Assembly: GCF_015644665.1 (NCBI RefSeq) | Contig: NZ_JADOBQ010000001.1 | Coordinates: forward strand, 1,116,001 to 1,180,000 | Length of the DNA: 64,000 nucleotides | Direction of reading: 5' to 3' | Source of the DNA: Roseobacter sp. MH60115 | GTDB lineage: Bacteria > Pseudomonadota > Alphaproteobacteria > Rhodobacterales > Rhodobacteraceae | Shown: positions 1 to 64,000 of the stretch, piece by piece | Layout: each line of letters begins with the position of its first letter | Position numbering within the stretch: the first letter of the stretch is position 1 | The notes under the pieces: generated by a model | Told to the model about the DNA's origin: nothing | Database searches by the model: none | What the model saw: the letters and a program-made list of their open reading frames with translations, nothing else | Translations under genes and position numbers: made by a program

Positions 1-1
1 C

Positions 2-2614
2 TTCGACGCCATCGGCCTGACCTCCGTGATCGAGCAGGTCGAGGCACGGCGCAAGCTGCGCAATGACATCGAGCAGGATGCAATGATCCAGATCCGGACC
101 CGCAATCTGCAGGCGGAGAAGGAAACACTGGCGATTGATCGGGCCTCCGAGGAGGCGCGGCTAGAGCAGGAGCGCGACATCGAGTTTCGGCGCGCCCAGC
201 AGCGGGCCGAACTGGCGCGCGAACGCTCGGAACGGGAAAAAGAGGGCGAGGAGGCGACGCTGATCAGCAAGGAGGCCATCGAGACCGCGCGGATCACCAA
301 TGAGGAAAGGGTCGCCGAGGCGCGCATCGCCTCGGAGCGCAAGATCCGCCAGCAGGAGATCGAGCGCCAGAAGGTCATCGACGAGGCCGAGATTGCCACG
401 CGCGAAGCGGTGGAGAAGGCACGGATCACCCAGGAAAAATCTCTGACCGAAACCCGGATCAAAACCGACAAGGACACGCAAGCGGCGGAGATTTCCGCCA
501 AGGAAGCCATCGAGAAAGCCCGCATTGCGCAGGATCGGACCTTGACCGAAGCGCGCATCGAGAAGGATCGCGAGACGCAGGCGCGCGAGATCGACCGCAA
601 GCGCCAGATCGAGGAGGCGGATATTGCCGCCAAGGAGGTCATTGAAAAGGCCCGCATCGCGCAGGAACGCGAGGTGACGGAGGCCCGGATTGCATTGGAG
701 CGCACGACTCGGGAGCAGGAGATCGCGCGCAATCTCGCGGTGGATGAGGCAACAATTGCCGCGCAGGAGGCTGCGGAAAAGCTGCGCATCACGCAGGAGA
801 CCACGATCAACGCCGAACGCATCGCCTCCAGCAAGGCGACCCGCGCGCTGGAGATCGAACGGCAGAAGGCGCTGGAAGAGGCCGAGATCGCCTCGCAGCA
901 AGCCACCGAAGCGGCCCGCATTGCACGTGAAAAGGCGCTGGCGGCGGAACGGATCGCTGCCGAACAGGACACCCGGGCGCGGGAGATCGAACGTCAGCGC
1001 GAGCTTGACGCACAGCAGATCGACGCCGCCGAGCAAACCTCGCGTGAGCGGATTGCGCAGGAGGAGCGGGTACGCAGCCTCGAGATCGCGCGCAACAAGG
1101 CCATCGACGAGGCCGAGATTGCCGCGCGCGAAGCGGTGGAGGCGCAGCGGATTGCCACCGAGGCCGCGACCGAACTGCGCCGGATCGAAAGCCAGGAGAG
1201 CACGCAGGAGCGCGAAGTTGCCCGCGCCAAGGCCATCGAAAGCGCCGAGATCACCAAGGGCGAAGCCATTGAGGCCACGCGCATCGCCCGCGAAAAGAAG
1301 CTGGCCGCCGAACGGATTGCCTATGAGCAGGACCTGCGCGAGCGCGAGATCGCGCGCAACCGCGCCGTGGATGTGGCCAATGTCGGCGCGCAGGAAGAGA
1401 TCGCTCAGGCCCGCATCCAGGAAGAAAAACGCACCCGCGCCGCCGATATCGCCAAGGAGGCGGAGCTGCGGTCGCGCGAGATCGAAAAGCAGGAAGCCAT
1501 TGAGGCGGCAGAGATTTCCTCGCGCCGGCTGGTCGATCAGCAGCGCATCGAGAAGGAGGCGGAGACAACCGCGGACAAGATTGCCCGGGACGAGCGTATC
1601 CGCACGCTGGAGATCGCCCGCAACAAGGCGATGGATGCGGCACAGATTGCCGCAGATGAGGCGACGGAGGCCGCTCGCGTGGCCAAGGAGAAGACCGTCG
1701 ATGCGGAGCGGATCGCCGCCGAGCAGGAGCTCGATGCCAGAAAGCTCGAACGCAAGAAGGCGCTGGAAGCGCTGGAAATCGCCCGCGTGCAATCCCTGCG
1801 CGAGGCCGAGATCGCCAGTCAGGAAGACGTGGAGCGGGCCAAGATCGCCAGCGAACGCGGGCTGGATGACGCCCGTATCGGACACCAGACCGAACGCCGC
1901 ACCCGCGAGATCGCCCGCGAGAAGGCCGTCGAGGAGGCGGCGATGGAAAAAGCCATCGCGCTCTATCAGAAATCCCTCGATGAAAGTGCCGCAGCGGTGG
2001 AGGCTGAAAACGCCCGGGCCCGCGCGCTGGAGGCAGCCGAGAAGGCCAAGACCGCCGCCGAAACCGAAAGTGCCAGCCGCGAAAAGACACTGGAGACCAT
2101 CCGCGCCGAGAAGGAGGCCGACCGCATGCGTGTCATCGCCGAGGCCGACAAGATCCGCAGCGCGGTGGAGGCCGAAGCCGCGCGGCTTATCAACGAGGCG
2201 GAAAATGTGCTCACCGATGGCGCCCGGCATTCGCTCTTCAAGCGCAAGATGCTGGAGCATGTGGAGGGCATCATCGCGGCCAGCGCCAAGCCGCTGGAAA
2301 ATGTCAGCGATATCAAGATCATGCAGCTGGGCGGGTCCGGCACGCAGGGGCTCGACTGGGCCAATGGCGGCGGCGGAGGTGGCGCAGGCAAGAGCGATGC
2401 GCCAAGCCCCACCGACGAGGTCATGAACTCGGCCCTGCGCTACCGCGTACAGGCGCCGTTCGTCGACAGTCTGATGCAGGAGATCGGCATCGACGGGGCC
2501 AACGTGAGCAAATCGGACATCTTCCGCAACGCCTCCGACATGACCCGGGCCACCTCCGAGATTGCGCGGGCGAAGAACGCCAAAACCCCGCGCAAGCCCG
2601 AGGAGAAGTCCTAG
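2..2614 (+). CDS. Flotillin-like coiled-coil protein (5' end outside window)
   Basis: The reading frame is open from the first base, so the N-terminal part, where an SPFH/band-7 domain would be expected, lies outside the window. The visible 870 residues begin with a flotillin-type linker, then run as uninterrupted charged helix: about 50 successive 11-residue units (nt 287-1936), each with an R/E-I or similar pair at fixed spacing. A classical C-terminal region follows (RMRVIAEADKIRSAVEAEA), then a Gly-rich stretch (GGGGGGAG) and a soluble tail. Flotillins are membrane-microdomain scaffolds that oligomerise through such regions; ordinary members have a much shorter repeat. Its stop directly abuts the next ATG, so it is co-transcribed with the SRPBCC and molybdenum hydroxylase genes. 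The flotillin call rests on the C-terminal half only. Long open frames in other phases and on the other strand here are by-products of the repeat. Confidence 0.8.
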   Translation, partial: FDAIGLTSVIEQVEARRKLRNDIEQDAMIQIRTRNLQAEKETLAIDRASEEARLEQERDIEFRRAQQRAELARERSEREKEGEEATLISKEAIETARITNEERVAEARIASERKIRQQEIERQKVIDEAEIATREAVEKARITQEKSLTETRIKTDKDTQAAEISAKEAIEKARIAQDRTLTEARIEKDRETQAREIDRKRQIEEADIAAKEVIEKARIAQEREVTEARIALERTTREQEIARNLAVDEATIAAQEAAEKLRITQETTINAERIASSKATRALEIERQKALEEAEIASQQATEAARIAREKALAAERIAAEQDTRAREIERQRELDAQQIDAAEQTSRERIAQEERVRSLEIARNKAIDEAEIAAREAVEAQRIATEAATELRRIESQESTQEREVARAKAIESAEITKGEAIEATRIAREKKLAAERIAYEQDLREREIARNRAVDVANVGAQEEIAQARIQEEKRTRAADIAKEAELRSREIEKQEAIEAAEISSRRLVDQQRIEKEAETTADKIARDERIRTLEIARNKAMDAAQIAADEATEAARVAKEKTVDAERIAAEQELDARKLERKKALEALEIARVQSLREAEIASQEDVERAKIASERGLDDARIGHQTERRTREIAREKAVEEAAMEKAIALYQKSLDESAAAVEAENARARALEAAEKAKTAAETESASREKTLETIRAEKEADRMRVIAEADKIRSAVEAEAARLINEAENVLTDGARHSLFKRKMLEHVEGIIAASAKPLENVSDIKIMQLGGSGTQGLDWANGGGGGGAGKSDAPSPTDEVMNSALRYRVQAPFVDSLMQEIGIDGANVSKSDIFRNASDMTRATSEIARAKNAKTPRKPEEKS

Positions 2615-3052
2615 ATGGCCCGCGTTTTCGTCTCCTCGGTGATTGGCGCCTCGGCGGAGCAGGTCTGGGAACGGGTGCGGGATTTCAACGCGCTGCCAAA
2701 ATGGCATCCGCGCATCCGCGACAGCCGTATCGAAGATGCGCTGCCCGCCGATAAAGTCGGCTGCATCCGGAACTTCAACCTGCAGAACGGCGACAACATC
2801 CGCGAGCAGCTGGTGGGGCTGAGCGATTACGACCTCTTCTACAGCTACACAATGCTCGACGGGCCGATGCCGCTTTGGGACTACATGGCCACGATCCGGT
2901 TCACCCCCGTGACAGATGGCGCGCGCTGTTTTGCCGAATGGTCGGCGGAGTTTTCCTGCGAACCCACGGATGAGGCGGATCTGGTCGACGGGATCGGGAC
3001 AAACGTGTTTCAGGGTGGCTTTGACGCGCTCAAACGGCATTTCGGAGGGTAG
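2615..3052 (+). CDS. SRPBCC family protein, CoxG-like (copy 1)
   Basis: The 145-residue protein has the START/polyketide-cyclase fold signature: an N-terminal strand, then VWERVRDFNALPKWHP, the usual helix-loop before the hydrophobic cavity, and a C-terminal helix ending in GFDALKRHF. No signal peptide is seen. Family members bind hydrophobic ligands; CoxG of carbon monoxide dehydrogenase loci is a member and links the enzyme to membrane quinone. ATG follows the flotillin stop with no gap. It is clearly paralogous to the next gene (shared RDFN, WHP, REQL, LSD, PVTDG and GFDA blocks). Placement just ahead of the molybdenum hydroxylase subunits suggests a CoxG-type role; this is inference. Confidence 0.85.
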   Translation: MARVFVSSVIGASAEQVWERVRDFNALPKWHPRIRDSRIEDALPADKVGCIRNFNLQNGDNIREQLVGLSDYDLFYSYTMLDGPMPLWDYMATIRFTPVTDGARCFAEWSAEFSCEPTDEADLVDGIGTNVFQGGFDALKRHFGG

Positions 3053-3093
3053 CGGATGACATCGGGATCGATGCAGGCCGGAGGACGGCGCCC

Positions 3094-3540
3094 ATGGTAA
3101 AGGTCTATCGCAGCACCATCCTGCCGGCCCCCATTGAGGCGGTCTGGGACATCCTGCGCGATTTCAACGGGCACGACCGCTGGCATCCGGCCATCGCGGA
3201 AAGTCAGATCGAACGTGGCAACCCGGCAGACAGGGTGAGTGCAGTGCGCCGCTTTCGGCTGACCGACGGGGCGGAGCTGCGCGAGCAACTGCTGACCCTG
3301 AGCGATATGGAGACGAGCTTTTCCTACTGCCTGCTTGAGACGCCGGTGCCCCTGCTGAACTACGTGGCCCACGTGCGGCTGGCCCCCGTGACCGATGGCG
3401 ACTGGACCTTCTGGGAGTGGGAAAGCCGGTTCGACACGCCCAAAGGGCAGGAAGACTCGCTGGCTGCCCTGGTGGGGGACGACATCTATCAGGCCGGGTT
3501 CGATGCGATCCGGGCCGAGATGGGATTGGAGGCCGCATGA
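3094..3540 (+). CDS. SRPBCC family protein, CoxG-like (copy 2)
   Basis: This 148-residue protein is a tandem paralogue of the preceding gene, with the same order of motifs: VWDILRDFNGHDRWHP, REQLLTLSD, APVTDG, and YQAGFDAI near the end. It is a START-like ligand-binding fold of the polyketide cyclase/dehydrase type, cytoplasmic. A 41-base spacer separates it from copy 1, and its TGA overlaps the ATG of the FAD subunit (ATGA), so translation is probably coupled. Two diverged copies side by side could form a heterodimer or bind different partners. The ligand is unknown. Confidence 0.85.
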   Translation: MVKVYRSTILPAPIEAVWDILRDFNGHDRWHPAIAESQIERGNPADRVSAVRRFRLTDGAELREQLLTLSDMETSFSYCLLETPVPLLNYVAHVRLAPVTDGDWTFWEWESRFDTPKGQEDSLAALVGDDIYQAGFDAIRAEMGLEAA

Positions 3541-4313
3541 CCGAGGTTCGGAGTTTTTCCACCAGCGCCGAGGCTGCGGGTGCAGAAGGCGCGATCCTGG
3601 GTGGCGGCACGCTGCTGATGCGGCAGGTGAACGAGGCGCCGCAGACCGTGCCGCGGCTGATCCGCATCACCGATCCGGCGCTGCGCGAGATCCGAGCCGA
3701 GGGGGACGGCCACCTGATCGGGGCGGGCGTGACCATGGCGCAGGTCATCGCGCATCCCGATCTCGCCGCTCTGGCCCCCGTCGCGCGCAGCATCGGCGGC
3801 CCGGCGCTGCGGAACATGGCGAGCGTCGGTGGCAACCTCTTTGCACCGCATCCCTATGGTGATTTCACCGTGGCGCTGCTGGCGCTGGAGGCGCAGGTCC
3901 TGTGGTCGGATGGGCGGCGCGAGGAGATCGAACGCTTTCTCTCGGCGCGGGATACGGCGCGCGGCGTGGTGACGGGCATCTGGGTGCCGCGGATCGCGCC
4001 GGGTGCGCTGCGCTACCGCAAGGTCAGCCGCACGCGGCCCAAAGGCGTGTCGGTGATGTCGATTGCCGCTTACCTGCCCAATGGTGGGTCCGCGCCGCGG
4101 ATCGCCTTCGGGGCGATGGGCCCCACGCCCTTGCGGGCCAAGGCGGCAGAATCTGCTCTGCAAGGCCGGGGGTTGACCGAAGAAAGCGTCACTGCCGCCG
4201 GGGCCGTTTGTTTGCAGGGGTTAAGCCCGGCGGACGATGCGCTGGCCTCCGCCTGGTACCGCAGCGAGGTCGCGCCCGTGCATCTGCGCCGCTGCTTGAT
4301 GGGAGAGACATGA
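3537..4313 (+). CDS. Molybdenum hydroxylase FAD-binding (medium) subunit, CoxM-type
   Basis: The 258-residue protein belongs to the xanthine dehydrogenase/CODH medium-subunit family, which passes electrons from the 2Fe-2S clusters through FAD to the final acceptor. It shows the FAD-binding GGGT at residues 22-25 and SVGGNL (canonical T/S-x-GGN) at 96-101, followed by the C-terminal CO_deh_flav_C-type segment (YRKVSRTRPKGVSVMS). I chose the ATG overlapping the previous stop; the open frame continues upstream but the family begins here. It overlaps the next gene by ATGATG, typical of this operon. Confidence 0.93.
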   Translation: MTEVRSFSTSAEAAGAEGAILGGGTLLMRQVNEAPQTVPRLIRITDPALREIRAEGDGHLIGAGVTMAQVIAHPDLAALAPVARSIGGPALRNMASVGGNLFAPHPYGDFTVALLALEAQVLWSDGRREEIERFLSARDTARGVVTGIWVPRIAPGALRYRKVSRTRPKGVSVMSIAAYLPNGGSAPRIAFGAMGPTPLRAKAAESALQGRGLTEESVTAAGAVCLQGLSPADDALASAWYRSEVAPVHLRRCLMGET

Positions 4314-4795
4314 TGCCCAAGACACCGCTGGCCTTCACGCTCAACGATGCCGAAACCGGCATCTTCGTGGATGACGGGCAGAACCTGTTGGAGGCGCTGC
4401 GGCGCGGGGCCGGGGACTTGTCGCCCAAATACGGCTGTGGCCAGGGCACATGTGGCGCCTGCACCGTGTTGATCGACGGGGTGCCGCATCTGAGCTGTCT
4501 GACGCTGGCCGAGGCCGTGGCGGGGCGCCGGATGGACACCACCGCCGGGCTTGCAGAGGGCGCGGAGCTGCACCCGCTGCAGCGCGCCTTCATGGAAGGG
4601 TTCGCCGCGCAATGCGGCTATTGCACCCCCGGCATGCTGATGGCGGCCAAGGCGCTGTTGGCAGCCAATCCACGCCCCAGCCGCGAGGAAGTGATTGAGG
4701 CCATCAGCGGCAACCTGTGCCGCTGCACCGGCTATGAGCCCATCGTGACGGCCATCCTTGAGGCCGCCGCGAAACTGCAGGGGCGCGCGGCATGA
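4310..4795 (+). CDS. Molybdenum hydroxylase 2Fe-2S (small) subunit, CoxS-type
   Basis: This 161-residue protein carries both expected iron-sulfur clusters. The plant ferredoxin-type cluster is at CGCGQGTCGAC with a later Cys (C43, C48, C51, C63). The helical C-terminal cluster is at CGYCTPG and CRCTGYEP. It relays electrons from the molybdopterin centre to FAD. Two in-frame ATGs (4310 and 4313) overlap the upstream stop; either could be used. Its TGA overlaps the ATG of the large-subunit gene. The family call is certain; the substrate is not indicated by this subunit. Confidence 0.95.
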   Translation: MMPKTPLAFTLNDAETGIFVDDGQNLLEALRRGAGDLSPKYGCGQGTCGACTVLIDGVPHLSCLTLAEAVAGRRMDTTAGLAEGAELHPLQRAFMEGFAAQCGYCTPGMLMAAKALLAANPRPSREEVIEAISGNLCRCTGYEPIVTAILEAAAKLQGRAA

Positions 4796-6615
4796 GCATC
4801 GAATTTCGCAAGGATCTCTTTGCCGATGAGCGCGACGACAATCTCAACGAGATCGGCAAGCCGAAGCTGCGCCAGGACATCGAAGGCCATGTGACCGGGC
4901 GCACCGCCTATTACGACGACCACCTCTTTGACGGTCTCCTGCACATGCGCTGTCTGCGCTCCCCGCATCACCACGCGCGGGTGCGGTCGGTGGATGTGGC
5001 AGAGGCAGAGCGCATGGCTGGGGTCAGGCGGGTGGTGCGGCCTGCGGATGTGCCCAGCAATCTCAACACGTTGCTGAGCCTCATCGGCTTTGGCAAGGAC
5101 GACGAACAGCTGCTGTCCGACCCGGTGGTGCGCTATCGCGGCGAGCCGATCCTGGCGATCATCGCCGATACCGAGGCCATTGCCCGTTCGGCCTGTGCCG
5201 CCGTGCGTGTCGATTGGGAGGTCTTGCCCCATGTGCTGGATGTGGAGGAGGCGATTGCGCCGGGTGCGCCGTCGGTGAACCCGGCCTATCCGGACAACAC
5301 CTTTACCTACGCGCCTTATGACCATGTGAAACTGCGATTTGGCGATGTGGCGGCAGGCTTTGCGCAGGCGGATCACATCGTCGAGGCCGAATACGAGATG
5401 TCGCCCATCGAGCAGGCCCCGATGGAGACTTGCGGAGCGATTGCGGCACCCGAAACCGCGGATCGGTTTGTTTGCCACACCGGCACGCAGGCGCTGTTTT
5501 TCTCGCTGGGCACCACCGCGAAGCTGCTGGATATCGCCTCCTCGCGGTTGCATTTCATCGGCGGTACGGTGGGGGGGGGATTTGGTGGCAAGGTCGACAG
5601 CATCACCGAGCCCATGGCCGTTTTGGGCGCGATGCTGACGGGCCGTCCGGTGAAGTTCCAGTGGGATCGCATGGAGGAAATGCAGGTCGGCGCGCCGCGC
5701 GGGGCGGAACGCTGGCGGATCAAGGACGGGGTGATGGCTGACGGGCGGATCGTGGCACGTCAGTTCACCGGGTTTTTCGATGCGGGGGCCTACACCCGGC
5801 TGAGTTCATATGCGGGGCACAAGGGGACGGGCCACCTGCCGGGGCCTTATACGATCCCCAATGTGGCCTCGAATGTGTTTTGCGTCTTCACCAACCGGAC
5901 GCCCGCGACGGCGATGCGCGGCTTTGGGATCACGGGTGTCGATTTTGCCCTGGAGTGCCATATGGACCGGGTGGCGGAGGCGGTGGGTGTCGATCCGGTC
6001 AGCCTGCGCATCCTCAACGCCTACCGGGACGGCGATATGAAGGCGCACCGGCGCAGTGCCAAGAATTGCGCGCTGGTGGAATGCTGCCAGGTGGCGGCGG
6101 GCAAGGCGGGCTGGGGGCTGAGCGCGCAGGATATGGCGGCGAGTTCTTTGACCGGTACGACGGCGGCGCGCGCTGCGATCCCCGAAACAGCGCTGGACGA
6201 CGAGGGACAGGAAGGCGCGCGCCGGGCCGGGCGCTGCGCCAGTGCCGATCCGGCACCCGGGACGCGGCGGCTGCCCGCAGGCGTTCAGGGGCGTGCGATG
6301 GCCGCGGTGCCAGTGCAGCGACCGGATATGCAGATCCTTGCCGAGCGGATTGGCCATAAGATCCCGGAGGGCGGCCCGGCCCCGGCGGCTGCGCCGACCG
6401 CGCCCGCCCGCCTGCCCAATGACCCAGCCGCCGCCGCGCCGGGTCCGGCACTGCCCGCCGCCGCCGCTGACCCGGCACCTGTGCCGCCCGCAGCCGCACC
6501 GACACCCCCGGCTGTCCCTGAACCGACGGCCCCCTATGCGCCGGAGAAGCCGTTCAGCCGCGGGGTCAAACGCCCGGGCGTATCGCGGTTTCTCTCCGGA
6601 TCAAGGAGGCGCTGA
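4792..6615 (+). CDS. Molybdenum hydroxylase large subunit, N-terminal half with Ala/Pro-rich tail
   Basis: The 607-residue protein contains the a/b-hammerhead domain (about residues 30-140) and the first molybdopterin-binding domain, with GGGFGGK at 261-267 and the TPATAMRGFG loop. It ends the family homology at about residue 431 (AAGKAGW). The last 176 residues are not part of the usual fold: a variable stretch, then an Ala/Pro-rich segment (about 518-585) and a basic end (SGSRRR). In ordinary enzymes the second molybdopterin domain would continue here; instead it is a separate downstream gene. The active-site loop lacks the Cys of true CO dehydrogenase (AYxCSFR), so CO is unlikely as substrate. 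An eight-G run at 5572-5579 lies in the frame but does not break it. Confidence 0.88.
   Translation: MSIEFRKDLFADERDDNLNEIGKPKLRQDIEGHVTGRTAYYDDHLFDGLLHMRCLRSPHHHARVRSVDVAEAERMAGVRRVVRPADVPSNLNTLLSLIGFGKDDEQLLSDPVVRYRGEPILAIIADTEAIARSACAAVRVDWEVLPHVLDVEEAIAPGAPSVNPAYPDNTFTYAPYDHVKLRFGDVAAGFAQADHIVEAEYEMSPIEQAPMETCGAIAAPETADRFVCHTGTQALFFSLGTTAKLLDIASSRLHFIGGTVGGGFGGKVDSITEPMAVLGAMLTGRPVKFQWDRMEEMQVGAPRGAERWRIKDGVMADGRIVARQFTGFFDAGAYTRLSSYAGHKGTGHLPGPYTIPNVASNVFCVFTNRTPATAMRGFGITGVDFALECHMDRVAEAVGVDPVSLRILNAYRDGDMKAHRRSAKNCALVECCQVAAGKAGWGLSAQDMAASSLTGTTAARAAIPETALDDEGQEGARRAGRCASADPAPGTRRLPAGVQGRAMAAVPVQRPDMQILAERIGHKIPEGGPAPAAAPTAPARLPNDPAAAAPGPALPAAAADPAPVPPAAAPTPPAVPEPTAPYAPEKPFSRGVKRPGVSRFLSGSRRR
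6603..6609 (+). promoter_or_regulatory. Ribosome binding site of the split large-subunit second half
   Basis: An AAGGAGG sequence lies inside the end of the upstream gene, five bases before ATG 6615. It shows that the second half of the large subunit has its own translation start, so the split is not simply a sequencing error. Confidence 0.75.
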
Positions 6616-7646
6616 TGACCCGACATTCAGGACGCGGCTTTGCCTGCATCAACTATCCCATCGGCATGAACCTCGGCGGCGATCCGGCGCAGGCGCTGGT
6701 GCATTCCACACCCGATGGCAAATTCATGGTCACGCTCTCGGCCATCGATCTTGGCCAGGGTATGAAATCCGTGACGCGGCAGATCGCGGCGGAGGCGCTT
6801 GGCGTGCCTTTGGCGGATGTCTATGTCGACACCGCCGATAGCGACACCGGCCCGCATGACATGGGCTCTTTCGCCTCGCGCGGCACGCACCGGGTGGGCA
6901 ATGCGGTGATCCGCGCGGCCTCCGAGGCGCGCGCGCAGATGATGGAGGCCGCGGCGGAAGAGCTGGAGGTCAGCGCGCAGGACCTCGATACCGATGGGGC
7001 GGGCAACATCCACGTCAAGGGCGCGCCCAGCCGTCAGATCACCGTCGCGGACACCGCGATTGCCGCGCAGTTCAAACAGGGGCGGACGCTGTCGGGGCGG
7101 GGGATCTTCCTGATCGAACCCTCGGGCGTGGACCCGGATACCGGCGAGATGAGCCCCGTGACCACCTATGCCCATGCCGCGCTCATCGTCGATCTCGACG
7201 TCGATGACGAGACCGGAGAGGTGGAGGTGACGCAGATCAACTCTGCCTATGAGGTGGGGCGCGCGCTCAATCCCAAGCTGGTCGAGCAACAGCTCATCGG
7301 TGGGGCCTGGATGGGGGTGAGCCACGCGCTCTATGAAACCACGGAACCCTACTATCCCGATCGCAGCCACGGGCCGGAGGATTTTAACACCTATTTGATG
7401 CCCGGACCCGGCGAGATCGTCCCGCATGACATCGCCGTGCTGGAACGCCCGGCGGCGGATGCGCCTTACGGCGGCAAGGGGCCAGGCGAGATGTGCGCCA
7501 ACCCGGTGCTGCCGGCGGTGGCGAATGCGGTTTACAATGCGGTGGGCGTGCGGGTCGACAAGCTGCCGATCACGCCCGAGAAGATCCTGCGCGGGATCCG
7601 GACCAATGGCGGCGCGCGGCCCGGTCCGCGCCGGCCGGGCGTCTGA
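6615..7646 (+). CDS. Molybdenum hydroxylase large subunit, C-terminal half
   Basis: This 343-residue protein is the second molybdopterin-binding domain (MoCoBD_2). It starts at the point where single-chain enzymes have GRGFACINYPxGMNLGGDP, continues through the IDLGQGMKSVTRQIAAEALG and SRGTHRVGNA cofactor-binding segments, and ends with GGKGPGEM. The Glu of that motif, residue 292, matches the catalytic base of the family. The ATG overlaps the previous TGA by one base and has a strong ribosome binding site. Together the two genes should make one heteromeric Mo subunit. Split Mo subunits are known, for example in clostridial nicotinate dehydrogenase. Confidence 0.92.
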   Translation: MTRHSGRGFACINYPIGMNLGGDPAQALVHSTPDGKFMVTLSAIDLGQGMKSVTRQIAAEALGVPLADVYVDTADSDTGPHDMGSFASRGTHRVGNAVIRAASEARAQMMEAAAEELEVSAQDLDTDGAGNIHVKGAPSRQITVADTAIAAQFKQGRTLSGRGIFLIEPSGVDPDTGEMSPVTTYAHAALIVDLDVDDETGEVEVTQINSAYEVGRALNPKLVEQQLIGGAWMGVSHALYETTEPYYPDRSHGPEDFNTYLMPGPGEIVPHDIAVLERPAADAPYGGKGPGEMCANPVLPAVANAVYNAVGVRVDKLPITPEKILRGIRTNGGARPGPRRPGV

Positions 7647-7651
7647 GCGGC

Positions 7652-8533
7652 GTGGCGGTGCAGTCGAATATCGCGGGGATCACCAGCCCGGAGACGCTGG
7701 GCGCGGCCCTGCGCGACGCGCAATACATCGCTGCTCCCGCGCTGGCCACCGCGTCCTATCTGGCCTTGGCCCTTGCCAAACCGCTGCTGCTGGAAGGCGC
7801 GCCGGGTGTGGGCAAGACTGAGGCCGCGAAGGCGCTTGGCGGCGTGCTGGGGCGCCAGGTGATCCGCCTGCAATGCTATGAGGGGATCGACGCGGCGGCG
7901 GCGCTTTATGAATGGAATTACCCGCGGCAGATGCTGTCGCTGCGCCAGATGGAGGTGGGCGAGACCAATCTCTACGGTCCGGATTTCCTGCTGGAACGGC
8001 CTTTGCTGACCGCCCTGCGCAACCCGGCCACCACGCTGCTGCTGATCGATGAGATCGACCGCGCGGATCAGGAATTCGAGGCCTTCCTGCTGGAGTTCCT
8101 GTCGGATTTCACCATTTCGATCCCCGAAACCGGCACCGAACGCGCCACGCGCCCGCCGGTGGTGGTGCTCACCTCCAACCGCACCCGCGATCTGCACGAA
8201 GCGCTGCGGCGGCGCTGCGTCTATCACTGGATCGACTATCCCGATCCGGCGCTGGAGGCGCAGATCGTGCAGATGCGCGCCTCGGCGGTGGTCGAGGCCA
8301 CGGCACAGGCGGTTGTGGCCTCGGTCGGGCTGATGCGGGCCGAACCGCTGGCCAAGCCGCCCGGCGTGGCCGAAACCGTAGAATGGGCCGAGGCGGCGAC
8401 GCTCCTGAACCTGCAGGGCGCGGCCTGGCCTGATGCTTTCCGCCGGTCCATCGGGGTGGCGATAAAGGATCACGATGATCTCGACTATCTGGAGCCGCAC
8501 CTTGACGCGTTCCTGCCGGGAGCGGCGGCATGA
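7652..8533 (+). CDS. MoxR-type AAA+ ATPase, CoxD-like
   Basis: The 293-residue protein has Walker A GAPGVGKTE, Walker B LLLIDEIDRAD, a sensor region (VVVLTSNRTRDLHEALRRRC, with the arginine finger run) and a C-terminal lid. CoxD-type MoxR ATPases mature the Mo centre of CO dehydrogenase, working with a VWA protein. I place the start at GTG 7652, five bases after the upstream stop; GTG 7658 is an alternative, and upstream starts would run back through the large-subunit gene. It overlaps the VWA gene by ATGA. The neighbourhood makes a maturation role for this hydroxylase likely. Confidence 0.9.
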   Translation: MAVQSNIAGITSPETLGAALRDAQYIAAPALATASYLALALAKPLLLEGAPGVGKTEAAKALGGVLGRQVIRLQCYEGIDAAAALYEWNYPRQMLSLRQMEVGETNLYGPDFLLERPLLTALRNPATTLLLIDEIDRADQEFEAFLLEFLSDFTISIPETGTERATRPPVVVLTSNRTRDLHEALRRRCVYHWIDYPDPALEAQIVQMRASAVVEATAQAVVASVGLMRAEPLAKPPGVAETVEWAEAATLLNLQGAAWPDAFRRSIGVAIKDHDDLDYLEPHLDAFLPGAAA

Positions 8534-9618
8534 CGCGCGCGCTGGAGCCCTTCTTTGCGCTGGCCGCTGCCTTGCGGCAGGCAGGTTTTGCCATCGCCCC
8601 CGACCAGACAGCGGGCTTCATTGCGGCCACGGGCGTGCTGGGCCCGCGCGGCATTGCCGATGTGCACGCCGCGGCGCTGGCGCTCTTTGCGATCCCGCCG
8701 GAGCGGCGCGCGGAATTCGATGCGATTTTCCAAATGATCCTTGCCGGTCAAAGCCTGGCCGCCGATGCGCCCGGCGAAGAGGATGACACCGAGGCGCTGG
8801 AGCCTGAGCAGACCACCACGGAGATCGAGTTGGACGAAGGCCCCGATCCCAGCGGCGCCGAGGCCACGGCGGCGGAGCGACTGGCCTCACGGGCGGTGAT
8901 GCCGACGGCGGCGACGGCGCTGAGCGCTTTTGAGCGGGAGGCTCCGAGACGGCTGCCCCGGCGGCTGTCCTACCGGCGCAGCCCCGCCCGGCGTGGCGAC
9001 CGCTTTGATCTGCGCCGCGCGCTGCGGCAGGCGGCCCGCACGGATGGCGATCTCTTTGCACTGCCACGCACGAGGCGCAAGACCCGGCAGCGGCGGATCC
9101 TTTGCCTGATCGATGTGTCGGGATCGATGAAAGAGCGCTCGGACGCGCTCTTGGCCTTTGCCCATGCGCTGGTGCAGGCCGCTGAGCGGGTGGAGGTGTT
9201 CACCTTGGGCACACAGCTGACGCGGATCACCGCAGGGCTCAGCCCCTCAGACCGGCCGGCGGCCATGGCCCGGGTCGGCCAGCAGATCGCCGATCTCGAT
9301 GGCGGCACCCGGCTGGGTGCGGCGCTCTCGGCGTTTCTGGCGGTGCCGCGCTATGCCGGTTTTGCCCGCGGGGCGCTGGTGCTGGTGTTGTCGGACGGGC
9401 TGGAGCGGGGCGATCCGCAGATGATGATTGACGCCACGGCGCGGCTGTCACGGCAGGCCTGGCGGCTGCACTGGTTGACCCCGCTTGCCGCTGACCCGGC
9501 GTTCCGGCCCGAGACGGCGGCGCTGACGGGCATCCTGCCCTGGATCGATGATCTGGGCGACGGCGCGAGCGTACAGGCCATCTGTGCGCATGTACTCAAC
9601 CTGGCGAGGGCGGCATGA
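8530..9618 (+). CDS. VWA domain protein, CoxE-like
   Basis: The 362-residue protein has an N-terminal helical region, an acidic middle section (EEDDTEALEPE) and a C-terminal von Willebrand A domain with the metal-binding DVSGSMKE motif and a later LVLSDGLERGDP segment. CoxE-like proteins pair with MoxR ATPases in maturation of molybdenum hydroxylases. It starts on an ATGA overlap with the ATPase gene and ends with the same overlap into the amidohydrolase, so the catabolic enzymes are translationally linked to the maturation genes. Confidence 0.9.
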   Translation: MTRALEPFFALAAALRQAGFAIAPDQTAGFIAATGVLGPRGIADVHAAALALFAIPPERRAEFDAIFQMILAGQSLAADAPGEEDDTEALEPEQTTTEIELDEGPDPSGAEATAAERLASRAVMPTAATALSAFEREAPRRLPRRLSYRRSPARRGDRFDLRRALRQAARTDGDLFALPRTRRKTRQRRILCLIDVSGSMKERSDALLAFAHALVQAAERVEVFTLGTQLTRITAGLSPSDRPAAMARVGQQIADLDGGTRLGAALSAFLAVPRYAGFARGALVLVLSDGLERGDPQMMIDATARLSRQAWRLHWLTPLAADPAFRPETAALTGILPWIDDLGDGASVQAICAHVLNLARAA

Positions 9619-10493
9619 TCGACGCACATCATCACATCTGGCGGCAGGCGGATCTGCCCTGGCTTCTGGGGCCGGAACAGCCGCGCATCTTTGGCTCCTA
9701 CGCGCCGATCAAACGCGACTATATGATCGAGGAATTCCTTGAGGACATCGACGGCACCGGCATCACCGGATCGGTCTATGTGCAGGCCAACTGGGCGCCG
9801 AACTGGGCACTGGACGAGGCGCGCTGGGTCGCGGCAGAAAGCGCGCGCAGCGGTTGGCCAATGGCGATTGTCGGTTTTGCGGATATGCGCAGCCGCCGGG
9901 CGGCAGAGGCGCTCAAGCGGCTGACGGATGTGCCGGGGGTCTGCGGGATACGGCACCAGTTCCACTGGCATGAAAACCCTGCCTACCGCTTCGCACCGGG
10001 CCCCGATCTCTGCGAGGAGGGGCAGGTGATGGAGAACATCGCCCGGCTGGGCGACCTGGGCCTCAGCTTCGATCTGCAGGTCTTCGCCAGCCAGATGCCG
10101 GGGGCGGTGAGCCTCGCGCAGGCCTGCCCGGAAGTTACCTTTGTGCTGCAACACGCGGGCATGCTGGAGGACCACTCCAAAGCCGGGCGCACGCTCTGGC
10201 TCACCGGCATGACCGCGCTTGCGGACTGCCCCAACGTGATCTGCAAGCTCTCCGGGCTCGGCACATTCATTCACCGCAATGACCCCGAACACATTACCGA
10301 TCAGGTCAAAACCGCACTCAAGCTCTTTGGCCCCGAGCGCTGCATGTTCGGCTCCAACTACCCGATCGAGAAACTCTGGACCTCTTACGCCGATCTCTTC
10401 GCCGCCTACATGGACGCGGTGCCGAAATCCCACCGAAACGCCGTCTTCGCGGGCACCGCCGCCCGCGTCTACGGCCTGAATAACCACACTTAA
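9615..10493 (+). CDS. Amidohydrolase family protein (COG3618/amidohydrolase 2)
   Basis: The 292-residue TIM-barrel hydrolase begins MIDAHHHIW, the metal-binding HxH of the family. It has VLQHAGM and CKLSGLG strands, then MFGSNYPIEKLW near the end, where the family usually has FGSDWP: here Asn replaces the usual Asp. Relatives hydrolyse lactones such as 2-pyrone-4,6-dicarboxylate or sugar lactones. In this operon it probably opens a ring made by the hydroxylase; the substrate is unknown. The FGSNYP change is worth noting because that Asp is the catalytic base in many members, although some COG3618 enzymes carry Asn. Confidence 0.85.
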   Translation: MIDAHHHIWRQADLPWLLGPEQPRIFGSYAPIKRDYMIEEFLEDIDGTGITGSVYVQANWAPNWALDEARWVAAESARSGWPMAIVGFADMRSRRAAEALKRLTDVPGVCGIRHQFHWHENPAYRFAPGPDLCEEGQVMENIARLGDLGLSFDLQVFASQMPGAVSLAQACPEVTFVLQHAGMLEDHSKAGRTLWLTGMTALADCPNVICKLSGLGTFIHRNDPEHITDQVKTALKLFGPERCMFGSNYPIEKLWTSYADLFAAYMDAVPKSHRNAVFAGTAARVYGLNNHT

Positions 10494-10506
10494 AGGGAGT
10501 GACCTG

Positions 10507-11355
10507 ATGGCTCTTCAAATTCACGTCTTGGACTATGGCGATATCGAACTGGAAACCTCGTTTCTGGTGCTCGGCCATGAATGCGGCCGCACGCGGCGGG
10601 TGCCGGTCTACGGGTTCCTGATCACCGGCGGCACCTATCCGGTGCTGGTGGACACGGGCTATCGCGACAATGCCATCATGGAATCCCTCGGCATGCGCGG
10701 GCTGCAGTTTCACGACAATATGATCGAAAACCAACTGGCCAAACACGGGCTGAAACTGGGCGATATCCGCTACATTCTGCACACCCATCTGCACATCGAC
10801 CATGCGGGCAAGGATGACCTTTTCCCGATGAACACAACCGTCTGCATCAATCGCCGCGAAATGGAGTTCTCCGTCTCCGGCATCATGTATCCGCAATACC
10901 CCAAGCCCGACATCAAACATCTGGTTGATCGCATCTACGAGCCCGAGGCGATGCGTTTCCTCGATCTGGAAATCACCGCCGCCGAAGAGATCATCCCCGG
11001 TGTGTGGTGCGAACTGGCGGGCGCCCATACCGAAGGCTCGATGAATGTGGTGGTGGAAACCGCCGAGGGGCTGGCCTGCATCTGCGGCGACGTGATCTAT
11101 GATTTCAACGACCAGATCGTCAACCACGTGCGGGTCAACAACCATATGGAGCCGCAGGTGACCGGCAATCACGCGGGCTCCAAGCGGGCCGAGAAGGGTG
11201 CGGTCAAGAAACTCTTGCAGAACTTCACCTTTCTGCTGCCGATCCACGACCGGCCTGCCAAGATCGAACATGCGCAGGTGGTCGGGCGCCTGGGCATGCA
11301 GGTGCCCGGGCCGATGACCGAAACCCTGCCGAGCCGCGACTGGTTTCCGGTCTAG
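10507..11355 (+). CDS. Metallo-beta-lactamase fold hydrolase, N-acyl homoserine lactonase-like
   Basis: The 282-residue protein carries the HTHLHIDHAG metal motif (HxHxDH), a later GAHTEGSM His and ICGDVIYDF Asp, the layout of AttM/AiiB-type lactonases and related enzymes. It has no signal peptide. AAAGGGAGTG (10493-10502) upstream gives a ribosome binding site. The family hydrolyses acyl-homoserine lactones, but position inside a catabolic operon with two other putative lactonases makes a pathway lactone at least as likely as a signal molecule. Confidence 0.85.
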   Translation: MALQIHVLDYGDIELETSFLVLGHECGRTRRVPVYGFLITGGTYPVLVDTGYRDNAIMESLGMRGLQFHDNMIENQLAKHGLKLGDIRYILHTHLHIDHAGKDDLFPMNTTVCINRREMEFSVSGIMYPQYPKPDIKHLVDRIYEPEAMRFLDLEITAAEEIIPGVWCELAGAHTEGSMNVVVETAEGLACICGDVIYDFNDQIVNHVRVNNHMEPQVTGNHAGSKRAEKGAVKKLLQNFTFLLPIHDRPAKIEHAQVVGRLGMQVPGPMTETLPSRDWFPV

Positions 11356-11391
11356 GCGGGCTTGACCGTCTGGCCGCGCAGGGAGGGACGC

Positions 11392-12984
11392 ATGGGACAT
11401 ATCGCAACCGACGACAGGTTTGCCGCACTGGTGGAGGCACATGCGCCGGTGCGTCAGATCGGCACCGGGTATATTTTCACCGAAGGGCCGCTCTGGCATC
11501 CGCAGGAGCAGACCCTGCTCTTTTCGGACATGCCGGGCGACGTGCGGCGCCAATACGTGCCCGGGCAGGGCGTGCGCGAGCTGGCGCGGCCCTCTAACAA
11601 GGGCAACGGCATGACCTACGATGCCGACCTCAACCTGCTGGTCTGCGAACATGCGACGTCTTCCGTGGTGCGGCTGGGCCGGGACGGCAGCCGCACGGTG
11701 CTGGCCAGTCATTTCGAGGGGCGCGAGCTGAACTCCCCCAATGACATCGTGATGCGGCGCGACGGGGCGATCTTCTTCACCGATCCGACTTACGGGCGGA
11801 TGGAGCATTTCGGCGTGCCGCGCCCGTTGCAGATGGGGTTTCAGGGCGTCTACATGCTGCCGCCCGGCCATCAGCCGGGGCAGGAGCCGGTGCTGGTCTC
11901 GGACCGCTACATGTTCAGCCAGCCCAACGGGCTTTGCCTGAGCCCGTGTGAGAAGTTCATCTGGGTCAATGACACCGATCAGGCCAATATTCGCAAATTC
12001 GATCTGGGCGCAGACGGGCGGCTGCAGAACGGCCGCATCTTTGCCAGCGGCATCCGCGAGGATCTCCGCCGTGGCGTGCCTGACGGCATGAAGTCGGACA
12101 AGGACGGCAACATCTATGTCACGGCCCCCGGCGGCATCTGGGTCTATGATTTCCACGGCATGAAGCTGGGCGAGATCCAATTGCCGGAGATGGCCGCGAA
12201 CCTGCATTGGGGCGATAGCGACTGGGGCACCCTCTACATCTGCGCGGAGACCTCCGTTTACGCGGTACGGACCCAGACGCAGGGCAAGATGGAGGCCTTC
12301 ATGACCGCGCAGCCCGCCGCTGTTAAACCGCCAGAGACCAGTCCTGCGCAGTCGGCGGATGTGCAGCCGCAGGCGGCGCTGGCGCCGATCACTGGCGCGC
12401 GCACGGCGCTGATCCTGCAGGACCTGCAAAACGACGTGATGATTGCGGGCGGGGCTTTTGCCGGCACCGGCAGCCCCGATCACGCGACCGCCCAGAATGT
12501 CGTTGCCAACGCCCGGCGTCTGGCCGAGGCTGCGCGCGCGAAGGGCGTGATGGTCATCCACGTCTGGATGGTCTGCGAGGAAGGGCATCCGCATCTGGCG
12601 CAGCACTGTGAGCTGATGCGCGGTCTGAAGGGCGAAAACGCGCTGGTCCGGGGCACCTGGGGCGTGGCCCCTGCCGCGGGGCTGGAGCCGCAGCCGGGCG
12701 ATCTGGTCGTGGAGAAGATGTTGATGAGCGCCTGGGAGACCTCGCGGCTGGAAAGCTACCTGCGGCATGGTGGGCGCGATACGATCATCAACACCGGCGC
12801 CTGGACCAACATGAGTGTCGAGCACACGGCGCGCACGGGGGCGGACAAGGGCTTTCACATGATCGTGCCCGAGGATGCCTGTTCGACGATGAACGCCGAT
12901 TGGCACCGCGCCTCCATTGACTATGCCATGCAGAATGTGGCGACTGTGACACGCACCGACGCGGTGATCGCAGCTTTGAGGTAG
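11392..12984 (+). CDS. SMP-30/gluconolactonase fused to isochorismatase-like domain
   Basis: The 530-residue protein joins two enzymes. Residues 1-295 are a six-bladed SMP-30/gluconolactonase propeller, with FTEGPLWHP, NSPNDIV and GMKSDKDGNIYVT metal-site segments. A Pro/Ala/Gln-rich linker (about 296-334) leads to an isochorismatase-like hydrolase (335-530) with LILQDLQNDV (Asp) and VVEKMLMSAW (Lys). The usual nucleophilic Cys position is Ser475 in GAWTNMSVEHT. I chose ATG 11392, preceded by GGGAGGG; an earlier in-frame start would add ten poorly conserved residues. The two domains presumably act on successive intermediates; the Cys loss suggests either a non-thiol reaction, as in true isochorismatases, or a binding role. 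Confidence 0.88.
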   Translation: MGHIATDDRFAALVEAHAPVRQIGTGYIFTEGPLWHPQEQTLLFSDMPGDVRRQYVPGQGVRELARPSNKGNGMTYDADLNLLVCEHATSSVVRLGRDGSRTVLASHFEGRELNSPNDIVMRRDGAIFFTDPTYGRMEHFGVPRPLQMGFQGVYMLPPGHQPGQEPVLVSDRYMFSQPNGLCLSPCEKFIWVNDTDQANIRKFDLGADGRLQNGRIFASGIREDLRRGVPDGMKSDKDGNIYVTAPGGIWVYDFHGMKLGEIQLPEMAANLHWGDSDWGTLYICAETSVYAVRTQTQGKMEAFMTAQPAAVKPPETSPAQSADVQPQAALAPITGARTALILQDLQNDVMIAGGAFAGTGSPDHATAQNVVANARRLAEAARAKGVMVIHVWMVCEEGHPHLAQHCELMRGLKGENALVRGTWGVAPAAGLEPQPGDLVVEKMLMSAWETSRLESYLRHGGRDTIINTGAWTNMSVEHTARTGADKGFHMIVPEDACSTMNADWHRASIDYAMQNVATVTRTDAVIAALR

Positions 12985-12988
12985 GGAT

Positions 12989-13717
12989 ATGAAACAGATT
13001 GCAGTTGTTACCGGCGGGGCCCAGGGGATTGGCCTCGCCTGTGCGCGCCAGTTCAAGGACGAAGGCAGTGCCGTGGCGCTTTGGGACAGTGATCCTGCCG
13101 CGCTGGAGGCCGCCAAGGCGGAGCTCGGACCAGAGACCGTGACCTGCGTGGTCGATGTGGCGGATTTCGCCAGTGTCGCGGCGGCGCAGAAAGAGACGGA
13201 AAAGACGCTGGGCGGGATCACGCAGCTGGTGAATTCCGCAGGGATTGCGGGGCCCAACGCGGTGATAGAAGAGTATCCGCTGGAGGACTGGGGCAAGATC
13301 CTCGACGTGAACCTCACCGGGTCCTTTCACGTGCTGCGCGCCGTGTTGCCGGGGATGAAGACCAGCGGCTACGGGCGTATTGTGCTTATCGCGTCCGTGG
13401 CGGGCAAGGAGGGCAACCCGATGGCCTCTGCCTATTCAGCCTCCAAGGCCGGGGTGATCGGGCTCACGAAATCCGCGGGCAAGGAATGCGCCACGCTCGA
13501 TATCGCGGTCAACTGCGTGACGCCCGCCGCCGCGAAGACGCGCATTTTCGACCAGATGAGCGAGGAGCACATTGCCTATATGCTGTCCAAGATCCCACGT
13601 GGCCGCTTTTTGCAGGTCGACGAGGCCGCCGCGATGATCTGCTGGCTCTGCAGCGCCGAGAACGGCTTTGCGACGGGCGGCGTCTTTGATCTGTCGGGCG
13701 GGCGCGCAACCTACTAG
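12989..13717 (+). CDS. SDR family oxidoreductase
   Basis: The 242-residue classical short-chain dehydrogenase has TGGAQGIG (cofactor), NSAG, the catalytic Ser in VLIASVAG and YSASK (Tyr/Lys). WDSDPAAL with Asp at the end of strand 2 favours NAD over NADP. It is the last gene of the long operon, four bases after the fusion hydrolase stop, and a hairpin terminator follows about 200 bases later. It likely oxidises a hydroxy acid after lactone opening; the substrate is unknown. Confidence 0.88.
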   Translation: MKQIAVVTGGAQGIGLACARQFKDEGSAVALWDSDPAALEAAKAELGPETVTCVVDVADFASVAAAQKETEKTLGGITQLVNSAGIAGPNAVIEEYPLEDWGKILDVNLTGSFHVLRAVLPGMKTSGYGRIVLIASVAGKEGNPMASAYSASKAGVIGLTKSAGKECATLDIAVNCVTPAAAKTRIFDQMSEEHIAYMLSKIPRGRFLQVDEAAAMICWLCSAENGFATGGVFDLSGGRATY

Positions 13718-13918
13718 GCGCTTGAAAAGACACAAGCGGACCATCCCGAGGGGATCAATCATCGTGTTTGGCGACGTTCCCGGCGCAAATACATGGCTCG
13801 TCTGCCCATCCCTGTGGGCTTTCAAAAGGCCCGGGCCGATGCCTTCGTGACACTGCGGGTCGCCATCACAACGGTCGGATGGACAGGATGACATGCGGCA
13901 CCTGCTGGGATCGATTGC

Positions 13919-13950
13919 AAAAGGCGCCCGGAAAAACTCCGGGCCCCTTT
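13919..13950. terminator. Bidirectional hairpin terminator
   Basis: AAAAGGCGCCCGGA, a short AAAAC loop and TCCGGGCCCCTTT form a GC stem with one mismatch, flanked by A and T tracts. It lies between convergent genes and can serve both the long + operon and the HxlR gene. Confidence 0.75.
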
Positions 13951-13968
13951 GCCGCCTCAAAGCAACGT

Positions 13969-14661
13969 CTACACCGCCGGGATCGGCGCGCGCTTTGCGT
14001 TGACGTAATGTGCCGGCGTAAGCCATGACTGCACGTTGCGCGTGAGGGCCGGATCCCCCTGAATGGACAGATCGCCGGACTTCATCGCGTCCTTATACGT
14101 GCGGTCCCCCATCCAGACATCATGCATCGTGCGGACCGAGCCGTCGAAATAGACGTTTACGTCCTTGCCCGGATCTTTGAGGCAGACCTGCGCCTTGCCG
14201 TTTTGAACCAGCAGCCACCAGTTGGGTTGTTCGGCCAGATCGGTAAAGCGAAACTTGATGACTGTCTCACCCCCAATCAGCTTTGAGGGATCGATGCTGC
14301 GTTCAAGACAGAACATCAGAAACTCGACGTCGAAATCCGAATCCAGAATCGTGTGTCTCGCCCAGAGCAGGGCCCATTCTCCCAGAGAGATGATAACCGG
14401 CAGCAGCGCTTTGCAGGCCTCGGTCGGGAAGTATTCATATCCGCGTTGTCCCGAAATTCTGCGGCGGGCGATCATGCCTTTGCCTTCCAGCATCTTCAGC
14501 CGGTTGGTCAGCAGCGCTGGAGAAATATCGCCAAGCCCGCGTTGCAGTTCGTTGAACCGCGTGCTGCCGAGAAGGATCTCGCGCACGATCAGAATGGTCC
14601 ACTTTTCACCGAGGATCTCGGTGGCTTTGGCGATAGGACAAAATTGGTTGTACTGTGTCAT
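13969..14661 (-). CDS. HxlR family transcriptional regulator with SCP2-like C-terminus
   Basis: The 230-residue protein starts with the HxlR winged helix (CPIAKATEILGEKWTILIVREI, then LLTNRLKMLEGKGMI). A C-terminal domain of about 100 residues resembles the sterol-carrier/SCP2-like region found in a subset of HxlR proteins (VCLKDPGKDVNVYFDGS). The first domain binds DNA as a dimer, often sensing electrophiles or redox changes. It is divergent from the methyltransferase-OsmC-monooxygenase cassette and is the obvious candidate regulator. Confidence 0.85.
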   Translation of the reverse strand: MTQYNQFCPIAKATEILGEKWTILIVREILLGSTRFNELQRGLGDISPALLTNRLKMLEGKGMIARRRISGQRGYEYFPTEACKALLPVIISLGEWALLWARHTILDSDFDVEFLMFCLERSIDPSKLIGGETVIKFRFTDLAEQPNWWLLVQNGKAQVCLKDPGKDVNVYFDGSVRTMHDVWMGDRTYKDAMKSGDLSIQGDPALTRNVQSWLTPAHYVNAKRAPIPAV

Positions 14662-14704
14662 GCCGCGCTCCTGACGGCGAGTATAACACCGTTACTTCAT
14701 TTTG

Positions 14705-14740
14705 TGTAGTTCGTTGCTTTGATTTCTGTAGTGCATCGCT
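14705..14740. promoter_or_regulatory. Candidate HxlR operator: 14-base direct repeat
   Basis: TGTAGTTCGTTGCT (14705-14718) and TGTAGTGCATCGCT (14727-14740) match at 11 of 14 positions and start 22 bases apart, about two helical turns. They sit in the 193-base divergent region between the HxlR gene and the methyltransferase gene. HxlR proteins are known to bind direct repeats; assignment here is inference. Confidence 0.4.
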
Positions 14741-14794
14741 ACTGTCCGTGAAGTATTCGCGCTGCTCCCATCTCCCTAAAACCTCGCTCATCCA

Positions 14795-14813
14795 GTCCGG
14801 TCACCATCCGGAC
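14795..14813 (+). repeat. Hairpin in methyltransferase leader
   Basis: GTCCGG, a seven-base loop and CCGGAC form a perfect 6-bp stem upstream of the methyltransferase start. A second small palindrome, TGCCCATTGGGCA (14828-14840), lies just before the ribosome binding site. Whether either controls expression is not visible from sequence. Confidence 0.35.
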
Positions 14814-14854
14814 AGCTCTTTTCAGCGATGCCCATTGGGCACGGGAGACCAAAG

Positions 14855-15745
14855 ATGAACGTACATAATACACTGACTTTCAGGGGTGAACCGTCACCTC
14901 TGGTTGACTTCTGGAACGACGTGCTTGCGCCGAAGTTTATGACCTATCGTCATATTCTGGTGGGCGGCCTGTCCCGGCACAGCGCCGAAATCATGCCCGT
15001 GCTGGACATTCGCAGCGGCGACAAGGCGCTCGACGTCGGCTGCGGGTTTGGCGACACGGCGGTGGAGCTTGCCCTCCGCGTCGGGCCCGGCGGTGACGTT
15101 CTGGGGGTGGATTGCTGCGCGGCCTTTATCGATCACGCCGCGCAATTGGCCGCGTTGAGTGAGATGCAAAACCTGCGTTTCACCTGTGGGGATGTCGAAC
15201 AGAGCGTCGGGACGGGTGCCTTTGATTTCGTCTTTGCCCGCTTCGGCACGATGTTTTTTGCCAACCCGGTCGCGGGGCTGCGTGCCATGCGGGCGGCCAT
15301 GCGGCCCGGGGGGCGGATGGCCCATATCGTCTGGCGCAGGCGCGCCGATAATCCCTGGTTGATCGCGGCGCGTGACGTTGTGCAGACGATCCTGCCCAAA
15401 CCCGGCGAGGACGCGCTGACATGCGGCCCCGGTCCGTTTTCCATGGCGGACGAAACCACCACCCGCGCCCAGATGATTGCTGCCGGTTTCACCGACATCG
15501 CCTTCAAGCGCATCGACGCCAAGGTCATGGTCGGACGCACGGTAGAGGAGGCGATTGCCTTTCAACTGGCGATCGGCCCGGCGGGTGAGACATTCCGCGA
15601 AGCCGGCGCGCTTGGCGAAGAGTGCCGCGCAGAAGTCGAGGCTGCTTTGGCCGAGATGTTCGCACCCGTTGAGACGAATGAGCAGGGACTGTGGATGGAC
15701 AGTTCCTCCTGGCTCATCACCGCCCGCAATCCTGCGGACACGTAA
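14855..15745 (+). CDS. Class I SAM-dependent methyltransferase
   Basis: The 296-residue protein has motif I LDVGCGFGD (59-67), an acidic loop (GVDCC) and FDFVFARFGTMFF (motif IV region), like ubiquinone/menaquinone-type methyltransferases with an extended C-terminus. No membrane segment or signal is visible. I used ATG 14855 after ACGGGAGACC rather than the upstream in-frame start. It is the first gene of a cassette with OsmC, a flavin monooxygenase and a second OsmC. The substrate is unknown. Confidence 0.82.
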   Translation: MNVHNTLTFRGEPSPLVDFWNDVLAPKFMTYRHILVGGLSRHSAEIMPVLDIRSGDKALDVGCGFGDTAVELALRVGPGGDVLGVDCCAAFIDHAAQLAALSEMQNLRFTCGDVEQSVGTGAFDFVFARFGTMFFANPVAGLRAMRAAMRPGGRMAHIVWRRRADNPWLIAARDVVQTILPKPGEDALTCGPGPFSMADETTTRAQMIAAGFTDIAFKRIDAKVMVGRTVEEAIAFQLAIGPAGETFREAGALGEECRAEVEAALAEMFAPVETNEQGLWMDSSSWLITARNPADT

Positions 15746-15783
15746 CTTCCATCAACACAGCTAAACCTTTGAAAGGAATGACA

Positions 15784-16344
15784 ATGAATACCGTAGAAAC
15801 CAAGGTCGACAATGGCGTCAACACCGAAGCGCTGATCGGTGCCCGGGGGGCGTTCTCCCAGATGCCCGAGGCGGCGTCTTTCGTATTCCGCAGCACCTGT
15901 GATTGGGTCAGCGGCACCGAAAGCAGCAATACGATCAATGGCTATTTCGGTCTGGGCGAAGAACAGATCCGCAAGGAAACCTTTGTGGTCAACGCCGATC
16001 ACCCCGAGGTTTTCGCAGCCGCTGATACCGCGCCGACGCCGCCGGAGCTTGTCTTGTCCGCGCTTGGCAGCTGCCTCACAGGCGGTGTGGCTGCCGTGGC
16101 CCAGCACCGTGGCATTCAGCTGCGCAAGGTGCAGGCGATCATCGAAGGCGAAATCGACGTGCGCGGCATCCTCGGGATGGACCCCGACATCCGCAACGGT
16201 TTCAATGCGATCCGCGTCCGGTTCGAGATCGACGCAGATGCGTCTGAGAGCGACATCCGCGCGCTGGTCGCCCAATCACAGAAGCGCTCCGCCGTTTTCG
16301 ATCTGCTGACCAACCCCACCAACGTCTTTGTGGACGTGGCCTAA
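15784..16344 (+). CDS. OsmC family protein (copy 1)
   Basis: The 186-residue protein has the OsmC/Ohr core: PPELVLSALGSCLTGG with a helix-borne Cys97 and a C-terminal SAVFDLLTNPTNVFV. The second redox Cys of Ohr peroxidases is not present in the C-terminal segment, so classical two-Cys peroxide reduction is doubtful. Start at ATG 15784 places the GAAAGGA ribosome site at good distance; ATG 15778 is possible. It lies 38 bases after the methyltransferase and 28 before the monooxygenase. Confidence 0.85.
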   Translation: MNTVETKVDNGVNTEALIGARGAFSQMPEAASFVFRSTCDWVSGTESSNTINGYFGLGEEQIRKETFVVNADHPEVFAAADTAPTPPELVLSALGSCLTGGVAAVAQHRGIQLRKVQAIIEGEIDVRGILGMDPDIRNGFNAIRVRFEIDADASESDIRALVAQSQKRSAVFDLLTNPTNVFVDVA

Positions 16345-16372
16345 GGCACACTCAAAAGAAAGGGCGCGTGGC

Positions 16373-17608
16373 GTGAGACACATATCGACCGTCATCATCG
16401 GCGCCGGTCAGGCCGGGCTCGCCATGAGCAAATGTCTCTCGGACCGGTCGGTCACCCATGTGGTGATCGAGCGGGGAGAGATCGCGCACGCTTGGATCAG
16501 CGAGCGCTGGGACAGCCTGCGTTTGCTGACCCCCAACTGGCAAAGCCGACTACCGGGCTATGCCTATTCGGGTGATGCCCCGGACGGCTTCATGACAATG
16601 CCGCAGATCGCAGATTATCTGCGCGGCTATGCGGCGTGTTGTGCAGCGCCGGTCGAAGAGCGGACAACCGTCACATCCGTGACGTCTCAGGGTTTTGGAT
16701 ATCGGGTTGAGACGACGCAGGGCGCTTGGCAGTGCGACAATGTCGTCTTGGCCACAGGGGCCTGCGCACAGGCTCAGATCCCACAGCTGGCCAACAACTT
16801 GCCACCGGGCGTCACCAGCATGACACCGATGTCCTACAAATCCCCCGCGCAACTTGATCCCGGCGGCGTGCTGGTGGTCGGCGCCTCGGCCAGTGGAACG
16901 CAGATTGCCGCCGAACTGCGCGCGGTCGGTCATGAGGTCACGCTCGCGGTCGGCTCGCATTTGCGGGCGCCACGGTCTTATCGCGGGCGCGACATCCAGT
17001 GGTGGCTGGATCGAAGCGGTGTTCTGGATGCCTGCCTTGATCCCCTCGACGACATTGATCGCATCCGGCGCTTGCCCTCTATGCAGTTGGTCGGGGACGC
17101 GACACTTGCGGCACTGGATCTCAACACATTGCGCGCGCGCGGCGTTCAGATCGTCGGCAGGATTGCTGGTATTCGGGAGGGGTATGCGCAGTTCTCAGGA
17201 GCGCTGGCCAATCACTGCGCGCTGTCGGATCTGAAACTGAACCGATTGCTGGAGAGCTTCGACGCCTGGGCGGAGAGCCAGACCCTCAGCGGGTTGAAAC
17301 CGCCCCACCGGCTGGAGCCGACCGAGGTGGGGAGGGACCCGGTCCTGAGACTGCGGCTGGATGACGGGCACATCCGCACCGTGATCTGGGCCACCGGATA
17401 TCGCCCGGATTTCCACTGGCTGGATCTGCCTGTGTTCAATGCAAAAGGCGGGCTCGACCATACATTCGGGGTCGTTGGCCCCGGCCTCTATGTCCTGGGG
17501 ATGCCCGCCCAGCAGCGTCGGAAATCCGCGTTCATCGACGGTGTTGGCGCCGATGCCGAAGTGCTGGCCAACCATCTCATTCACAACCGCGCAAGCCGCG
17601 TGGCATGA
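16373..17608 (+). CDS. Flavin-dependent NAD(P)-binding monooxygenase-like oxidoreductase
   Basis: The 411-residue protein has an N-terminal FAD site IGAGQAG (9-15), a second Rossmann motif VVGASASGTQIA near 168-179 and WATGYRPDF toward the C-terminus, the layout of flavin-containing and Baeyer-Villiger-like monooxygenases. GTG 16373 is chosen because translation from it begins directly at the first strand of the FAD fold. It overlaps the second OsmC gene by four bases. Sitting between two OsmC genes, it may act on a sulfur-, thiol- or peroxide-linked compound; that is inference. Confidence 0.82.
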   Translation: MRHISTVIIGAGQAGLAMSKCLSDRSVTHVVIERGEIAHAWISERWDSLRLLTPNWQSRLPGYAYSGDAPDGFMTMPQIADYLRGYAACCAAPVEERTTVTSVTSQGFGYRVETTQGAWQCDNVVLATGACAQAQIPQLANNLPPGVTSMTPMSYKSPAQLDPGGVLVVGASASGTQIAAELRAVGHEVTLAVGSHLRAPRSYRGRDIQWWLDRSGVLDACLDPLDDIDRIRRLPSMQLVGDATLAALDLNTLRARGVQIVGRIAGIREGYAQFSGALANHCALSDLKLNRLLESFDAWAESQTLSGLKPPHRLEPTEVGRDPVLRLRLDDGHIRTVIWATGYRPDFHWLDLPVFNAKGGLDHTFGVVGPGLYVLGMPAQQRRKSAFIDGVGADAEVLANHLIHNRASRVA

Positions 17609-18174
17609 CAAGGAAGACGATCATGACAGTCACCACCAGGAACCTGAGCAAGCAGCGCCAGACAGACCGCGACCGACACATTCGGTCCAGCCAGAAACAG
17701 GTCATGGACCGTCTGTCTGCCGACCCGGAAAAGGCCGTTGTCACGCTGGCAATGTCCGGCACCGTCGATGACGGGCTGGCGTGCCATGTCACCCAGGGAA
17801 AGCACCGGGCAATTATGGACATGGGGGCCGCCATGGGGGGCGACGCACGGGGGCCCTCGCCCGGTTTCTTTGCCCGTGCGGGCATTGTCGGCTGCGTGGC
17901 CATTGCCACTAGAATGGCCGCGGCCCGCGAAGGTCTTGTCTTCCGGTCCGTTCACGTGGACCTTGAAATGGAGAGCGACGATCTTGCTCTCTTCGGTCTG
18001 GGGGGCGGGAACGCGGGACCCCTTGAGACCCGGATCACACTTCAGATCGACACGGAGGAACCTGATGACGTCGTGTCTGATCTGGTCAATCGGGTCCTCG
18101 AGATGGACCCCTGGTTTCTGGCCTTGCGCGATCCGCAGAAAGTATCGGTCGCATGGCAGCGGAGGTCGGTGTGA
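17605..18174 (+). CDS. OsmC family protein (copy 2)
   Basis: The 189-residue protein is a divergent OsmC-like fold, recognised by GPSPGFFARAGIVGCVAIATRMAA, where the family has P-x-E/G-LL-x-ALGxCxxT. The Cys is residue 97, and a possible partner C60 is in GLACHV. A hydrophilic N-terminus of about 40 residues precedes the fold. ATG 17605 overlaps the monooxygenase stop; ATG 17623 is an alternative. It differs clearly from copy 1, so the cassette encodes two distinct OsmC proteins. Confidence 0.75.
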   Translation: MTRKTIMTVTTRNLSKQRQTDRDRHIRSSQKQVMDRLSADPEKAVVTLAMSGTVDDGLACHVTQGKHRAIMDMGAAMGGDARGPSPGFFARAGIVGCVAIATRMAAAREGLVFRSVHVDLEMESDDLALFGLGGGNAGPLETRITLQIDTEEPDDVVSDLVNRVLEMDPWFLALRDPQKVSVAWQRRSV

Positions 18175-18510
18175 CGGGACCCTATGCATTGGCACGCGGC
18201 TCACAGGCTGATCCAGAACCCCACCCGTAAGCCCGGTAGTAACGGTAGGGCGCAGGCTTGGGGTGTGTTTGGCCGAGTGGCCATCCTGATCGGCTGGGCG
18301 GGCAAATCCACCGTCCCGCCGGGCGCGGTAAACCGATGCTGTTCGGCAAGCTTCGGAACCGTCTGCTGCGCGATAACGTCCTTTGCCTGAACCGGAACCG
18401 CTTGCGCGATCTCTATAGGGACCCGAAATCCATCAGATCATCGGGGTCACGGCGGCTTCTGACCACCTATAGCCTGCGCGTGCCGACATTCGGAAACTCT
18501 GGTACGTCAC
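18175..18510. other. Gene-free stretch between convergent units
   Basis: These 336 bases separate the second OsmC gene from the aldo/keto reductase gene on the other strand. Short open frames exist but none has a ribosome site or recognisable product; I see no strong terminator hairpin with a T run. Confidence 0.6.
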
Positions 18511-19473
18511 TCATTCGCGTATGACGCCCGCTTGTCGCAAGTCCGCCCAGAGCTCCTGCGGCAGCTCTTGATGGTATTGCGCAATATTGCGCGTCAGCGA
18601 GCCGGGTTTTGACGTTCCAATGAGTGTCGAGACAACATGGTCGCTTTGCGCCGGGAATTGCAAAGCCGCAGCCGCCATGGAGACCTGATGCCGGTCGCAC
18701 ATGCGCGCAATCCCGGCCGTTCTGTCCAGGATATGCTGCGGGGCTGGCTGGTAGTCATACATCGCCCCGCGCAGCGGTCCGGTGGCCAGGATGCCCGAGT
18801 TGAAAACCCCGCCGATGACCAATTTCGTCCCGTGTTTGCACAGCAGGGGGAACAACCGGTCCTTAGCAGTCTGGTCCAGCAAGGTGTAGCGCCCGGCCAG
18901 AAGGATCAGATCCATTTCGACCTGGCCTAGAAGCTCTTCGCAGATCTCGACCGTATTCACGCCCAGACCCACGGCAGCGACAACGCCTTCCGCTTTCAGT
19001 TGGCGCAAGGCCTTCTGCCCGCTATCCAAAAGCTGGGCGCGATGATGCGCCGTGTCTGTCCCCGCACCGGGGTCGCCGATGTCATGCACATAGAGGATAT
19101 CGATCCGGTTCAGGCCCAGTCGCTGAAAGCTATCCTCAACAGACCGCATGATAGCATCATAGGTGAAGTCGAAGTGCTGCTTGAGTGGCAGCGCGCTGTG
19201 AAAGCCGTTGATAACGGCGGGTGGGGCGGCATCGGGCGTCAGGAGGCGTCCGACCTTGGTGGACAGCACCCAGCCGGTCTTGTCCCGCAGAAAATCACCC
19301 AACCGGTGTTCGGACGCGCCATTGCCGTAATGCGGTGCTGTGTCGAAGTAGCGGATACCGGCGTCCCACGCGGTTTGCAGAACCGCCTGGGCGTCTTCGG
19401 GCTGCACGGGCTGGTAGAGCCCGCCGAGGCTTGCGGTGCCAAAGGACAACGCGTGATCTGACGTCAAAACCAT
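18511..19473 (-). CDS. Aldo/keto reductase, aldose 1-dehydrogenase type
   Basis: The 320-residue AKR shows the tetrad segments RYFDTAPHYG (Asp, Tyr), LSTKVGRLL (Lys) and ILYVHDIG (His), with a C-terminal STLIGTSKPGSL cofactor clamp. The GRLL insert and overall pattern match D-threo-aldose/L-fucose 1-dehydrogenases, which oxidise free sugars to lactones with NAD(P). Start at 19473 leaves four bases to the upstream dehydratase gene; longer starts would overlap it. It is the last gene of a three-gene minus operon in a sugar-acid locus. Confidence 0.85.
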   Translation of the reverse strand: MVLTSDHALSFGTASLGGLYQPVQPEDAQAVLQTAWDAGIRYFDTAPHYGNGASEHRLGDFLRDKTGWVLSTKVGRLLTPDAAPPAVINGFHSALPLKQHFDFTYDAIMRSVEDSFQRLGLNRIDILYVHDIGDPGAGTDTAHHRAQLLDSGQKALRQLKAEGVVAAVGLGVNTVEICEELLGQVEMDLILLAGRYTLLDQTAKDRLFPLLCKHGTKLVIGGVFNSGILATGPLRGAMYDYQPAPQHILDRTAGIARMCDRHQVSMAAAALQFPAQSDHVVSTLIGTSKPGSLTRNIAQYHQELPQELWADLRQAGVIRE

Positions 19474-19477
19474 CGCG

Positions 19478-20680
19478 TTATGCCGCCGGGTGACAGCCGG
19501 GTTCCGGCGCGCTGGCGTTTTTGTAGGTGAGCACGAATTCTGTGTGCCCAAGGTCCTCCGAGGCGGTCGTTCCCCCGGCGGCCAGGCCCAGAAGGGCGTC
19601 GTAAATTTCGCCCCCTACGTCATCCAGCGTGGCGTCTCCGTCCAGAATGCGCCCCGCGTTGATATCCATGTCTTCTTGCAGGGCCGCGTAGGTTCTGGGG
19701 TTTGCGCAGACTTTCAGGACAGGTGAGATCGCTGATCCCACGACCGACCCTCTGCCCGTGACGAATATCACCGCATGGGCCCCACAAGAGATCAGCTCGA
19801 CGATTTCCGCGGTATCGTTGATGTTGGGAAAGCCAAAGGTCGGCGGGCCGTCCGGGACCACATCAAGCAGATAGAGCCCTGCGCCGGGCGGTCGCTCGGC
19901 GGGGCGCAAGATCCCGTTGATCAGGCTGTCGCCGGATTTCGCATAGGCGCCCAGGGATTTCTCCTCGATGGTGGACAGGCCGCCGGTGGCATTGCCCTGG
20001 GAAAACGAGCCATACCCCATGGCGCGGTAGTAGCGGCTGGCTTTCTCCACGGATCTGATCAATGCTTCTTTCAGCACGGGGTTGTCCGCACGTGCGGCCA
20101 TGATGTGTTCACAGCCGATCAATTCGCCCGTCTCCTCGAACAGACAGGTTGCCCCGTCCGCCACCAGACGGTCAAATGCGCGGCCCGCGGCAGGATTGCC
20201 GGTCAGTCCGGACGTGGCATCAGACCCACCGCAAATTGTCCCGATGACCAAGTCAGATGGGGACATGGCAACCTTTGGCATCTGGCGCAGATGGGCCACC
20301 TGTTCACGGACCCAGGCCGTGCCATCTGCAATCGCGGCCCGTGTCCCGCCCGTGTTCTGGATGGTGATGAGGTTCACAGGACGGCCAGAGGCTTCGATAT
20401 GGCGCATCAGATCGGCTTTGCGGAAATTCTCACAGCCCAGCGAGACCAGTTGCACAGCGCCGACATTGGGATGGGTACAGAGCGCCTCCATCATGTCCTG
20501 GCCGTACCGGCTCGGAAAGCATCCGGAAAATCCGATCACCTGCGCCTCACTGTCAGAGAACGACCGCGCGATGCGTGTGCAGACGTGATGGGCGCATTCC
20601 ACCAAATAGGCGACAAGCACCACGTTGCGGATGCCTTTGCGGCCATCTTCGCGCAGCCATCCGCTCATTGCATGTGTCAT
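19478..20680 (-). CDS. UxaA family sugar-acid dehydratase, large C-terminal subunit
   Basis: The 400-residue protein is the D-galactarate/altronate dehydratase C-terminal domain (GD_AH_C). It begins GWLREDGRKGIRN (family YxRxDGRxGxRN), has conserved Cys-containing motifs GFSGCFPSRYGQ, SLGCENFRKADL and GTICGGSDATSG, and a late VIFVTGRGSVVGSAISPVLKVCANP. These enzymes remove water from sugar acids using a metal centre. The SAF-domain part is encoded separately just upstream with a four-base overlap. The context with aldose dehydrogenase, SDR and RraA suggests a 6-deoxy or similar aldonate. Confidence 0.88.
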   Translation of the reverse strand: MTHAMSGWLREDGRKGIRNVVLVAYLVECAHHVCTRIARSFSDSEAQVIGFSGCFPSRYGQDMMEALCTHPNVGAVQLVSLGCENFRKADLMRHIEASGRPVNLITIQNTGGTRAAIADGTAWVREQVAHLRQMPKVAMSPSDLVIGTICGGSDATSGLTGNPAAGRAFDRLVADGATCLFEETGELIGCEHIMAARADNPVLKEALIRSVEKASRYYRAMGYGSFSQGNATGGLSTIEEKSLGAYAKSGDSLINGILRPAERPPGAGLYLLDVVPDGPPTFGFPNINDTAEIVELISCGAHAVIFVTGRGSVVGSAISPVLKVCANPRTYAALQEDMDINAGRILDGDATLDDVGGEIYDALLGLAAGGTTASEDLGHTEFVLTYKNASAPEPGCHPAA

Positions 20681-20991
20681 CGTTGACCCGCTTCCATGTC
20701 CTCGATCACCGTGTACCGGCTGGTTACATTGTGCAGATGGACGTGCTCGCCGATGGCGATGTCGCGGGCTGCAAAACCGATGGGTGCGCCGTATTTGAGC
20801 ACGTCAGCCCCCTTGGCAATTGGCGCAACGGCAATCTTGTGCCCCATGCCCAATGCCGTGGGGATGGAAATACAGCGCGCCCCATGCCGTGTCGTCGCAC
20901 CGATTTCAGCGTCCTGCATCAATACCGCCACGTTATCATTTCGGTGCAGATGAAGCAGTCTGACCGCCGGTTTTTCACCCTCTGACATCAC
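20677..20991 (-). CDS. UxaA family dehydratase, SAF-domain small subunit
   Basis: The 104-residue protein is the N-terminal SAF domain of altronate/galactarate dehydratases (LHLHRNDNVAVLMQDAEIG, then GHKIAVAPIAKGADVLKYG and IGEHVHLHNV). In single-chain enzymes it precedes the large domain; here it is a separate gene overlapping it, as in many two-subunit members and in sulfolactate sulfo-lyase. It is the first gene of the minus operon, divergent from the sugar ABC transporter. Confidence 0.88.
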   Translation of the reverse strand: MMSEGEKPAVRLLHLHRNDNVAVLMQDAEIGATTRHGARCISIPTALGMGHKIAVAPIAKGADVLKYGAPIGFAARDIAIGEHVHLHNVTSRYTVIEDMEAGQR

Positions 20992-21091
20992 GTTTACCCC
21001 CGCTTGAATGTATTATTTGCAAAAAAAACAATTGACGACAACCTAAAATGTTTTTTACGCATAAAGAGCAATTTTGAGGTGTGGAACAAGA
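20992..21091. promoter_or_regulatory. Divergent promoter region of the sugar-acid locus
   Basis: This 100-base AT-rich region separates the dehydratase and transporter operons. A TTGACG at 21032-21037 could be a -35 box for the transporter, with a weak -10 such as TACGCA at 21056. The GntR regulator encoded at the end of the + operon most likely acts here; I could not define a clear palindrome. Confidence 0.45.
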
Positions 21092-21886
21092 ATGACGGGC
21101 CCTGGAGCCGATAGAGCTGCAAAGCCACCAGTGCTGGAAGCACGTGGGATATCAAAGCATTACGGCGGGATCGTGGCGCTTGATGAGGTGGGCCTCACCT
21201 TGAACGAAGGCGAAGTCCTGGCGGTGGTCGGCGACAATGGGGCGGGTAAATCGACGCTGATCAAAGCGCTGACCGGTGCGATTTCCAAGACAACGGGGGT
21301 CATTCGCTTTGACGGGACAGAGACAAAGATCGACACGCCCAGCGATGCGAAAGCGGCCGGGATAGAGACCGTCTATCAGGACCTCGCGCTGGTCAATGAA
21401 ATCTCGATCACCAAGAATGTCTTTCTGGGGCGCGAGATCGTGCGCGACGACTGGCTCGGGCGCTGGTTTGGTGTCCTCGATTTCAAGAAGATGGACGCCG
21501 AGATCCGCGACCTCTTCGGCAAACTCGATATTCGGATCGCAGATATCTACCGCGACGCGGAAGCATTCTCAGGCGGCCAACGTCAGGCCGTTGCGCTGTC
21601 AAAGACGGTCATGTTCGGCAAACGCGTTGCCATTCTGGATGAACCAACAGCGGCGCTGGGGGTGCGCGAAAGCAAGATGGCGATGGACCTGGTGCGTTCT
21701 CTCAAAGACCACGGTCTGTCGGTGATCATGATCACCCATAATATGCAGCATGTCCTGAACTACTGTGACCGCGTGATGGTGCTCCGACTGGGCCGCCTGG
21801 TTGCCGTGCGCAAGGTGGCGGAGGTGGACGGCGATACGTTGGTCGGCCTGATCACGGGCGCCAAAGAAACCGAGGGCCAGGCATGA
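21092..21886 (+). CDS. Sugar ABC transporter ATPase (CUT2, single domain)
   Basis: The 264-residue ATPase has Walker A GDNGAGKST (47-55), signature FSGGQRQAV, Walker B VAILDEPTAALG and the MITHNMQ switch His. Unlike RbsA or MglA it has only one nucleotide-binding domain, as in FrcA-type systems, so a homodimer drives import. ATG 21092 is chosen; the extension to TTG 21074 is unconserved. Its stop overlaps the permease ATG. Confidence 0.9.
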   Translation: MTGPGADRAAKPPVLEARGISKHYGGIVALDEVGLTLNEGEVLAVVGDNGAGKSTLIKALTGAISKTTGVIRFDGTETKIDTPSDAKAAGIETVYQDLALVNEISITKNVFLGREIVRDDWLGRWFGVLDFKKMDAEIRDLFGKLDIRIADIYRDAEAFSGGQRQAVALSKTVMFGKRVAILDEPTAALGVRESKMAMDLVRSLKDHGLSVIMITHNMQHVLNYCDRVMVLRLGRLVAVRKVAEVDGDTLVGLITGAKETEGQA

Positions 21887-22869
21887 GTAGCGCAGACAGC
21901 CAAACCGGTATTTCAAACCCCGGCACCAGCGCGGGAGGTCTAGAGCTGGCCAGGCACAACTTCATGCAGATCTGGCAGGTCCTCGCGGCGCTGGCGCTGA
22001 TATACGGGTTCTTCTTTCTGATGTCGCCGCCGTTTCGCAGCATCGACACGTTGCTGTCGATCTTCGGGCAGGCGTCTATTTTGGCCATTCTCGCCTGTGG
22101 CACAACGATTGTTCTGATCTCGGGCGGGCTGGATCTGTCCGTGGGCTCGATCTTTGCGGTGGTCGGTGTTTCGGTTGGTATTTTCATGGCCGAATGGGGC
22201 CTGCCGCCGGTTGCTGCCGTCGGGCTCGGGCTGGTGATCGGGGCCGCCTTGGGCGCGCTGAACGGAACCATACAGGTGCTGACAAAGGTCCCTGCCTTCA
22301 TTGTCACGCTTGGGGGTTTGACTGCCTACAAGGGGCTGGCTGAAATCCTGGCGAGCGGGCGTGATTTGTCGCGTTTTCCTGATGGGTTCAAGTTTCTCGG
22401 GTCCGGCAACACCGTGCCCATGCTGATCATGTTTGCAGCGGCCATTCTGACCGGATTGTTCCTGACCAAGACACGCCTTGGCAGCCGGGCTTTTGCCATC
22501 GGCGGCAACGAGGAGGTTGCGCGCCTGTCCGGCGTGCCGGTCGCCAAAAGCCGCATCTACTACTACATGCTGGGCGGTCTGCTGGCGGGTCTTGCGGCAA
22601 TTGTCGAGGTCGCGAAGTTGAACTTTGCCATGCCCGCGCGTGGTCAAAGCTATGAACTCTACGCCATTGCGGCTGTGGTCATCGGCGGCACCAGTCTTTT
22701 TGGCGGGCGTGGAGGGGTCGGAAAGACGCTTCTGGGCATGTTCATCATGCAAACCATCATTGTCGGACTGTCCTACCTGGGTGTCGGCACCTCATACCAG
22801 CGCATTGCAATCGGGGCGATCATCATTGTCGCCGTCTATTGGGATGTCTGGCGACGCACGGCGCGGTGA
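21883..22869 (+). CDS. Sugar ABC transporter permease (RbsC type)
   Basis: The 328-residue integral membrane protein has eight to ten hydrophobic helices and the family motifs LISGGLDLSVGSIFAV, VPAFIVTLGGL and YAIAAVVIGGTSLFGGRGG. It forms the inner-membrane channel of the CUT2 importer and probably works as a homodimer with the single-domain ATPase. It overlaps the ATPase gene and is followed by the binding-protein gene after 67 bases. Confidence 0.92.
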   Translation: MSSADSQTGISNPGTSAGGLELARHNFMQIWQVLAALALIYGFFFLMSPPFRSIDTLLSIFGQASILAILACGTTIVLISGGLDLSVGSIFAVVGVSVGIFMAEWGLPPVAAVGLGLVIGAALGALNGTIQVLTKVPAFIVTLGGLTAYKGLAEILASGRDLSRFPDGFKFLGSGNTVPMLIMFAAAILTGLFLTKTRLGSRAFAIGGNEEVARLSGVPVAKSRIYYYMLGGLLAGLAAIVEVAKLNFAMPARGQSYELYAIAAVVIGGTSLFGGRGGVGKTLLGMFIMQTIIVGLSYLGVGTSYQRIAIGAIIIVAVYWDVWRRTAR

Positions 22870-22936
22870 ATGATCTTATCGCCGCGCATATCAAAGCCCG
22901 CCAACGGGCGTCATCAAGTACTTCTGGGAGGAAACT

Positions 22937-23848
22937 ATGAAGTTCAATATCACAAAGACTGTTTTTGCAGCTGCAACGGCTGTCGGCATTGCCAGTGCGG
23001 CCTACGCCGAGGACCTGCGGATCGCCTATACGGGCTATTCCACGGATAACACCTTCTGGATCGGCGTCGCGACCGCCGCTGCGGGTGAAGCCAAAGCGCA
23101 GGGGATCGAATTCATCGATATGACGGCCTCCTCGCCGGATTCAGCCGCGCAGAAAGATGCTGTGGACCGCGCGATCGATATGGGTGTGGACGGGATCATC
23201 ATCGGCTCCGTCGACAATCGCGCGTTTGATGCCTCGCTCGACAATGCGGCGTCCAAGGGCATTCCGGTGGTTGCCGTTGACACAGGCATTGACCACTCAC
23301 ATGTATCGAGCCTCGTTCAGACCGACAATCTGGCGGCTGCCGGTATCGCAGGCGACTACATCGTGGAACAATTGGGCGGTGAGGGGTCGGTTCTGATCCT
23401 GGGCGGCTCTGCGGGTCACCAAACCGGGAACGCCCGTCGTGACGGCGTCCTCACAGCGGCAGAAGCTGCGGGTCACGAAGTCATCTTCCAGATTTGCGAT
23501 TGGCAGGATGCCTGTGCGTTCGAAACAACGACGAACTTCCTGCAGTCAAACCCCGATATCAAGGCCATCTTCTCCGCGTGGGATCCGGGCGCCCTGGCGG
23601 CGGTCTCTGCCTCGCAGGCATTGGGCAAGCTGGACAATCTGGTCATCGTTGGATTTGACGGCAACCCGGCCAACCTCGTTGCCATCAGCGAGGGGGAGCA
23701 ATCGGCGACCATCAAGCAGGACAACACCCGCATGGGGATCGAATCTGTTCAGAACCTCGTCAGCATCATCAAGGGCAAGGATGCTCCTGCCGTTGTGCCA
23801 ATCGATGGCATTCTGATCACCGGCGATAACGTCGCCGACTTCCAGTAA
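22937..23848 (+). CDS. Sugar ABC transporter periplasmic binding protein (RbsB type)
   Basis: The 303-residue protein starts with a Sec signal peptide cleaved at about residue 24 (AAYA/ED). It then has the type I binding fold, with paired lobes marked by DRAIDMGVDGIIIGSVDN, ILGGSAGHQTGNARRDG and FDGNP. GGGAGGAAACTATG gives a strong ribosome binding site. The sugar bound cannot be read from the sequence. Neighbouring aldose dehydrogenase and aldonate dehydratase genes suggest a neutral sugar. Confidence 0.9.
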   Translation: MKFNITKTVFAAATAVGIASAAYAEDLRIAYTGYSTDNTFWIGVATAAAGEAKAQGIEFIDMTASSPDSAAQKDAVDRAIDMGVDGIIIGSVDNRAFDASLDNAASKGIPVVAVDTGIDHSHVSSLVQTDNLAAAGIAGDYIVEQLGGEGSVLILGGSAGHQTGNARRDGVLTAAEAAGHEVIFQICDWQDACAFETTTNFLQSNPDIKAIFSAWDPGALAAVSASQALGKLDNLVIVGFDGNPANLVAISEGEQSATIKQDNTRMGIESVQNLVSIIKGKDAPAVVPIDGILITGDNVADFQ

Positions 23849-23857
23849 AGACTTCCC

Positions 23858-23885
23858 GGACGGCGGCTCTGTCGGGTCGCCGTCC
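23858..23885 (+). terminator. Intercistronic hairpin after binding-protein gene
   Basis: GGACGGCG and CGCCGTCC form a perfect 8-bp stem around a 12-base loop, ten bases after the stop codon, without a clear T run. Such stems often protect the abundant binding-protein mRNA or partly terminate before downstream enzymes. Confidence 0.5.
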
Positions 23886-23909
23886 CGTTCCTTGATTGAA
23901 AGACCTGGC

Positions 23910-24938
23910 ATGCAATCTCTTGTCATCGACGACATCGGGCACACAGCGTTTCGCGACACGGACGCCGTCGCGCCGGGCCCGGGAGAGGTTCTGCTCGACG
24001 TCGCCTTTGTCGGGTTATGTGGCAGTGATCTGAACACATTTCTGGGCCTGAATCCGCTGGTCGAGCTGCCGCGCATCCCCGGGCATGAGATCGGCGGCAC
24101 GGTTGCGGCCCGTGGTCCCGACGTGGACCCGGAGTTTGCCGTGGGGCAGGGGGCAATCGTCATTCCCTACACAACCTGCGGCACCTGCCTGTCCTGTCGC
24201 AAGGGGCGGGTGAATGCCTGCCAATTCAACAAAACGCTGGGGGTGCAGCAAGATGGTGGGTTGCGTACCCAGATCGTTCTGAAGACTGATCGCCTCATCC
24301 CCAATGACAGCCTGTCACTCAAACACATGGCGCTGGTGGAGCCGCTGTCGGTCGGGTTCCATGCCGTCTCCCGCGGGTCCGTGTCCGCCGCCGATACCGT
24401 CTTGGTTCTGGGCGGCGGTATGATCGGTGTGGGGGCAATCCTGGGGGCGAAAGCCCGTGGTGCAAAGGTCATCGTCAGCGAAGTGGCCGACAGCAAGATC
24501 GACACCCTGCGCGCGTTGAAGGTTGACGGTGTCGTGAACCCGATGACCGACAGTCTTTCCGAGGCGGTGTCGGCGTTGACGCAAGGGGCCGGGCCGGATG
24601 TAGTGATCGAGGCGGTGGGGCTTGGTGAAACTTTTCGCGCCGCCGTTGATCTTGCGCCGTTTTCCGGGCGTGTCGTCTACGTCGGATATGCCAAATCAGA
24701 GGTCAGCTACGACACCAAGTTTTTCAACCTCAAAGAACTGGACATTTTTGGATCCCGGAACGCAACGCTCTCCGATTTCAAGGAGGTGATTGCCTATCTT
24801 GAAACCCATCCATCGATTGCCGACCGGCTCATCACCAAAGTGATCCCCTGGACCGAGGCGGATCAGGCTCTGGCGCATTGGGTGAGCCACCGCGACGCCG
24901 TGTTCAAGATCATGATCGATATGAAGGACGCGCAATGA
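23910..24938 (+). CDS. Zinc-dependent alcohol dehydrogenase (MDR family)
   Basis: The 342-residue MDR enzyme has the catalytic zinc segment GLCGSD, GHEIGGTV and the structural zinc loop TTCGTCLSCRKGRVNAC, followed by the cofactor motif VLGGGMIGVG. Relatives oxidise polyols and sugar acids (sorbitol, L-idonate or L-galactonate dehydrogenases). ATG 23910 is used; an upstream TTG adds six residues without homology. The stop overlaps the SDR start by ATGA. Confidence 0.87.
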   Translation: MQSLVIDDIGHTAFRDTDAVAPGPGEVLLDVAFVGLCGSDLNTFLGLNPLVELPRIPGHEIGGTVAARGPDVDPEFAVGQGAIVIPYTTCGTCLSCRKGRVNACQFNKTLGVQQDGGLRTQIVLKTDRLIPNDSLSLKHMALVEPLSVGFHAVSRGSVSAADTVLVLGGGMIGVGAILGAKARGAKVIVSEVADSKIDTLRALKVDGVVNPMTDSLSEAVSALTQGAGPDVVIEAVGLGETFRAAVDLAPFSGRVVYVGYAKSEVSYDTKFFNLKELDIFGSRNATLSDFKEVIAYLETHPSIADRLITKVIPWTEADQALAHWVSHRDAVFKIMIDMKDAQ

Positions 24939-25690
24939 ACCTGGATCCAGTCTATGGGCTTGAAGGGCAACGTGCGCTGGTCACCGGCGGCGGTACTGGC
25001 ATCGGCAAGGCCATTGCCAACTGCCTTGCGCAAAGCGGCGCAGAGGTGACACTCGCCGGTCGGCGCGCGGAGGTGCTGAGCGCGGCGGCGCAAGAGATTG
25101 GCCATGGCTGCAAAACGGTTGTGTTGGATATCACAGACACCGCCGGTCTGGCAGATGCAGAAGCGGAGATAGGCCCACTGGACATCCTGGTCAACAATGC
25201 GGGCAACACGCTGAAGAAGGCTTTTGAAGACCAGACGCTCGCGGAGTTCGACCAGGTTTTTGACGTGCATGTGCGCGGCGCCTTGGAGCTCAGCCGTCTT
25301 GTGATGCGGCGCATGCTGGCCGAGGATCGCGCGGGCAATGTACAGTTCTTATCTTCGATGACAGCGTTTATTGGGCAACCCATGGTCTCCGGCTACACGA
25401 TCTCGAAAACGGCCATAAACGGCGTGGTGCGTGGTCTGTCTGCGGAATTCGCATCGCGGGGGATACGCGTCAACGGCGTGGCGCCGGGGTGGATCGACAC
25501 CGACATCTTTCGCAACGCCACCAGGGGTGATCCCGCACGCAAGGAAAAAATCATGAGCCGCATCCCGATGGGGCATCTGGGCCAAACGGAAGACATCGGC
25601 TGGTGCTGCGCATTTCTGGCCTCGCCAGCGGCAAGATACATCAATGGTCAGGTCATCCTGGTCGATGGCGGCGGCGCAACCGGATTTTGA
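24935..25690 (+). CDS. SDR family oxidoreductase
   Basis: The 251-residue classical SDR has TGGGTGIGKA, NNAG, the catalytic Ser in FLSSMTAF, YTISK, and a C-terminal INGQVILVDGGG. The pattern fits the gluconate 5-dehydrogenase/2-keto-3-deoxy sugar acid dehydrogenase group. In non-phosphorylative deoxysugar routes an SDR oxidises the 2-keto-3-deoxy acid after dehydration, which would suit this locus. This assignment is inference from context. Confidence 0.87.
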   Translation: MNLDPVYGLEGQRALVTGGGTGIGKAIANCLAQSGAEVTLAGRRAEVLSAAAQEIGHGCKTVVLDITDTAGLADAEAEIGPLDILVNNAGNTLKKAFEDQTLAEFDQVFDVHVRGALELSRLVMRRMLAEDRAGNVQFLSSMTAFIGQPMVSGYTISKTAINGVVRGLSAEFASRGIRVNGVAPGWIDTDIFRNATRGDPARKEKIMSRIPMGHLGQTEDIGWCCAFLASPAARYINGQVILVDGGGATGF

Positions 25691-25703
25691 TGGATGGCTT
25701 GAT

Positions 25704-26369
25704 ATGGCAATTGATTTTGAGAAGATAAGAACCGATCTCTTCACCGCCGTGATTGGCGATGTGCTGGATCAACGGGGGTACACCCATCAATTTCTAGCCG
25801 CCGGCATCGTGCCACTGGTCCCCGGCACCCGGCTTGTCGGCCGGGCAATGACAGTCCTGGAAGCGCCCTATACGGACGGTGCCGGGCGGGGCCCGCTCTC
25901 CGACAAACCGTTCGGGTTGATGTTTGAAGCTCTGGACGATCTGAAGCCCGGCGAGATATACATCGCCGACGGCACGTCGCTCAGCTGCGCTCTATGGGGA
26001 GGATTGATGTCGACGCGCGCCCTGCACCTCAACGCGGCTGGCGCGATCCTGAACGGTTATGTGCGTGATACGTCCGAAATCCGCAAGCTGGGGTTCCCTG
26101 TCTTTTCGCGCGGTGCCTATGCGCAGGACCAAGGTGTGCGGGGCAAAGTCGTGGACTACCGGATGCCGCTTCAGATCGGCGCTGTCTCGATCCGGGACGG
26201 CGATCTGATCGTCGCCGATGATGAGGGTGTCCTGATCGTGCCGCAAGAGGTGGAGGCCGAGGTGATCGCGGCGGCGGAAGAGAAAGTGGCGACTGAAAAC
26301 GAGGTCGCTATTGCGATCAAGGGTGGTATGAGCACGGTCGACGCGTTTCGCAAATTCGGGGTCATGTGA
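25704..26369 (+). CDS. RraA/HMG-aldolase family protein
   Basis: The 221-residue protein belongs to the RraA/4-hydroxy-4-methyl-2-oxoglutarate aldolase superfamily: AVIGDVLDQRG, GRAMTV, ALWGGLMSTRA and GAILNGYVRDTSEIRKLGFPVFSRG, with the metal-binding RD pair. Genuine aldolases of this fold release pyruvate from 2-keto-4-hydroxy acids. In a sugar-acid operon it is more likely an aldolase than an RNase E inhibitor. The start ATG 25704 lies 13 bases after the SDR stop, with a weak ribosome site. Confidence 0.85.
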   Translation: MAIDFEKIRTDLFTAVIGDVLDQRGYTHQFLAAGIVPLVPGTRLVGRAMTVLEAPYTDGAGRGPLSDKPFGLMFEALDDLKPGEIYIADGTSLSCALWGGLMSTRALHLNAAGAILNGYVRDTSEIRKLGFPVFSRGAYAQDQGVRGKVVDYRMPLQIGAVSIRDGDLIVADDEGVLIVPQEVEAEVIAAAEEKVATENEVAIAIKGGMSTVDAFRKFGVM

Positions 26370-26403
26370 CATACCATGACGCCGAGAACCGGAAGAATAT
26401 GGA

Positions 26404-27300
26404 ATGTCACGCAGCAGCAGCACCTTCAAGGAAGGCTATAATCGCGCGCTCGATATCATTGGCTCTGTCGGACCCAATGCCGATTTGCCGACCGAAGTAA
26501 CACTTTCCCAAGAGCTGGATGTCAGCCGCACAACCGTGCGGGGTATCCTGACGGGATTGCAAAACGCAGGCATTATCGAATGGTCGGGTCGGTCGAAGCG
26601 GGTTTTGCGCAGACCAAGGAAGGCGGAGTATTTCCCGGCTTCGGAAACGGAATCTGTTACCGAGAAACTGTCCTCCCTGTTCATGGAATACATATTCGCA
26701 AGCGAGCTGACCCCCGGCGCCACGCTGCGCGAGACGGATTTGGCCAAGGAGTTTGGCGTCAGTTCCACGGTGATACGGGAGTTTCTGATCCGCTTCTCCC
26801 GCTTTGGCCTGATTGAAAAAACGCCAAATCGTCACTGGGTTCTGAACGGTTTTACCCGAGCATTTGCCGAGGAGCTTTTTGCGGTCCGCGAAATGTTCGA
26901 AAAGAGGTGTTTTGAAGAGTTTCTGGCCGGAGGTGCAGACCGGCATCTGGAGACGATCAAGTTGCGGGCGGAACACGAGGCCATCGCAGAGAACATCGCC
27001 GATGACTATCTGCTCTTCCCCCGTTTGGACGAGAAATTCCACCGGGTCTGGATCGACAGTTTCGGCAACCGGTTTGTGCAGGATTTTTTCGAACTGATTT
27101 CTCTCGTCTTTCACTATCACTACCGCTGGAACAAGCGCGATGAACTTGAACGCAACCACTATGCGATTGTTCAGCATCTGGAGATTATCTCGGCCCTCGA
27201 AAGCTCTGATGCGGATCGCGCCATGGTGGCTTTTCAAGCGCATATCGATCACGCCAGGGAAACCTTGCTGGCATCGGCGGTGTGGGACGGAAAACCCTAG
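26404..27300 (+). CDS. GntR-type regulator with two winged-helix domains and FCD domain
   Basis: The 298-residue protein has an unusual three-part layout. Residues about 8-72 form a GntR-like winged helix (LPTEVTLSQELDVSRTTVRG). Residues about 84-148 form a second one (LRETDLAKEFGVSSTVIREF). A helical FCD ligand domain follows with FPRLDEKFHR and a late HIDHARE, the usual metal-binding His positions. Ordinary FadR/FCD regulators have a single DNA-binding domain. It closes the sugar-acid operon and is the presumed regulator of the divergent promoter region at 20992-21091. Confidence 0.82.
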   Translation: MSRSSSTFKEGYNRALDIIGSVGPNADLPTEVTLSQELDVSRTTVRGILTGLQNAGIIEWSGRSKRVLRRPRKAEYFPASETESVTEKLSSLFMEYIFASELTPGATLRETDLAKEFGVSSTVIREFLIRFSRFGLIEKTPNRHWVLNGFTRAFAEELFAVREMFEKRCFEEFLAGGADRHLETIKLRAEHEAIAENIADDYLLFPRLDEKFHRVWIDSFGNRFVQDFFELISLVFHYHYRWNKRDELERNHYAIVQHLEIISALESSDADRAMVAFQAHIDHARETLLASAVWDGKP

Positions 27301-27574
27301 CGTGCGAAGTGATCGTGCCTGGTCTGTGTTTGAACACTCCCTCTCTCCATCCCCATCCACGGGATCGATACCTCACCGGGATCTTGCGGCTTAAGGAGCT
27401 TTGTAACCTGTTGCCATTATTGCCGCGACCTGGACATCGGGGACGTACTGAGAGCCGGGGCCGACAGTGAAGTGCGGGATGAGGCACCCCATCTGATGTC
27501 AAGGACGATAACTCAGGCGGGTGGAGAGAACGGCCACGGTGTCAGCGGCTGGAGCGCGAGCTTTTCAATCCGCT

Positions 27575-28636
27575 CTATTCCTTGAAATCCAATCGCGCGC
27601 CGACCCAAGGGAGGACCGTCTTTTCCAATCTGTCGCCGATATGTTGCCGATGATCGCCCGCGTAGACATCCAATTGATGTGGAACGCGCTCTTCGCCAAG
27701 CCTTTGTGACAGATCGAGTGTCCCCGCAGGAATGTGCAGGAATTGGTCGCCAAGTCCTACCCCCAGTCCCAGCCCGCGTAGGTCCCGAAGGTTTGCGCGA
27801 GCCGAGCGCACCTGCCGCGTCGGGAAGACGTCCGCATAGGCATCGAATGTCTGGTCATCGAGAACGACCTCCCCCCGCACGATCTCGAACGGAAAGTGCC
27901 CGTAGACCGGTTCATGGTTTGGCGCGGGGCTGAATGCAGTTACAATTCCGAGAATGGCAATAGGGTAGAAGTCCTGACGATCAATAAGTGCCTGAATGTC
28001 GTTCTGGTCTTTGACGGTTGACGCGCGCCGCCACGCATCATTGCCGAAGCCGAGATCCTCCGTCGGTGCCAAGCAGCACGGGCTCATAGCCCAAACCACC
28101 GAATAGATACCGGGATGGGCCATGGCAAGATGAATTGCCCCATATCCCCCCATGGAGTGGCCGATCACGGCGCGGCTTTCCGGAGAGGCAAGGGTGCGGA
28201 AATTGGTGTCGACAAACCCGACGAGATTATCGGTGATGTAGTCCGCCCAGTTCCCGCTCACCGAAGAGTTCCAGTAGTATCCTCCACCATATCGGTTCCC
28301 GCCGTTTGGCATCACCGCGATCAGGGGCTCAAGGCGCTCGCGCGCGATAAGCCGGTCCAGAATGGCAGGGACGTCATAGTTCTCGATCCAAACCCCGTAG
28401 TCGTCGAAGATGCCGTGTAACAGATACACAACCGGAAAACGAGCATCCGGCTGTTGATCGTAGCCGGGCGGCAGGTAGATAGCAGCGTTCTGCATACTTG
28501 GGGTTCCCAGCAGATTTCCGTCAAGGGATGGTGCTGGCGTCTCAAGTTCGACGACCCGGCCCGAAGGATACTGCGCCAGCTGAGCAAAGGCGCCTAAGGT
28601 GCCAACGGCGAGGCCGACCGCAATGGTAACCCCCAT
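27575..28636 (-). CDS. Exported esterase, alpha/beta hydrolase fold
   Basis: The 353-residue protein starts with a hydrophobic segment (signal peptide or anchor) and then has the esterase D/S-formylglutathione hydrolase-like fold: FPVVYLLHGIFDD (oxyanion region), GHSMGGYGAIHLA (nucleophile Ser) and LDVYAGDHRQHI with the catalytic His near the end. The family includes enterochelin esterase and mycolyltransferase relatives acting outside the cytoplasm. The start ATG 28636 has no good ribosome site. It stands alone, with gene-poor sequence on both sides. Confidence 0.8.
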   Translation of the reverse strand: MGVTIAVGLAVGTLGAFAQLAQYPSGRVVELETPAPSLDGNLLGTPSMQNAAIYLPPGYDQQPDARFPVVYLLHGIFDDYGVWIENYDVPAILDRLIARERLEPLIAVMPNGGNRYGGGYYWNSSVSGNWADYITDNLVGFVDTNFRTLASPESRAVIGHSMGGYGAIHLAMAHPGIYSVVWAMSPCCLAPTEDLGFGNDAWRRASTVKDQNDIQALIDRQDFYPIAILGIVTAFSPAPNHEPVYGHFPFEIVRGEVVLDDQTFDAYADVFPTRQVRSARANLRDLRGLGLGVGLGDQFLHIPAGTLDLSQRLGEERVPHQLDVYAGDHRQHIGDRLEKTVLPWVGARLDFKE

Positions 28637-29101
28637 AGGAGTAACATACGCATCGGAGATCTCCCCACATGTAAATGAGATTCACATAAGGGGAAATTTG
28701 ATCGTCAGTCAATGGCGTCGGTTTACGCATGGTCAAACAGACGGCTTTTCCTGCGCACTATGAATTTTATCAGTGAGGAAACGCCAATCTACCGATCAGC
28801 GTCCGTTCCGGGAAAGCCGCCATGCGGCGTTCATGACCGCAAAATGGCTGGAACGGGCCGTCTTCACGGATCGAATTTGGCTCGTCGGTCAGCTACTGCG
28901 CTACCGCCAAGTCTGGCAGAGAACCCCTAGTACCTACATGCGGCGGCGATCACTAACGCTCGACTTGGTTGAGCGGCCGTCGCTTGACAGCCACTCCCGA
29001 TCTGTCTGACGTGACTGGTTCGAATGCAGATGTTCGGCGTTGCAGCGCGTCTCTGATCTGATCTGACCAAGCCTGAGCGTCGCGCGGACACGGCGATGTG
29101 C
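28637..29101. other. Gene-free stretch
   Basis: These 465 bases lie between the ends of two minus genes and hold the promoter region of the esterase. Several short open frames are present but none is recognised. A small inverted repeat (GCCGCCATGCGGCG near 28817) stands out; nothing else is visible. Confidence 0.55.
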
Positions 29102-29635
29102 TCACGTCAGAATGTCGAAATCCTGAAACACATATCCATCACCGTAGTCGGTTTGCTGGCGGAGTTTCAGTGTGAGCGAGTGCCGAAACGGCGCGAACAA
29201 GGGAGTACCATTGCCCAACACGATGGGCGCACGCTTTAATCGCAAGCCCTGCAAATGGCCGAGCTCCAAGAGCGCGGTGGCCAGAATGCCACCCCCGCAC
29301 AGGTAGATCGGGGAGGGGCTGTTACTTCGCAATTCCGACAGCCAGGCATCGTCCAGCGCCCGCCGTACGATCACCGCGGCCTCATCGGGCAAGCGGATAC
29401 TCTGCGAGACAACGTAGGAGGCCGCCTTCGGGTAAGGGTTTTCGCCCGGTTTCAGACCGAAGTCGTAGCCGACTTCATAAGTGGCGCGGCCCATCAGGAC
29501 TGTCTTGTAGGTGGAGAGCCGTGCGAAATAGTCTTCGACGACCTGTTCTGTATGTGGAAATGCGGAAACGTCATTGTTTGGTCCCGCGATAAAGCCATCG
29601 GCGGAAACCGCCACGTCATAGACAATCGGTTGCAT
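29102..29635 (-). CDS. Dihydrofolate reductase family protein (RibD C-terminal type)
   Basis: The 177-residue protein has the DHFR/RibD reductase fold: VYDVAVSADGFIAGPNND, TVLMGRATYEVG and YLCGGGILATALLE (cofactor loop). Such stand-alone proteins reduce pterin- or flavin-related compounds and are common single genes of unknown substrate. It is followed at some distance by the GNAT gene on the same strand. Confidence 0.87.
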   Translation of the reverse strand: MQPIVYDVAVSADGFIAGPNNDVSAFPHTEQVVEDYFARLSTYKTVLMGRATYEVGYDFGLKPGENPYPKAASYVVSQSIRLPDEAAVIVRRALDDAWLSELRSNSPSPIYLCGGGILATALLELGHLQGLRLKRAPIVLGNGTPLFAPFRHSLTLKLRQQTDYGDGYVFQDFDILT

Positions 29636-29766
29636 TGAATGCTCCTGATGTTGAAAGCCAAGTGGTAGGTCCGCTTGTTGCGGACGGATCGGATCAGGCT
29701 TTCAATGTCATCGGCAGGGTCCTCCAGAGTTAGGACGTTTAAATTACCACCACGCGTGCCGCGCCG

Positions 29767-30375
29767 TCAATCTGTGATGCCGGTCGGATGCCGGAGTGGC
29801 GTTCGGCTCTCTCTATCATTGGTTTGTCCGGTTGGCGGCGCCTGCAGGTCTTTCGCCATATAGGCCAGGTTGAACGTCGCACCGTTGCAGGCCGTCAGGC
29901 CGATGTCCTGCAGGACTGTGTATCCGCACCCCTGATACAGCAGCTTTCCGACCGGTGTGGCCAAAAGCTCCATGGACGTGTAGCCGGCCAATCTCGCAGA
30001 GGTCTCGGCAATGGCAACCACCATGCGTCCGATGCCTTTTCGCGCCATGGCCGGATCGGTGTACATCGCGCGTAGACACGCGGTGTTCGTCGAGCGAATT
30101 TGTGCCGTTGGTGCTACCGGCTCTTTCGTGTGCACAAGCCCGTCCCGAAAGCTCCATCCGCCGGACGCGCGGATCAGGCCGCCAATCTCGATCACGAAAT
30201 AGGTTTGATCCTCGATCAGCCACGGGTCGAGCGCGGTGAATTCCATCGAGGCAATCTGCTGGGACGGGTCCAGGAACGGCCCCAGCAGATCGCGTGTTGC
30301 CAGCTTGGCCAGCGCCTCAATTGTCACCAGATCGTCTTTCCGGGCCAGCCGGACGGAAAGTCGGGGCGTCGGCAT
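29767..30375 (-). CDS. GNAT family N-acetyltransferase
   Basis: The 202-residue protein has the acetyl-CoA binding motif A (RAMYTDPAMARKGIGRMVV) and motif B (LLATPVGKLLYQGCGY) of GNAT enzymes, with an N-terminal IEALAKLATRDLLGPF helix. The C-terminal 20 residues are polar and unconserved. It starts seven bases after the stop of the Liv-type binding-protein gene, so the two are probably co-transcribed. The acceptor is unknown. Confidence 0.85.
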   Translation of the reverse strand: MPTPRLSVRLARKDDLVTIEALAKLATRDLLGPFLDPSQQIASMEFTALDPWLIEDQTYFVIEIGGLIRASGGWSFRDGLVHTKEPVAPTAQIRSTNTACLRAMYTDPAMARKGIGRMVVAIAETSARLAGYTSMELLATPVGKLLYQGCGYTVLQDIGLTACNGATFNLAYMAKDLQAPPTGQTNDRESRTPLRHPTGITD

Positions 30376-30381
30376 TGTCGC

Positions 30382-31572
30382 TTACCAGTTCCGGACGGTT
30401 TGGAAACCGTCACCTGTCACGACAACTTCGCGATAGGTGCCGGACGCATCGCCGTCCGGGGTGAATTCCACCGAACTCGCGCCGACATAGTCGATCTGAC
30501 CACCAGCGCGCAGAATGCGGAGCGCCTTGGCAATTTCGCCTGCACCGATGGGTGTTCCGGGCGCGTTTGCCACAGTGTGAATTGCCCGCGCGACATCCGC
30601 GCTGTTGGTCGAACGCGCCGCTTGCATGGCAAGAACAAGAACGGCGGCGGCGTCGTAGGCCTCTGCCCGATAGGGGCCCTGACCGTCGATCCCGTTTTCG
30701 TGCAGCATCGCCTCGAAACTCGCCGAGGCGGCACCGGAAGTCCCGGGCAACGTGCCAATGGCCCCCGCGATCGCGCCGCCAAACGCGTCCAGAATACTAT
30801 CCGCCACCATCCCGTCGGGCAGCACGAACCGGTCGAATGCGCCAAGATCCAAAGCTGTCTGAAGGATCGCGCGACCGCCCTGGTCTGCATAACCGGCCAC
30901 CACCAACACCTTTGCGCCACTGGCGGCCAAGGCACCGACCTCGGCTGAATAGTCGCCCTTGCCGTCCGTATGTGGCAGTTCGATGGCTACCTTGCCGCCA
31001 AGGCGGGTGAAAGCGTCACGGAACGACGATGCAAGACCCGCGCCATAGTCGTTGGCGGTATAGGTGACCGCGACGGTCTCAATGCCCCGTGCTTTCAGAA
31101 CGTCGGCCAGGACTTCACCCTGCCGGGCATCAGAGGGCGCAGTCCGAAAGAACAATCCCCGGTCGTCCAGTTCGGTCAGGCCGGGAGATGTGGCCGTTGG
31201 CGAAATCGACAGGATGCCATGCGGAACCGCAACCTGCGCGACGACCGCCGAGGCAGCGCCAGAGCAATCCGCACCGATCAGCGCGACGACACCTTCGCTG
31301 GTCACCAGCCGCTCGGCAGCGGCAACCGCGAGCGCCGTGTCGATACAGGTGCTGTCGGCGCGGACAGGTTCGATTGTCCGCCCCTCCAGAAAGAGCCCGG
31401 ACGCGCTGGCTTCGCTCAGCGCCAGTTCGGCGGACGCCGCGACCTCCGGAGCCATCGACTCGATGGGTCCTGTGAAGCCAAAGAGCAGCCCGATGCGAAG
31501 CGGTTGGTCGGCAATGGCCGTGCCGGGCATCACGGTCCCGATCAGGGTGGCAAGGATGAGGTTTTTCAGCAT
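30382..31572 (-). CDS. Branched-chain amino acid-type ABC binding protein (LivK family)
   Basis: The 396-residue protein has a Sec signal peptide (MLKNLILATLIG to TAIA) and a type I periplasmic fold of the Leu/Ile/Val family: IGLLFGFTGPIESM, LIGADCSGAASAVV, ISPTATSPGLTE and YDAAAVLVLAMQAA. I placed the start at 31572 with GGAG nine bases upstream; ATG 31587 is also in frame. No permease or ATPase gene is adjacent, so it is an orphan receptor that must use transporter parts encoded elsewhere. Confidence 0.87.
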   Translation of the reverse strand: MLKNLILATLIGTVMPGTAIADQPLRIGLLFGFTGPIESMAPEVAASAELALSEASASGLFLEGRTIEPVRADSTCIDTALAVAAAERLVTSEGVVALIGADCSGAASAVVAQVAVPHGILSISPTATSPGLTELDDRGLFFRTAPSDARQGEVLADVLKARGIETVAVTYTANDYGAGLASSFRDAFTRLGGKVAIELPHTDGKGDYSAEVGALAASGAKVLVVAGYADQGGRAILQTALDLGAFDRFVLPDGMVADSILDAFGGAIAGAIGTLPGTSGAASASFEAMLHENGIDGQGPYRAEAYDAAAVLVLAMQAARSTNSADVARAIHTVANAPGTPIGAGEIAKALRILRAGGQIDYVGASSVEFTPDGDASGTYREVVVTGDGFQTVRNW

Positions 31573-31604
31573 GTGTGTCTCCATCATCGTGGTCCAAGCG
31601 GACG

Positions 31605-31784
31605 TCAGAAGCGCCGCAGGCGACGGATTTCCAGGTCGATCTTCTCCCGACAGATGCCGACGTCCTTCAGCAAATGGTCCGGAAGCGAATGCAGATGCTG
31701 GGCATCTTTCCGAAAACGCCGGTGGAACAGGCCTCCCAAAAACCGATGCCGCAGTGAAGGGGCGTGAGCGTTTCCATTGAACAT
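31605..31784 (-). CDS. DUF1127 small protein
   Basis: The 59-residue protein ends with the DUF1127 signature LPDHLLKDVGICREKI followed by a basic tail (EIRRLRRF). Arg-rich DUF1127 proteins are common in alphaproteobacteria and some bind RNA or affect sRNA maturation and phosphate or stress responses. The start at 31784 is preceded by GGAG. It lies upstream of the Liv-type binding protein gene and divergent from an Lrp regulator. Confidence 0.82.
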   Translation of the reverse strand: MFNGNAHAPSLRHRFLGGLFHRRFRKDAQHLHSLPDHLLKDVGICREKIDLEIRRLRRF

Positions 31785-31873
31785 GTCGATCTCCGTACCG
31801 TTGTCTCGCTTAAGAACTAGCAAGGCGCAGTGGATCGGATTTCGTGAATTTTCGTCTTCAAGCGTGATTTTCT

Positions 31874-31910
31874 ATCGAAATTAGTCTACTTTCCGACATA
31901 ATTTCTCGAT
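31874..31910. promoter_or_regulatory. Candidate Lrp operator
   Basis: ATCGAAATTA (31874-31883) and TAATTTCTCGAT (31899-31910) are inverted copies differing by a two-base insertion, separated by 15 bases. The site is in the AT-rich divergent region between the DUF1127 gene and the Lrp gene, as expected for an autoregulating Lrp/AsnC protein. Confidence 0.45.
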
Positions 31911-31942
31911 TGCCGAGATTACTCTTTGCTTGACGGAGGCAC

Positions 31943-32425
31943 ATGGAAAAGCTCGACGACTTCGATCACCGCCTGCTGGACTTGCTGCAGGTCGACAGCA
32001 GGCAAACCGCCGCAGAACTCTCCGAAAAGCTGGGGTTGTCGCCAGCGGCTTGTAGTCGGCGGGTGCTTCGGCTGCGCAAGTCCGGCGTGATCGAGCGCGA
32101 GATTGCGATTGTTGCGCCAAAGTACCAAAATGCCGCCACCCGCGTGATCGTTCTTCTGTCCATCGCCCGTGACAATCCGCAACGGATCGACATTCTCAAG
32201 CAAAAGCTCCGTCGCTTGCCGGAGGTAGAGCGTGTTTTCTACGTCACCGGTGATGCGGACCTGGCCATTATCGTCAGATGCGCTTCGATGGAGGATTACG
32301 CGACCTTCACGGAAACGCATCTTTTCGAGCCGCCTCTCACCGGCTTTGAAAGCCTCGTCGTGCTTCGTGAATACAACAAGGACATGACGCCGGTCAGCCA
32401 TCGCGAGCCGGGAGACGATCTATGA
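31943..32425 (+). CDS. Lrp/AsnC family transcriptional regulator
   Basis: The 160-residue protein has the N-terminal helix-turn-helix (DHRLLDLLQVDSRQTAAELSEKLGLSPAACSRRVLRLRKSG, read in parts) and the C-terminal RAM ligand domain (ERVFYVTGDADLAIIVRC). GACGGAGG precedes the ATG. These proteins form octamers sensing amino acids. Divergence from the DUF1127 and LivK-type genes suggests it controls amino-acid-like uptake there. Confidence 0.92.
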   Translation: MEKLDDFDHRLLDLLQVDSRQTAAELSEKLGLSPAACSRRVLRLRKSGVIEREIAIVAPKYQNAATRVIVLLSIARDNPQRIDILKQKLRRLPEVERVFYVTGDADLAIIVRCASMEDYATFTETHLFEPPLTGFESLVVLREYNKDMTPVSHREPGDDL

Positions 32426-33113
32426 CGCGTCGCTACCGCCCACGGACCTGCTGACCTCGAAGCGGACGCGTTCATCTGCGACATACGCCCTCAACACACC
32501 TGACCACTTTTGCCCCTCGCCATCTCATGCGTTCTTCCAAGTCTTGCGGAAACAGAAGCCCGCGCTGCTGTGCACGGCAACCTGACCACCTGCAGACCGG
32601 CTCAACGCACTGGCTATCTTGAAGGTGGAGAGCCTGCCACAGGTGTCTGATAGGGCGACTCATCCCACGCCGGAATTTGCAGCCCTGATCCGCACGGCAG
32701 AGAAAAGCGTGCTGCATCCAGCCGTTTTGCTTGCGGTCGGCTCGATCCACAATCGGGCTGAGTTTAGGCAATTTACGTGCCTGCGCCCTGACCGATCGCC
32801 ATTCGCCATGGCAAAACGCTGTTGATCGAAGACATGCTGGCGCTGACCTGTTTGAAGATCGGCCCAGAGATGTGTTTGCCGGTCTTCCACCTGCCGAAGT
32901 CGGATGTGCAGGCGTCGCTTATGGCATTTGAACGCGTCACCCATTGCTGAACAAAAATACAGTGAAGCACGCCTACCGAAAATGGACAGGTGTAAAAGAG
33001 TGACAGGCGCGAGAGGACTCAAGCGTTTTGAGATCGCCGATGTCGGTCGGAGCATTGGTGGAACCGGACCGCACACGTGGAAAGTATTCCAAGTCCCATC
33101 CAAAAGCATTTCA
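32426..33113. other. Gene-poor stretch between convergent regulators
   Basis: These 688 bases hold only short open frames on both strands with no ribosome sites and no recognisable domains. The sequence looks like decayed DNA, but I could not tie it to a transposase or any family. Confidence 0.5.
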
Positions 33114-34037
33114 CTAGCCTTGCGTCTCTCCATATTTAATCTGGCTTTCCCCACAACGTCGCGCGTAGACGGTACGCAACGCGTCTTCGAACGCCCGTGT
33201 CAGGTCCGGTTTGCTATTCCCATCGGGGATGAAATAGCCGATTTCGACGTCCATTTGCGGCTCCCAGTCGATAAGGCGCACTTTGCCTTCAAGCTCGGGG
33301 TCCAGGGCCACCGGATCGGCAAAGGTGAAGCCGAGGCCACGTTCCACGAGGCGATAGGCGGCGGAGCCCAGGGATACCTCATGGGCCACGTCGAGATGCG
33401 TACCGGTCGCCGCGATTTCGCGATCCGCGATGCGGCGGATGACGGTGGTCTCGTCCAGCGCGATGTAGGGCACGCCAGCCATGTCCGGCGGGCGTAGAAC
33501 ATAGCGGGTGGCAAGCGGATGATCCCGAGCGATGGCGATCTTGAGCGGGGCGGTGCCCAGTCGCACTGGGGCAGGGTGGTCCACCGGCAAGGGCAGGGCG
33601 GTCACGCCAATATCGTAACGGTCGTTCATCATGCGCCGCCCCAGATCGCGGCGCGGATGGATTTCGAGCTTCATGGGCTGATCGGCGAACGCCGCGCGGA
33701 TGAGTGCGATCGCGGGAATGATGAGCCCGTTCACGATCCGGGTTTGTGCGATGATGCGAAAGGGCTCGGGGCGATCGCTTTGAATGCGCTGGACGAACCC
33801 CGGTAGCGCTTCGATCTGCGACAGGATGCGCAGCGCTTCGGGATAGAAAGCTTCGGCCTCTGCCGTCGGGATCAGGCGACGGCTGTCGCGGTGAAAAAGG
33901 TGAATGTCGAACTCTTCCTCCAGCAGCTGTAACAGACGGCTGGCGGCGGATTGGCTGAGATGCATGGTCTGGGCGGCCCGCGCCAGCGTGCCTTCTTCCA
34001 TCACGAGGGCAAAGATCTTGAGGCTGCGCAGGTTCAT
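33114..34037 (-). CDS. LysR family transcriptional regulator
   Basis: The 307-residue protein has the LysR helix-turn-helix MEEGTLARAAQTMHLSQSAASRLLQ and a periplasmic-binding-like effector domain. The frame stays open far upstream on the minus strand, but ATG 34037 is the conserved family start (MNLRSLKIFALV). It is divergent from the tripartite tricarboxylate transporter operon with a 123-base AT-rich region between, so it is its likely regulator, sensing a carboxylate. Confidence 0.92.
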   Translation of the reverse strand: MNLRSLKIFALVMEEGTLARAAQTMHLSQSAASRLLQLLEEEFDIHLFHRDSRRLIPTAEAEAFYPEALRILSQIEALPGFVQRIQSDRPEPFRIIAQTRIVNGLIIPAIALIRAAFADQPMKLEIHPRRDLGRRMMNDRYDIGVTALPLPVDHPAPVRLGTAPLKIAIARDHPLATRYVLRPPDMAGVPYIALDETTVIRRIADREIAATGTHLDVAHEVSLGSAAYRLVERGLGFTFADPVALDPELEGKVRLIDWEPQMDVEIGYFIPDGNSKPDLTRAFEDALRTVYARRCGESQIKYGETQG

Positions 34038-34160
34038 TGTTCGAATTTTTCGATCCGTACTTCTGATAATTGCGTTTTTTCTACGGCATCGATTGCGATA
34101 GCGTAACCCCATCTTTGTCAGAACGGGCCGCGAACAGGCACCGATGACCGATGGGAGGAT

Positions 34161-35126
34161 ATGATGAAACGACGTGACTTTATCCGGACGGGTCTGTCCG
34201 CGTCCGCGCTGCTGACGGCAGGTCCGGCGCTGACGGAATGGGCGCCGCGGCGGCCCATCAATGCCATTCTGCCCTATTCCGCAGGGGGCGGAACCGACGC
34301 GCTGGCCCGGGCGGCTGCGGCCTCGGCCGATGGCATTTTGCCAGTGCCGCTGGTCATCGTGAACAAGCCCGGCTCCTCCGGTATCACCGGCGCGACCGAG
34401 GCGGCAATGGCCCGGCCGGACGGCACCACGGTGATGGTGACCTCGGCGGGGTCGTTCCTGCTGACCTCGATGCTGCGGGACACCGATGTGACCCCGTTTG
34501 ACAGCTTTGACATCATCGCGCAGATCGGGAACCTGACCCCGGCGGTGATTGTGCCGGCAAACAGCCCGTTCCAATCGGTGCAGGATCTTGTCGATGCGGC
34601 ACGTGCCAATCCCGGCGGTCTGAGGTGGGCACATAATGGGCGCGGCGGGTTCCACCAGGTGGCAGGGCAGAGCTTTCTCAACCGCAACGGGCTTGAGGCA
34701 CAGGATGTCCCGTTCAAAGGCGGCGGCCCAACGCGCGCCGCAGTGATCGGCGAACAGGTCGATTTCGCCTTTGTCGGCATCCAGCAGGCCGCGGGGTTCG
34801 AGAACGAGCTGCGCGTGCTGGCGTTGGTCGCGCCCGAGCGTGACCCTATTCGTGACGATGTGCCGACCCTGGCGGAGCTGGGCTTTGACTACGTCGCCGT
34901 ATTCTCGCCCATCGTCTTCTTTGCGCCCAAGGGCACTGATCCCGAGATCGTATCGGGCATGGAGCAGGCGTTGAGGGCCATCACCGAGACCCAACAATTT
35001 GCGGATCTCATGCGGGAGCGCGGCAATGTCCCGGCCTTTTTGACAGGGGCCGAGACCGAAGCGCGCCTGCGCGAGATGCAGGACCAAACCCGGCCCGTGA
35101 TCGACGCCCTGAAAGAGCAGGGCTGA
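34161..35126 (+). CDS. TctC-type periplasmic solute receptor
   Basis: The 321-residue receptor of the tripartite tricarboxylate transporter family starts with a twin-arginine-like signal (KRRDFIRTGLSASALL). It has the family's PYSAGGGTDALAR, VVNKPGSSGITGATE and GQVDF-type segments (here GEQVDFAFVG). GGGAGGA precedes tandem ATG codons at 34161 and 34164. It delivers a carboxylate to the TctAB permease encoded next. The ligand is not predictable. Confidence 0.9.
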   Translation: MMKRRDFIRTGLSASALLTAGPALTEWAPRRPINAILPYSAGGGTDALARAAAASADGILPVPLVIVNKPGSSGITGATEAAMARPDGTTVMVTSAGSFLLTSMLRDTDVTPFDSFDIIAQIGNLTPAVIVPANSPFQSVQDLVDAARANPGGLRWAHNGRGGFHQVAGQSFLNRNGLEAQDVPFKGGGPTRAAVIGEQVDFAFVGIQQAAGFENELRVLALVAPERDPIRDDVPTLAELGFDYVAVFSPIVFFAPKGTDPEIVSGMEQALRAITETQQFADLMRERGNVPAFLTGAETEARLREMQDQTRPVIDALKEQG

Positions 35127-35131
35127 GGCGC

Positions 35132-35602
35132 GTGACCCCAGGAACGTCTCCCACCCCTCGGGTGGTCGGTGTGGCGCTGATCCTGATCGGGATGGGCGCC
35201 ACGCTCACATCGATGGGCATCGCTCTGGACCCATACGGGCGGTGGGGTGCGCGGCTGTTTCCGCTTGCGGGGTCGGTGGCGCTGATCCTGCTGGGCGCGG
35301 CAGAGCTGCGTCAGGCCCCGGGGGCCAGTGCGGTCGAGCGGCGGCACCTGCCGGCCATCGCCGCGCTGCTGGTGTTGTCCGTGGGGTATGTCTGGGCCAT
35401 CTCTGCCGTCGGGTACCTGATCGCCACGGCGGTCGCGGCCCCTGCGGCGTTGTGGATTTTTGGCGTGCGGCGTCCTCTGGGCCTGCTCACCGCAGCGATT
35501 TCGTGCCCGGTGGCCTATCACGTGGTGTTTTTCGAGCTGCTGGGCGTGTTTCCTCCGCTGGGGCGATACGTCGACCTTCTGGATGTGGTCGGAGGCGTTT
35601 GA
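35132..35602 (+). CDS. TctB-type small permease subunit
   Basis: The 156-residue protein has four hydrophobic helices as expected for the TctB subunit, with the Gly-rich first helix (VVGVALILIGMGATL) and a C-terminal LGVFPPLGRYVD. It starts at GTG 35132, five bases after the receptor stop, and its TGA overlaps the TctA ATG. Sequence conservation in this family is low, so the call leans on size, topology and position. Confidence 0.87.
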   Translation: MTPGTSPTPRVVGVALILIGMGATLTSMGIALDPYGRWGARLFPLAGSVALILLGAAELRQAPGASAVERRHLPAIAALLVLSVGYVWAISAVGYLIATAVAAPAALWIFGVRRPLGLLTAAISCPVAYHVVFFELLGVFPPLGRYVDLLDVVGGV

Positions 35603-37101
35603 TGGACATCTTTCCTGCCCTGATTGGCGTGCTCGCAGATCCTGTGCTGCTGGGCTGGGTGCTGCTGGCCGCTGTCGTCGGTATGGTCGTGGGGGCGATC
35701 CCTGGCCTGACGGCCTCGGCTGCCATTGCGATGCTTCTGCCCCTGACCTTTTACATGGAGCCGCTTCCGGCGCTTGCCTTCCTCTATGTCATCGGAAAAT
35801 CGGGGCGATACGGCGGGTCCATCGCGGCCATTCTGTTCAACACGCCCGGCACGGCGGCCTCTGCGGCGACGCAGCTGGATGGCTATCCGCTGGCGCGGCA
35901 GGGCAAGGCCAGCAAGGCGATGAAGGTGGCGACCATTTCGTCGGTGATCGGTGATTTCACCGGGGAGATCCTGTTGATCGCGGGCGTGGCCTGGATTGCC
36001 GCCATTGCACTGAAGCTGGGACCGCCCGAGCTGTTTGCGGTCTATTTTGCGGCCTTCATCGTGATCGGGTCGGTGATCGGCAAGTCCGTCACGCGCGGGC
36101 TGGCGTCGGCGGCCTTGGGCATCCTCGTGGCGATGATCGGGCTCGATCCTATCAGCTCGACCGAGCGGTTCACCTTCGGCAGTTTCCATCTGACCAACGG
36201 CATCGGACTGGTGCCTCTGATGATCGGGATTTTTGTGCTGGGCGAGGTCTTTGCCCAGATCGAGGACCGTGGCAGGGCGCCCGCGCTGATGGCAACGGAT
36301 GATCCGGCGCGCAACCGGCTCAGCTGGGCGGAGTACCGGCCCTGCCTGCCACATGTGGCCCGTTCGTCCCTGATCGGGGCGTTCATCGGCATGCTGCCGG
36401 GGCTGGGCTCGGCCATTGCCGCCTTCGTGGCCTATGGCGAGGGCAAGCGGCGTGCGCGCGACCCAGAGGCCTGGGGCACCGGCGCGCTGGAAGGGGTCGC
36501 AGCCCCCGAGGCGGCCAACAACGCGGTCAGTGGCCCGTCCATGGCGCCTCTGCTGACACTGGGCATTCCCGGCTCGACCATCGGCGCGATCCTGATCGGG
36601 GTGTTCCTGATCCACGGCATCCAGATCGGGCCAACAATGTTCCTGACCAGCCGGGATCTGGTCTATGCGCTATTTGCCTGTGGGCTGATCGGGATCGCGA
36701 TCTACGGGGTCATCGGCTATTTCGGCGCCGCCTTTGTCGGGCGGTTCATCACGCGGGTGCCGACGCGGGTGCTGTATCCGGTAATCTTTCTGACGTCTTT
36801 CGTGGCGGCCTATACCTCGCGCGGCAACCTCTTTGATGTCTACGTCATGGTGGCGGCGGGCTTTGCCGGGTGGGCCATGCGCAAACTTGATTTCAACCCG
36901 GCGGCCTTTGTCATTTCCTTTGTCTTGGCGGGCGGGGCGGAGGAGACGTTTCGCCAGGCGCTGCTGCTGTCGGACAATGGGTTGATGATCTTTGTGACGC
37001 GACCCGTGGCGCTTGTGTTTCTGTTGATCGGTCTGGCGGCCCTTCTGGTTCGGGTACGAAGCCTGCGCCGTCAGACGCGGGCGGCGGTGATGACACCATG
37101 A
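35602..37101 (+). CDS. TctA-type large permease subunit
   Basis: The 499-residue membrane protein has about 11-12 helices and the TctA duplications GAIPGLTASAAIAMLLPLTF and GMLPGLGSAIAAFVAYGEGKR, plus GIPGSTIGAILIG. It forms the main channel for cation-coupled carboxylate uptake. The start is ATG 35602 on the TctB stop; longer in-frame starts run inside TctB. It overlaps the CoA-transferase gene by ATGA, linking uptake directly to activation. Confidence 0.93.
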   Translation: MDIFPALIGVLADPVLLGWVLLAAVVGMVVGAIPGLTASAAIAMLLPLTFYMEPLPALAFLYVIGKSGRYGGSIAAILFNTPGTAASAATQLDGYPLARQGKASKAMKVATISSVIGDFTGEILLIAGVAWIAAIALKLGPPELFAVYFAAFIVIGSVIGKSVTRGLASAALGILVAMIGLDPISSTERFTFGSFHLTNGIGLVPLMIGIFVLGEVFAQIEDRGRAPALMATDDPARNRLSWAEYRPCLPHVARSSLIGAFIGMLPGLGSAIAAFVAYGEGKRRARDPEAWGTGALEGVAAPEAANNAVSGPSMAPLLTLGIPGSTIGAILIGVFLIHGIQIGPTMFLTSRDLVYALFACGLIGIAIYGVIGYFGAAFVGRFITRVPTRVLYPVIFLTSFVAAYTSRGNLFDVYVMVAAGFAGWAMRKLDFNPAAFVISFVLAGGAEETFRQALLLSDNGLMIFVTRPVALVFLLIGLAALLVRVRSLRRQTRAAVMTP

Positions 37102-38297
37102 CCGCCCCGCTGGAGGGCATCCGGGTCATCGATTGGACTCATGTGCTGGCCGGACCAGCTTGCGCCTACTACCTCGGTCTGCTGGGCGCGGAGGTCATCA
37201 AGGTCGAACGCCCGGGCCGCGGTGACGCGATGCGCCATCGCGGCGGCAGCGACAAGGCACGGGCAGCGGCGGGCATGAGCACGGCCTATATGACGCAAGC
37301 CGCAGGCAAGCAGTCGCTGGCCCTGGATCTGGGCACCGCTGCGGGGCGTGCAGTGTTTCACCGGCTGCTCCGGTCGGCGGATGTGCTCGTGGAAAACCAC
37401 CGGCCCGCGACACTTGAGCGTTTGGACCTGACCGAGGGCGCCACCCGCGCGATCAACCCGCGCCTGATCCACTGTGCCATGACGGGCTACGGGCGGGGCA
37501 ACGACATGGCCGGCGCTCCGGCCTATGACGTCAACATCCAGGCGATCAGCGGGTTGATGACCTTGACAGGCACGGTCGAGACGGGGCCGACCCGCACGGG
37601 CGCACCGATCATAGACTATGCCACGGGGCTCGCCGGTGCGCTGGGAGTGATGTCGGCGCTGATGACCCGGACGCGGACGGGGAAGGGGGCCTTTGTCGAT
37701 GTCTCGATGCTCGAGACGGCGTTCAGCCTGATGAGTTCGACGATCGCCGACTACCGCCTGACCGGCACCGCGCCCAGGGCACGCGGCAACGCGGCCAACA
37801 GCCGCTCGCCCTCGTCCGGGGTGTTTAAATGCGCCGAGGGGCAGATCAGCCTCGGCGTGAACGAAGAGGGCCAGTTCCGTGCCTTTGCTCGCGCGCTTGA
37901 CCGGGCAGAGTGGCTGGACGATCCCCGCTTTGGCAATCCAGAGGCCAGGGATCGCAACGGAGTGGCGCTTGGACAGGCGATATCCGGCGTCTTATGCACG
38001 CAATCGGCCGACGTATGGGAGCAGGTCCTGATGGCAGCGGGCGTGCCGTGTGCGCGGTTGCGGACGCTGCCCGAGGCGCTTGACCTGACCGCGTCCCTGC
38101 AACGTGGTTTCGCCGCGCGGGGGAGCGCTGGCTTCTGCGGCCTGCCGTTTGCGATGGCGGCGGCACCGGATCCGACCAATGCAACAGATCCACAAGCGCT
38201 CGGCGCGGATACGGGCGCGGTGCTCGGTGATCTGGGGTATGCGCCATCGGAGGTCGAAGACCTTCAGGCGCAGGGTGTTATCGGCTTCGGCAAATGA
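37098..38297 (+). CDS. CaiB/BaiF family (class III) CoA-transferase
   Basis: The 399-residue protein has GIRVIDWTHVLAGPACAYYLGLLGAEVIKVE at its N-terminus (shown in the family as the conserved opening), NRxP-like NHRPATLERL, and the catalytic Asp in GAPIIDYATG. Class III enzymes move CoA between carboxylic acids such as formate, oxalate, carnitine, itaconate or mesaconate. Overlap with the TctA gene implies that the imported acid is its substrate. Confidence 0.9.
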   Translation: MTAPLEGIRVIDWTHVLAGPACAYYLGLLGAEVIKVERPGRGDAMRHRGGSDKARAAAGMSTAYMTQAAGKQSLALDLGTAAGRAVFHRLLRSADVLVENHRPATLERLDLTEGATRAINPRLIHCAMTGYGRGNDMAGAPAYDVNIQAISGLMTLTGTVETGPTRTGAPIIDYATGLAGALGVMSALMTRTRTGKGAFVDVSMLETAFSLMSSTIADYRLTGTAPRARGNAANSRSPSSGVFKCAEGQISLGVNEEGQFRAFARALDRAEWLDDPRFGNPEARDRNGVALGQAISGVLCTQSADVWEQVLMAAGVPCARLRTLPEALDLTASLQRGFAARGSAGFCGLPFAMAAAPDPTNATDPQALGADTGAVLGDLGYAPSEVEDLQAQGVIGFGK

Positions 38298-38683
38298 TCG
38301 AAAATCCTTTGCGATGATGCTGTGGAACGGACCAAGCCGCATTGATCCGCTGCCGCGAAGACGGTGGGTGTGGGTCAAACCACAAGCGCAATCGGGCGAC
38401 CATGGACCCTCATGCAGCAATGATCTGGAAAATCTTCCTCACCTCGTTCGGCTGCATTGCAGCATCGGTTCAGCGGAGCGTTATCGGCTTTCAACCGGCG
38501 GATACGGCAAGAGTTTGCTTGGCGGGCATTTCTGCGGCGAAGCTGATGATCGTTGAACGGCCAATCTGACCTATGCAAAAGCTGAGACGAGCTGAAGCCT
38601 CATCGGGTTCGCATCTGACCAAACGCCAGCAGGTCAAACATTTCTGCGTTTGGTTCACGATGGCCGATATTGGTCGTGAGGGG
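38298..38683. other. Gene-free stretch
   Basis: These 386 bases separate the CoA-transferase gene from the convergent AraC gene. No ribosome site, RNA gene or recognisable fragment is seen, and no strong terminator. Confidence 0.55.
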
Positions 38684-39598
38684 TTACCACTTCACTTCCT
38701 GAGGTTCGGTTGCCAGAAGCGAACCTGTCAGTGCCTCAATGTCTTTCATCGGGGGCTGCCCGAACTGCCTGCGGTACTCGCGGCTGAACTGTGAGGGGCT
38801 TTCGTAGCCGACAGAGAACGCAGCCTGCGCGGCAGATCTGGCCTCAAAAAGCATCAGTCGCCGCGCCTCCTGCAGGCGCAATCGTTTGTGATACTGCAAG
38901 GGCGACATCAAGGTCGCAGACTTGAAGTGATGATGCAGCGCGGATGGCTGCAGGTGCGCTTCTTCGGCAAGACGGGCCAGCTCAAATGGCGCGCGGTAGT
39001 TTTTCTTGATCAGAGCGATGGCCCGCGCGATCTGCCGCCCCTGTCCCGGACCGTAGACGCTGCGCAGGACGGCCTGCCCACCAGGTGCCCGTATGATCCG
39101 GTAGAGGAGTTCACGCTCATAAAGCTGTGCCAAGGCCGGTATGTCGTCGGGCGTGTCCAACAATTGCACAAGACGCGTCGCCGCATCCACGATGTCCGGT
39201 GTCGTCTCTCCCAGAAAGAGGCCCGGACCCCTGGCGGGGGGCGCCTGCTCCCACGGTATGGTTGCGGCCAGATCGGACAGAACTGCGGCATCGATCCCGA
39301 ACCGGATGCAGAGATAGGGCGCCGCCCGATCGGCGGTCGTGATCTGACCAATGATCGGCAGATCGAATGAGACAACGAGGTATTTGGCGGCATCGTACTC
39401 ATAGATGTGATCCGCGACCATGACCCGCTTTGCCCCCTGCACCACGATGCAGAGCGCAGGCTCGTGAACGGCGTGCAGATCCTGTGTGGGTCGCGCGCTG
39501 CGGATCAGGTCCAGCCGGGGAACGGCTGTTGCGTGAATGCCGTCCCTGTCTGCACATCGGGCAACCAACGTCGCAAGGCGATCAACTGAGCTGTTCAT
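38684..39598 (-). CDS. AraC family transcriptional regulator
   Basis: The 304-residue protein has the N-terminal AraC_N domain (PALCIVVQGAKRVMVADHIYEY) and two C-terminal helix-turn-helix motifs (ELARLAEEAHLQPSALHHHFK and AAFSVGYESPSQFSREYRRQFG). This subgroup usually lies next to, and activates, an SDR or aldo/keto reductase gene. It is divergent from the SDR gene with 200 bases between. Confidence 0.92.
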   Translation of the reverse strand: MNSSVDRLATLVARCADRDGIHATAVPRLDLIRSARPTQDLHAVHEPALCIVVQGAKRVMVADHIYEYDAAKYLVVSFDLPIIGQITTADRAAPYLCIRFGIDAAVLSDLAATIPWEQAPPARGPGLFLGETTPDIVDAATRLVQLLDTPDDIPALAQLYERELLYRIIRAPGGQAVLRSVYGPGQGRQIARAIALIKKNYRAPFELARLAEEAHLQPSALHHHFKSATLMSPLQYHKRLRLQEARRLMLFEARSAAQAAFSVGYESPSQFSREYRRQFGQPPMKDIEALTGSLLATEPQEVKW

Positions 39599-39756
39599 CC
39601 GTTTTCCCCTTATCCCTGCGCAGAGCCAGGGCCTTTCGGTGCAACATCATCTAGGGGCAGATCAACGGTTTTCCCACCGACGCGGAGAATTGGGCAATCA
39701 TCCCGTGAGATCGTTCTACCGCTGGGCGCAGCGGCCTGCACAGATCTGCTGCAGAA

Positions 39757-39780
39757 GGCGCCCCCGGCTAAGGGGGTGCC
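39757..39780 (+). repeat. Leader hairpin ahead of SDR gene
   Basis: GGCGCCCCC and GGGGGTGCC pair over nine positions (one G-T) around a six-base loop, ten bases before the AGGAGG ribosome site of the SDR gene. It may affect mRNA stability or attenuation; there is no T run. Confidence 0.4.
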
Positions 39781-39798
39781 AGATGCCAGGAGGTTGAT

Positions 39799-40653
39799 AT
39801 GGCGAAGGATAGAAAAGTGTGGTTCATCACCGGCGCGTCGCGCGGTATTGGACTGGATATCGCAAAGGCCGCGCTGAGCGCCGGTGACCGGGTTGTGGCG
39901 ACAGGGCGTGACGCGGGCGCAGTCAAAACAGCCTTGCCGGACACGGATGATGCCATCGCGCTGCAACTGGATGTGACCGATCCCAAGCAAGCCACGACAG
40001 CGGTTGCAGAGGCTATGGAGCAGTTTGGGCGGATCGATGTCCTGGTCAACAATGCCGGATATGGCCAGCTCGGTGTGTTCGAGGAGATCGGGCACGACGC
40101 CATTCTTCGGCAGTTTGACACCAATCTGCACGGCACCTTGCACGTCACCCGCGCCGTGCTGCCAGTGATGCGCCGCAACACATCGGGTCATATCTTCAAC
40201 CTCTCGTCCATTGGCGGTGCACTGGGGTTCGACATCGCGTCGATCTACTGCGCGACCAAGTTCGCGGTGGAGGGCTTTTCGGAATGCCTCGCACTTGAGG
40301 TGAAGCCGTTCAATATCGGTGTGACCATCGTGCAGCCGGGCTTCTTCCGTACTGATTTTCTTGATGAGAGATCAATCCGGTTTTCGGAGAGGGCGATCAG
40401 CGATTATGCCGACTACGCCCAAGCGACGCAGGGGTTCTATACCTCGCAGAACCATGCCCAGGCGGGAGATCCGGCAAAGCTTGGCGCCGCGCTTGTGCGG
40501 CTTTCCCGCGAAAAGACGCCGCCGCTCCGCTACGCTGCGGGGTCAGATGCTCACGAATATCTGAGCGGGGCCTATGAAGCACGCATGGCCGAGCTGTCAG
40601 ACTGGCAAAAGCTGTCCAAGTCGACGGATGGCGCGGCCGTGTCCGCCGCCTGA
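39799..40653 (+). CDS. SDR family oxidoreductase
   Basis: The 284-residue classical SDR has TGASRGIGLDIA, NNAGYGQ, FNLSSIGG (Ser) and YCATK (Tyr/Lys), and a C-terminal extension typical of the YusZ/oxidoreductase group that binds NADP. AGGAGG at 39788-39793 gives an excellent ribosome site. It heads a + operon with three small exported proteins and is presumably activated by the divergent AraC protein. Confidence 0.9.
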   Translation: MAKDRKVWFITGASRGIGLDIAKAALSAGDRVVATGRDAGAVKTALPDTDDAIALQLDVTDPKQATTAVAEAMEQFGRIDVLVNNAGYGQLGVFEEIGHDAILRQFDTNLHGTLHVTRAVLPVMRRNTSGHIFNLSSIGGALGFDIASIYCATKFAVEGFSECLALEVKPFNIGVTIVQPGFFRTDFLDERSIRFSERAISDYADYAQATQGFYTSQNHAQAGDPAKLGAALVRLSREKTPPLRYAAGSDAHEYLSGAYEARMAELSDWQKLSKSTDGAAVSAA

Positions 40654-40727
40654 TCGCCGAAGTCTCAACATTCAAAATGCCCACTGACCGGGCAGAATCC
40701 TCTCACCGCACTCAAGAAGGACGGACC

Positions 40728-41225
40728 ATGACCATTCAGAACACCACGTTTTCGGCTGTCGCCCTGACGATTGGACTGACCATATCACCCGCGACTGCAC
40801 AGACTGACGAAGGACGCACAATGCCCGACACGACGCAAGAACGTCTTCAGCAGGGGGCCGATGTCATTCTGAAACTGAACAACGGCGTGCCCCAGACAAC
40901 GCTGGAAAACATGCGGCAGGAGTTCCCTTTCCTCGCAGACGCGACCCAGGCCTACGCGCTTGGTGATGTCTGGACGCGGCCCGGTCTCGATGATCGCACG
41001 CGCCAGCTCGCAGCTGTCGCCGCCTTTGCCGCCATGGGGGAACGCGGCCTGATGAAGATCCATGCGGGCTATGCGCTCAACGTCGGCGTCACGGAAGATG
41101 AGTTGAAGGAAATCGTCTACATGATCACCGTGCCCGCAGGCTTTCCGAAGGCAATTCTGGCCTCGCAAACCATGGCGGACCTCTTCGAAGAGCGACGCGC
41201 GGCTGGCGGCGGAGCGGAGCAGTGA
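40728..41225 (+). CDS. Exported carboxymuconolactone decarboxylase family protein
   Basis: The 165-residue protein starts with a Sec signal peptide (VALTIGLTISPATAQ) followed by the CMD/AhpD-type helical fold: WTRPGLDDRTRQLAAVAAFAAMG, IHAGYALNVGVTEDELKEIV and AGFPKAILA. The AhpD redox CxxC is absent, so it is of the CMD rather than the peroxidase type. Export is unusual because classical CMD enzymes are cytoplasmic. ATG 40728 follows AAGGACGG. Its stop overlaps the next gene. Confidence 0.85.
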   Translation: MTIQNTTFSAVALTIGLTISPATAQTDEGRTMPDTTQERLQQGADVILKLNNGVPQTTLENMRQEFPFLADATQAYALGDVWTRPGLDDRTRQLAAVAAFAAMGERGLMKIHAGYALNVGVTEDELKEIVYMITVPAGFPKAILASQTMADLFEERRAAGGGAEQ

Positions 41226-41596
41226 GGAGGTCGGAGCGTGGGCTGCAAACACGCATTCTCGCAACCCTGGCTGTCGCCATGACCGGATCCGTCGCGCAGG
41301 GACAATTCGTCACCACCGATTTCCCGCAATCTCCCCGACCGGAGGCCGCGACGGAGCCGCAGACCCACGGGTTTGTCGGCATGTGGGTGACGGAAGACGG
41401 ACATATCTGCCACAGTCTTTTGCCGAACGGACGCTACGACGAAGCGCGCGGCAGCCGGGAAAGTGCCTATCAGGGCCGGTATCATGTCACCGGCGATATC
41501 ATCCAATACTGGGATGACACCGGGTTCTACGCGGATGGGCAATTCCGCGACGGGGCCCTCTATCACGGTGGCTACATCTTCTACCGCCGGGAGTGA
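41222..41596 (+). CDS. Exported Atu4866-type small protein
   Basis: The 124-residue protein starts at GTG 41222, overlapping the previous stop, with an N-terminal signal (ILATLAVAMTGSVAQG). The rest matches the Atu4866 family: VGMWVTEDGHICHSLLPNGRYDEARG, then YQGRYHVTGDIIQYWDDTGF and LYHGGYIFYR. The family is a small beta-rich fold of unknown function, often beside SDR or quinone-linked genes. Confidence 0.82.
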   Translation: MRRSERGLQTRILATLAVAMTGSVAQGQFVTTDFPQSPRPEAATEPQTHGFVGMWVTEDGHICHSLLPNGRYDEARGSRESAYQGRYHVTGDIIQYWDDTGFYADGQFRDGALYHGGYIFYRRE

Positions 41597-41645
41597 TGGG
41601 GCGTCCCAGCCAAGACATGTCTTGAAGCCACCTAAGGAGCCGACC

Positions 41646-42173
41646 ATGTCTTTGAAGAATTTCCGATCTATCGCGCTGATCTTAGGTCTTTCTGTCTGCC
41701 TGCCAGCGCTGAGCAATCGTCCGGCCAACGCCGCAGACCGGTTGGTCGAAGAGACCAATCGCCAGATCGTCCGTGACGCCTTCGAGGGCTGGGAAGCAGG
41801 GACATTCAATATCTTCGACTTACTTGATGCGGATGTCGTCTGGACCATCATGGGCTTTGATCCGGTCGTCTCTGGCACGTATCGCGGCAAGGAAGATCTC
41901 CTGTCGCGGACGGTGGCGCCATTCAACGCACGCATGAGCGAAGGGCTCAGTCCGACGGTGCACGAGGTCTGGGCGGATGGCGACGATGTTCTGGTGCGTT
42001 TCGATGGCCAAGGCAGAACGGCAGCCGGTGACATCTACAGAAACCACTATCTTTGGATATTCACGATGCAGGAGGGTGCCGTCACAGAGGTGACCGCGTT
42101 CCTCGATATGGCAGCCTTTGCAGCGCTCCTCGCGCGCGATCCGGCAAGTGCTGTAGATGAAAGGACCGATTGA
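41646..42173 (+). CDS. Exported SnoaL/NTF2-like protein
   Basis: The 175-residue protein has a signal peptide (ALILGLSVCLPALSNRPANA) and an NTF2-like cone fold: IVRDAFEGWEAGTFNIFDLLDADVVWTI (read in parts), VSGTYRGKEDLL and HYLWIFTMQEGAVTEVTAFLD. NTF2-like proteins are isomerases, cyclases or binding proteins. ATG 41646 follows AAGGAGCCGACC. It is the third consecutive exported product in this operon. Confidence 0.85.
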   Translation: MSLKNFRSIALILGLSVCLPALSNRPANAADRLVEETNRQIVRDAFEGWEAGTFNIFDLLDADVVWTIMGFDPVVSGTYRGKEDLLSRTVAPFNARMSEGLSPTVHEVWADGDDVLVRFDGQGRTAAGDIYRNHYLWIFTMQEGAVTEVTAFLDMAAFAALLARDPASAVDERTD

Positions 42174-42340
42174 ACGCACTTTCGGTCTCTGGCCTCGCGC
42201 GCCTTATGCGAGATTGCGCCCTTCCCATCATAGAGGCAGAGGAACCATGATCGGCATCCGCGTTATGGCTTCGCCGCCGCCTACAACCGCCAAATGGCGT
42301 AAAACGCCCAGGGGTCTCGCGCAGAGTGATCGCGATACCG

Positions 42341-42805
42341 TCAGGAGCCGCCTTGGGGCGCACCACGTGAGGCCGTGTCGCAATTCGCCATGTCATTTCT
42401 CCACCCCTCCGCGAGCTGCGCGACGGTGATCCCGTGTAACGACATCTCGAACTGCCGTCTTGCGGCGGCCAAAGCCGCATTGGTCGCGGCATAGGCTGAT
42501 TTCGCGAGCAGACAGGTTGGGTCGTCCGCATCGTTGCCAATGGCAAAAAGCTGCGGGGAGCCCAAAGCCTCGTAGATCACCAGAAGCGTGATCTGGTCCA
42601 GCGGCTTTGCCAGGGACCACCCCCCGCCATGGCCCTTGGTCGACGCAACGATCCCCGCATCCCGCAAACCCGACATGGTTCGCCGTACCACCGCGGCGTT
42701 TGTCTGCAGCATCTGCGCGATCTGCGCGGAGGTGGCAGGCGCGTCCATCCCGTCCAGATGGAGCAGGGCATGAAGCACACGGGAAAGTCGATTGTCCTGT
42801 CGCAT
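42341..42805 (-). CDS. Rrf2 family transcriptional regulator
   Basis: The 154-residue protein has the Rrf2 winged helix: LSRVLHALLHLDGMDAPATSAQIAQML, VVRRTMSGLRDAGIVASTKGHGGGW. Only one Cys (DPTCLLAK) lies in the region where IscR/NsrR have three cluster ligands, so it probably does not hold an Fe-S cluster in the usual way; a second Cys is near the C-terminus. YwnA-like members without the cluster sense thiol or electrophile stress. It is divergent from an MFS exporter. Confidence 0.87.
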   Translation of the reverse strand: MRQDNRLSRVLHALLHLDGMDAPATSAQIAQMLQTNAAVVRRTMSGLRDAGIVASTKGHGGGWSLAKPLDQITLLVIYEALGSPQLFAIGNDADDPTCLLAKSAYAATNAALAAARRQFEMSLHGITVAQLAEGWRNDMANCDTASRGAPQGGS

Positions 42806-42849
42806 GAGGTTTTCTATCAGCCTCTCGCAACATTTGAAAGCACAAGAGA

Positions 42850-42876
42850 TTGACTCTCACTCTCTCATGATACATA
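42850..42876 (+). promoter_or_regulatory. Candidate MFS promoter, possibly leaderless
   Basis: TTGACT (42850-42855) and TACATA (42871-42876) fit -35 and -10 boxes with a short 15-base spacer. The -10 box ends nine bases before ATG 42886, and no ribosome site precedes that ATG. Confidence 0.4.
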
Positions 42877-42885
42877 CGAAGTTAC

Positions 42886-44349
42886 ATGAATGTTGCATCC
42901 AAATCTGATCACAACCCCGACCGTGCCGCCGCAAACCGGTGGGCAGCGCTCTCCGTTCTGTTCATCGCCAACTTCATGAACCTGATCGACGTCAGCATCG
43001 TGAACGTGGCCTTGCCGCAGATACAGGCGGACACGCGCGCAACTCCGACGCAACTCGAATGGATCGCTGCAATCTATGTGTTGGCCCTCGCGGTCGGCCT
43101 CCTGCCGTGCGGGCGCTTCGGCGATGTCTTCGGACGGCGGCGGATGTTCGTCTGGGGGTTGATGGGGTTCACCCTGTCCTCCGCCATCTGCGGTCTCGCG
43201 CCGGATGTCTTCAGCCTGATCGTGGCCCGCGCGCTGAAAGGCATCGCAGCGGCGATGATGGTCCCTCAGGTTCTCGCCATCGCGCATGTGATCTTTCCGC
43301 CTGAGGAAAGATCCCGCGTTTTTGGCATGTTCGGAACGGTGTCCAGTCTGGCGGTCGTGGCTGGTCCCATCATCGGCGGTGCGCTGATCTCTGCGGATAT
43401 TGGCGGTCTAGGCTGGCGCCTGGCCTTCCTGGTCAACATCCCACTTGGTCTCGCCGCGCTGATCGGCACGCGCTTGTTTGTCCCGGAACTGGATACGGAC
43501 ACCCGTACGCGCCCCGACTGGATCGGGACGGCATTGTTCAGCATCGCCGCCGTCTTGCTTGTTCTGCCGCTGATCGAAGGTCGCGCCCTTGGATGGCCGT
43601 GGTGGTGCTTTGCCGCGATTGCCGCGTCGGGTCCGGTGGCGTTTGGCTTCATTGTGTATGAGCGGAGACGCAGCGCGGCGGGCCAGCCGGCGCTGATGCC
43701 ACCCGGTCTTCTGGCAAACGGGCCTTACCTGCGACGGCTCGGGCTGGTGGCGCTGTTCTTCAGCGGCATCCCCGGTCTCTTCCTCGTCCTCGCGGTCTTT
43801 CTGCAATCGGGCTTTGGTCTGACGGCGCTGCAAAGCGGCCTCGTGACCACTCCCTTCCCGGTGGGGGTCATGCTGGCCTCGATGACAACAGAGCGGTTTG
43901 GAAATCACTATCTGTCGCTGCGCATCGCAACAGGGGCGGCGCTGCTTGTGATCGGCATGATCTGGCTGCGGAGCGTCATTCTATCCACGGGCGCAGAGCT
44001 GAATCCTTATGCGTTCACACCGCCGCTGCTGATCTGTGGCTTTGGCATTGGCACGGCAATCATGTCTCTCTTCCAGGTGACCATGTCGAGCGTTGAGACA
44101 CAGGATGCCGGTGCAGGCTCCGGGGCCATGCAAGCCTTTCAACAGATCGGTGCGGCGCTTGGTATTGCCATTGCCGGCACCATCTTCTTCGGGTCGCTCG
44201 GTGAAGGCGGAATGGAGATAGAGGCGGACATCGCACCGCGTTTCGTGCACGCCGCGGCGACCGCAACGCATTATTCGATCGCCGTATTTGCAACGCTCGC
44301 AGTATTGGTCGGCGTTTCAGCATTGAGCGCAGGAAAGGATACAAAGTGA
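42886..44349 (+). CDS. MFS transporter, DHA2 (14-helix) drug efflux type
   Basis: The 487-residue protein has about 14 hydrophobic helices and the DHA2 signature: LIDVSIVNVALPQIQAD (motif D1), CGRFGDVFGRRRMF (motif A) and GPIIGGALI (motif C). These antiporters export drugs or other toxic compounds with protons. No ribosome site precedes the start. It overlaps a methyltransferase gene, an arrangement suggesting export and modification of one compound under Rrf2 control. Confidence 0.9.
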   Translation: MNVASKSDHNPDRAAANRWAALSVLFIANFMNLIDVSIVNVALPQIQADTRATPTQLEWIAAIYVLALAVGLLPCGRFGDVFGRRRMFVWGLMGFTLSSAICGLAPDVFSLIVARALKGIAAAMMVPQVLAIAHVIFPPEERSRVFGMFGTVSSLAVVAGPIIGGALISADIGGLGWRLAFLVNIPLGLAALIGTRLFVPELDTDTRTRPDWIGTALFSIAAVLLVLPLIEGRALGWPWWCFAAIAASGPVAFGFIVYERRRSAAGQPALMPPGLLANGPYLRRLGLVALFFSGIPGLFLVLAVFLQSGFGLTALQSGLVTTPFPVGVMLASMTTERFGNHYLSLRIATGAALLVIGMIWLRSVILSTGAELNPYAFTPPLLICGFGIGTAIMSLFQVTMSSVETQDAGAGSGAMQAFQQIGAALGIAIAGTIFFGSLGEGGMEIEADIAPRFVHAAATATHYSIAVFATLAVLVGVSALSAGKDTK

Positions 44350-44996
44350 CAATCCCCGAAGCCCATGAAAACCCCACCGCCTTCTGGGAAGGCCACTATG
44401 CGCGGATGACCAATCCCTCCGGCGGGCGTCCATCTGCCATCCTCGTGCGCTTCACGGAGGGCCGCACACCCGGTCGTGCGCTCGATCTTGGCTGCGCGCG
44501 GGGTGACGATGCGATCTGGCTTGCGAAACAGGGTTGGACCAGCACAGGTGTTGATGTCGCGGGGTCGGCGCTGGACGCAGCGCGGCGCGCGGCAGAAAAC
44601 GCCGGCGTCGCAGGTAAAACCCGATTTGAGCAGCGCGATCTCGGCGTATCAATCCCGGACGGTAAATTCGATCTGGTGACGGCCATGTTCCTGCACTCAC
44701 CAGGCCGGTTTGACCGGGTGTCGGTACTGCAACGCGCCGCAAATTCAGTGGCGGCGGGTGGTTTGCTGCTGATTGGCGCGCATGGGTCCCGTGCCCCCTG
44801 GTCATGGGCGGGTCCGGATACGATCTATCCAACCGCCGAGGACGAGTTGACCGATCTCGATTTGAATCCGTCTGAATGGGATCGGGTCTTTGTCGGCCCC
44901 CTGGAGCGGACTGCAAACGGACCAGATGGGCAGGTGGCCGTGGTCATCGATACCGTGATCGCGGTGGAGCGTCGGATGAGCGGGTCCAGGATTTGA
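44346..44996 (+). CDS. Class I SAM-dependent methyltransferase
   Basis: The 216-residue protein has motif I RALDLGCARGDDAIWLA, an acidic end of strand 2 (GVDVAGSAL) and FDLVTAMFLHSP (motif IV), close to the tellurite-resistance/thiopurine methyltransferase-like group. GTG 44346 overlaps the MFS stop by four bases. It presumably detoxifies the compound exported by the MFS protein; inference. Confidence 0.87.
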   Translation: MTIPEAHENPTAFWEGHYARMTNPSGGRPSAILVRFTEGRTPGRALDLGCARGDDAIWLAKQGWTSTGVDVAGSALDAARRAAENAGVAGKTRFEQRDLGVSIPDGKFDLVTAMFLHSPGRFDRVSVLQRAANSVAAGGLLLIGAHGSRAPWSWAGPDTIYPTAEDELTDLDLNPSEWDRVFVGPLERTANGPDGQVAVVIDTVIAVERRMSGSRI

Positions 44997-45158
44997 TGAG
45001 TAGGAGGTCCGGCTTGTTCCGAATTGGGTCGGTTGAAACTGTCCGCTCTCGCCCTCGCGGCGAATGTCTCCCGTTGCGGACCGCACCGCAGCGTCGAGAT
45101 CAAAGGGCCAATGTCCGCCAAGAGCCAATCTTCGCCGAGGCGGAAGCTCAGCCCAGTT

Positions 45159-45851
45159 TCAGCCGTGATCGGGCGAGATACGCTCCATCACACTGTCGAA
45201 TCGGGCCAAGCTGATGGAGGCTCTGTTTCCCGCATAGTCATGATAATGGGATTTGCCTGAAGAGTTGGGCAGTCCTGCCCAGATCTTTGCAAGGTTGTTC
45301 ATGAAGGACTGGCGATCCAAGGTGCCTGCGCGAAAATGGTGGAGTCCAGCTTCGGCAAGCAGAATATTGGCAAGCCTATCCTGCACGGATGGGCTGAAGC
45401 GTTGGCTGGGCTTCAGACCTGCTTTGATCACCAAACGGCGCAGGGTGTCGGGTATGAACTGATAGCGTCCAATCGCATGGGGTTGTCCCGGTGTCCGGTC
45501 TATCCAGGCGAATATCTCTTCCAACGTCATGTGCGATGGCTTGTTTTTTGGCCTGATCAGCGCGCCATTTTGAATGGCATCATAGCCGTCAGCACGCGAT
45601 TCTGCCTCTTGGATAAGATCACGGATCATTTCCACATCACGCCCGTGCAATCCCAATACGGGTTCGTTTGAAAAAATTGGCGCTACAGCAGGTCTATCAG
45701 CAAATAAGCCTCGCTCTCTGCCTACGAAGAGGCCGGAGATACTGGCGTTGTCGGTGCTGTTCGTCGCCAGAAACAAGCTTCCCGGGGTTGGCTCGGCTTG
45801 CGCGACAACCGCTGACGTCATCAACACAGCCATATAAAGTCTAAAAGTCAT
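45159..45851 (-). CDS. Exported lysozyme-like protein
   Basis: The 230-residue protein has a signal peptide (MTFRLYMAVLMTSAVVAQA). The second half resembles a lysozyme-like/transglycosylase fold seen in phage-type muramidases: IQEAESRADGYDAIQ (candidate catalytic Glu), then PHAIGRYQFIPDTLRRLV and LLAEAGLHHF, with a final KIWAGLP. The N-terminal 70 residues match nothing I know. It stands alone, convergent with the methyltransferase gene, and probably acts on peptidoglycan in the periplasm. Confidence 0.65.
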   Translation of the reverse strand: MTFRLYMAVLMTSAVVAQAEPTPGSLFLATNSTDNASISGLFVGRERGLFADRPAVAPIFSNEPVLGLHGRDVEMIRDLIQEAESRADGYDAIQNGALIRPKNKPSHMTLEEIFAWIDRTPGQPHAIGRYQFIPDTLRRLVIKAGLKPSQRFSPSVQDRLANILLAEAGLHHFRAGTLDRQSFMNNLAKIWAGLPNSSGKSHYHDYAGNRASISLARFDSVMERISPDHG

Positions 45852-46194
45852 CCGCGTTCCAAAAAATCATGATTAACAGCGACTATGCATCAAACAAGTT
45901 GCGATCCTGTTAGCTTCGGCTTTGAGGCTGTGAGCGGCTTGCCGAACGCCGCATGGAAGGCTGATGCGGCGCACGGCATGAATGTCAGCACCGGCTTTTC
46001 GGACAGTGGCTCACACCAAACCTGTGAATGGGCCGTGTAGAGAAACATATTTACAAAGACCCCAATGACTTACGTGATTTTGCCTTGATCAAGACAGTTG
46101 AGGGTTCAGATCAGCGTCCACAGCAATCGTTTTCGCGTCGCGTTGCTTTTTGATCGGGTGATCGGCGCAGCGGCGCCCGTTGGAAAGATTGAAA
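45852..46194. other. Gene-free stretch
   Basis: About 340 bases between two minus genes, containing the promoter of the lysozyme-like gene. No RNA gene or open frame with support is seen. Confidence 0.55.
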
Positions 46195-46195
46195 T

Positions 46196-46221
46196 ACCTA
46201 CCCCGCCGATGCGGGATAGGT
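46196..46221 (-). terminator. Hairpin terminator of cysteine hydrolase gene
   Basis: Read on the minus strand, ACCTATCCCGC, a four-base loop and GCGGGGTAGGT form an 11-bp stem with one mismatch, about 20 bases past the stop, followed by ATTTC. The T run is weak. Confidence 0.5.
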
Positions 46222-46240
46222 TTCCCATGCTGGGTAGAAT

Positions 46241-47080
46241 TTAAGACGCTGCCTTGATCTTTGCGACGGCCTCTTCCGTGCTCCACACGGCGTTTGCCAT
46301 ATAGCGGAAGTTGATCAGAGCGGCGAGATATCCGTCGCCCTCGGGCAGCATGGCCGCAGCGGTGGCGTCCCGCACGACGGCAACTTCGAACCCGTCTTCG
46401 AGCAGTTCACGCATATGGCTCTCAGTGCAGAGGTTGGCCGACATACCCGCCAGGATGACCTGATCGACACCTTGTTTACGGAGCTGCAGGGACAGGTCGT
46501 TGGTGTCGTTGCCATAGACCTTGTGCGGCGATGTCACGATGGTTTTGCCGTCTTCGATGTATTTCTTGTATTGCGGCATCCAATCCGCGCCAGATCCGTC
46601 AAAGCCGTCGAGGTTCAACGGGCCCTTGCGGTCGAACATGCCGATCTTGTGCATCAGTTTTTCCAGTGCGCCCTCGAACTTCCAACCGTGATCGGTTGGG
46701 TAGTAGTAGTGCGGGGAGACGGCTGTCGTGATATCGGCACCCTTGGCTGCTTTGAACAGAGCTTCGATGTTGTCGACAGTATTGTGCTCCATCACGCTGG
46801 CCCCGATGACACCCCAGGTCACGCCCTCGGGGTGCAGGAAATCCACCTGCGGGTCCGTCACAACCAGAGCGGCGCGCGACAGATCAAGCTCCATGTCGGA
46901 CGGTGGCAACGCAGGCTCTGCCGGTGCCGCGTAAGGGTTGGCCTGCTGCGCAGTGGCGGCTGTTGTGCCGACCGCGACGGAGGCCGCCGCCGCTGTGGCC
47001 GCGACACCGCCGCGTAGCGCGGCGCGACGCGTGAGGGTTTGGCGATTGTGGTGGTGATCGTGATCATCGCAGTTGCACAT
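46241..47080 (-). CDS. Tat-exported isochorismatase-like cysteine hydrolase
   Basis: The 279-residue protein begins with a Cys/Asp/His-rich n-region (CNCDDHDHHH) and a twin-arginine signal (TLTRRAALRGGVAATAAAAS). The mature domain is an isochorismatase-like hydrolase with VVTDPQVDFL (Asp), KTIVTSPHKVYGN (Lys) and GMSANLCTESHMREL (nucleophile Cys). Relatives cleave amides such as nicotinamide or N-carbamoyl compounds. Start at 47080 is supported by AAGGA upstream; longer frames lack homology. It is divergent from an AraC regulator. Confidence 0.87.
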   Translation of the reverse strand: MCNCDDHDHHHNRQTLTRRAALRGGVAATAAAASVAVGTTAATAQQANPYAAPAEPALPPSDMELDLSRAALVVTDPQVDFLHPEGVTWGVIGASVMEHNTVDNIEALFKAAKGADITTAVSPHYYYPTDHGWKFEGALEKLMHKIGMFDRKGPLNLDGFDGSGADWMPQYKKYIEDGKTIVTSPHKVYGNDTNDLSLQLRKQGVDQVILAGMSANLCTESHMRELLEDGFEVAVVRDATAAAMLPEGDGYLAALINFRYMANAVWSTEEAVAKIKAAS

Positions 47081-47131
47081 TGGGTGGTTCCTTCTGTTGT
47101 GTTTCGATGACCCAAAGCTAGGAATGGCGAG

Positions 47132-47186
47132 GTGTCTTTTCGTCTTGATTTGGTGCCCAGGCAAAGTCTGGCGTGCCTTTCCGTCT
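47132..47186. promoter_or_regulatory. Candidate AraC-type operator: spaced direct repeat
   Basis: GTGTCTTTTCGTCT (47132-47145) and GTGCCTTTCCGTCT (47173-47186) match at 12 of 14 bases and start 41 bases apart, close to four helical turns. Both lie between the divergent hydrolase and AraC genes. Same-face direct repeats are the usual form of AraC-family sites. Confidence 0.5.
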
Positions 47187-47208
47187 AATTTTCGGTTACT
47201 TCTGTAGC

Positions 47209-48120
47209 ATGAAATACGATCACATCTTTGATGAGCTGGACATTGTCACCGATCCGTTCGCTTTGTGTGAGCTGCGCGGCGCCAGTGATCTTGGGCTTGG
47301 ACGGGATGCATCGGCTACGTTGCACTACATTTTGTCGGGTGAAGGCGAGATCAGTCTGCGCGGCCGTGCGCCCATAAAAGTGTCGCGCGGCATTCTTGTG
47401 TTCATACCCGCATTGCAAAGCCATGCATTGCACAGTTTTGGTGGCAACCATCACCCGATACCAGAGTGCAAGCCCGCAGCGCTGAAACTGGCCAGCCTTA
47501 TGGCCGGGTCAGAACACGTTGAAAGCGGGCAACTCACCGCCCTTTGCGCCCATGTTACTGTCGGTCTGCGCGGCATCAGGGATATCATCGATGTCATCCG
47601 AGAACCTATGATCGAAGACGTATCGTCTCCCAGTCATATGCGTCCGGCATTGCAGGCATTGCTCACCGAGGTGTCGAACCCGTCTTTGGGCAGTCGCGCG
47701 ATGATCCGCGCTCTTTTGATGCAGTGCGTGATCGAGATGTTGCGCAAGCGTTTGACCGGAGAGGGCGGCGCGATGAGATGGATGGCCGCGCTGGCTGATC
47801 CATCCATATGGAATGCCTTGAAGGTGATGCTGGACGAGCCGGGCGATCCTCACACCGTCGAAAGCCTGGCCAGAAACGTAAGCATGAGCCGGGCTGCATT
47901 CGCCAAACGCTTTGCTGACGCGTATGGATCGGGACCAATGGAGCTTCTTCGCGATTTGCGGATGAGGCGGGCAGGCGACCTGCTGGGAATGACAGATTTA
48001 CCGATAAAACGCGTCGCGGACCTCGTTGGCTTTGCATCACGCAGCGCCTTTACCCGCGCGTTTGAAGCTAAGACTGGCCAATCGCCAAGTGATTTCCGGG
48101 CATCGCGACACGTCAGGTGA
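47209..48120 (+). CDS. AraC family transcriptional regulator
   Basis: The 303-residue protein has a cupin-type N-terminal sensor (LHYILSGEGEISLRGRAPIKV, PALQSHALHSFGG) of the cupin_6 group and a C-terminal AraC DNA-binding domain (VESLARNVSMSRAAFAKRFADAYG; RVADLVGFASRSAFTRAFEAKTGQSPSDFR). ATG 47209 is chosen over upstream in-frame codons. It is divergent from the Tat-exported cysteine hydrolase, its probable target. Confidence 0.92.
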   Translation: MKYDHIFDELDIVTDPFALCELRGASDLGLGRDASATLHYILSGEGEISLRGRAPIKVSRGILVFIPALQSHALHSFGGNHHPIPECKPAALKLASLMAGSEHVESGQLTALCAHVTVGLRGIRDIIDVIREPMIEDVSSPSHMRPALQALLTEVSNPSLGSRAMIRALLMQCVIEMLRKRLTGEGGAMRWMAALADPSIWNALKVMLDEPGDPHTVESLARNVSMSRAAFAKRFADAYGSGPMELLRDLRMRRAGDLLGMTDLPIKRVADLVGFASRSAFTRAFEAKTGQSPSDFRASRHVR

Positions 48121-48722
48121 GAGCATGCGGCATTCCCGCTCGGATCACGAACACCACGGTGGTCTGACTTCAGGGGGAAACGTCACGGTTCTGACTGCGA
48201 CCATCTCCGGCTTGACGGGGATGTGGAGAGCGTAGGCCGTCTTTAGCGTGCGATTGACGCTTCGAACGCCATGCGCGATTGGCCCGCCTGATTATGAAAC
48301 CCAGCCGATGATGCGGCTCTCGCGGGTCTGGTTGCCATTGAGCGGGCGGTCCTCTAGCGATCTGGCCGCCGTTGTATCGAGCCACGAAACCCACTCCATC
48401 AATGGCATAGCTGTGCTGCGGAGCCTCGAGCGGGACTCGCTCGCGCTTACACTTCTCATCACGGTGATTGAAATCCTGTTTCTTTTCTCCACGTCATCGT
48501 TTCATTCAGATAATGGGACCAAATGTCGAGTATCGGTCAGTAAGTGGACGGTCATCCAACGAGCAGCACAGGTCTTGAGAGAGCCCAAGATGTCGGATGC
48601 TGCGGTCTTGTCGAATGGCCGCTTCGGGAAGGCTAAGTGTCACACTCCCATGCAATAGCCTGCACCAGTGCGAGTTGAAAAATTTCGGGCCTCAACATGG
48701 GCTGAACGGCGCTATTTCTGAG
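48121..48722. other. Gene-poor stretch between convergent regulators
   Basis: These 602 bases between the AraC and CGNR genes carry several short open frames on both strands without ribosome sites or recognised domains. Nothing here could be assigned. Confidence 0.5.
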
Positions 48723-49328
48723 CTAGGACCGTTTTCTGTGCGCGGCAACTTTGGCGCGGTTGCCACATACCTCCATGCTGCACCACCGTCGCCTGTGGTT
48801 TTTACTCAGGTCCCGGAAAAACAGGGTGCAGCCGGACCCTTCGCATCGTTTTACATGGGTGAAATCAGCCTCCGAGATTAACTCAGCACAAGCCGCAGCA
48901 ATGCGCGGCAAAAGATCATCGGCGGTTTGTATCCTGTGCTTTAGTTGGCAATCGAAGCCTTCGGTTTCACTCTGCGCAAGCTGCAATGTCAGCGCTCCGC
49001 GAGACATTAAGCGATTGAGCTTCTCGATCATCGGGTGATCGTCCTGCACTTGGTTCGCCATGCTCATACCGCCGACGAATGATCGAAACTCCTCTCGGAA
49101 CGCTCTGATATCCTTGGCCGCCCGATCAAGCGCGGCACCGTGCCTGTGGTCTCTGAGCACAGAAATCTCTTCATCGGTCAGCAGCCCGGATTGCACAAGC
49201 CAATCAAGCACATCCGCACCGGTCCCGAGCCACTCAATCTCAACGGATCTTGGGGCAGCAATGGAATTGAGGAAGTCCAGGGCAGGGCTGTCTCCAACAA
49301 AGAATGGATCGGGCCGCACGGCGGTCAT
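48723..49328 (-). CDS. CGNR zinc finger / ABATE domain regulator
   Basis: The 201-residue protein has an N-terminal ABATE (putative stress-induced regulator) domain beginning DPFFVGDSPALDFLNSI and a C-terminal zinc finger with CEGSGCTLFF, RRRWCSMEVCGNRAKVAAHR, the four Cys and CGNR of the family. Start at 49328 has AGGAG ten bases upstream; a longer TTG start is possible. It is divergent from an exported hydrolase and azoreductase pair and likely regulates them. Confidence 0.88.
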   Translation of the reverse strand: MTAVRPDPFFVGDSPALDFLNSIAAPRSVEIEWLGTGADVLDWLVQSGLLTDEEISVLRDHRHGAALDRAAKDIRAFREEFRSFVGGMSMANQVQDDHPMIEKLNRLMSRGALTLQLAQSETEGFDCQLKHRIQTADDLLPRIAAACAELISEADFTHVKRCEGSGCTLFFRDLSKNHRRRWCSMEVCGNRAKVAAHRKRS

Positions 49329-49515
49329 TTCGATGGAGCTCCTGTCTTGCCGTTCATCTCGGTTCAGCGGCAAGACTCATAACCTTCTAAAACATATTTC
49401 ACAAGTTACTATCGCTGATCGTCTAGACAAATAAACGTGACTTGCAAACGGCCATATCTTTGTGGTCGGAAGTAACTGTCAAAATATTTTAAAGACAGTT
49501 ACAAGGATATACCCC

Positions 49516-50448
49516 ATGAAGAGTACCCTTCCGATCGCAAGCACATTGCTGATCATGTCGTCTAGCCTGCCTGGCTGGGCAGGTGAGCCGGACAGCCAAG
49601 TCTCTTACAATACGGTCCAGGTTGGAGACGCTTCCGTGTTCTATCGCGCGGCAGGGCCGAAATCCGCTCCGACGCTCTTGCTCCTGCACGGATTTCCCTC
49701 CTCCTCGCACATGTTTCGAGACCTGATCCCGGAATTGGCCGAAACCTACCGTGTCATTGCCCCCGACTACCCTGGTTTTGGTCAGTCCTCGTCGCCAAGT
49801 GCTGATGCCTATGACTACGATTTCGCGACCCTGGCCACGACAATCGCGGGTTTCACAGAGGCGCTTGAGGTGCCCAGCTACACTTTGTTCATGCAAGACT
49901 TTGGCGGGCCGGTTGGCTTTCGCCTCGCACAGGCCAACCCGGAGAAGGTCGAGGGCATCATCATCCAGAACGCCACCATTCATGCTGAGGGGTGGAACCC
50001 GGATATCGTTGGCCAGTTTGCGCCTTTTTGGGAAAACCGAACCGCCGAGACGGAAACGCCGATCCGCGGGTTCTTCGCGCCTGAGACGACCAAGTGGCAA
50101 TACACGCAAGGTGCCAGCCTGGCGCATCGGATCAACCCGGATGCCTGGGTGAGCGATCAGTTCGGGTTGGATCGTCCGGGTAACCACGAGATCCAACTGG
50201 AATACTTGTGGAACTATCAGGACAACATCGCCCAATACCCGGCCTGGCAGGCCTATCTGGCCGAACATCAGCCGGACATGCTGATCGTCTGGGGGCAGAA
50301 TGATCCGTTCTTCCTGATCGAAGGCGTCGAGGCCTTTCAGGCGCTTTTGCCTGCTGCCGACGTTCATCTCTTCGATGCCGGGCACTTCGCGCTGGAGACA
50401 CACGCAGCCGAGATCGGCGATGCCGTGCGTCGCTTCATGGCCCGCTAG
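49516..50448 (+). CDS. Exported alpha/beta hydrolase with Asp nucleophile
   Basis: The 310-residue protein has a signal peptide (SSSLPGWAG) and the haloalkane dehalogenase/epoxide hydrolase fold: LLHGFPSSSHMFRDLIP (oxyanion), FMQDFGGPVGFRLA with Asp as nucleophile, WGQNDPFF (acid) and AGHFALE (His). The residue after the nucleophile is Phe; true haloalkane dehalogenases have a halide-binding Trp there. ATG 49516 follows ACAAGGATATACCCC. It is followed 43 bases later by an azoreductase gene, and a CGNR regulator diverges upstream. Confidence 0.87.
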   Translation: MKSTLPIASTLLIMSSSLPGWAGEPDSQVSYNTVQVGDASVFYRAAGPKSAPTLLLLHGFPSSSHMFRDLIPELAETYRVIAPDYPGFGQSSSPSADAYDYDFATLATTIAGFTEALEVPSYTLFMQDFGGPVGFRLAQANPEKVEGIIIQNATIHAEGWNPDIVGQFAPFWENRTAETETPIRGFFAPETTKWQYTQGASLAHRINPDAWVSDQFGLDRPGNHEIQLEYLWNYQDNIAQYPAWQAYLAEHQPDMLIVWGQNDPFFLIEGVEAFQALLPAADVHLFDAGHFALETHAAEIGDAVRRFMAR

Positions 50449-50491
50449 CTCGCCCCCTTTTTCCCTTTTGACCAAACAGGAACCTACGCCA

Positions 50492-51121
50492 ATGACCAAA
50501 ATTCTTCATATCGTCGCCTCCCCCCGGGGAGACGCGTCGCAATCCACGAAGCTGGCCGAAGCCTATATAGAGGCCGCAACGCAAGCTGATCCGTCGGTCA
50601 CCGTCGATACGCTGGAGCTTTGGAAAGAAGACCTGCCAGAGTTCGATGGCGACAAAGCCGCAGCCAAGATGACCTTCTTCGGGGTCGGAGAAATGGGCGC
50701 GACCCAGCAATCTGCCTGGGATCAGATCGTCAGCATCACCTCCCGGTTCACCGACGCGGATGTCTATGTGATCTCCGTTCCGATGTGGAATTGCGGCATT
50801 CCCTACAAGCTGAAGCACTACATCGACATCATCACCCAGCCGGGGTTGTTGTTCGGGTTCGATCCGGAGAATGGCTACTCCGGGTTGCTTGAGGGCAGGA
50901 AAGCCGTTGTGTTCTATACCGCAGGTGTCTGGGCGCCTGGTGCTGCGAAGAAATACGGCAGTGATTTCCATTCGGAATATCTGTCCTGGTGGCTCGATTT
51001 CGTCGGCATCAAGGAGATCAGCAACGTCCGCTTCCAGCCGTCGCTCCTGACGCCCGATCCCGAAGGCGACAGAACCGCCGCCCTGCGCGAAGCAGTCGGG
51101 CTTGTGAAAAAGACTGCCTAA
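50492..51121 (+). CDS. FMN-dependent NADH-azoreductase-like protein (AzoR/flavodoxin fold)
   Basis: The 209-residue protein starts with the FMN phosphate-binding SPRGDASQSTKLAEAY and has VPMWNCGIPYKLKHYIDII, the signature of AzoR-type quinone/azo reductases (usually P-M-x-N-F-x-I-P-x-x-L-K), with Cys in place of Phe. It is cytoplasmic. ATG 50492 follows CAGGAACC. The enzyme reduces quinones or azo compounds with NADH, and its position suggests protection or catabolism linked to the exported hydrolase. Confidence 0.87.
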   Translation: MTKILHIVASPRGDASQSTKLAEAYIEAATQADPSVTVDTLELWKEDLPEFDGDKAAAKMTFFGVGEMGATQQSAWDQIVSITSRFTDADVYVISVPMWNCGIPYKLKHYIDIITQPGLLFGFDPENGYSGLLEGRKAVVFYTAGVWAPGAAKKYGSDFHSEYLSWWLDFVGIKEISNVRFQPSLLTPDPEGDRTAALREAVGLVKKTA

Positions 51122-51160
51122 GCCGAAGGGTAAAATAGATACTCAAACGCCTAAGCGACC

Positions 51161-51184
51161 GGACCCATGTTGGGACATGGGTCC
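51161..51184. terminator. Hairpin between convergent genes
   Basis: GGACCCATG and CATGGGTCC form a perfect 9-bp stem with a six-base loop, 40 bases after the azoreductase stop. A second stem, GCCCC-CTTTCA-GGGGC at 51213-51228, follows. No T run, so factor-independent termination is possible but not certain. Confidence 0.5.
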
Positions 51185-51283
51185 ACACCAATTTGCGGCA
51201 TGAGGTTGATTGGCCCCCTTTCAGGGGCGTCCAAGAGATGATGCGGCAAAGGATAAACATGACCAAGTCGGCCTTCATCGATC

Positions 51284-52450
51284 TCAGCGTGGCCGCTTAG
51301 CAGCCCAGATGACGGCGCCGGTAATGACTGCCCAGAATGCCCCGCTGATGCCGAAGAGGCTCATACCGCTTGCCGCGATGAGAAAGGTCAGTGCAGGCGC
51401 TTCCAGGTTTTTTGGCTCTCCAAAAGCGGCGGTGAGCGCGCCAACAAGGGCGGGGATCAGCGCGAGACCCGCGACAGCGGTGATCAGCGCCGCAGGGGCA
51501 AGGGCCGCGATTGACGTCACGATCCCGGCGACGCAGGCCAGCCCGATATAGGCCAGTCCCGACACAATCGCGGATGTGTACCTTGTGTCGGGGTCGCGGC
51601 CCGCATCCTCCCCCGCCATCATCGCCGCCGTGATCGCCGACATGTTGACGGGGATCGCCCCAAAGGGCGCGGCCAGCAGGCTAACCCCGCCGGTGCGCCG
51701 GATAAGCGGCGACCGCTCGACCTTGTAGCCATTCAGTTCCAGAACGGCAAAACCGGGGATGTTCTGCCCGGCCATGGTCACGAGATAGAGAGGAAGCGCC
51801 ACCGAGAAGATGGCTTGCAGCGTGAAGACCGGTGCAACCGGGGTCATTTCGGGAAGTAACGCGGGCGCACTCAGGGCGCTGCCAGCGGGAATATCCACGA
51901 CGAAGGCCAGCACCACGGCAAAAGCTGCAACCGCAAGCGGCATCGCGGCCAGCCTGTGCCAGACCAGTCCGGCCAACCACGCGATCAGAACAGGAAGGAC
52001 CAGCAACGGGATGTCTCCAAGCGCGAGGGCAGGGGCGAAGCAGAGCTTCAGCAAAACCCCTGCCAGCAAGCCGTTGGCAATGGGTTTGGGGATCGACGCC
52101 ACGACCTTTCCCAGGGCGGGTATCAGGCCGGTCAGCAGGATCATGATCGCACAGCAGATCAATGCGCCGACGGCCTCGCCAAACCCACCGGGCAACATCG
52201 CCGTGCTGGCCAGAAAGGCGGCCCCCGGTGTCGACCACGCCACCGCGGCGGGGATGCGGGTGACGGCGGGCAACCAGATGCTGCAAATCCCCATCGAAAT
52301 CGTCGCGAAAAACAACCCTGTCGCAGCCTGTTGATCATCCGCACCCATCGCAATCAACCCGGACAAGACAATCGCAAAGGACGCCGCATATCCAACGAAT
52401 GCGGCAAGCAAGCCCATGTAGATGGCCGAAAGAGAGATATCACGAAACAT
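51284..52450 (-). CDS. benE: BenE family benzoate/H+ symporter-like transporter
   Basis: The 388-residue membrane protein has about 12 hydrophobic helices with BenE features: IWLPAVTRIPAAVAWSTPGAAFLAS near the N-terminus (read in parts) and a middle MAGQNIPGFAVL, then FGAIPVNMSAITAAMMAGEDAGRD. The family imports benzoate or other small acids, though many members are distant. It lies downstream of the cupin, XRE and DAO genes on the same strand, so the real substrate may belong to that pathway. Confidence 0.87.
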   Translation of the reverse strand: MFRDISLSAIYMGLLAAFVGYAASFAIVLSGLIAMGADDQQAATGLFFATISMGICSIWLPAVTRIPAAVAWSTPGAAFLASTAMLPGGFGEAVGALICCAIMILLTGLIPALGKVVASIPKPIANGLLAGVLLKLCFAPALALGDIPLLVLPVLIAWLAGLVWHRLAAMPLAVAAFAVVLAFVVDIPAGSALSAPALLPEMTPVAPVFTLQAIFSVALPLYLVTMAGQNIPGFAVLELNGYKVERSPLIRRTGGVSLLAAPFGAIPVNMSAITAAMMAGEDAGRDPDTRYTSAIVSGLAYIGLACVAGIVTSIAALAPAALITAVAGLALIPALVGALTAAFGEPKNLEAPALTFLIAASGMSLFGISGAFWAVITGAVIWAAKRPR

Positions 52451-52495
52451 GGCTGACTGGTCCGGATTTGACTTTTTATGGGCGGGGTAGGCGCC

Positions 52496-52867
52496 TCATG
52501 CGCCCGCCGTATAGTCGCGGATCACGAAGTGCTTTGTCGTTTCCTCGATCACGTGCCAATCGCCGCGAAACCCGTTGGGGATCAGGAAAGACTCACCCGC
52601 TCTGAAGCTCCGCACGCGCCCGTCTTCGGAGATCAGTTCCACATGTCCGGATACGATGAAGCAGAATTCGTCGCGGTCAGAGAACGCGTGCCAGCGGCCC
52701 GGTGTGCTGGTCCACGTCCCGGCCATCAGCGTGCCATCCGGGCTTTGATGGCGCATCCGGGTGACGTGATGGGGGTCGCCCGCGACGACACGGTTGGGCA
52801 AATCCGCAAGCCGACGCGCGCCGGTCACCGGGGCATCCTGCGGAAATTCGATGATGTCATGGGTCAT
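52496..52867 (-). CDS. Cupin domain protein
   Basis: The 123-residue protein is a single-domain cupin: GTWTSTPGRWHAFSDRDEFCFIVSGHVELIS (motif 1, read in parts) and FRAGESFLIPNGFRGDWHV (motif 2). It belongs to the group often annotated as DUF861/ureidoglycine-type cupins. It is too small for a regulator and probably binds a small metabolite or acts as an isomerase. It lies between the XRE regulator and the BenE-like transporter. Confidence 0.85.
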   Translation of the reverse strand: MTHDIIEFPQDAPVTGARRLADLPNRVVAGDPHHVTRMRHQSPDGTLMAGTWTSTPGRWHAFSDRDEFCFIVSGHVELISEDGRVRSFRAGESFLIPNGFRGDWHVIEETTKHFVIRDYTAGA

Positions 52868-52903
52868 GTGGGTCTCTCTGCAATCGGAAAAGGACGGCTG
52901 GAA

Positions 52904-53527
52904 TTATCTCAGCATGGGGGGCGAGATGACCCAGATCACCTCTGTCTGTATATTGCCGTCGTTTCTCCAGGCATACTCAGTATCAGCGAACTGAAAGCTA
53001 TCGCCTGCCTCAAGGGTCAGTTCCGTGCCGTCGACTGTCAGGATCAATTGACCGCGGATCACAACGCCCCCTTCCTCGGTGGAGCGTGCGGGCACTTCCC
53101 GCTGCCCGGTGGACATTGGTTCGAAGATCGAGGTGAGGATCTCAAAACTGCCGCCGAGGCCGGGTGACAAGATCTCTTCCCGGAGCCCATTTTCCGACGA
53201 ACCGACTTGCACGCGATCAGCAACGCGGCGCACCAGTTTACGCTCTTCATCGCTCGGCTTGGACGCCCGAAAGAAGAACCGGACATCGAGATCAAAGAAG
53301 TCGGCGATGTCCGAGAGCACATGAACAGACGGGTCGATTTGCCCGCGCTCCAGCTGGCTCAGCCATCCGGTCGAGCGATCAATCGCGCTGGCCAATTGCT
53401 TGAGCGTGACGTCCCTGGCTTTGCGCATGGCGCGCACATCTGCACCGATAAACTGTCTGATCCTGCCTCCGATCCATCGGCGATTTCCGCGGCGACCTAT
53501 ACGGGGCACCTGACGCGCAAGGCGCAT
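52904..53527 (-). CDS. XRE family regulator with C-terminal cupin
   Basis: The 207-residue protein has an N-terminal helix-turn-helix (RAMRKARDVTLKQLASAIDRSTGWLSQLERG, read in parts) and a C-terminal cupin sensor (GGVVIRGQLILTVDGTELTLEAGDSFQFAD). Such HipB/PuuR-like regulators control amine and amino-acid catabolism. I start at ATG 53527 so that the first helix is complete; an in-frame upstream start adds an unconserved leader. It lies downstream of the DAO gene on the same strand. Confidence 0.87.
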   Translation of the reverse strand: MRLARQVPRIGRRGNRRWIGGRIRQFIGADVRAMRKARDVTLKQLASAIDRSTGWLSQLERGQIDPSVHVLSDIADFFDLDVRFFFRASKPSDEERKLVRRVADRVQVGSSENGLREEILSPGLGGSFEILTSIFEPMSTGQREVPARSTEEGGVVIRGQLILTVDGTELTLEAGDSFQFADTEYAWRNDGNIQTEVIWVISPPMLR

Positions 53528-53638
53528 CGAGCCACTGCAGACAACTGCCGCGCTGCCAGTAGACAATGAAGTAACGCAATCAGATTTCAATTTCCAGCGC
53601 CTCGGAGACCACTGATTTCAGCAGTGTGCATCCTGGCC

Positions 53639-55015
53639 TCACTCCACCCGATCGAGGATTTCAAAATATCGGTAGAGGGCATGCTGGCCCAAGCGGCGCA
53701 CCGGTCGCAACGGGTGGCTGGGGAGTGGAGAGTTGAAGATCGGGATATCGGGCTCGCTGACGCCTTTGCCCGAGATCAGATTGGCCAATTGCTGCGAGGC
53801 ATAGGCCGAGAAGGACACCCCATTCCCGCTGTAGCCTTGCGAATAGAAGATCTGTTGCTTCGGGTCAGGCTGCAGCACCCGGGGCATCATGTCGTGTGCG
53901 ATGTCCATCCAGCCGTGCCAAAAATACGGCGTCTCGATCCCTTTGAGGATCGGGAATTTTCGGGCAATGGCCTCTTGCACGATCTGCAGGTGCTTGGGGT
54001 TCTGCGCGTCCGTCCCGGTTATCGCACTGCGCGAGCCGATTTGCAGGCGGCCCTCGGGCAGGTAGCGGTAGTAGTACCGCAGCTTGCGCGAATCCGTGAA
54101 GATGATGTGCGAGTTGAACTTGCAGACCTCGATCTCTTCCTCGGTGAGCTTCCGTGTGACCACCGAATTGGCCATGATGGGCATGTTCTTGTAGCGCGTC
54201 AGCTTGTGCAGGTTCGGGCTGGTGTAGCCCGCGGTGCACACCCCCACGGCACGGGTGCGCACGGTGCCGCCGGGCGTTTGCAACGCGTGGACACCGTCTT
54301 TGGTGGTCCAGCCGGTCACGGGGCTGCTGGTGTAAATCTTTGCGCCGAGTTTCCGGGCCAGACGCGCATAGCCATAGCAAAGCTTCAAAGGTTGCACCGC
54401 GATGCCGACCGGTTCCAGCATAGCGCCCCAGGCTTCCTGATCGCCGACGAATTCGTCATGGACACGTTCCCGGCTGATCATCTGCGCGTCATAGCCGAAG
54501 ACTTCCCGGCAGATCTGCGCCTCTCCCTCCAGATAGCGGTAGGCATCGTGGCTATGGGCCACCAGCAAGTTGCCTTCCCCATGCGGGTCGCAGTCAATCT
54601 CGGGGTCTTCGGTCATGGCCCGAAAGACCTCGTAGCCTTCAAGACTGTTGCGATGCAGACGGCGCGCCATGTCGACGCCCCATTTCTTGATCCACTCGCT
54701 CCGGCTGAGGCGCCCCCAGGCCAGGTGGCCCTGGCCCCCATTGCGGCTGGTGCATCCCCAGCCGATCTGATTGGCCTCCAGAACAACGGCCTTGATGCCA
54801 TGCTCGCGTGCCAGAAAAAGTGCCGTGGCTGTCCCGGTAAAGCCGCCACCGATCAGGACAACATCCGCATCAATGTCGCCGCTGACCCGCCCGTCATCCT
54901 CGGGCGGCTTTCCGGCGGTCTTGACCCAGTAGCTGGGCGCATAATCCACACCCATGCCGGGCGTTTTGAATTTGAGAGGGTCGTATTTCGGATTGTAAGG
55001 CTGAAGATTGGACAT
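53639..55015 (-). CDS. FAD-dependent amine/amino-acid oxidoreductase (DAO family, PuuB/OrdL-like)
   Basis: The 458-residue protein has a roughly 45-residue leader, then the FAD motif VVLIGGGFTGTATALFLA, GWGCTSRNGGQGH (covalent or isoalloxazine-side region of the PuuB group) and YSQGYSGNGVSFSAYASQQLANLI near the end. PuuB/OrdL-like enzymes oxidise gamma-glutamylputrescine or similar amines. Start at 55015 fits family length; an in-frame ATG at 55066 adds a signal-like but unsupported extension. The neighbouring XRE-cupin regulator suits an amine pathway. Confidence 0.87.
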   Translation of the reverse strand: MSNLQPYNPKYDPLKFKTPGMGVDYAPSYWVKTAGKPPEDDGRVSGDIDADVVLIGGGFTGTATALFLAREHGIKAVVLEANQIGWGCTSRNGGQGHLAWGRLSRSEWIKKWGVDMARRLHRNSLEGYEVFRAMTEDPEIDCDPHGEGNLLVAHSHDAYRYLEGEAQICREVFGYDAQMISRERVHDEFVGDQEAWGAMLEPVGIAVQPLKLCYGYARLARKLGAKIYTSSPVTGWTTKDGVHALQTPGGTVRTRAVGVCTAGYTSPNLHKLTRYKNMPIMANSVVTRKLTEEEIEVCKFNSHIIFTDSRKLRYYYRYLPEGRLQIGSRSAITGTDAQNPKHLQIVQEAIARKFPILKGIETPYFWHGWMDIAHDMMPRVLQPDPKQQIFYSQGYSGNGVSFSAYASQQLANLISGKGVSEPDIPIFNSPLPSHPLRPVRRLGQHALYRYFEILDRVE

Positions 55016-55078
55016 GGCTTTGCCTATGGATTGAAGAAAGGAAGGCACCCGCTGACGCATCCCCATGACTTGAGAGCG

Positions 55079-55096
55079 CGGTGGCTTGCGCCACCG
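55079..55096 (-). terminator. Hairpin downstream of SnoaL-like gene
   Basis: CGGTGGC-TTGC-GCCACCG is a perfect 7-bp stem between the SnoaL-like gene and the DAO gene. It has no T run and may only lower readthrough. Confidence 0.4.
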
Positions 55097-55141
55097 GCAA
55101 TCCGGGCTGGGGGGCGGATAGGGGGTCGGTTTAGGGGGCGG

Positions 55142-55522
55142 TCAGGCGGCCTTTAGAGCCGGTCTGTTCTTGCGGAAGGCCCGCTTGCTTGCGATCTTTC
55201 CATCCTTGAGTGTGAACAGATCGACGCTGTCCGCGTGTTGCCGCGTGCCATCGGGGTTCGTGGCGATGAACGTGCATTCGGACACAACCCGTTCAGGCGT
55301 GAAAAGGAAGTAGCTTTCATTGCGCCACTGCACATCGGGCATTGTGCCCCAGGTGGCTTCAAACTGCGTACGCACTGCGTCTTTGCCTTCAATCCGCGTG
55401 CCGTGCGCGTTGTCGCCGGAGACTGTCTCAAAGATCACATCATCATGAAAATAGGACATGACGTCGTCGATGTCATGGCGGTTGAACGCCCGAAACAGCG
55501 TGTCAAAATCATCTCTCGTCAT
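55142..55522 (-). CDS. SnoaL-like / NTF2 family protein
   Basis: The 126-residue protein has an NTF2-like cone fold: LFRAFNRHDIDDVMSYFHDDVIFETVSG (read in parts), GKDAVRTQFEATW, and SVDLFTLKDGKIASKRAFRKNRP. It is cytoplasmic, with no signal peptide. Its role could be isomerase, hydrolase or binding protein. It lies upstream of the DAO gene on the same strand, with an AT-rich promoter region before it. Confidence 0.85.
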   Translation of the reverse strand: MTRDDFDTLFRAFNRHDIDDVMSYFHDDVIFETVSGDNAHGTRIEGKDAVRTQFEATWGTMPDVQWRNESYFLFTPERVVSECTFIATNPDGTRQHADSVDLFTLKDGKIASKRAFRKNRPALKAA

Positions 55523-56049
55523 CTGGCATACATCCTTCGCATTTTCCTATGGCAACGAAAGAATCGAACCGTCGCCACATTGCACGCGCATCAATATTAC
55601 TTTTGAAATGAAATAATCAACCTCAAATTTCATTTTTGTTGAATATATAATCATAATTTTCATTTTGACCGCAGTGTCATGAGCGCGGTTCGGCAAAGTG
55701 TCCGCTTCAGAGAGCGTACCCATGTTGCCTGATTGACGGTTGTAGCAGTCCCGCATCACCTCATTTCTCCTGGCTAAAGTCCGAGAATGGGCCCTTGGCG
55801 GCAACAGGTGCCGGAGAGGTCTGCGTGACATTGAATGCGCTTGCGGATGCTCCGAGCCAGACGAATAAGATCAAGTGATGGGCAAGACATCACGGGACGC
55901 CGTGCCACCACCTAAGGCCGCTTCGGGACAGATTCAGATGATGCAGTTCAGACCGATGTCGGCAAACTGTATCGGCAGTGCTGCTCGCCTCTGCGTAGCA
56001 CTGATCCATTGCTATCGGTTTGGGCAGGCAGAAAACGCAGGTTTTCCGC
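55523..56049. other. Gene-free stretch with AT-rich island
   Basis: These 527 bases lie upstream of the SnoaL-like gene and downstream of the GcvT-fused gene. Bases 55591-55670 contain only 16 G or C in 80, far below the surroundings, and likely hold the promoter of the SnoaL-like gene. The rest contains no supported gene. Confidence 0.55.
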
Positions 56050-58485
56050 TCAGGCTCGCATCCGACTGAAATTGGGATCATAAGGCGATTTTTCAATGAC
56101 TTCGGCGGCTGTGTGCTCTCCACATAAGTCCAGGACCATTTGCTGACCGGTTTCGGCATATTCAGGCTCCACAAACGCGTAGGCGAGGTTCATGCCAACT
56201 CGGTGTCCCCAGTGGCCAGAGGTGACCGTGCCTATGACTCGGTTCCCTTGCATCAGGGATGCGCCGGGGTGCGCCGGGAAGCGTTGCGTGTCGATTGCGA
56301 GGGTCACGAGCCGTTTGTTCGGTTCATCTTTTTGGCGCCCAAGTAGCGCTCTGCGACCCACAAATTCACCCTTGTCGAGTTTCACGAAACGATCCAGCGC
56401 GGTCTCGAACGGGTCAAATTCGGTCAGCAGATCCGCTTTCCAGTGCAGGAAGCCTTTTTCCATGCGCATGGACTCGACCGCTCGGGCGCCAAAGAGCTTG
56501 AGCCCGTGCGCCTCACCCGCCGCGCGCAGAGCCAGGTAGGCTGCATAGAGCGAGGCGTTGGGGACGTGGATTTCGTAGGCCAATTCACCCGAGAAGCTGA
56601 CACCCATGACCGTCGCTGGCGCAAACCCGATGTGGCATTCCCGTACCGACAGCCATGGGAACGCCTCGCGGGACCAGTCTCCGCGGGCGCAGTCCGACAA
56701 CACGGCCCGCGCCTTTGGCCCCGCAAGGACGAGGATGGTCTGGTCGTTGGTCAGACTGCGCAGGTGCACATCCTCATCCGGTCCGATGTTGGCTGTCAGC
56801 CAGTCCATGTCGTGATATTCCGAGGCTGCGGCCGAACCATACCAGATGCGCCCCGGGCCTCGATGCGACGCCGGAAGGTTGGCGATGGTCGCCTCGCACT
56901 TGATGGTGCCGTGATGGTTCAGGAGGTAGCCGAGCCCCACGCGGCCTTCTCGTTTTTGCACCGTGCCGCAGATCATCCGGTCGAGGAACCAATGGGCGTC
57001 CCGGCCCGTGATTTCGATCCGGTTGAAGCCGTTGACCTCGGTCAGCCCCACATGTTCGGCCAGATTGCGCACTTCTGCGGCGACCAGATCGAAGGTTTCG
57101 TCGAACCCAAAGCTGGGCGTGAAATGAAAGTCGGGATTTGGCTTGAGATAGTCCACCCGTTCCCAGCCGTTCACCACCGTGAAATCCGCGCGCTCGGCGG
57201 CCAGCACCGGGGTCAGCGGTGTCGTCTTTGCCGGGCGTCCGGCAGGTCTGTGCTCGTGGGGAAAGTGAAACCGGAACTCGTTCTGATAGTCCTCGATCGC
57301 CTTGAGAGCCGTCAATTCGACAGTCGCATGCGCGGTAAAACGGCGCGGATCGATCACCCAGGTATCGTAGCAAGCCTCGCCATGGACGATCTGCTGCGCC
57401 AGCAGCCAACCGTGCCCACCGCCTTCGCCAAGCCCCGCACGCAACCCGATGATGCAATAGGCATTGCGCTTTCCCGGGATCGGTCCGACCAGAGGCGCGC
57501 CGTCAATGGTATAGGTGATCGGTCCGTTGACGACGCGCTTGATACCAACCTCCGCCAGCACTGGCATGCGTTGGAACGCGCCTTCGAGCACCTCCATGAC
57601 CCGGTCGAGGTCGTCCGGACAAAGATCGTTGGAGAAGTCCGGGCTGATCCCGTCCAGCCCCCATGTCTTGCAGTCCTGTTCGTAGAAGCCGACCAGCAGG
57701 CCGTTCTTTTCCTGCCGGGAGTAGTAATCGCTGATCGGACAGCGCAGCAGGGGCATCCGGTGACCTGCCTCGGAGATGGCCGCGATGTCCTCGGTGACGA
57801 AATACTGGTGTTCCAACGCGGCGACGGGATGCTGCACGCCCATCATCGCTCCCACCTCATTCACCCGGTATCCACAGGCATTCACGACCACGTCGCAGTC
57901 GATATCACCTTTGTCGGTATGAACGGTCCAGGTGTCATCCTCGTGCTGGGTCAGACCTGTCACTGAAGTATGACGATAGACGTCCGCCCCGGCCTTGCGG
58001 GCATGAAAGGCCAATGCTTGGCACAGCTGGGCAGGGTCGATGTCTCCGTCTTCGCCGTCCCACAGCCCGCCAAGGAGGTTCTCCGTCGAGATAAGCGGAT
58101 GGCGGCGGGCGCATTCGGCGGCGTCTATCACCTCATAGTCAACGCCCATCCCCCGCGCCATTGACGCAAAATGCCGATACCCCTGCATTTGCCCTTCTGT
58201 ATTGGCCAGCCGGATACCACCGTCGCCGTGGTGGTAGCCCACGGGATAGTCCGGGTCGTCGCGCAGTTTCTTGTAAAGCGCGATGGAGTGGGATTTGAGA
58301 CCAACCATGGTCTGGGTCATCCCGAAGTTCGTGACCTGCGCCGCCGAATGCCAAGTCGTGCCGCTGGTCAACTCGTCCCGCTCGATCAATACAACGTCGG
58401 TCCAGCCTTCCTCGCAGAGGTGGTAGAGCGTCGAGCAGCCTGCGATGCCGCCACCGATGACAACGGCCTTGGTTCTGGACTTCAT
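56050..58485 (-). CDS. FAD-dependent oxidoreductase fused to GcvT (dimethylglycine dehydrogenase-like)
   Basis: The 811-residue protein has an N-terminal DAO-type FAD domain (AVVIGGGIAGCSTLYHL; ELTSGTTWHSAAQV with the His of covalent flavinylation), an FAO_M linker region, and a C-terminal GcvT folate-binding domain with GVSFSGELAYEIHVP, ESMRMEKGFLHW and a final barrel segment. Dimethylglycine and sarcosine dehydrogenases of this layout demethylate their substrate and pass the one-carbon unit to tetrahydrofolate. Rhodobacteraceae carry many paralogues with different N-methyl substrates. It is divergent from a LysR gene. Confidence 0.9.
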   Translation of the reverse strand: MKSRTKAVVIGGGIAGCSTLYHLCEEGWTDVVLIERDELTSGTTWHSAAQVTNFGMTQTMVGLKSHSIALYKKLRDDPDYPVGYHHGDGGIRLANTEGQMQGYRHFASMARGMGVDYEVIDAAECARRHPLISTENLLGGLWDGEDGDIDPAQLCQALAFHARKAGADVYRHTSVTGLTQHEDDTWTVHTDKGDIDCDVVVNACGYRVNEVGAMMGVQHPVAALEHQYFVTEDIAAISEAGHRMPLLRCPISDYYSRQEKNGLLVGFYEQDCKTWGLDGISPDFSNDLCPDDLDRVMEVLEGAFQRMPVLAEVGIKRVVNGPITYTIDGAPLVGPIPGKRNAYCIIGLRAGLGEGGGHGWLLAQQIVHGEACYDTWVIDPRRFTAHATVELTALKAIEDYQNEFRFHFPHEHRPAGRPAKTTPLTPVLAAERADFTVVNGWERVDYLKPNPDFHFTPSFGFDETFDLVAAEVRNLAEHVGLTEVNGFNRIEITGRDAHWFLDRMICGTVQKREGRVGLGYLLNHHGTIKCEATIANLPASHRGPGRIWYGSAAASEYHDMDWLTANIGPDEDVHLRSLTNDQTILVLAGPKARAVLSDCARGDWSREAFPWLSVRECHIGFAPATVMGVSFSGELAYEIHVPNASLYAAYLALRAAGEAHGLKLFGARAVESMRMEKGFLHWKADLLTEFDPFETALDRFVKLDKGEFVGRRALLGRQKDEPNKRLVTLAIDTQRFPAHPGASLMQGNRVIGTVTSGHWGHRVGMNLAYAFVEPEYAETGQQMVLDLCGEHTAAEVIEKSPYDPNFSRMRA

Positions 58486-58554
58486 GACATTCTTTCCCTT
58501 GCCGCGACTGCAGACATATTGGCAGGAGTTACATGCTTTGAAAAACAGAGATAT

Positions 58555-58565
58555 AAGTTAAACTT
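58555..58565. promoter_or_regulatory. Candidate LysR operator
   Basis: AAGTT-A-AACTT is a perfect short palindrome inside the 105-base divergent region between the GcvT-fused oxidoreductase gene and the LysR gene. Flanking bases (GATAT/ATC) extend it imperfectly. LysR proteins bind such sites; inference. Confidence 0.4.
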
Positions 58566-58590
58566 CATCCGAAAATCAGAGGTATTACAG

Positions 58591-59520
58591 ATGAGACTGT
58601 CCCTTCGTGCAATGCGCTATATTCAGGCGGCTCTCCAGCAGGGCAGCATCTCGGCTGCGGCTGAGGTGATGAATGTCGCGCCATCGGCCATCGCAACGGC
58701 CCTAACACAGGCGGAGGAGACCTTTGGTATGGTCCTGGTGACGCGTGCAAGGGCCAAGGGTGTCTTCCCGACGACCGCTGGCCGCGAGGTCCAGCGCCGG
58801 ATCGAAGACCTTTTGGAACGTTATGACAACTTGCTGACTGACATTTCCGACCTGCGTGCGGGTGTTTCAGGCACCTTGGCCATTGGGTACAATGCGCCGA
58901 TTGCACCGGCCTTCCTGCCGGCCATAACCAGCCGGCTTCTCGAAGCGCATCCCGACGTGACCCTCTCTTTTTTCGAAGGCGACAACACGTCCGTGCGGGC
59001 GGGTTTGATTGACGGGCTTTTTGATGTGATCCTGTTTGTCGAGGAAGTGCCGAACCCGCAGGTCGCCACTCTACCACTGATCTTTGCACCCACCTATTGC
59101 CTATGCCCTGCACACCATAGACTGGCCCGGCAAAGCTCAGCATCCATCGTGGATGTTGCGCGTGAACCCCTCATTCTTCTCGATCGTCCCGCGGCGCGCA
59201 GTTATTACATGGAGCTTCTGACCCAAAGCGGCGCGCCATTTCGAATTGCCGCAACCACCAACTCAACCGAAATGGTGCGGTCGCTGGTTGCCGAAGGCTT
59301 GGGCGTTTCCCTCCTGAACATGCGCCCACGCGAGATCCCGGCCTATGCCGGCAAGCGTGTGCAATGCGTGCCGCTTGCAGGCGTATCCAATGGGGCGCAA
59401 CTTTCACTCGGCTTCGCGCCGGGGCCAAACCGACTTTCGACGCAACGCTTCATAGAAGTCTGCACTGCATTTTTTGACGGGCCGGACGGCGCAGATTTCA
59501 TCGTTGGTGACATGTTGTGA
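58591..59520 (+). CDS. LysR family transcriptional regulator
   Basis: The 309-residue protein has the N-terminal helix-turn-helix (ALQQGSISAAAEVMNVAPSAIATALTQAEE, read in parts) and a substrate domain with LAIGYNAPIAPAFLPAI and GVSLLNMRP. ATG 58591 is the family start; the open frame continues upstream into the divergent gene. It is the likely regulator of the GcvT-fused demethylating enzyme. Confidence 0.92.
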   Translation: MRLSLRAMRYIQAALQQGSISAAAEVMNVAPSAIATALTQAEETFGMVLVTRARAKGVFPTTAGREVQRRIEDLLERYDNLLTDISDLRAGVSGTLAIGYNAPIAPAFLPAITSRLLEAHPDVTLSFFEGDNTSVRAGLIDGLFDVILFVEEVPNPQVATLPLIFAPTYCLCPAHHRLARQSSASIVDVAREPLILLDRPAARSYYMELLTQSGAPFRIAATTNSTEMVRSLVAEGLGVSLLNMRPREIPAYAGKRVQCVPLAGVSNGAQLSLGFAPGPNRLSTQRFIEVCTAFFDGPDGADFIVGDML

Positions 59521-59800
59521 CACACGTTTACGACAGAACCACATAGCCGCGTGGACATTCAACTCGGCGGATCTCACAGCGAACTTGTCCGGCTCCATCC
59601 ACTCGCCAAATCTTCGGTCTCGCGGCTGCGGTGAAGGTTGGCAGAGTTGGTCACATCCGCAGCACATCATCTGCATGTTAAGTGGCCGCTTTGAGCTGTG
59701 CTTGATGCAGGACCTTGCGCCTCAGCTCCAGATACTGCGCTGTATTCTATGTCTTAAATGAGCAATTGCAACCGATGCTGCGATGTGCACGAACGACCGC

Positions 59801-60700
59801 TTAAGCACTGACGCGGAGGTGGACATCACACCAGTCGTGCACAGCATTGCAGAACTGCTCGACGCGGGCAGGGCGCTTCGTTCCCGATGCGAGAGCGAGA
59901 TTTACCGGCAAACGCGCTGCACGCAGGTCTGGTGCCGCATCAATCAGCATTCCATCTTCGAGGTCTGACGCGACGAACCAGCGCGGCATGATGGCGATGC
60001 CGACGCCCTGCATTGCGGCCTCATAGATAGCAAAAATATTATCGCTCGCCATTTTCGGCGTCACGGAAAACAGCAGCGGCGTTTCATTCCGATCAAACAG
60101 TTCGATCCGGTTCCCCTCGAACGGACCAAGCGTCAGCCAGGGCATTGCCTCCAGATCAATTCCAGCATGCCGCGCCAGGCATTCCGGCGTCCCGACGACA
60201 AGGCGCTCCACCCGCGCCAACTCACGGACGACGAGCGTATCATCCAGGACAGGACCGATCTTGAGCCAGCAGTCGCAGCCTTCCTCGGCAAAACGGATCG
60301 CGTCATCGCGCAGCCGCCAGTCGATGGTGATATTCGGGTTATCCTTCATGAACTTTGCGGCGGCCTTGACAAACAGGCCCTGGCCGAGGGCCACCGGCGC
60401 GATCACCCGGATCGTGCCTTTCGGCGCGTCATCCTTGCTATGACGGTCCTCAATTGCTTCCCACTCCCCGAGCATGCGTCGGGCATCTACCAACAGCGCT
60501 GAGCCATCTGGTGTGAGCGTCACGTCATGCGTGGTGCGGCGGACCAGCACGACCCCCAGGCGGCTCTCCAATGCGGCAAGCTGCCTGGAAACCGAAGGCT
60601 GCGATGTGCCCAGATCACGCGCGGCCCCGGAGAGTGATTGCCGCTCAGCGATCCGGACGAAGGTTTCAAGAAGGGCAAGGCGGTCAAAGCGGGTGCTCAT
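59801..60700 (-). CDS. LysR family transcriptional regulator
   Basis: The 299-residue protein has a classical LysR DNA-binding domain (FVRIAERQSLSGAARDLGTSQPSVSRQLAALES, read in parts) and an effector domain with IRVIAPVALGQGLFV and GVGIAIMPRWFV. It belongs to the CrgA-like group that often sits divergent from aldo/keto reductases, as here with 94 bases between. A 280-base gene-free stretch separates it from the previous LysR gene. Confidence 0.92.
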   Translation of the reverse strand: MSTRFDRLALLETFVRIAERQSLSGAARDLGTSQPSVSRQLAALESRLGVVLVRRTTHDVTLTPDGSALLVDARRMLGEWEAIEDRHSKDDAPKGTIRVIAPVALGQGLFVKAAAKFMKDNPNITIDWRLRDDAIRFAEEGCDCWLKIGPVLDDTLVVRELARVERLVVGTPECLARHAGIDLEAMPWLTLGPFEGNRIELFDRNETPLLFSVTPKMASDNIFAIYEAAMQGVGIAIMPRWFVASDLEDGMLIDAAPDLRAARLPVNLALASGTKRPARVEQFCNAVHDWCDVHLRVSA

Positions 60701-60794
60701 ACGTTCAACGTATAGCAGTTTTTCTTGTCATGCTACTACCGTCACTCTCGCTGGTGAGTATGTTTCTTTCAACGGAAACGAAAGGAACCAAGAC

Positions 60795-61589
60795 ATGACC
60801 AACGATCTGACGACGACCTTCACCTTCCTCAACGGGCGCACGGTGAACCGCATCGGCTACGGTGCCATGCGCCTGACCGGTCAGCCTCGCAACTTTGGAC
60901 CCTACGCCGATTGGCGGGGCGGCATTGAGCTGCTGCAACGCGCTCGCGATCTCGGGGTCAACCACATCGACACGGCCCGCGCTTACGGCCCACATGAGAA
61001 CGAAAAACTGATTGCAGATGCGCTGGTGAATGAGGACGGCAGCTATGGCGAGATGTTCATTGCCTCCAAGGGCGGTGTCGAAAAGAGCGCAACCAGTCTG
61101 ACACGAGACACGTCTCGGGAAACGATGAAACGGCATCTGGAAGACAGCCTTGCCAGCCTGCGCACCGACAAGATCGACCTCTACTATGTGCATGCGCCAG
61201 ACGGCGTCACACCGATTTCCGAGAGTGTGGCGGCGCTGGAAGAGATGCGGCAAGCCGGGAAAATCGACATGATCGGCTTGTCGAACGTATCCCGGGTGCA
61301 AGTTGAGGAAGCTCTGAAGGTCGCGCCGATTGCGGCGGTGCAAAACCGCTATTCGCCCGCCGATGAACGTGATGAGGCGCTGGAAGAGATGATCGACTGG
61401 CTGAATGAACAGGGCATCGCCTTCGTGCCGCATGGACCTTTGGGCGCTAACCCCATGAGACAGGGGGCGATAGTTGATCCGGGCGATGCGCTGCGCACGC
61501 TTCTGGCGCGGTCACCAAACATTCTTGCCATTCCCGGCACAACGACAATCGCGCATCTGGAAGACAACGCCGCAGCGTTGGCAGCCTGA
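60795..61589 (+). CDS. Aldo/keto reductase
   Basis: The 264-residue AKR has the catalytic tetrad segments VNHIDTARAYGPHENEKLI (Asp, Tyr), IASKGG (Lys) and YYVHAPDG (His), and the cofactor clamp ILAIPGTTTIAHLEDN. It is somewhat shorter than typical members of about 285, mainly in the helix before the clamp (GAIVDPGDALRTLL) and at the C-terminus; the four catalytic residues are intact. ATG 60795 follows GGAACCAAGAC. The divergent LysR probably controls it. Confidence 0.88.
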   Translation: MTNDLTTTFTFLNGRTVNRIGYGAMRLTGQPRNFGPYADWRGGIELLQRARDLGVNHIDTARAYGPHENEKLIADALVNEDGSYGEMFIASKGGVEKSATSLTRDTSRETMKRHLEDSLASLRTDKIDLYYVHAPDGVTPISESVAALEEMRQAGKIDMIGLSNVSRVQVEEALKVAPIAAVQNRYSPADERDEALEEMIDWLNEQGIAFVPHGPLGANPMRQGAIVDPGDALRTLLARSPNILAIPGTTTIAHLEDNAAALAA

Positions 61590-61590
61590 T

Positions 61591-62067
61591 ATGCGGGGGG
61601 TCCTGATCACCTGGGCGGCAGCATGGCCAACAATCACGGCCCTGCTGTTCGTGCTTGAGGGAGCAGTTGGGCATTGGCCCCTGGCCCTCCGAACGCTCCT
61701 TCTGACTGGTTTGATGGTCCCCGCGATGACCCTCTTGATCGTTCCAGCATTGAAGCGGCTGCTCGATCACTTCTCAAACAACCATCGAAAAATGCGTCAC
61801 GCGAATGCCCAAGCCCAACTCAATAATCACTTAGAAGCACTGTCAGGCGGCACGCTTTCGTGCGCGGGATTTCCAGTTGACGCCCATAGGATGCAAAATG
61901 AAAATCCCAATTCACACTCTCGCTACACTCTTCGCATTCACCATGGCAATCGCTGCCCCGTTCCTGAGAGCACTGGTCGCGAAAATCGAACGCGAGAAGC
62001 TGTTTGCATCTCTGTTGACCATGGTCGCAGTTTCCAGCGCCCTCACTGTCATTGCCCCAACCTTTGA
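61591..62067 (+). CDS. Small membrane protein, two helices (uncertain C-terminal extent)
   Basis: The ATG lies two bases after the AKR stop. The first 65 residues form two hydrophobic helices (AAAWPTITALLFVLEGAVG and LLLTGLMVPAMTLLIVPAL) followed by a basic cytoplasmic end (LKRLLDHFSNNHRKMRH), a common layout of small alphaproteobacterial membrane proteins. The remaining 90 residues are unlike a normal protein and overlap another open frame, so the true gene may end earlier through a frameshift. Function unknown. Confidence 0.5.
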   Translation: MRGVLITWAAAWPTITALLFVLEGAVGHWPLALRTLLLTGLMVPAMTLLIVPALKRLLDHFSNNHRKMRHANAQAQLNNHLEALSGGTLSCAGFPVDAHRMQNENPNSHSRYTLRIHHGNRCPVPESTGRENRTREAVCISVDHGRSFQRPHCHCPNL

Positions 62068-62155
62068 AACCCTCGCCGCATCCCGCTTGATCGGCGCTTT
62101 GGCACTACTGGTCTTTTGGGCCGTTGGAACACACACCGCGGCGCAATTCGGTTGA
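61898..62155 (+). CDS. Small hydrophobic protein, unknown
   Basis: The 85-residue open frame starts at ATG 61898 with a weak AGG upstream. It encodes three hydrophobic segments (LATLFAFTMAIAAPFLRALVA, LFASLLTMVAVSSALTVIA, LIGALALLVFWAVG, each read as a membrane helix). It overlaps the C-terminal extension of the preceding frame, so only one is probably real in this stretch. No family is recognised. Confidence 0.45.
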   Translation: MKIPIHTLATLFAFTMAIAAPFLRALVAKIEREKLFASLLTMVAVSSALTVIAPTFETLAASRLIGALALLVFWAVGTHTAAQFG

Positions 62156-62591
62156 CCGGACAGCGGCGGAGAATTTGTGGCAATCCTCTAGGGCTGATCG
62201 CAGCTACCTCGTTTATGCCAAGCAGATTTAGCTTGCCACTACTGTAGTGCGGAGCAGTCGCCGTTGCGGCGAGTGTTAGGTGCGACCAGATGAGGCTGAA
62301 GGTCTCTTCGCCGCCTTCGATGAACGTGTCGTCGAAAAGGTTGGCATAGATCGGTTGGGTGAAGCTTCGGTCTTCGGGCTTGAGGCTCAGGTAGTCGCGA
62401 CCTTCGGCGGAGCGCTTGGGCCAGGCGGCGCCAATCTCGGCGCGACCGACGAAGACGCGGTGGGAGGGGGCGTTCTCGTTTGGCAGGCTATCCTCGGCGA
62501 CAATGCGTACGGCTTTCGCCTGCACGCTCAGGGTGACGATTTCTCCGACATATTCGCTACCGGTCTTCTTGAAGGTTCCGATGGTGGCCAT
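62049..62591 (-). CDS. DUF736 family protein with abnormal C-terminal extension
   Basis: Residues 1 to about 96 are a DUF736 protein, starting MATIGTFKKTGSEYVGEI with VRIVAED and HRVFVGRAEIGAAW, ending near FSLIWS. Normal members stop here at about 100 residues and are carried on plasmids and integrative elements of alphaproteobacteria. In this copy the frame continues for about 85 residues of unrelated sequence. The 3' end of the gene seems to have been lost and replaced at a junction near 62300. It may still be expressed; I treat it as a remnant of a mobile element. Confidence 0.7.
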   Translation of the reverse strand: MATIGTFKKTGSEYVGEIVTLSVQAKAVRIVAEDSLPNENAPSHRVFVGRAEIGAAWPKRSAEGRDYLSLKPEDRSFTQPIYANLFDDTFIEGGEETFSLIWSHLTLAATATAPHYSSGKLNLLGINEVAAISPRGLPQILRRCPVNRIAPRCVFQRPKRPVVPKRRSSGMRRGFQRLGQ

Positions 62592-62867
62592 GTTATGTTT
62601 CCTTTTAGCTTGTTCGAGCTCGCGCCCATCGCGGCCTCGATGGTTGTCTTCAGGACCGGGACGATCCGCCGACGCAGCCCTTGTGGCACGGAGCACCAGC
62701 GGAGGACGACTGGGCCGGTCTTTCTTGTTCCGCAAGGAATTGCGGGCACCCGCCAAGGGAAAAAAAGTCCGAACGCGCCATTGCGTCCAAGGCGGTCGAG
62801 ACCTCCGCCGGTCCCGGTCAGATCAGCCGCTGAGAGGCCCGCGAGGGGCGCGTGGCGCAAGCCATGG

Positions 62868-63080
62868 GGTATATTCGGCAAGGAGATCAGTCGTGATCTG
62901 ATCGGGCGGCTGCATGCCAAGGGGCTCATCGTGACCGGTCCGCGATCTCCGCGGCGCGGGGCACCCTACACATACGTGACGACCGAGCAGTTCCTGGTCG
63001 CCTTCGATCTGGAGTCGCTCCAGGACCTGCCGGACCGCGAGCAGCTTCAGGATGCGGGGTTGGTGCGGACGCTGGCCTAG
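62868..63080 (+). pseudogene. ScpB C-terminal fragment
   Basis: The last 70 codons before TAG 63078 match the C-terminal winged helix of SMC-associated ScpB: FGKEISRDLIGRLHAKGL, GPRSPRRGAPYTYVTTEQFL and LESLQDLPDREQL, with the typical ISR-RL-G-PYTYVTT spacing. Upstream in the same frame the sequence is not ScpB, and no start fits. Plasmid and island ScpB copies occur near DUF736 genes, so this fits the scar interpretation. Confidence 0.6.
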
Positions 63081-63165
63081 CTTGAGACTGACCGCTTGTG
63101 CACGGAACCAGATACCCTGGCCAAAGAGGATGTACCTCGCCGAGTGATAAAAGAAATCGATATCA

Positions 63166-63199
63166 CAATTTGACAAATTGAGATTCGCCTAAGTACGCT
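63166..63199 (+). promoter_or_regulatory. Candidate promoter and palindrome before the last gene
   Basis: CAATTT-GAC-AAATTG (63166-63180) is a perfect palindrome whose centre contains a consensus -35 box TTGACA (63170-63175). A weak -10, TACGCT (63194-63199), follows with an 18-base spacer. A repressor bound to the palindrome would block this promoter. Confidence 0.4.
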
Positions 63200-63234
63200 T
63201 TCCAAATTGAATAAAAAATTTTCAGGGGGGGAAA

Positions 63235-64000
63235 TTGTCGTCGGATGAGGAAGGCGGCTCGGGTTCTATTACCTCCCGAGTAGCGTCAATTAAACTTACC
63301 CGGCGCGGATTTATTGGCGCCACCGCTGCGGTTCCTTTTGCGGCGCATGCTGAATTCATCTTCGAGAATAGCGTGTTGGAACCCGAGCACGTAGATCTTA
63401 GCTTTTCCACCACGGACGGGCTGTTAAAGGTCGCGATAGAGGAAGGTCAATCGCGCGAGCGGCAGGCTTTCTGGTCGCGACTTGGGGTCAACACGGTGCG
63501 ACGTGCGGCTCCTGAAGAAGACGATGCGAATGAAAGCGCTGAGGTTGAGCAGCGGACTGGCCCTGTTTGGAGCATTGAGACGGCTCGGTTCGGGCCGGAA
63601 ACAAAGGTTCGATTTCGCAATCAACGGACACCGGAGGGGCGGCGACGCTATACGGTGACGCTGCACGACGTGTCTTACGGACGCGTATCCGGGCGGACAG
63701 TACGTTTCATCTTCGACGAGCACCTTGAGGTCGATACCGAGGGTCGAGAGCTCTTCGAAGACATGAAACGGAACCCAGATGCCGTGGGCAGGGTGATCAA
63801 GGAGCGGCTGGAGAAGCTGACGGTTGATGCTGTGCCAATGCGGCGGGTCTACACGATCCGTGCGGCAACCGATGTCTGGTCGCTCAGGAATGCGCCGACA
63901 TCGAAACGCTGGTTCGAACTGGAGCCAGCCGAGGAGTATGATGCCGAGGCGCAGATCGACGGCGCGTTGAGGCTCGACGCCTGGGTTGCGCAGGCACCCA
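63235..64000 (+). CDS. Tat-exported protein of unknown function (3' end outside window)
   Basis: The frame is open from a stop at 63208 to the window end. TTG 63235, four bases after an AGGGGGG run, is the best start. An N-terminal cytoplasmic stretch of about 22 residues is followed by a twin-arginine motif (LTRRGFIGATAAVPFAAHAE). The next 215 residues are acidic and mixed alpha/beta, with a hydrophilic EEDDANESAEVEQ loop and a strand-rich part (YTVTLHDVSYGRVSG; TVRFIFDEHLEVD). I recognise no domain. An AT-rich leader and the neighbouring scar suggest an accessory gene. Confidence 0.65.
   Translation, partial: MSSDEEGGSGSITSRVASIKLTRRGFIGATAAVPFAAHAEFIFENSVLEPEHVDLSFSTTDGLLKVAIEEGQSRERQAFWSRLGVNTVRRAAPEEDDANESAEVEQRTGPVWSIETARFGPETKVRFRNQRTPEGRRRYTVTLHDVSYGRVSGRTVRFIFDEHLEVDTEGRELFEDMKRNPDAVGRVIKERLEKLTVDAVPMRRVYTIRAATDVWSLRNAPTSKRWFELEPAEEYDAEAQIDGALRLDAWVAQAP

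Follow-up and report, generated by a model that had tools for sequence, protein, structure and literature searches.

A conserved putative catabolic operon joining a flotillin, paired SRPBCC proteins and a split molybdenum hydroxylase in Roseobacter sp. MH60115

The window analysed here, a stretch of 64,000 nucleotides from Roseobacter sp. MH60115, opens with a run of 13 plus-strand genes. By means of Pfam profile search, every gene was present with a named domain, and successive genes were spaced by –4 to +41 nt, a range that assumes ATG 4310 as the start of the [2Fe-2S] subunit gene and GTG 7652 as that of the MoxR gene. The run is therefore real, as stated by the initial annotation, which had described 13 consecutive plus-strand genes overlapping or nearly abutting. 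The features, in window positions, are as follows.

2..2614, plus strand: flotillin, C-terminal 870 aa of 1068 (PF01145 and PF15975)
2615..3052, plus strand: SR1, SRPBCC protein of 145 aa (PF10604), in 68/70 loci reaching this far
3094..3540, plus strand: SR2, SRPBCC protein of 148 aa, an SR1 paralogue by SR1/SR2 profile match (PF10604), in 68/70 loci
3537..4313, plus strand: FAD subunit (PF00941 and PF03450), in 70/71 loci
4310..4795, plus strand: [2Fe-2S] subunit, start ATG 4310 (PF00111 and PF01799)
4792..6615, plus strand: MoN, 607 aa, the N-terminal piece of the split molybdopterin subunit (PF01315 and PF02738)
6133..6612, plus strand: Pro/Ala-rich MoN tail, residues 448–607, past the part that aligns with other Mo hydroxylases
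6577..6612, plus strand: MoN C-terminal peptide GVSRFLSGSRRR
6615..7646, plus strand: MoC, 343 aa, the C-terminal piece of the split molybdopterin subunit, carrying a GKGPGE motif (PF20256)
7652..8533, plus strand: MoxR-type AAA ATPase, GTG start assumed (PF07728), in 74/74 loci
8530..9618, plus strand: VWA protein of the CoxE family (PF05762), in 72/72 loci
9615..10493, plus strand: amidohydrolase (PF04909), in 71/71 loci
10507..11355, plus strand: MBL-fold hydrolase, lactonase-like (PF00753), in 61/66 loci
11392..12984, plus strand: SMP-30/gluconolactonase-like domain fused to an isochorismatase-like domain (PF08450 and PF00857)
12989..13717, plus strand: SDR, co-directional, outside the conserved core (PF00106)

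Promoters or terminators between these genes had been named beforehand as evidence against a single operon; a simple scan of window positions 1–15000 found 5 terminator-like sites, where shuffled sequences averaged 9.3, and nothing promoter-like on the plus strand. The 13 genes are the downstream portion of a longer run, whose start lies about 6.4 kb ahead of the window. The flotillin gene, truncated by the window edge, encodes 1068 aa when complete and starts 593 bp before the window (L004:11408), and upstream of it the run extends through Tm1C, LivF::Tm1N, LivG, LivM and LivH at spacings of –4 to +3 nt. The full order is LivH-LivM-LivG-[LivF::UPF0261]-PEP_hydrolase-like-flotillin-SR1-SR2-FAD-FeS-MoN-MoC-MoxR-CoxE-amidohydrolase-MBL-[SMP30::isochorismatase]. 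The Liv importer and Tm-1 genes, which lie outside the window, are missing from the initial annotation. Still further upstream, before LivH, were found AraC, a protein of 384 aa with no Pfam match, a binding protein and an ALDH that resembles alpha-ketoglutaric semialdehyde dehydrogenase at a score under the cut-off (506 of 770 bits). The Tm-1 domains PF06792, PF23189 and PF09370 all exceeded their cut-offs, spread over two adjoining genes. As in the UPF0261 and PEP_hydrolase-like proteins, whose solved relatives are 3WRY, 9MPY and 2P10, the two Tm-1 domains adjoin each other here; the difference is that UPF0261 is fused to LivF, in 38/38 loci with LivF in view.

The same gene order, with few losses or insertions, was seen again in the 80 relatives fetched, within the reach of their contigs, which places the arrangement far beyond chance; a chance neighbourhood was rejected on this ground, and the gene-order comparison proposed at the outset came out positive, with some losses. 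The amidohydrolase, though present in 71/71 loci of the count above, was missing from L140 and L150. The SDR, initially counted as an operon member, is present and co-directional but is not conserved with the rest (7/58 loci). Among 394 genomes of the family, 24 of the 25 with MoC also carried an operon-type flotillin, defined by at least 63% identity, and the contig of the 25th (G081) ends short of the flotillin position. Such a flotillin occurred in 28 genomes, MoC being present in 24 of them; two others (G165 and G376) have MoN on a contig ending there, the contig of a third (G040) stops within the flotillin, and G204 truly has no hydroxylase, retaining the flotillin and divergent SRs with no Tm1C. 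The genes thus travel as a unit, flotillin with hydroxylase, and the counter-case raised earlier, a flotillin occurring without the hydroxylase in most relatives, is reduced to one true lack among these 28 genomes.

Flotillins are common among bacteria, and the source genome has a second one; moreover, the operon is accessory, being carried by 5/19 same-genus genomes. These observations would suit an ordinary catabolic operon in which the flotillin, as a general membrane-stress or raft protein, is co-transcribed for expression and has no physical link to the pathway. This explanation was considered quite improbable, since the flotillin was present in 64/65 loci, the sole exception being an assembly gap, and since in a class survey of 376 genomes the best 17 flotillin matches all lay inside a Tm1/SR operon, against none of the 12 ordinary flotillins examined (12 further matches stand outside this count).

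The flotillin belongs to the SPFH family, with both the Band_7/SPFH domain (PF01145) and the flotillin C-terminal domain (PF15975) over cut-off, and it scored 29.5 of the 700 bits set for the NCBIfam FloT equivalog. Its coiled coil of about 685 aa presents an 11-residue hydrophobic periodicity and no Pro across residues 206–890. Flotillin length was 800–1189 aa in 64 named hydroxylase loci and 719–1155 aa in 11 other hydroxylase loci, 558–732 aa in 15 QOR-type loci (described below) and 568–681 aa in 12 ordinary flotillins. The accessible part of PMC11260169 describes the cages of human Flotillin1/2, which share the SPFH and flotillin C-terminal domains and an Ala/Glu-rich coil, whereas their wall helix has 186 residues and the flotillin studied here sits inside a catabolic operon. 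In a flotillin tree of 54 rows, the flotillins of operons with a tailed MoN formed one clade, with G204 within it, nested in the platform flotillins.

The two SRPBCC proteins had been labelled CoxG-like, a label that fails at the family level: SR1 and SR2 matched PF10604, and weakly PF03364, and neither matched PF06240 (CoxG). The three PF06240 matches of the source genome were all on other contigs, and an hhalign profile comparison of SR1/SR2 with two CoxG proteins, of low power, gave 1.4%. According to the accessible part of PMC4240915, CoxG is thought to recruit CO dehydrogenase to the membrane, and Oligotropha coxG mutants still grow on CO. Similarly, the part of PMC11962113 that is accessible describes the archaeal glycerol-3-phosphate dehydrogenase Saci_2031-2032, in which a small CoxG-like SRPBCC protein, its gene adjoining that of a soluble quinone-linked dehydrogenase, anchors the enzyme to the membrane and is dispensable for quinone reduction; that system differs from the present one in its unrelated dehydrogenase and single SRPBCC protein, and the same part of the paper mentions no flotillin.

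The molybdenum chain is divided between two polypeptides, and FAD and [2Fe-2S] each have a subunit of their own, as in split-subunit hydroxylases of the nicotinate dehydrogenase type. MoN and MoC were separate in 76/76 loci with both measured, and sequencing error as the origin of the split was rejected (0 fused of 76). The best solved matches were 3hrd_A for MoN and 3hrd_B for MoC, and no equivalog model reached its cut-off. The nicotinate dehydrogenase of Eubacterium barkeri (NdhFSLM, PDB 3HRD) likewise has four subunits with two molybdenum-binding polypeptides, as given in the accessible part of PMC10331938, which makes no mention of flotillin, SRPBCC or MoxR/CoxE partners; the split of the Mo subunit has a precedent in this enzyme. 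The difference is that 3hrd_A, of 425 aa, stops at the domain boundary and has no tail.

Next to the hydroxylase, the MoxR-type ATPase (PF07728) adjoins the VWA_CoxE protein (PF05762) as in a CoxD/CoxE maturation pair, and a CoxD-like role is inferred for it. FAD, FeS and Mo subunits together with MoxR, CoxE and SRPBCC proteins recall the cox cluster, and a CO dehydrogenase or CO-like respiratory dehydrogenase was weighed. The active-site loop of CoxL carries a Cys motif, whereas the loop here reads PATAMRGFG, and the scores were far under the CO dehydrogenase cut-offs (NF040766, 159 of 950 bits; TIGR02416, 146 of 991 bits). The identity as CO dehydrogenase was rejected from these scores and this loop; the importer and several hydrolases also point to an organic substrate, and the respiratory reading as a whole is very improbable. 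The coxMSL-DEFG cluster is similar in that its Mo hydroxylase is accompanied by AAA ATPase and VWA proteins and by an SRPBCC-type protein presumed to bring the enzyme to the membrane (accessible part of PMC4240915), while the operon described here has another Mo active-site loop, two SRPBCC proteins of PF10604 rather than PF06240, and in addition a flotillin, an importer, Tm-1 proteins and hydrolases.

A sister operon, found at 16 loci, contains the Liv/Tm-1/flotillin/SRPBCC platform with no hydroxylase and ends in an SR2 fused to a QOR-type enzyme, the fusion lying directly behind flotillin and SR1 in 16/16. The platform thus exists in a sister lineage without the hydroxylase, so that the flotillin does not serve molybdenum chemistry exclusively. 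From these sequences, two modules appear to have merged, the Liv/Tm-1/flotillin/twin-SRPBCC platform and the split-Mo hydroxylase. The SR2::QOR fusions hint indirectly that the SRs may bind quinone or recruit a dehydrogenase to the membrane. The QOR half, which lies outside the window, has 2-haloacrylate reductase as its best PDB match, followed by quinone reductases, and sister QOR halves reached 257.7 and 251.7 of the 348 bits of the NADPH:quinone reductase model NF008024; for these reasons the ligand of SR2 could instead be a substrate.

The 16 QOR-type loci and the G204 unit, together with the resemblance of the QOR half to a C=C reductase, favour a different division of labour, in which the flotillin would organise the importer and Tm-1 proteins rather than the hydroxylase, the SR pair would hand the imported compound or an intermediate to the resident enzyme (Mo hydroxylase or QOR-type reductase), and the MoN tail, located at the MoN-MoC junction, would serve assembly of the split subunit. 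We regard this as possible but rather unlikely, given that SR1 accompanies the hydroxylase in four loci where importer and flotillin are absent (L144–L146 and L200) and that the assembly role meets tailless split enzymes. In fact, MoN of 446–460 aa with no tail was found in three 20-kb alphaproteobacterial loci (L144–L146) as well as in the plasmid records from Sinorhizobium BG8, Nonomuraea and Salinigranum, and the fetched stretches of all six contained no operon-type flotillin. Since these six and 3HRD are split without a tail, the Mo split does not need it. The Nonomuraea stretch has the hydroxylase with no SRPBCC seen within it, so the SRs are not essential for this split-Mo enzyme type.

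The tail is restricted to platform-joined hydroxylases; the flotillin-free split-Mo hydroxylases of other bacteria and of a haloarchaeon have none. It measured 83–199 aa (median 150), Pro and Ala making up a median of 0.41 of the linker, and it ended in RRR in 72/73 MoN proteins of at least 500 aa and in RKR in the other. In a Mo-subunit tree of 28 rows the tailed subunits formed one clade (100/99). In an earlier tree with a distant, poor outgroup (branch length 10), the tailless group had come out within the tailed one; tail loss in this f10 group was rejected, as the careful tree with actinomycete and archaeal relatives places it outside the tailed clade. The f10 group has a single SRPBCC, which the SR tree puts within the hydroxylase SR1 group at low support and with few columns. 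The tail may dock the hydroxylase to the platform, and both the tail and the SR2::QOR fusion lend indirect support to membrane docking, for which CoxG and the archaeal CoxG-like anchor described above are precedents; the association of tail and platform is a single evolutionary event, which is a point against this model.

The preferred reading, in which we place middling confidence, is a catabolic operon that includes a membrane platform, the hydroxylase being tethered through the MoN tail and the SRPBCC pair acting as ligand carriers. The gene set seems to import and oxidise a small compound. The Liv-type ABC importer would take up a small organic compound, and the cytoplasmic four-subunit hydroxylase (FAD, FeS, MoN and MoC), matured by MoxR/CoxE, would oxidise it. 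The flexible Pro/Ala-rich leash of MoN, with its conserved basic C-terminal peptide, would dock onto the flotillin/SRPBCC platform at the inner membrane. The SRPBCC pair would carry a hydrophobic ligand, most likely the quinone electron acceptor and less likely the substrate or product, and electrons of the hydroxylase may pass to quinone. This agrees in part with the initial annotation, which proposed a membrane-docked oxidation pathway feeding the respiratory chain. A more elaborate version was judged decidedly improbable: a closed, tall, membrane-bound flotillin cage with the MoN C-terminal peptide as cargo tag would enclose the hydroxylase and SRPBCC quinone or substrate carriers beside the importer. 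In this version, the joining of hydroxylase and platform would have been accompanied by three simultaneous innovations: the tag, the longer-coil flotillin and an SR2 released from the redox enzyme fused to it.

In the catabolic operon with a tethered hydroxylase, the amidohydrolase, the MBL hydrolase and SMP30::isochorismatase would act on the oxidation product, probably a lactone or lactam, an idea drawn from lactonase-like names below their cut-offs. The nearest curated model of the amidohydrolase is L-fucono-1,5-lactonase (NF052480; 117 bits, cut-off 400), and the best solved matches of the MBL hydrolase are AHL lactonases and 4-pyridoxolactonase. SMP30 and isochorismatase-like domains were fused in 58/60 loci; at the position that we take to be the catalytic Cys of isochorismatase-like hydrolases, Ser replaces this nucleophile in at least 98% of 61 sequences, which sets the domain apart from the cysteine hydrolases of that name.

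A separate SRPBCC component is also known from another Mo hydroxylase. Membrane anchoring by such a component is a proposal cited in the accessible part of PMC11962113. A search of the open literature, subscription papers lying outside it, found no paper linking flotillins to Mo hydroxylases, or Tm-1 proteins to an operon of this kind. The present operon offers a testable job, the organisation of one defined oxidation pathway, for a bacterial flotillin, a family with mostly vague functions, and the conserved MoN tail provides in one short C-terminal peptide a single handle on the tethering of a soluble molybdenum enzyme to a membrane scaffold. Moreover, the two Tm-1 proteins (UPF0261 and PEP_hydrolase-like), so far uncharacterised, gain a catabolic setting, and the sister operon, in which an SR2-fused QOR-type enzyme stands in for the hydroxylase, suggests that SRPBCC proteins serve at the membrane as go-betweens for redox enzymes in general and not for CO dehydrogenase alone.

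The window covers bases 1116001-1180000 of a contig of 1.2 Mb. In it, 13 genes from flotillin to an SDR run in one direction with intergenic gaps of –4 to +41 nt, and gene calls together with domain matches upheld this co-directional run and the domains named in the initial annotation. The upstream sequence L004 completed the flotillin at 1068 aa and revealed, in the same direction, genes coding for a PEP_hydrolase-like TIM barrel (PF09370), a LivF ATPase fused to UPF0261, LivG, LivM and LivH; neighbours in this Liv/Tm-1 stretch lie –4 to +3 nt apart. The two domains of plant Tm-1 are distributed here over adjacent genes, the PEP_hydrolase-like protein (Tm1C) and the LivF::UPF0261 fusion (Tm1N). 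Ahead of LivH lie AraC, an aldehyde dehydrogenase, a 384-aa protein and a urea/amino-acid-type binding protein. Two flanking features were recorded:

L004:1839-2993, 384-aa protein without a match in the Pfam search
Window 13969-14661, minus strand, downstream end of the operon, regulator of the HxlR type that carries an SCP2/alkyl-sulfatase-C-like sterol-carrier domain

The Yoonia counterpart of the 384-aa protein (38% identity) bears the annotation iron-containing alcohol dehydrogenase. There is a strong case for a single operon and a single pathway, and the gene families give good grounds for uptake and catabolism as its role.

The molybdopterin C-terminal gene, MoC, was found in 5/19 same-genus, 25/394 family and 16/398 phylum-drawn genomes. 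Relatives were scanned with MoC as the query and one genome per species, which returned 354 stretches encoding a relative. Of these, the 80 best were retained, labelled mostly as alphaproteobacteria with a few Granulosicoccus and Arenicellales. Carriers from the scan that can be cultured include Labrenzia sp. THAF82 and Aurantimonas coralicida. Among these best 80 of 354, counting only loci whose DNA extended to the expected position, presence was recorded for Tm1N (60/65), Tm1C (63/65), flotillin (64/65, the sole exception, L055, having a run of N at that position), the twin SRPBCC proteins SR1 and SR2 (68/70 each), the hydroxylase subunits FAD (70/71), FeS (72/73), MoN (73/73) and MoC (73/73, the query itself), the maturation genes MoxR (74/74) and CoxE (72/72), and the hydrolases, namely amidohydrolase (71/71), MBL (61/66), SMP30 (59/62) and isochorismatase (57/60). 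The SDR, proposed as the last operon member, was present in 7/58 loci of the same set and does not belong to the conserved operon. Two fusions recurred, SMP30::isochorismatase in 58/60 loci and LivF::UPF0261 in 38/38. Departures comprised insertions that leave MoN and MoC 254-1564 bp apart instead of abutting in four loci (L072, L082, L084 and L091), and the absence of amidohydrolase and MBL from the more distant loci L140 and L150.

MoN and MoC were separate genes in all 76 loci measurable for both, and their best solved matches were the two Mo subunits of nicotinate dehydrogenase; the split is not new, since that enzyme is divided in the same way. A haloarchaeal plasmid (L198) carries a split Mo hydroxylase with a cyclase-family gene and an SRPBCC gene; split Mo hydroxylases are spread across domains of life. 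The new feature is the MoN tail. In every MoN protein that reached 500 aa (n = 73, after exclusion of three that were shorter or broken), 83-199 Pro/Ala-rich residues extended past position 447, and the C-terminus was RRR in 72/73 and RKR in 1/73. No other ORF of at least 60 aa ended in a like peptide in the window or in 15 scanned loci of the sister operon described below.

Tailless MoN proteins occurred in a group of alphaproteobacterial loci, L144-L146 and their kin (456-457 aa, five genomes), and in Sinorhizobium BG8 (457 aa), Nonomuraea (457 aa) and the haloarchaeon Salinigranum (446 aa as annotated). Flotillin, Tm1 and SR2 were absent from the 20 kb read in each of three of the five alphaproteobacterial genomes, and no flotillin of the platform (the Liv/Tm-1/flotillin/SR1/SR2 gene set) lay within about 14 kb in the other three organisms. 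A first tree, whose outgroup was poor, had pointed to tail loss as the origin of these proteins; this was set aside, as a careful Mo subunit tree of 28 rows grouped the 22 tailed rows with 100/99 support and placed the tailless rows outside. The co-occurrence of tail and platform is suggestive of docking and is not proof, because it represents one evolutionary event under either tree. That the hydroxylase is docked to the platform via the MoN tail is held with moderate confidence.

The initial annotation had tied the flotillin to the hydroxylase. Operon-type flotillin, defined by at least 63% identity across the first 200 residues, did accompany MoC in 24 of 25 MoC genomes of the 394-genome family survey, the contig of the 25th stopping before the flotillin position, but the hydroxylase was absent from genome G204 and from five family loci, L133-L137. 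Four genomes had this flotillin without a MoC match: two contigs stopped in MoN and one in flotillin, and G204 truly lacked the hydroxylase. Its locus (L131) reads Liv-flotillin(65%)-SR1(38%)-SR2(31%)-MBL(75%)-ALDH, with no Tm1C, and its SR proteins have strongly diverged following hydroxylase loss. In the class survey of 376 genomes, 41 flotillin matches fell in 33 genomes; the 17 best all lay in a Tm1/SR operon (6 with hydroxylase, 10 with the SR2::QOR fusion described below, 1 on a contig stopping in SR2), and among the other 24, the 12 examined had no Tm1, SR or Mo genes close by. The source genome has a second, ordinary flotillin; the operon's flotillin is specific to the platform.

This flotillin measured 800-1189 aa in named hydroxylase loci (n = 64) and 719-1155 aa in 11 others, against 558-732 aa for the QOR type (n = 15) and 568-681 aa for ordinary flotillins (n = 12). 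The window coil keeps a hydrophobic period of 11 residues, Pro-free, over 685 residues, whereas the wall helix of human flotillin has 186 residues according to PMC11260169. If the flotillin forms a cage, 685 residues at 0.15 nm per residue would give a wall estimated at about 100 nm in height. In a tree of 54 rows, hydroxylase-type sequences formed one group, including that of G204, nested within QOR-type and ordinary flotillins.

L133-L137, found through flotillins 54-58% identical, hold a sister operon, the platform without hydroxylase, and their SR2 continues into a zinc-dehydrogenase-type domain (four by Pfam, the fifth by tblastn). The fusion, as query, was found in 11/376 class genomes. 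Flotillin and SR1 immediately preceded SR2::QOR in 16/16 loci, with Tm1 in view in 15/16 (the contig of L180 being short) and Liv genes likewise in 14/16 (L137 and L180 are truncated); one locus, L181, has a rearranged order and an additional SR pair. Two features lie close to such operons:

L179:1152-3900, opposite strand to the adjoining SR2::QOR operon, distant Mo hydroxylase, about 30% identical in MoN and MoC and 47% in FeS
L172:16885-18615, minus strand, fusion of a Tm1C domain, an AAA-lid-like region and a Fis-type HTH, near a sister operon

The TIM barrel of the latter may sense a small molecule within a regulator. FAA hydrolases and Amidohydro_1 enzymes encoded close to some sister operons are in keeping with catabolism.

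The fusion indicates that SR2 serves a redox enzyme. Its ligand could be quinone or substrate, and the fusion does not distinguish them, because the QOR half is closest to 2-haloacrylate reductase, then to quinone oxidoreductases, and falls short of the score required by the NADPH:quinone reductase model. The SR1 and SR2 groups each included both operon types in an 87-row tree (moderate support, few columns), so the SR pair is older than the split of the two operons. The case for the SRPBCC proteins as quinone carriers is weaker. Published work offers precedents for proteins of this type as membrane recruiters (PMC4240915, PMC11962113) and, through a citation in PMC13240472, as menaquinone carriers; the archaeal case speaks against a need for such a protein in electron transfer (PMC11962113).

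Among the catalytic residues, MBL retains HTHLHIDH and MoC retains GKGPGE. In the isochorismatase-like domain, Ser replaces the Cys of the family in at least 98% of 61 sequences, which sets the domain apart from standard cysteine hydrolases. None of the substrate models exceeded its own cut-off with the operon proteins. We file the operon as an SRPBCC-associated molybdenum hydroxylase system. Each component has a known relative. The open literature searched contained no report of their combination, nor of the tagged tail, of so long a flotillin coil or of redox modules being exchanged on a shared platform.

A 336-kb plasmid record of Yoonia sp. SS1-5 (L201) carries the entire operon, which is followed by recombinase genes; this suggests that the operon is mobile there:

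L201:27498-30681, SDR, FAA-hydrolase genes and three tyrosine recombinases, after the operon
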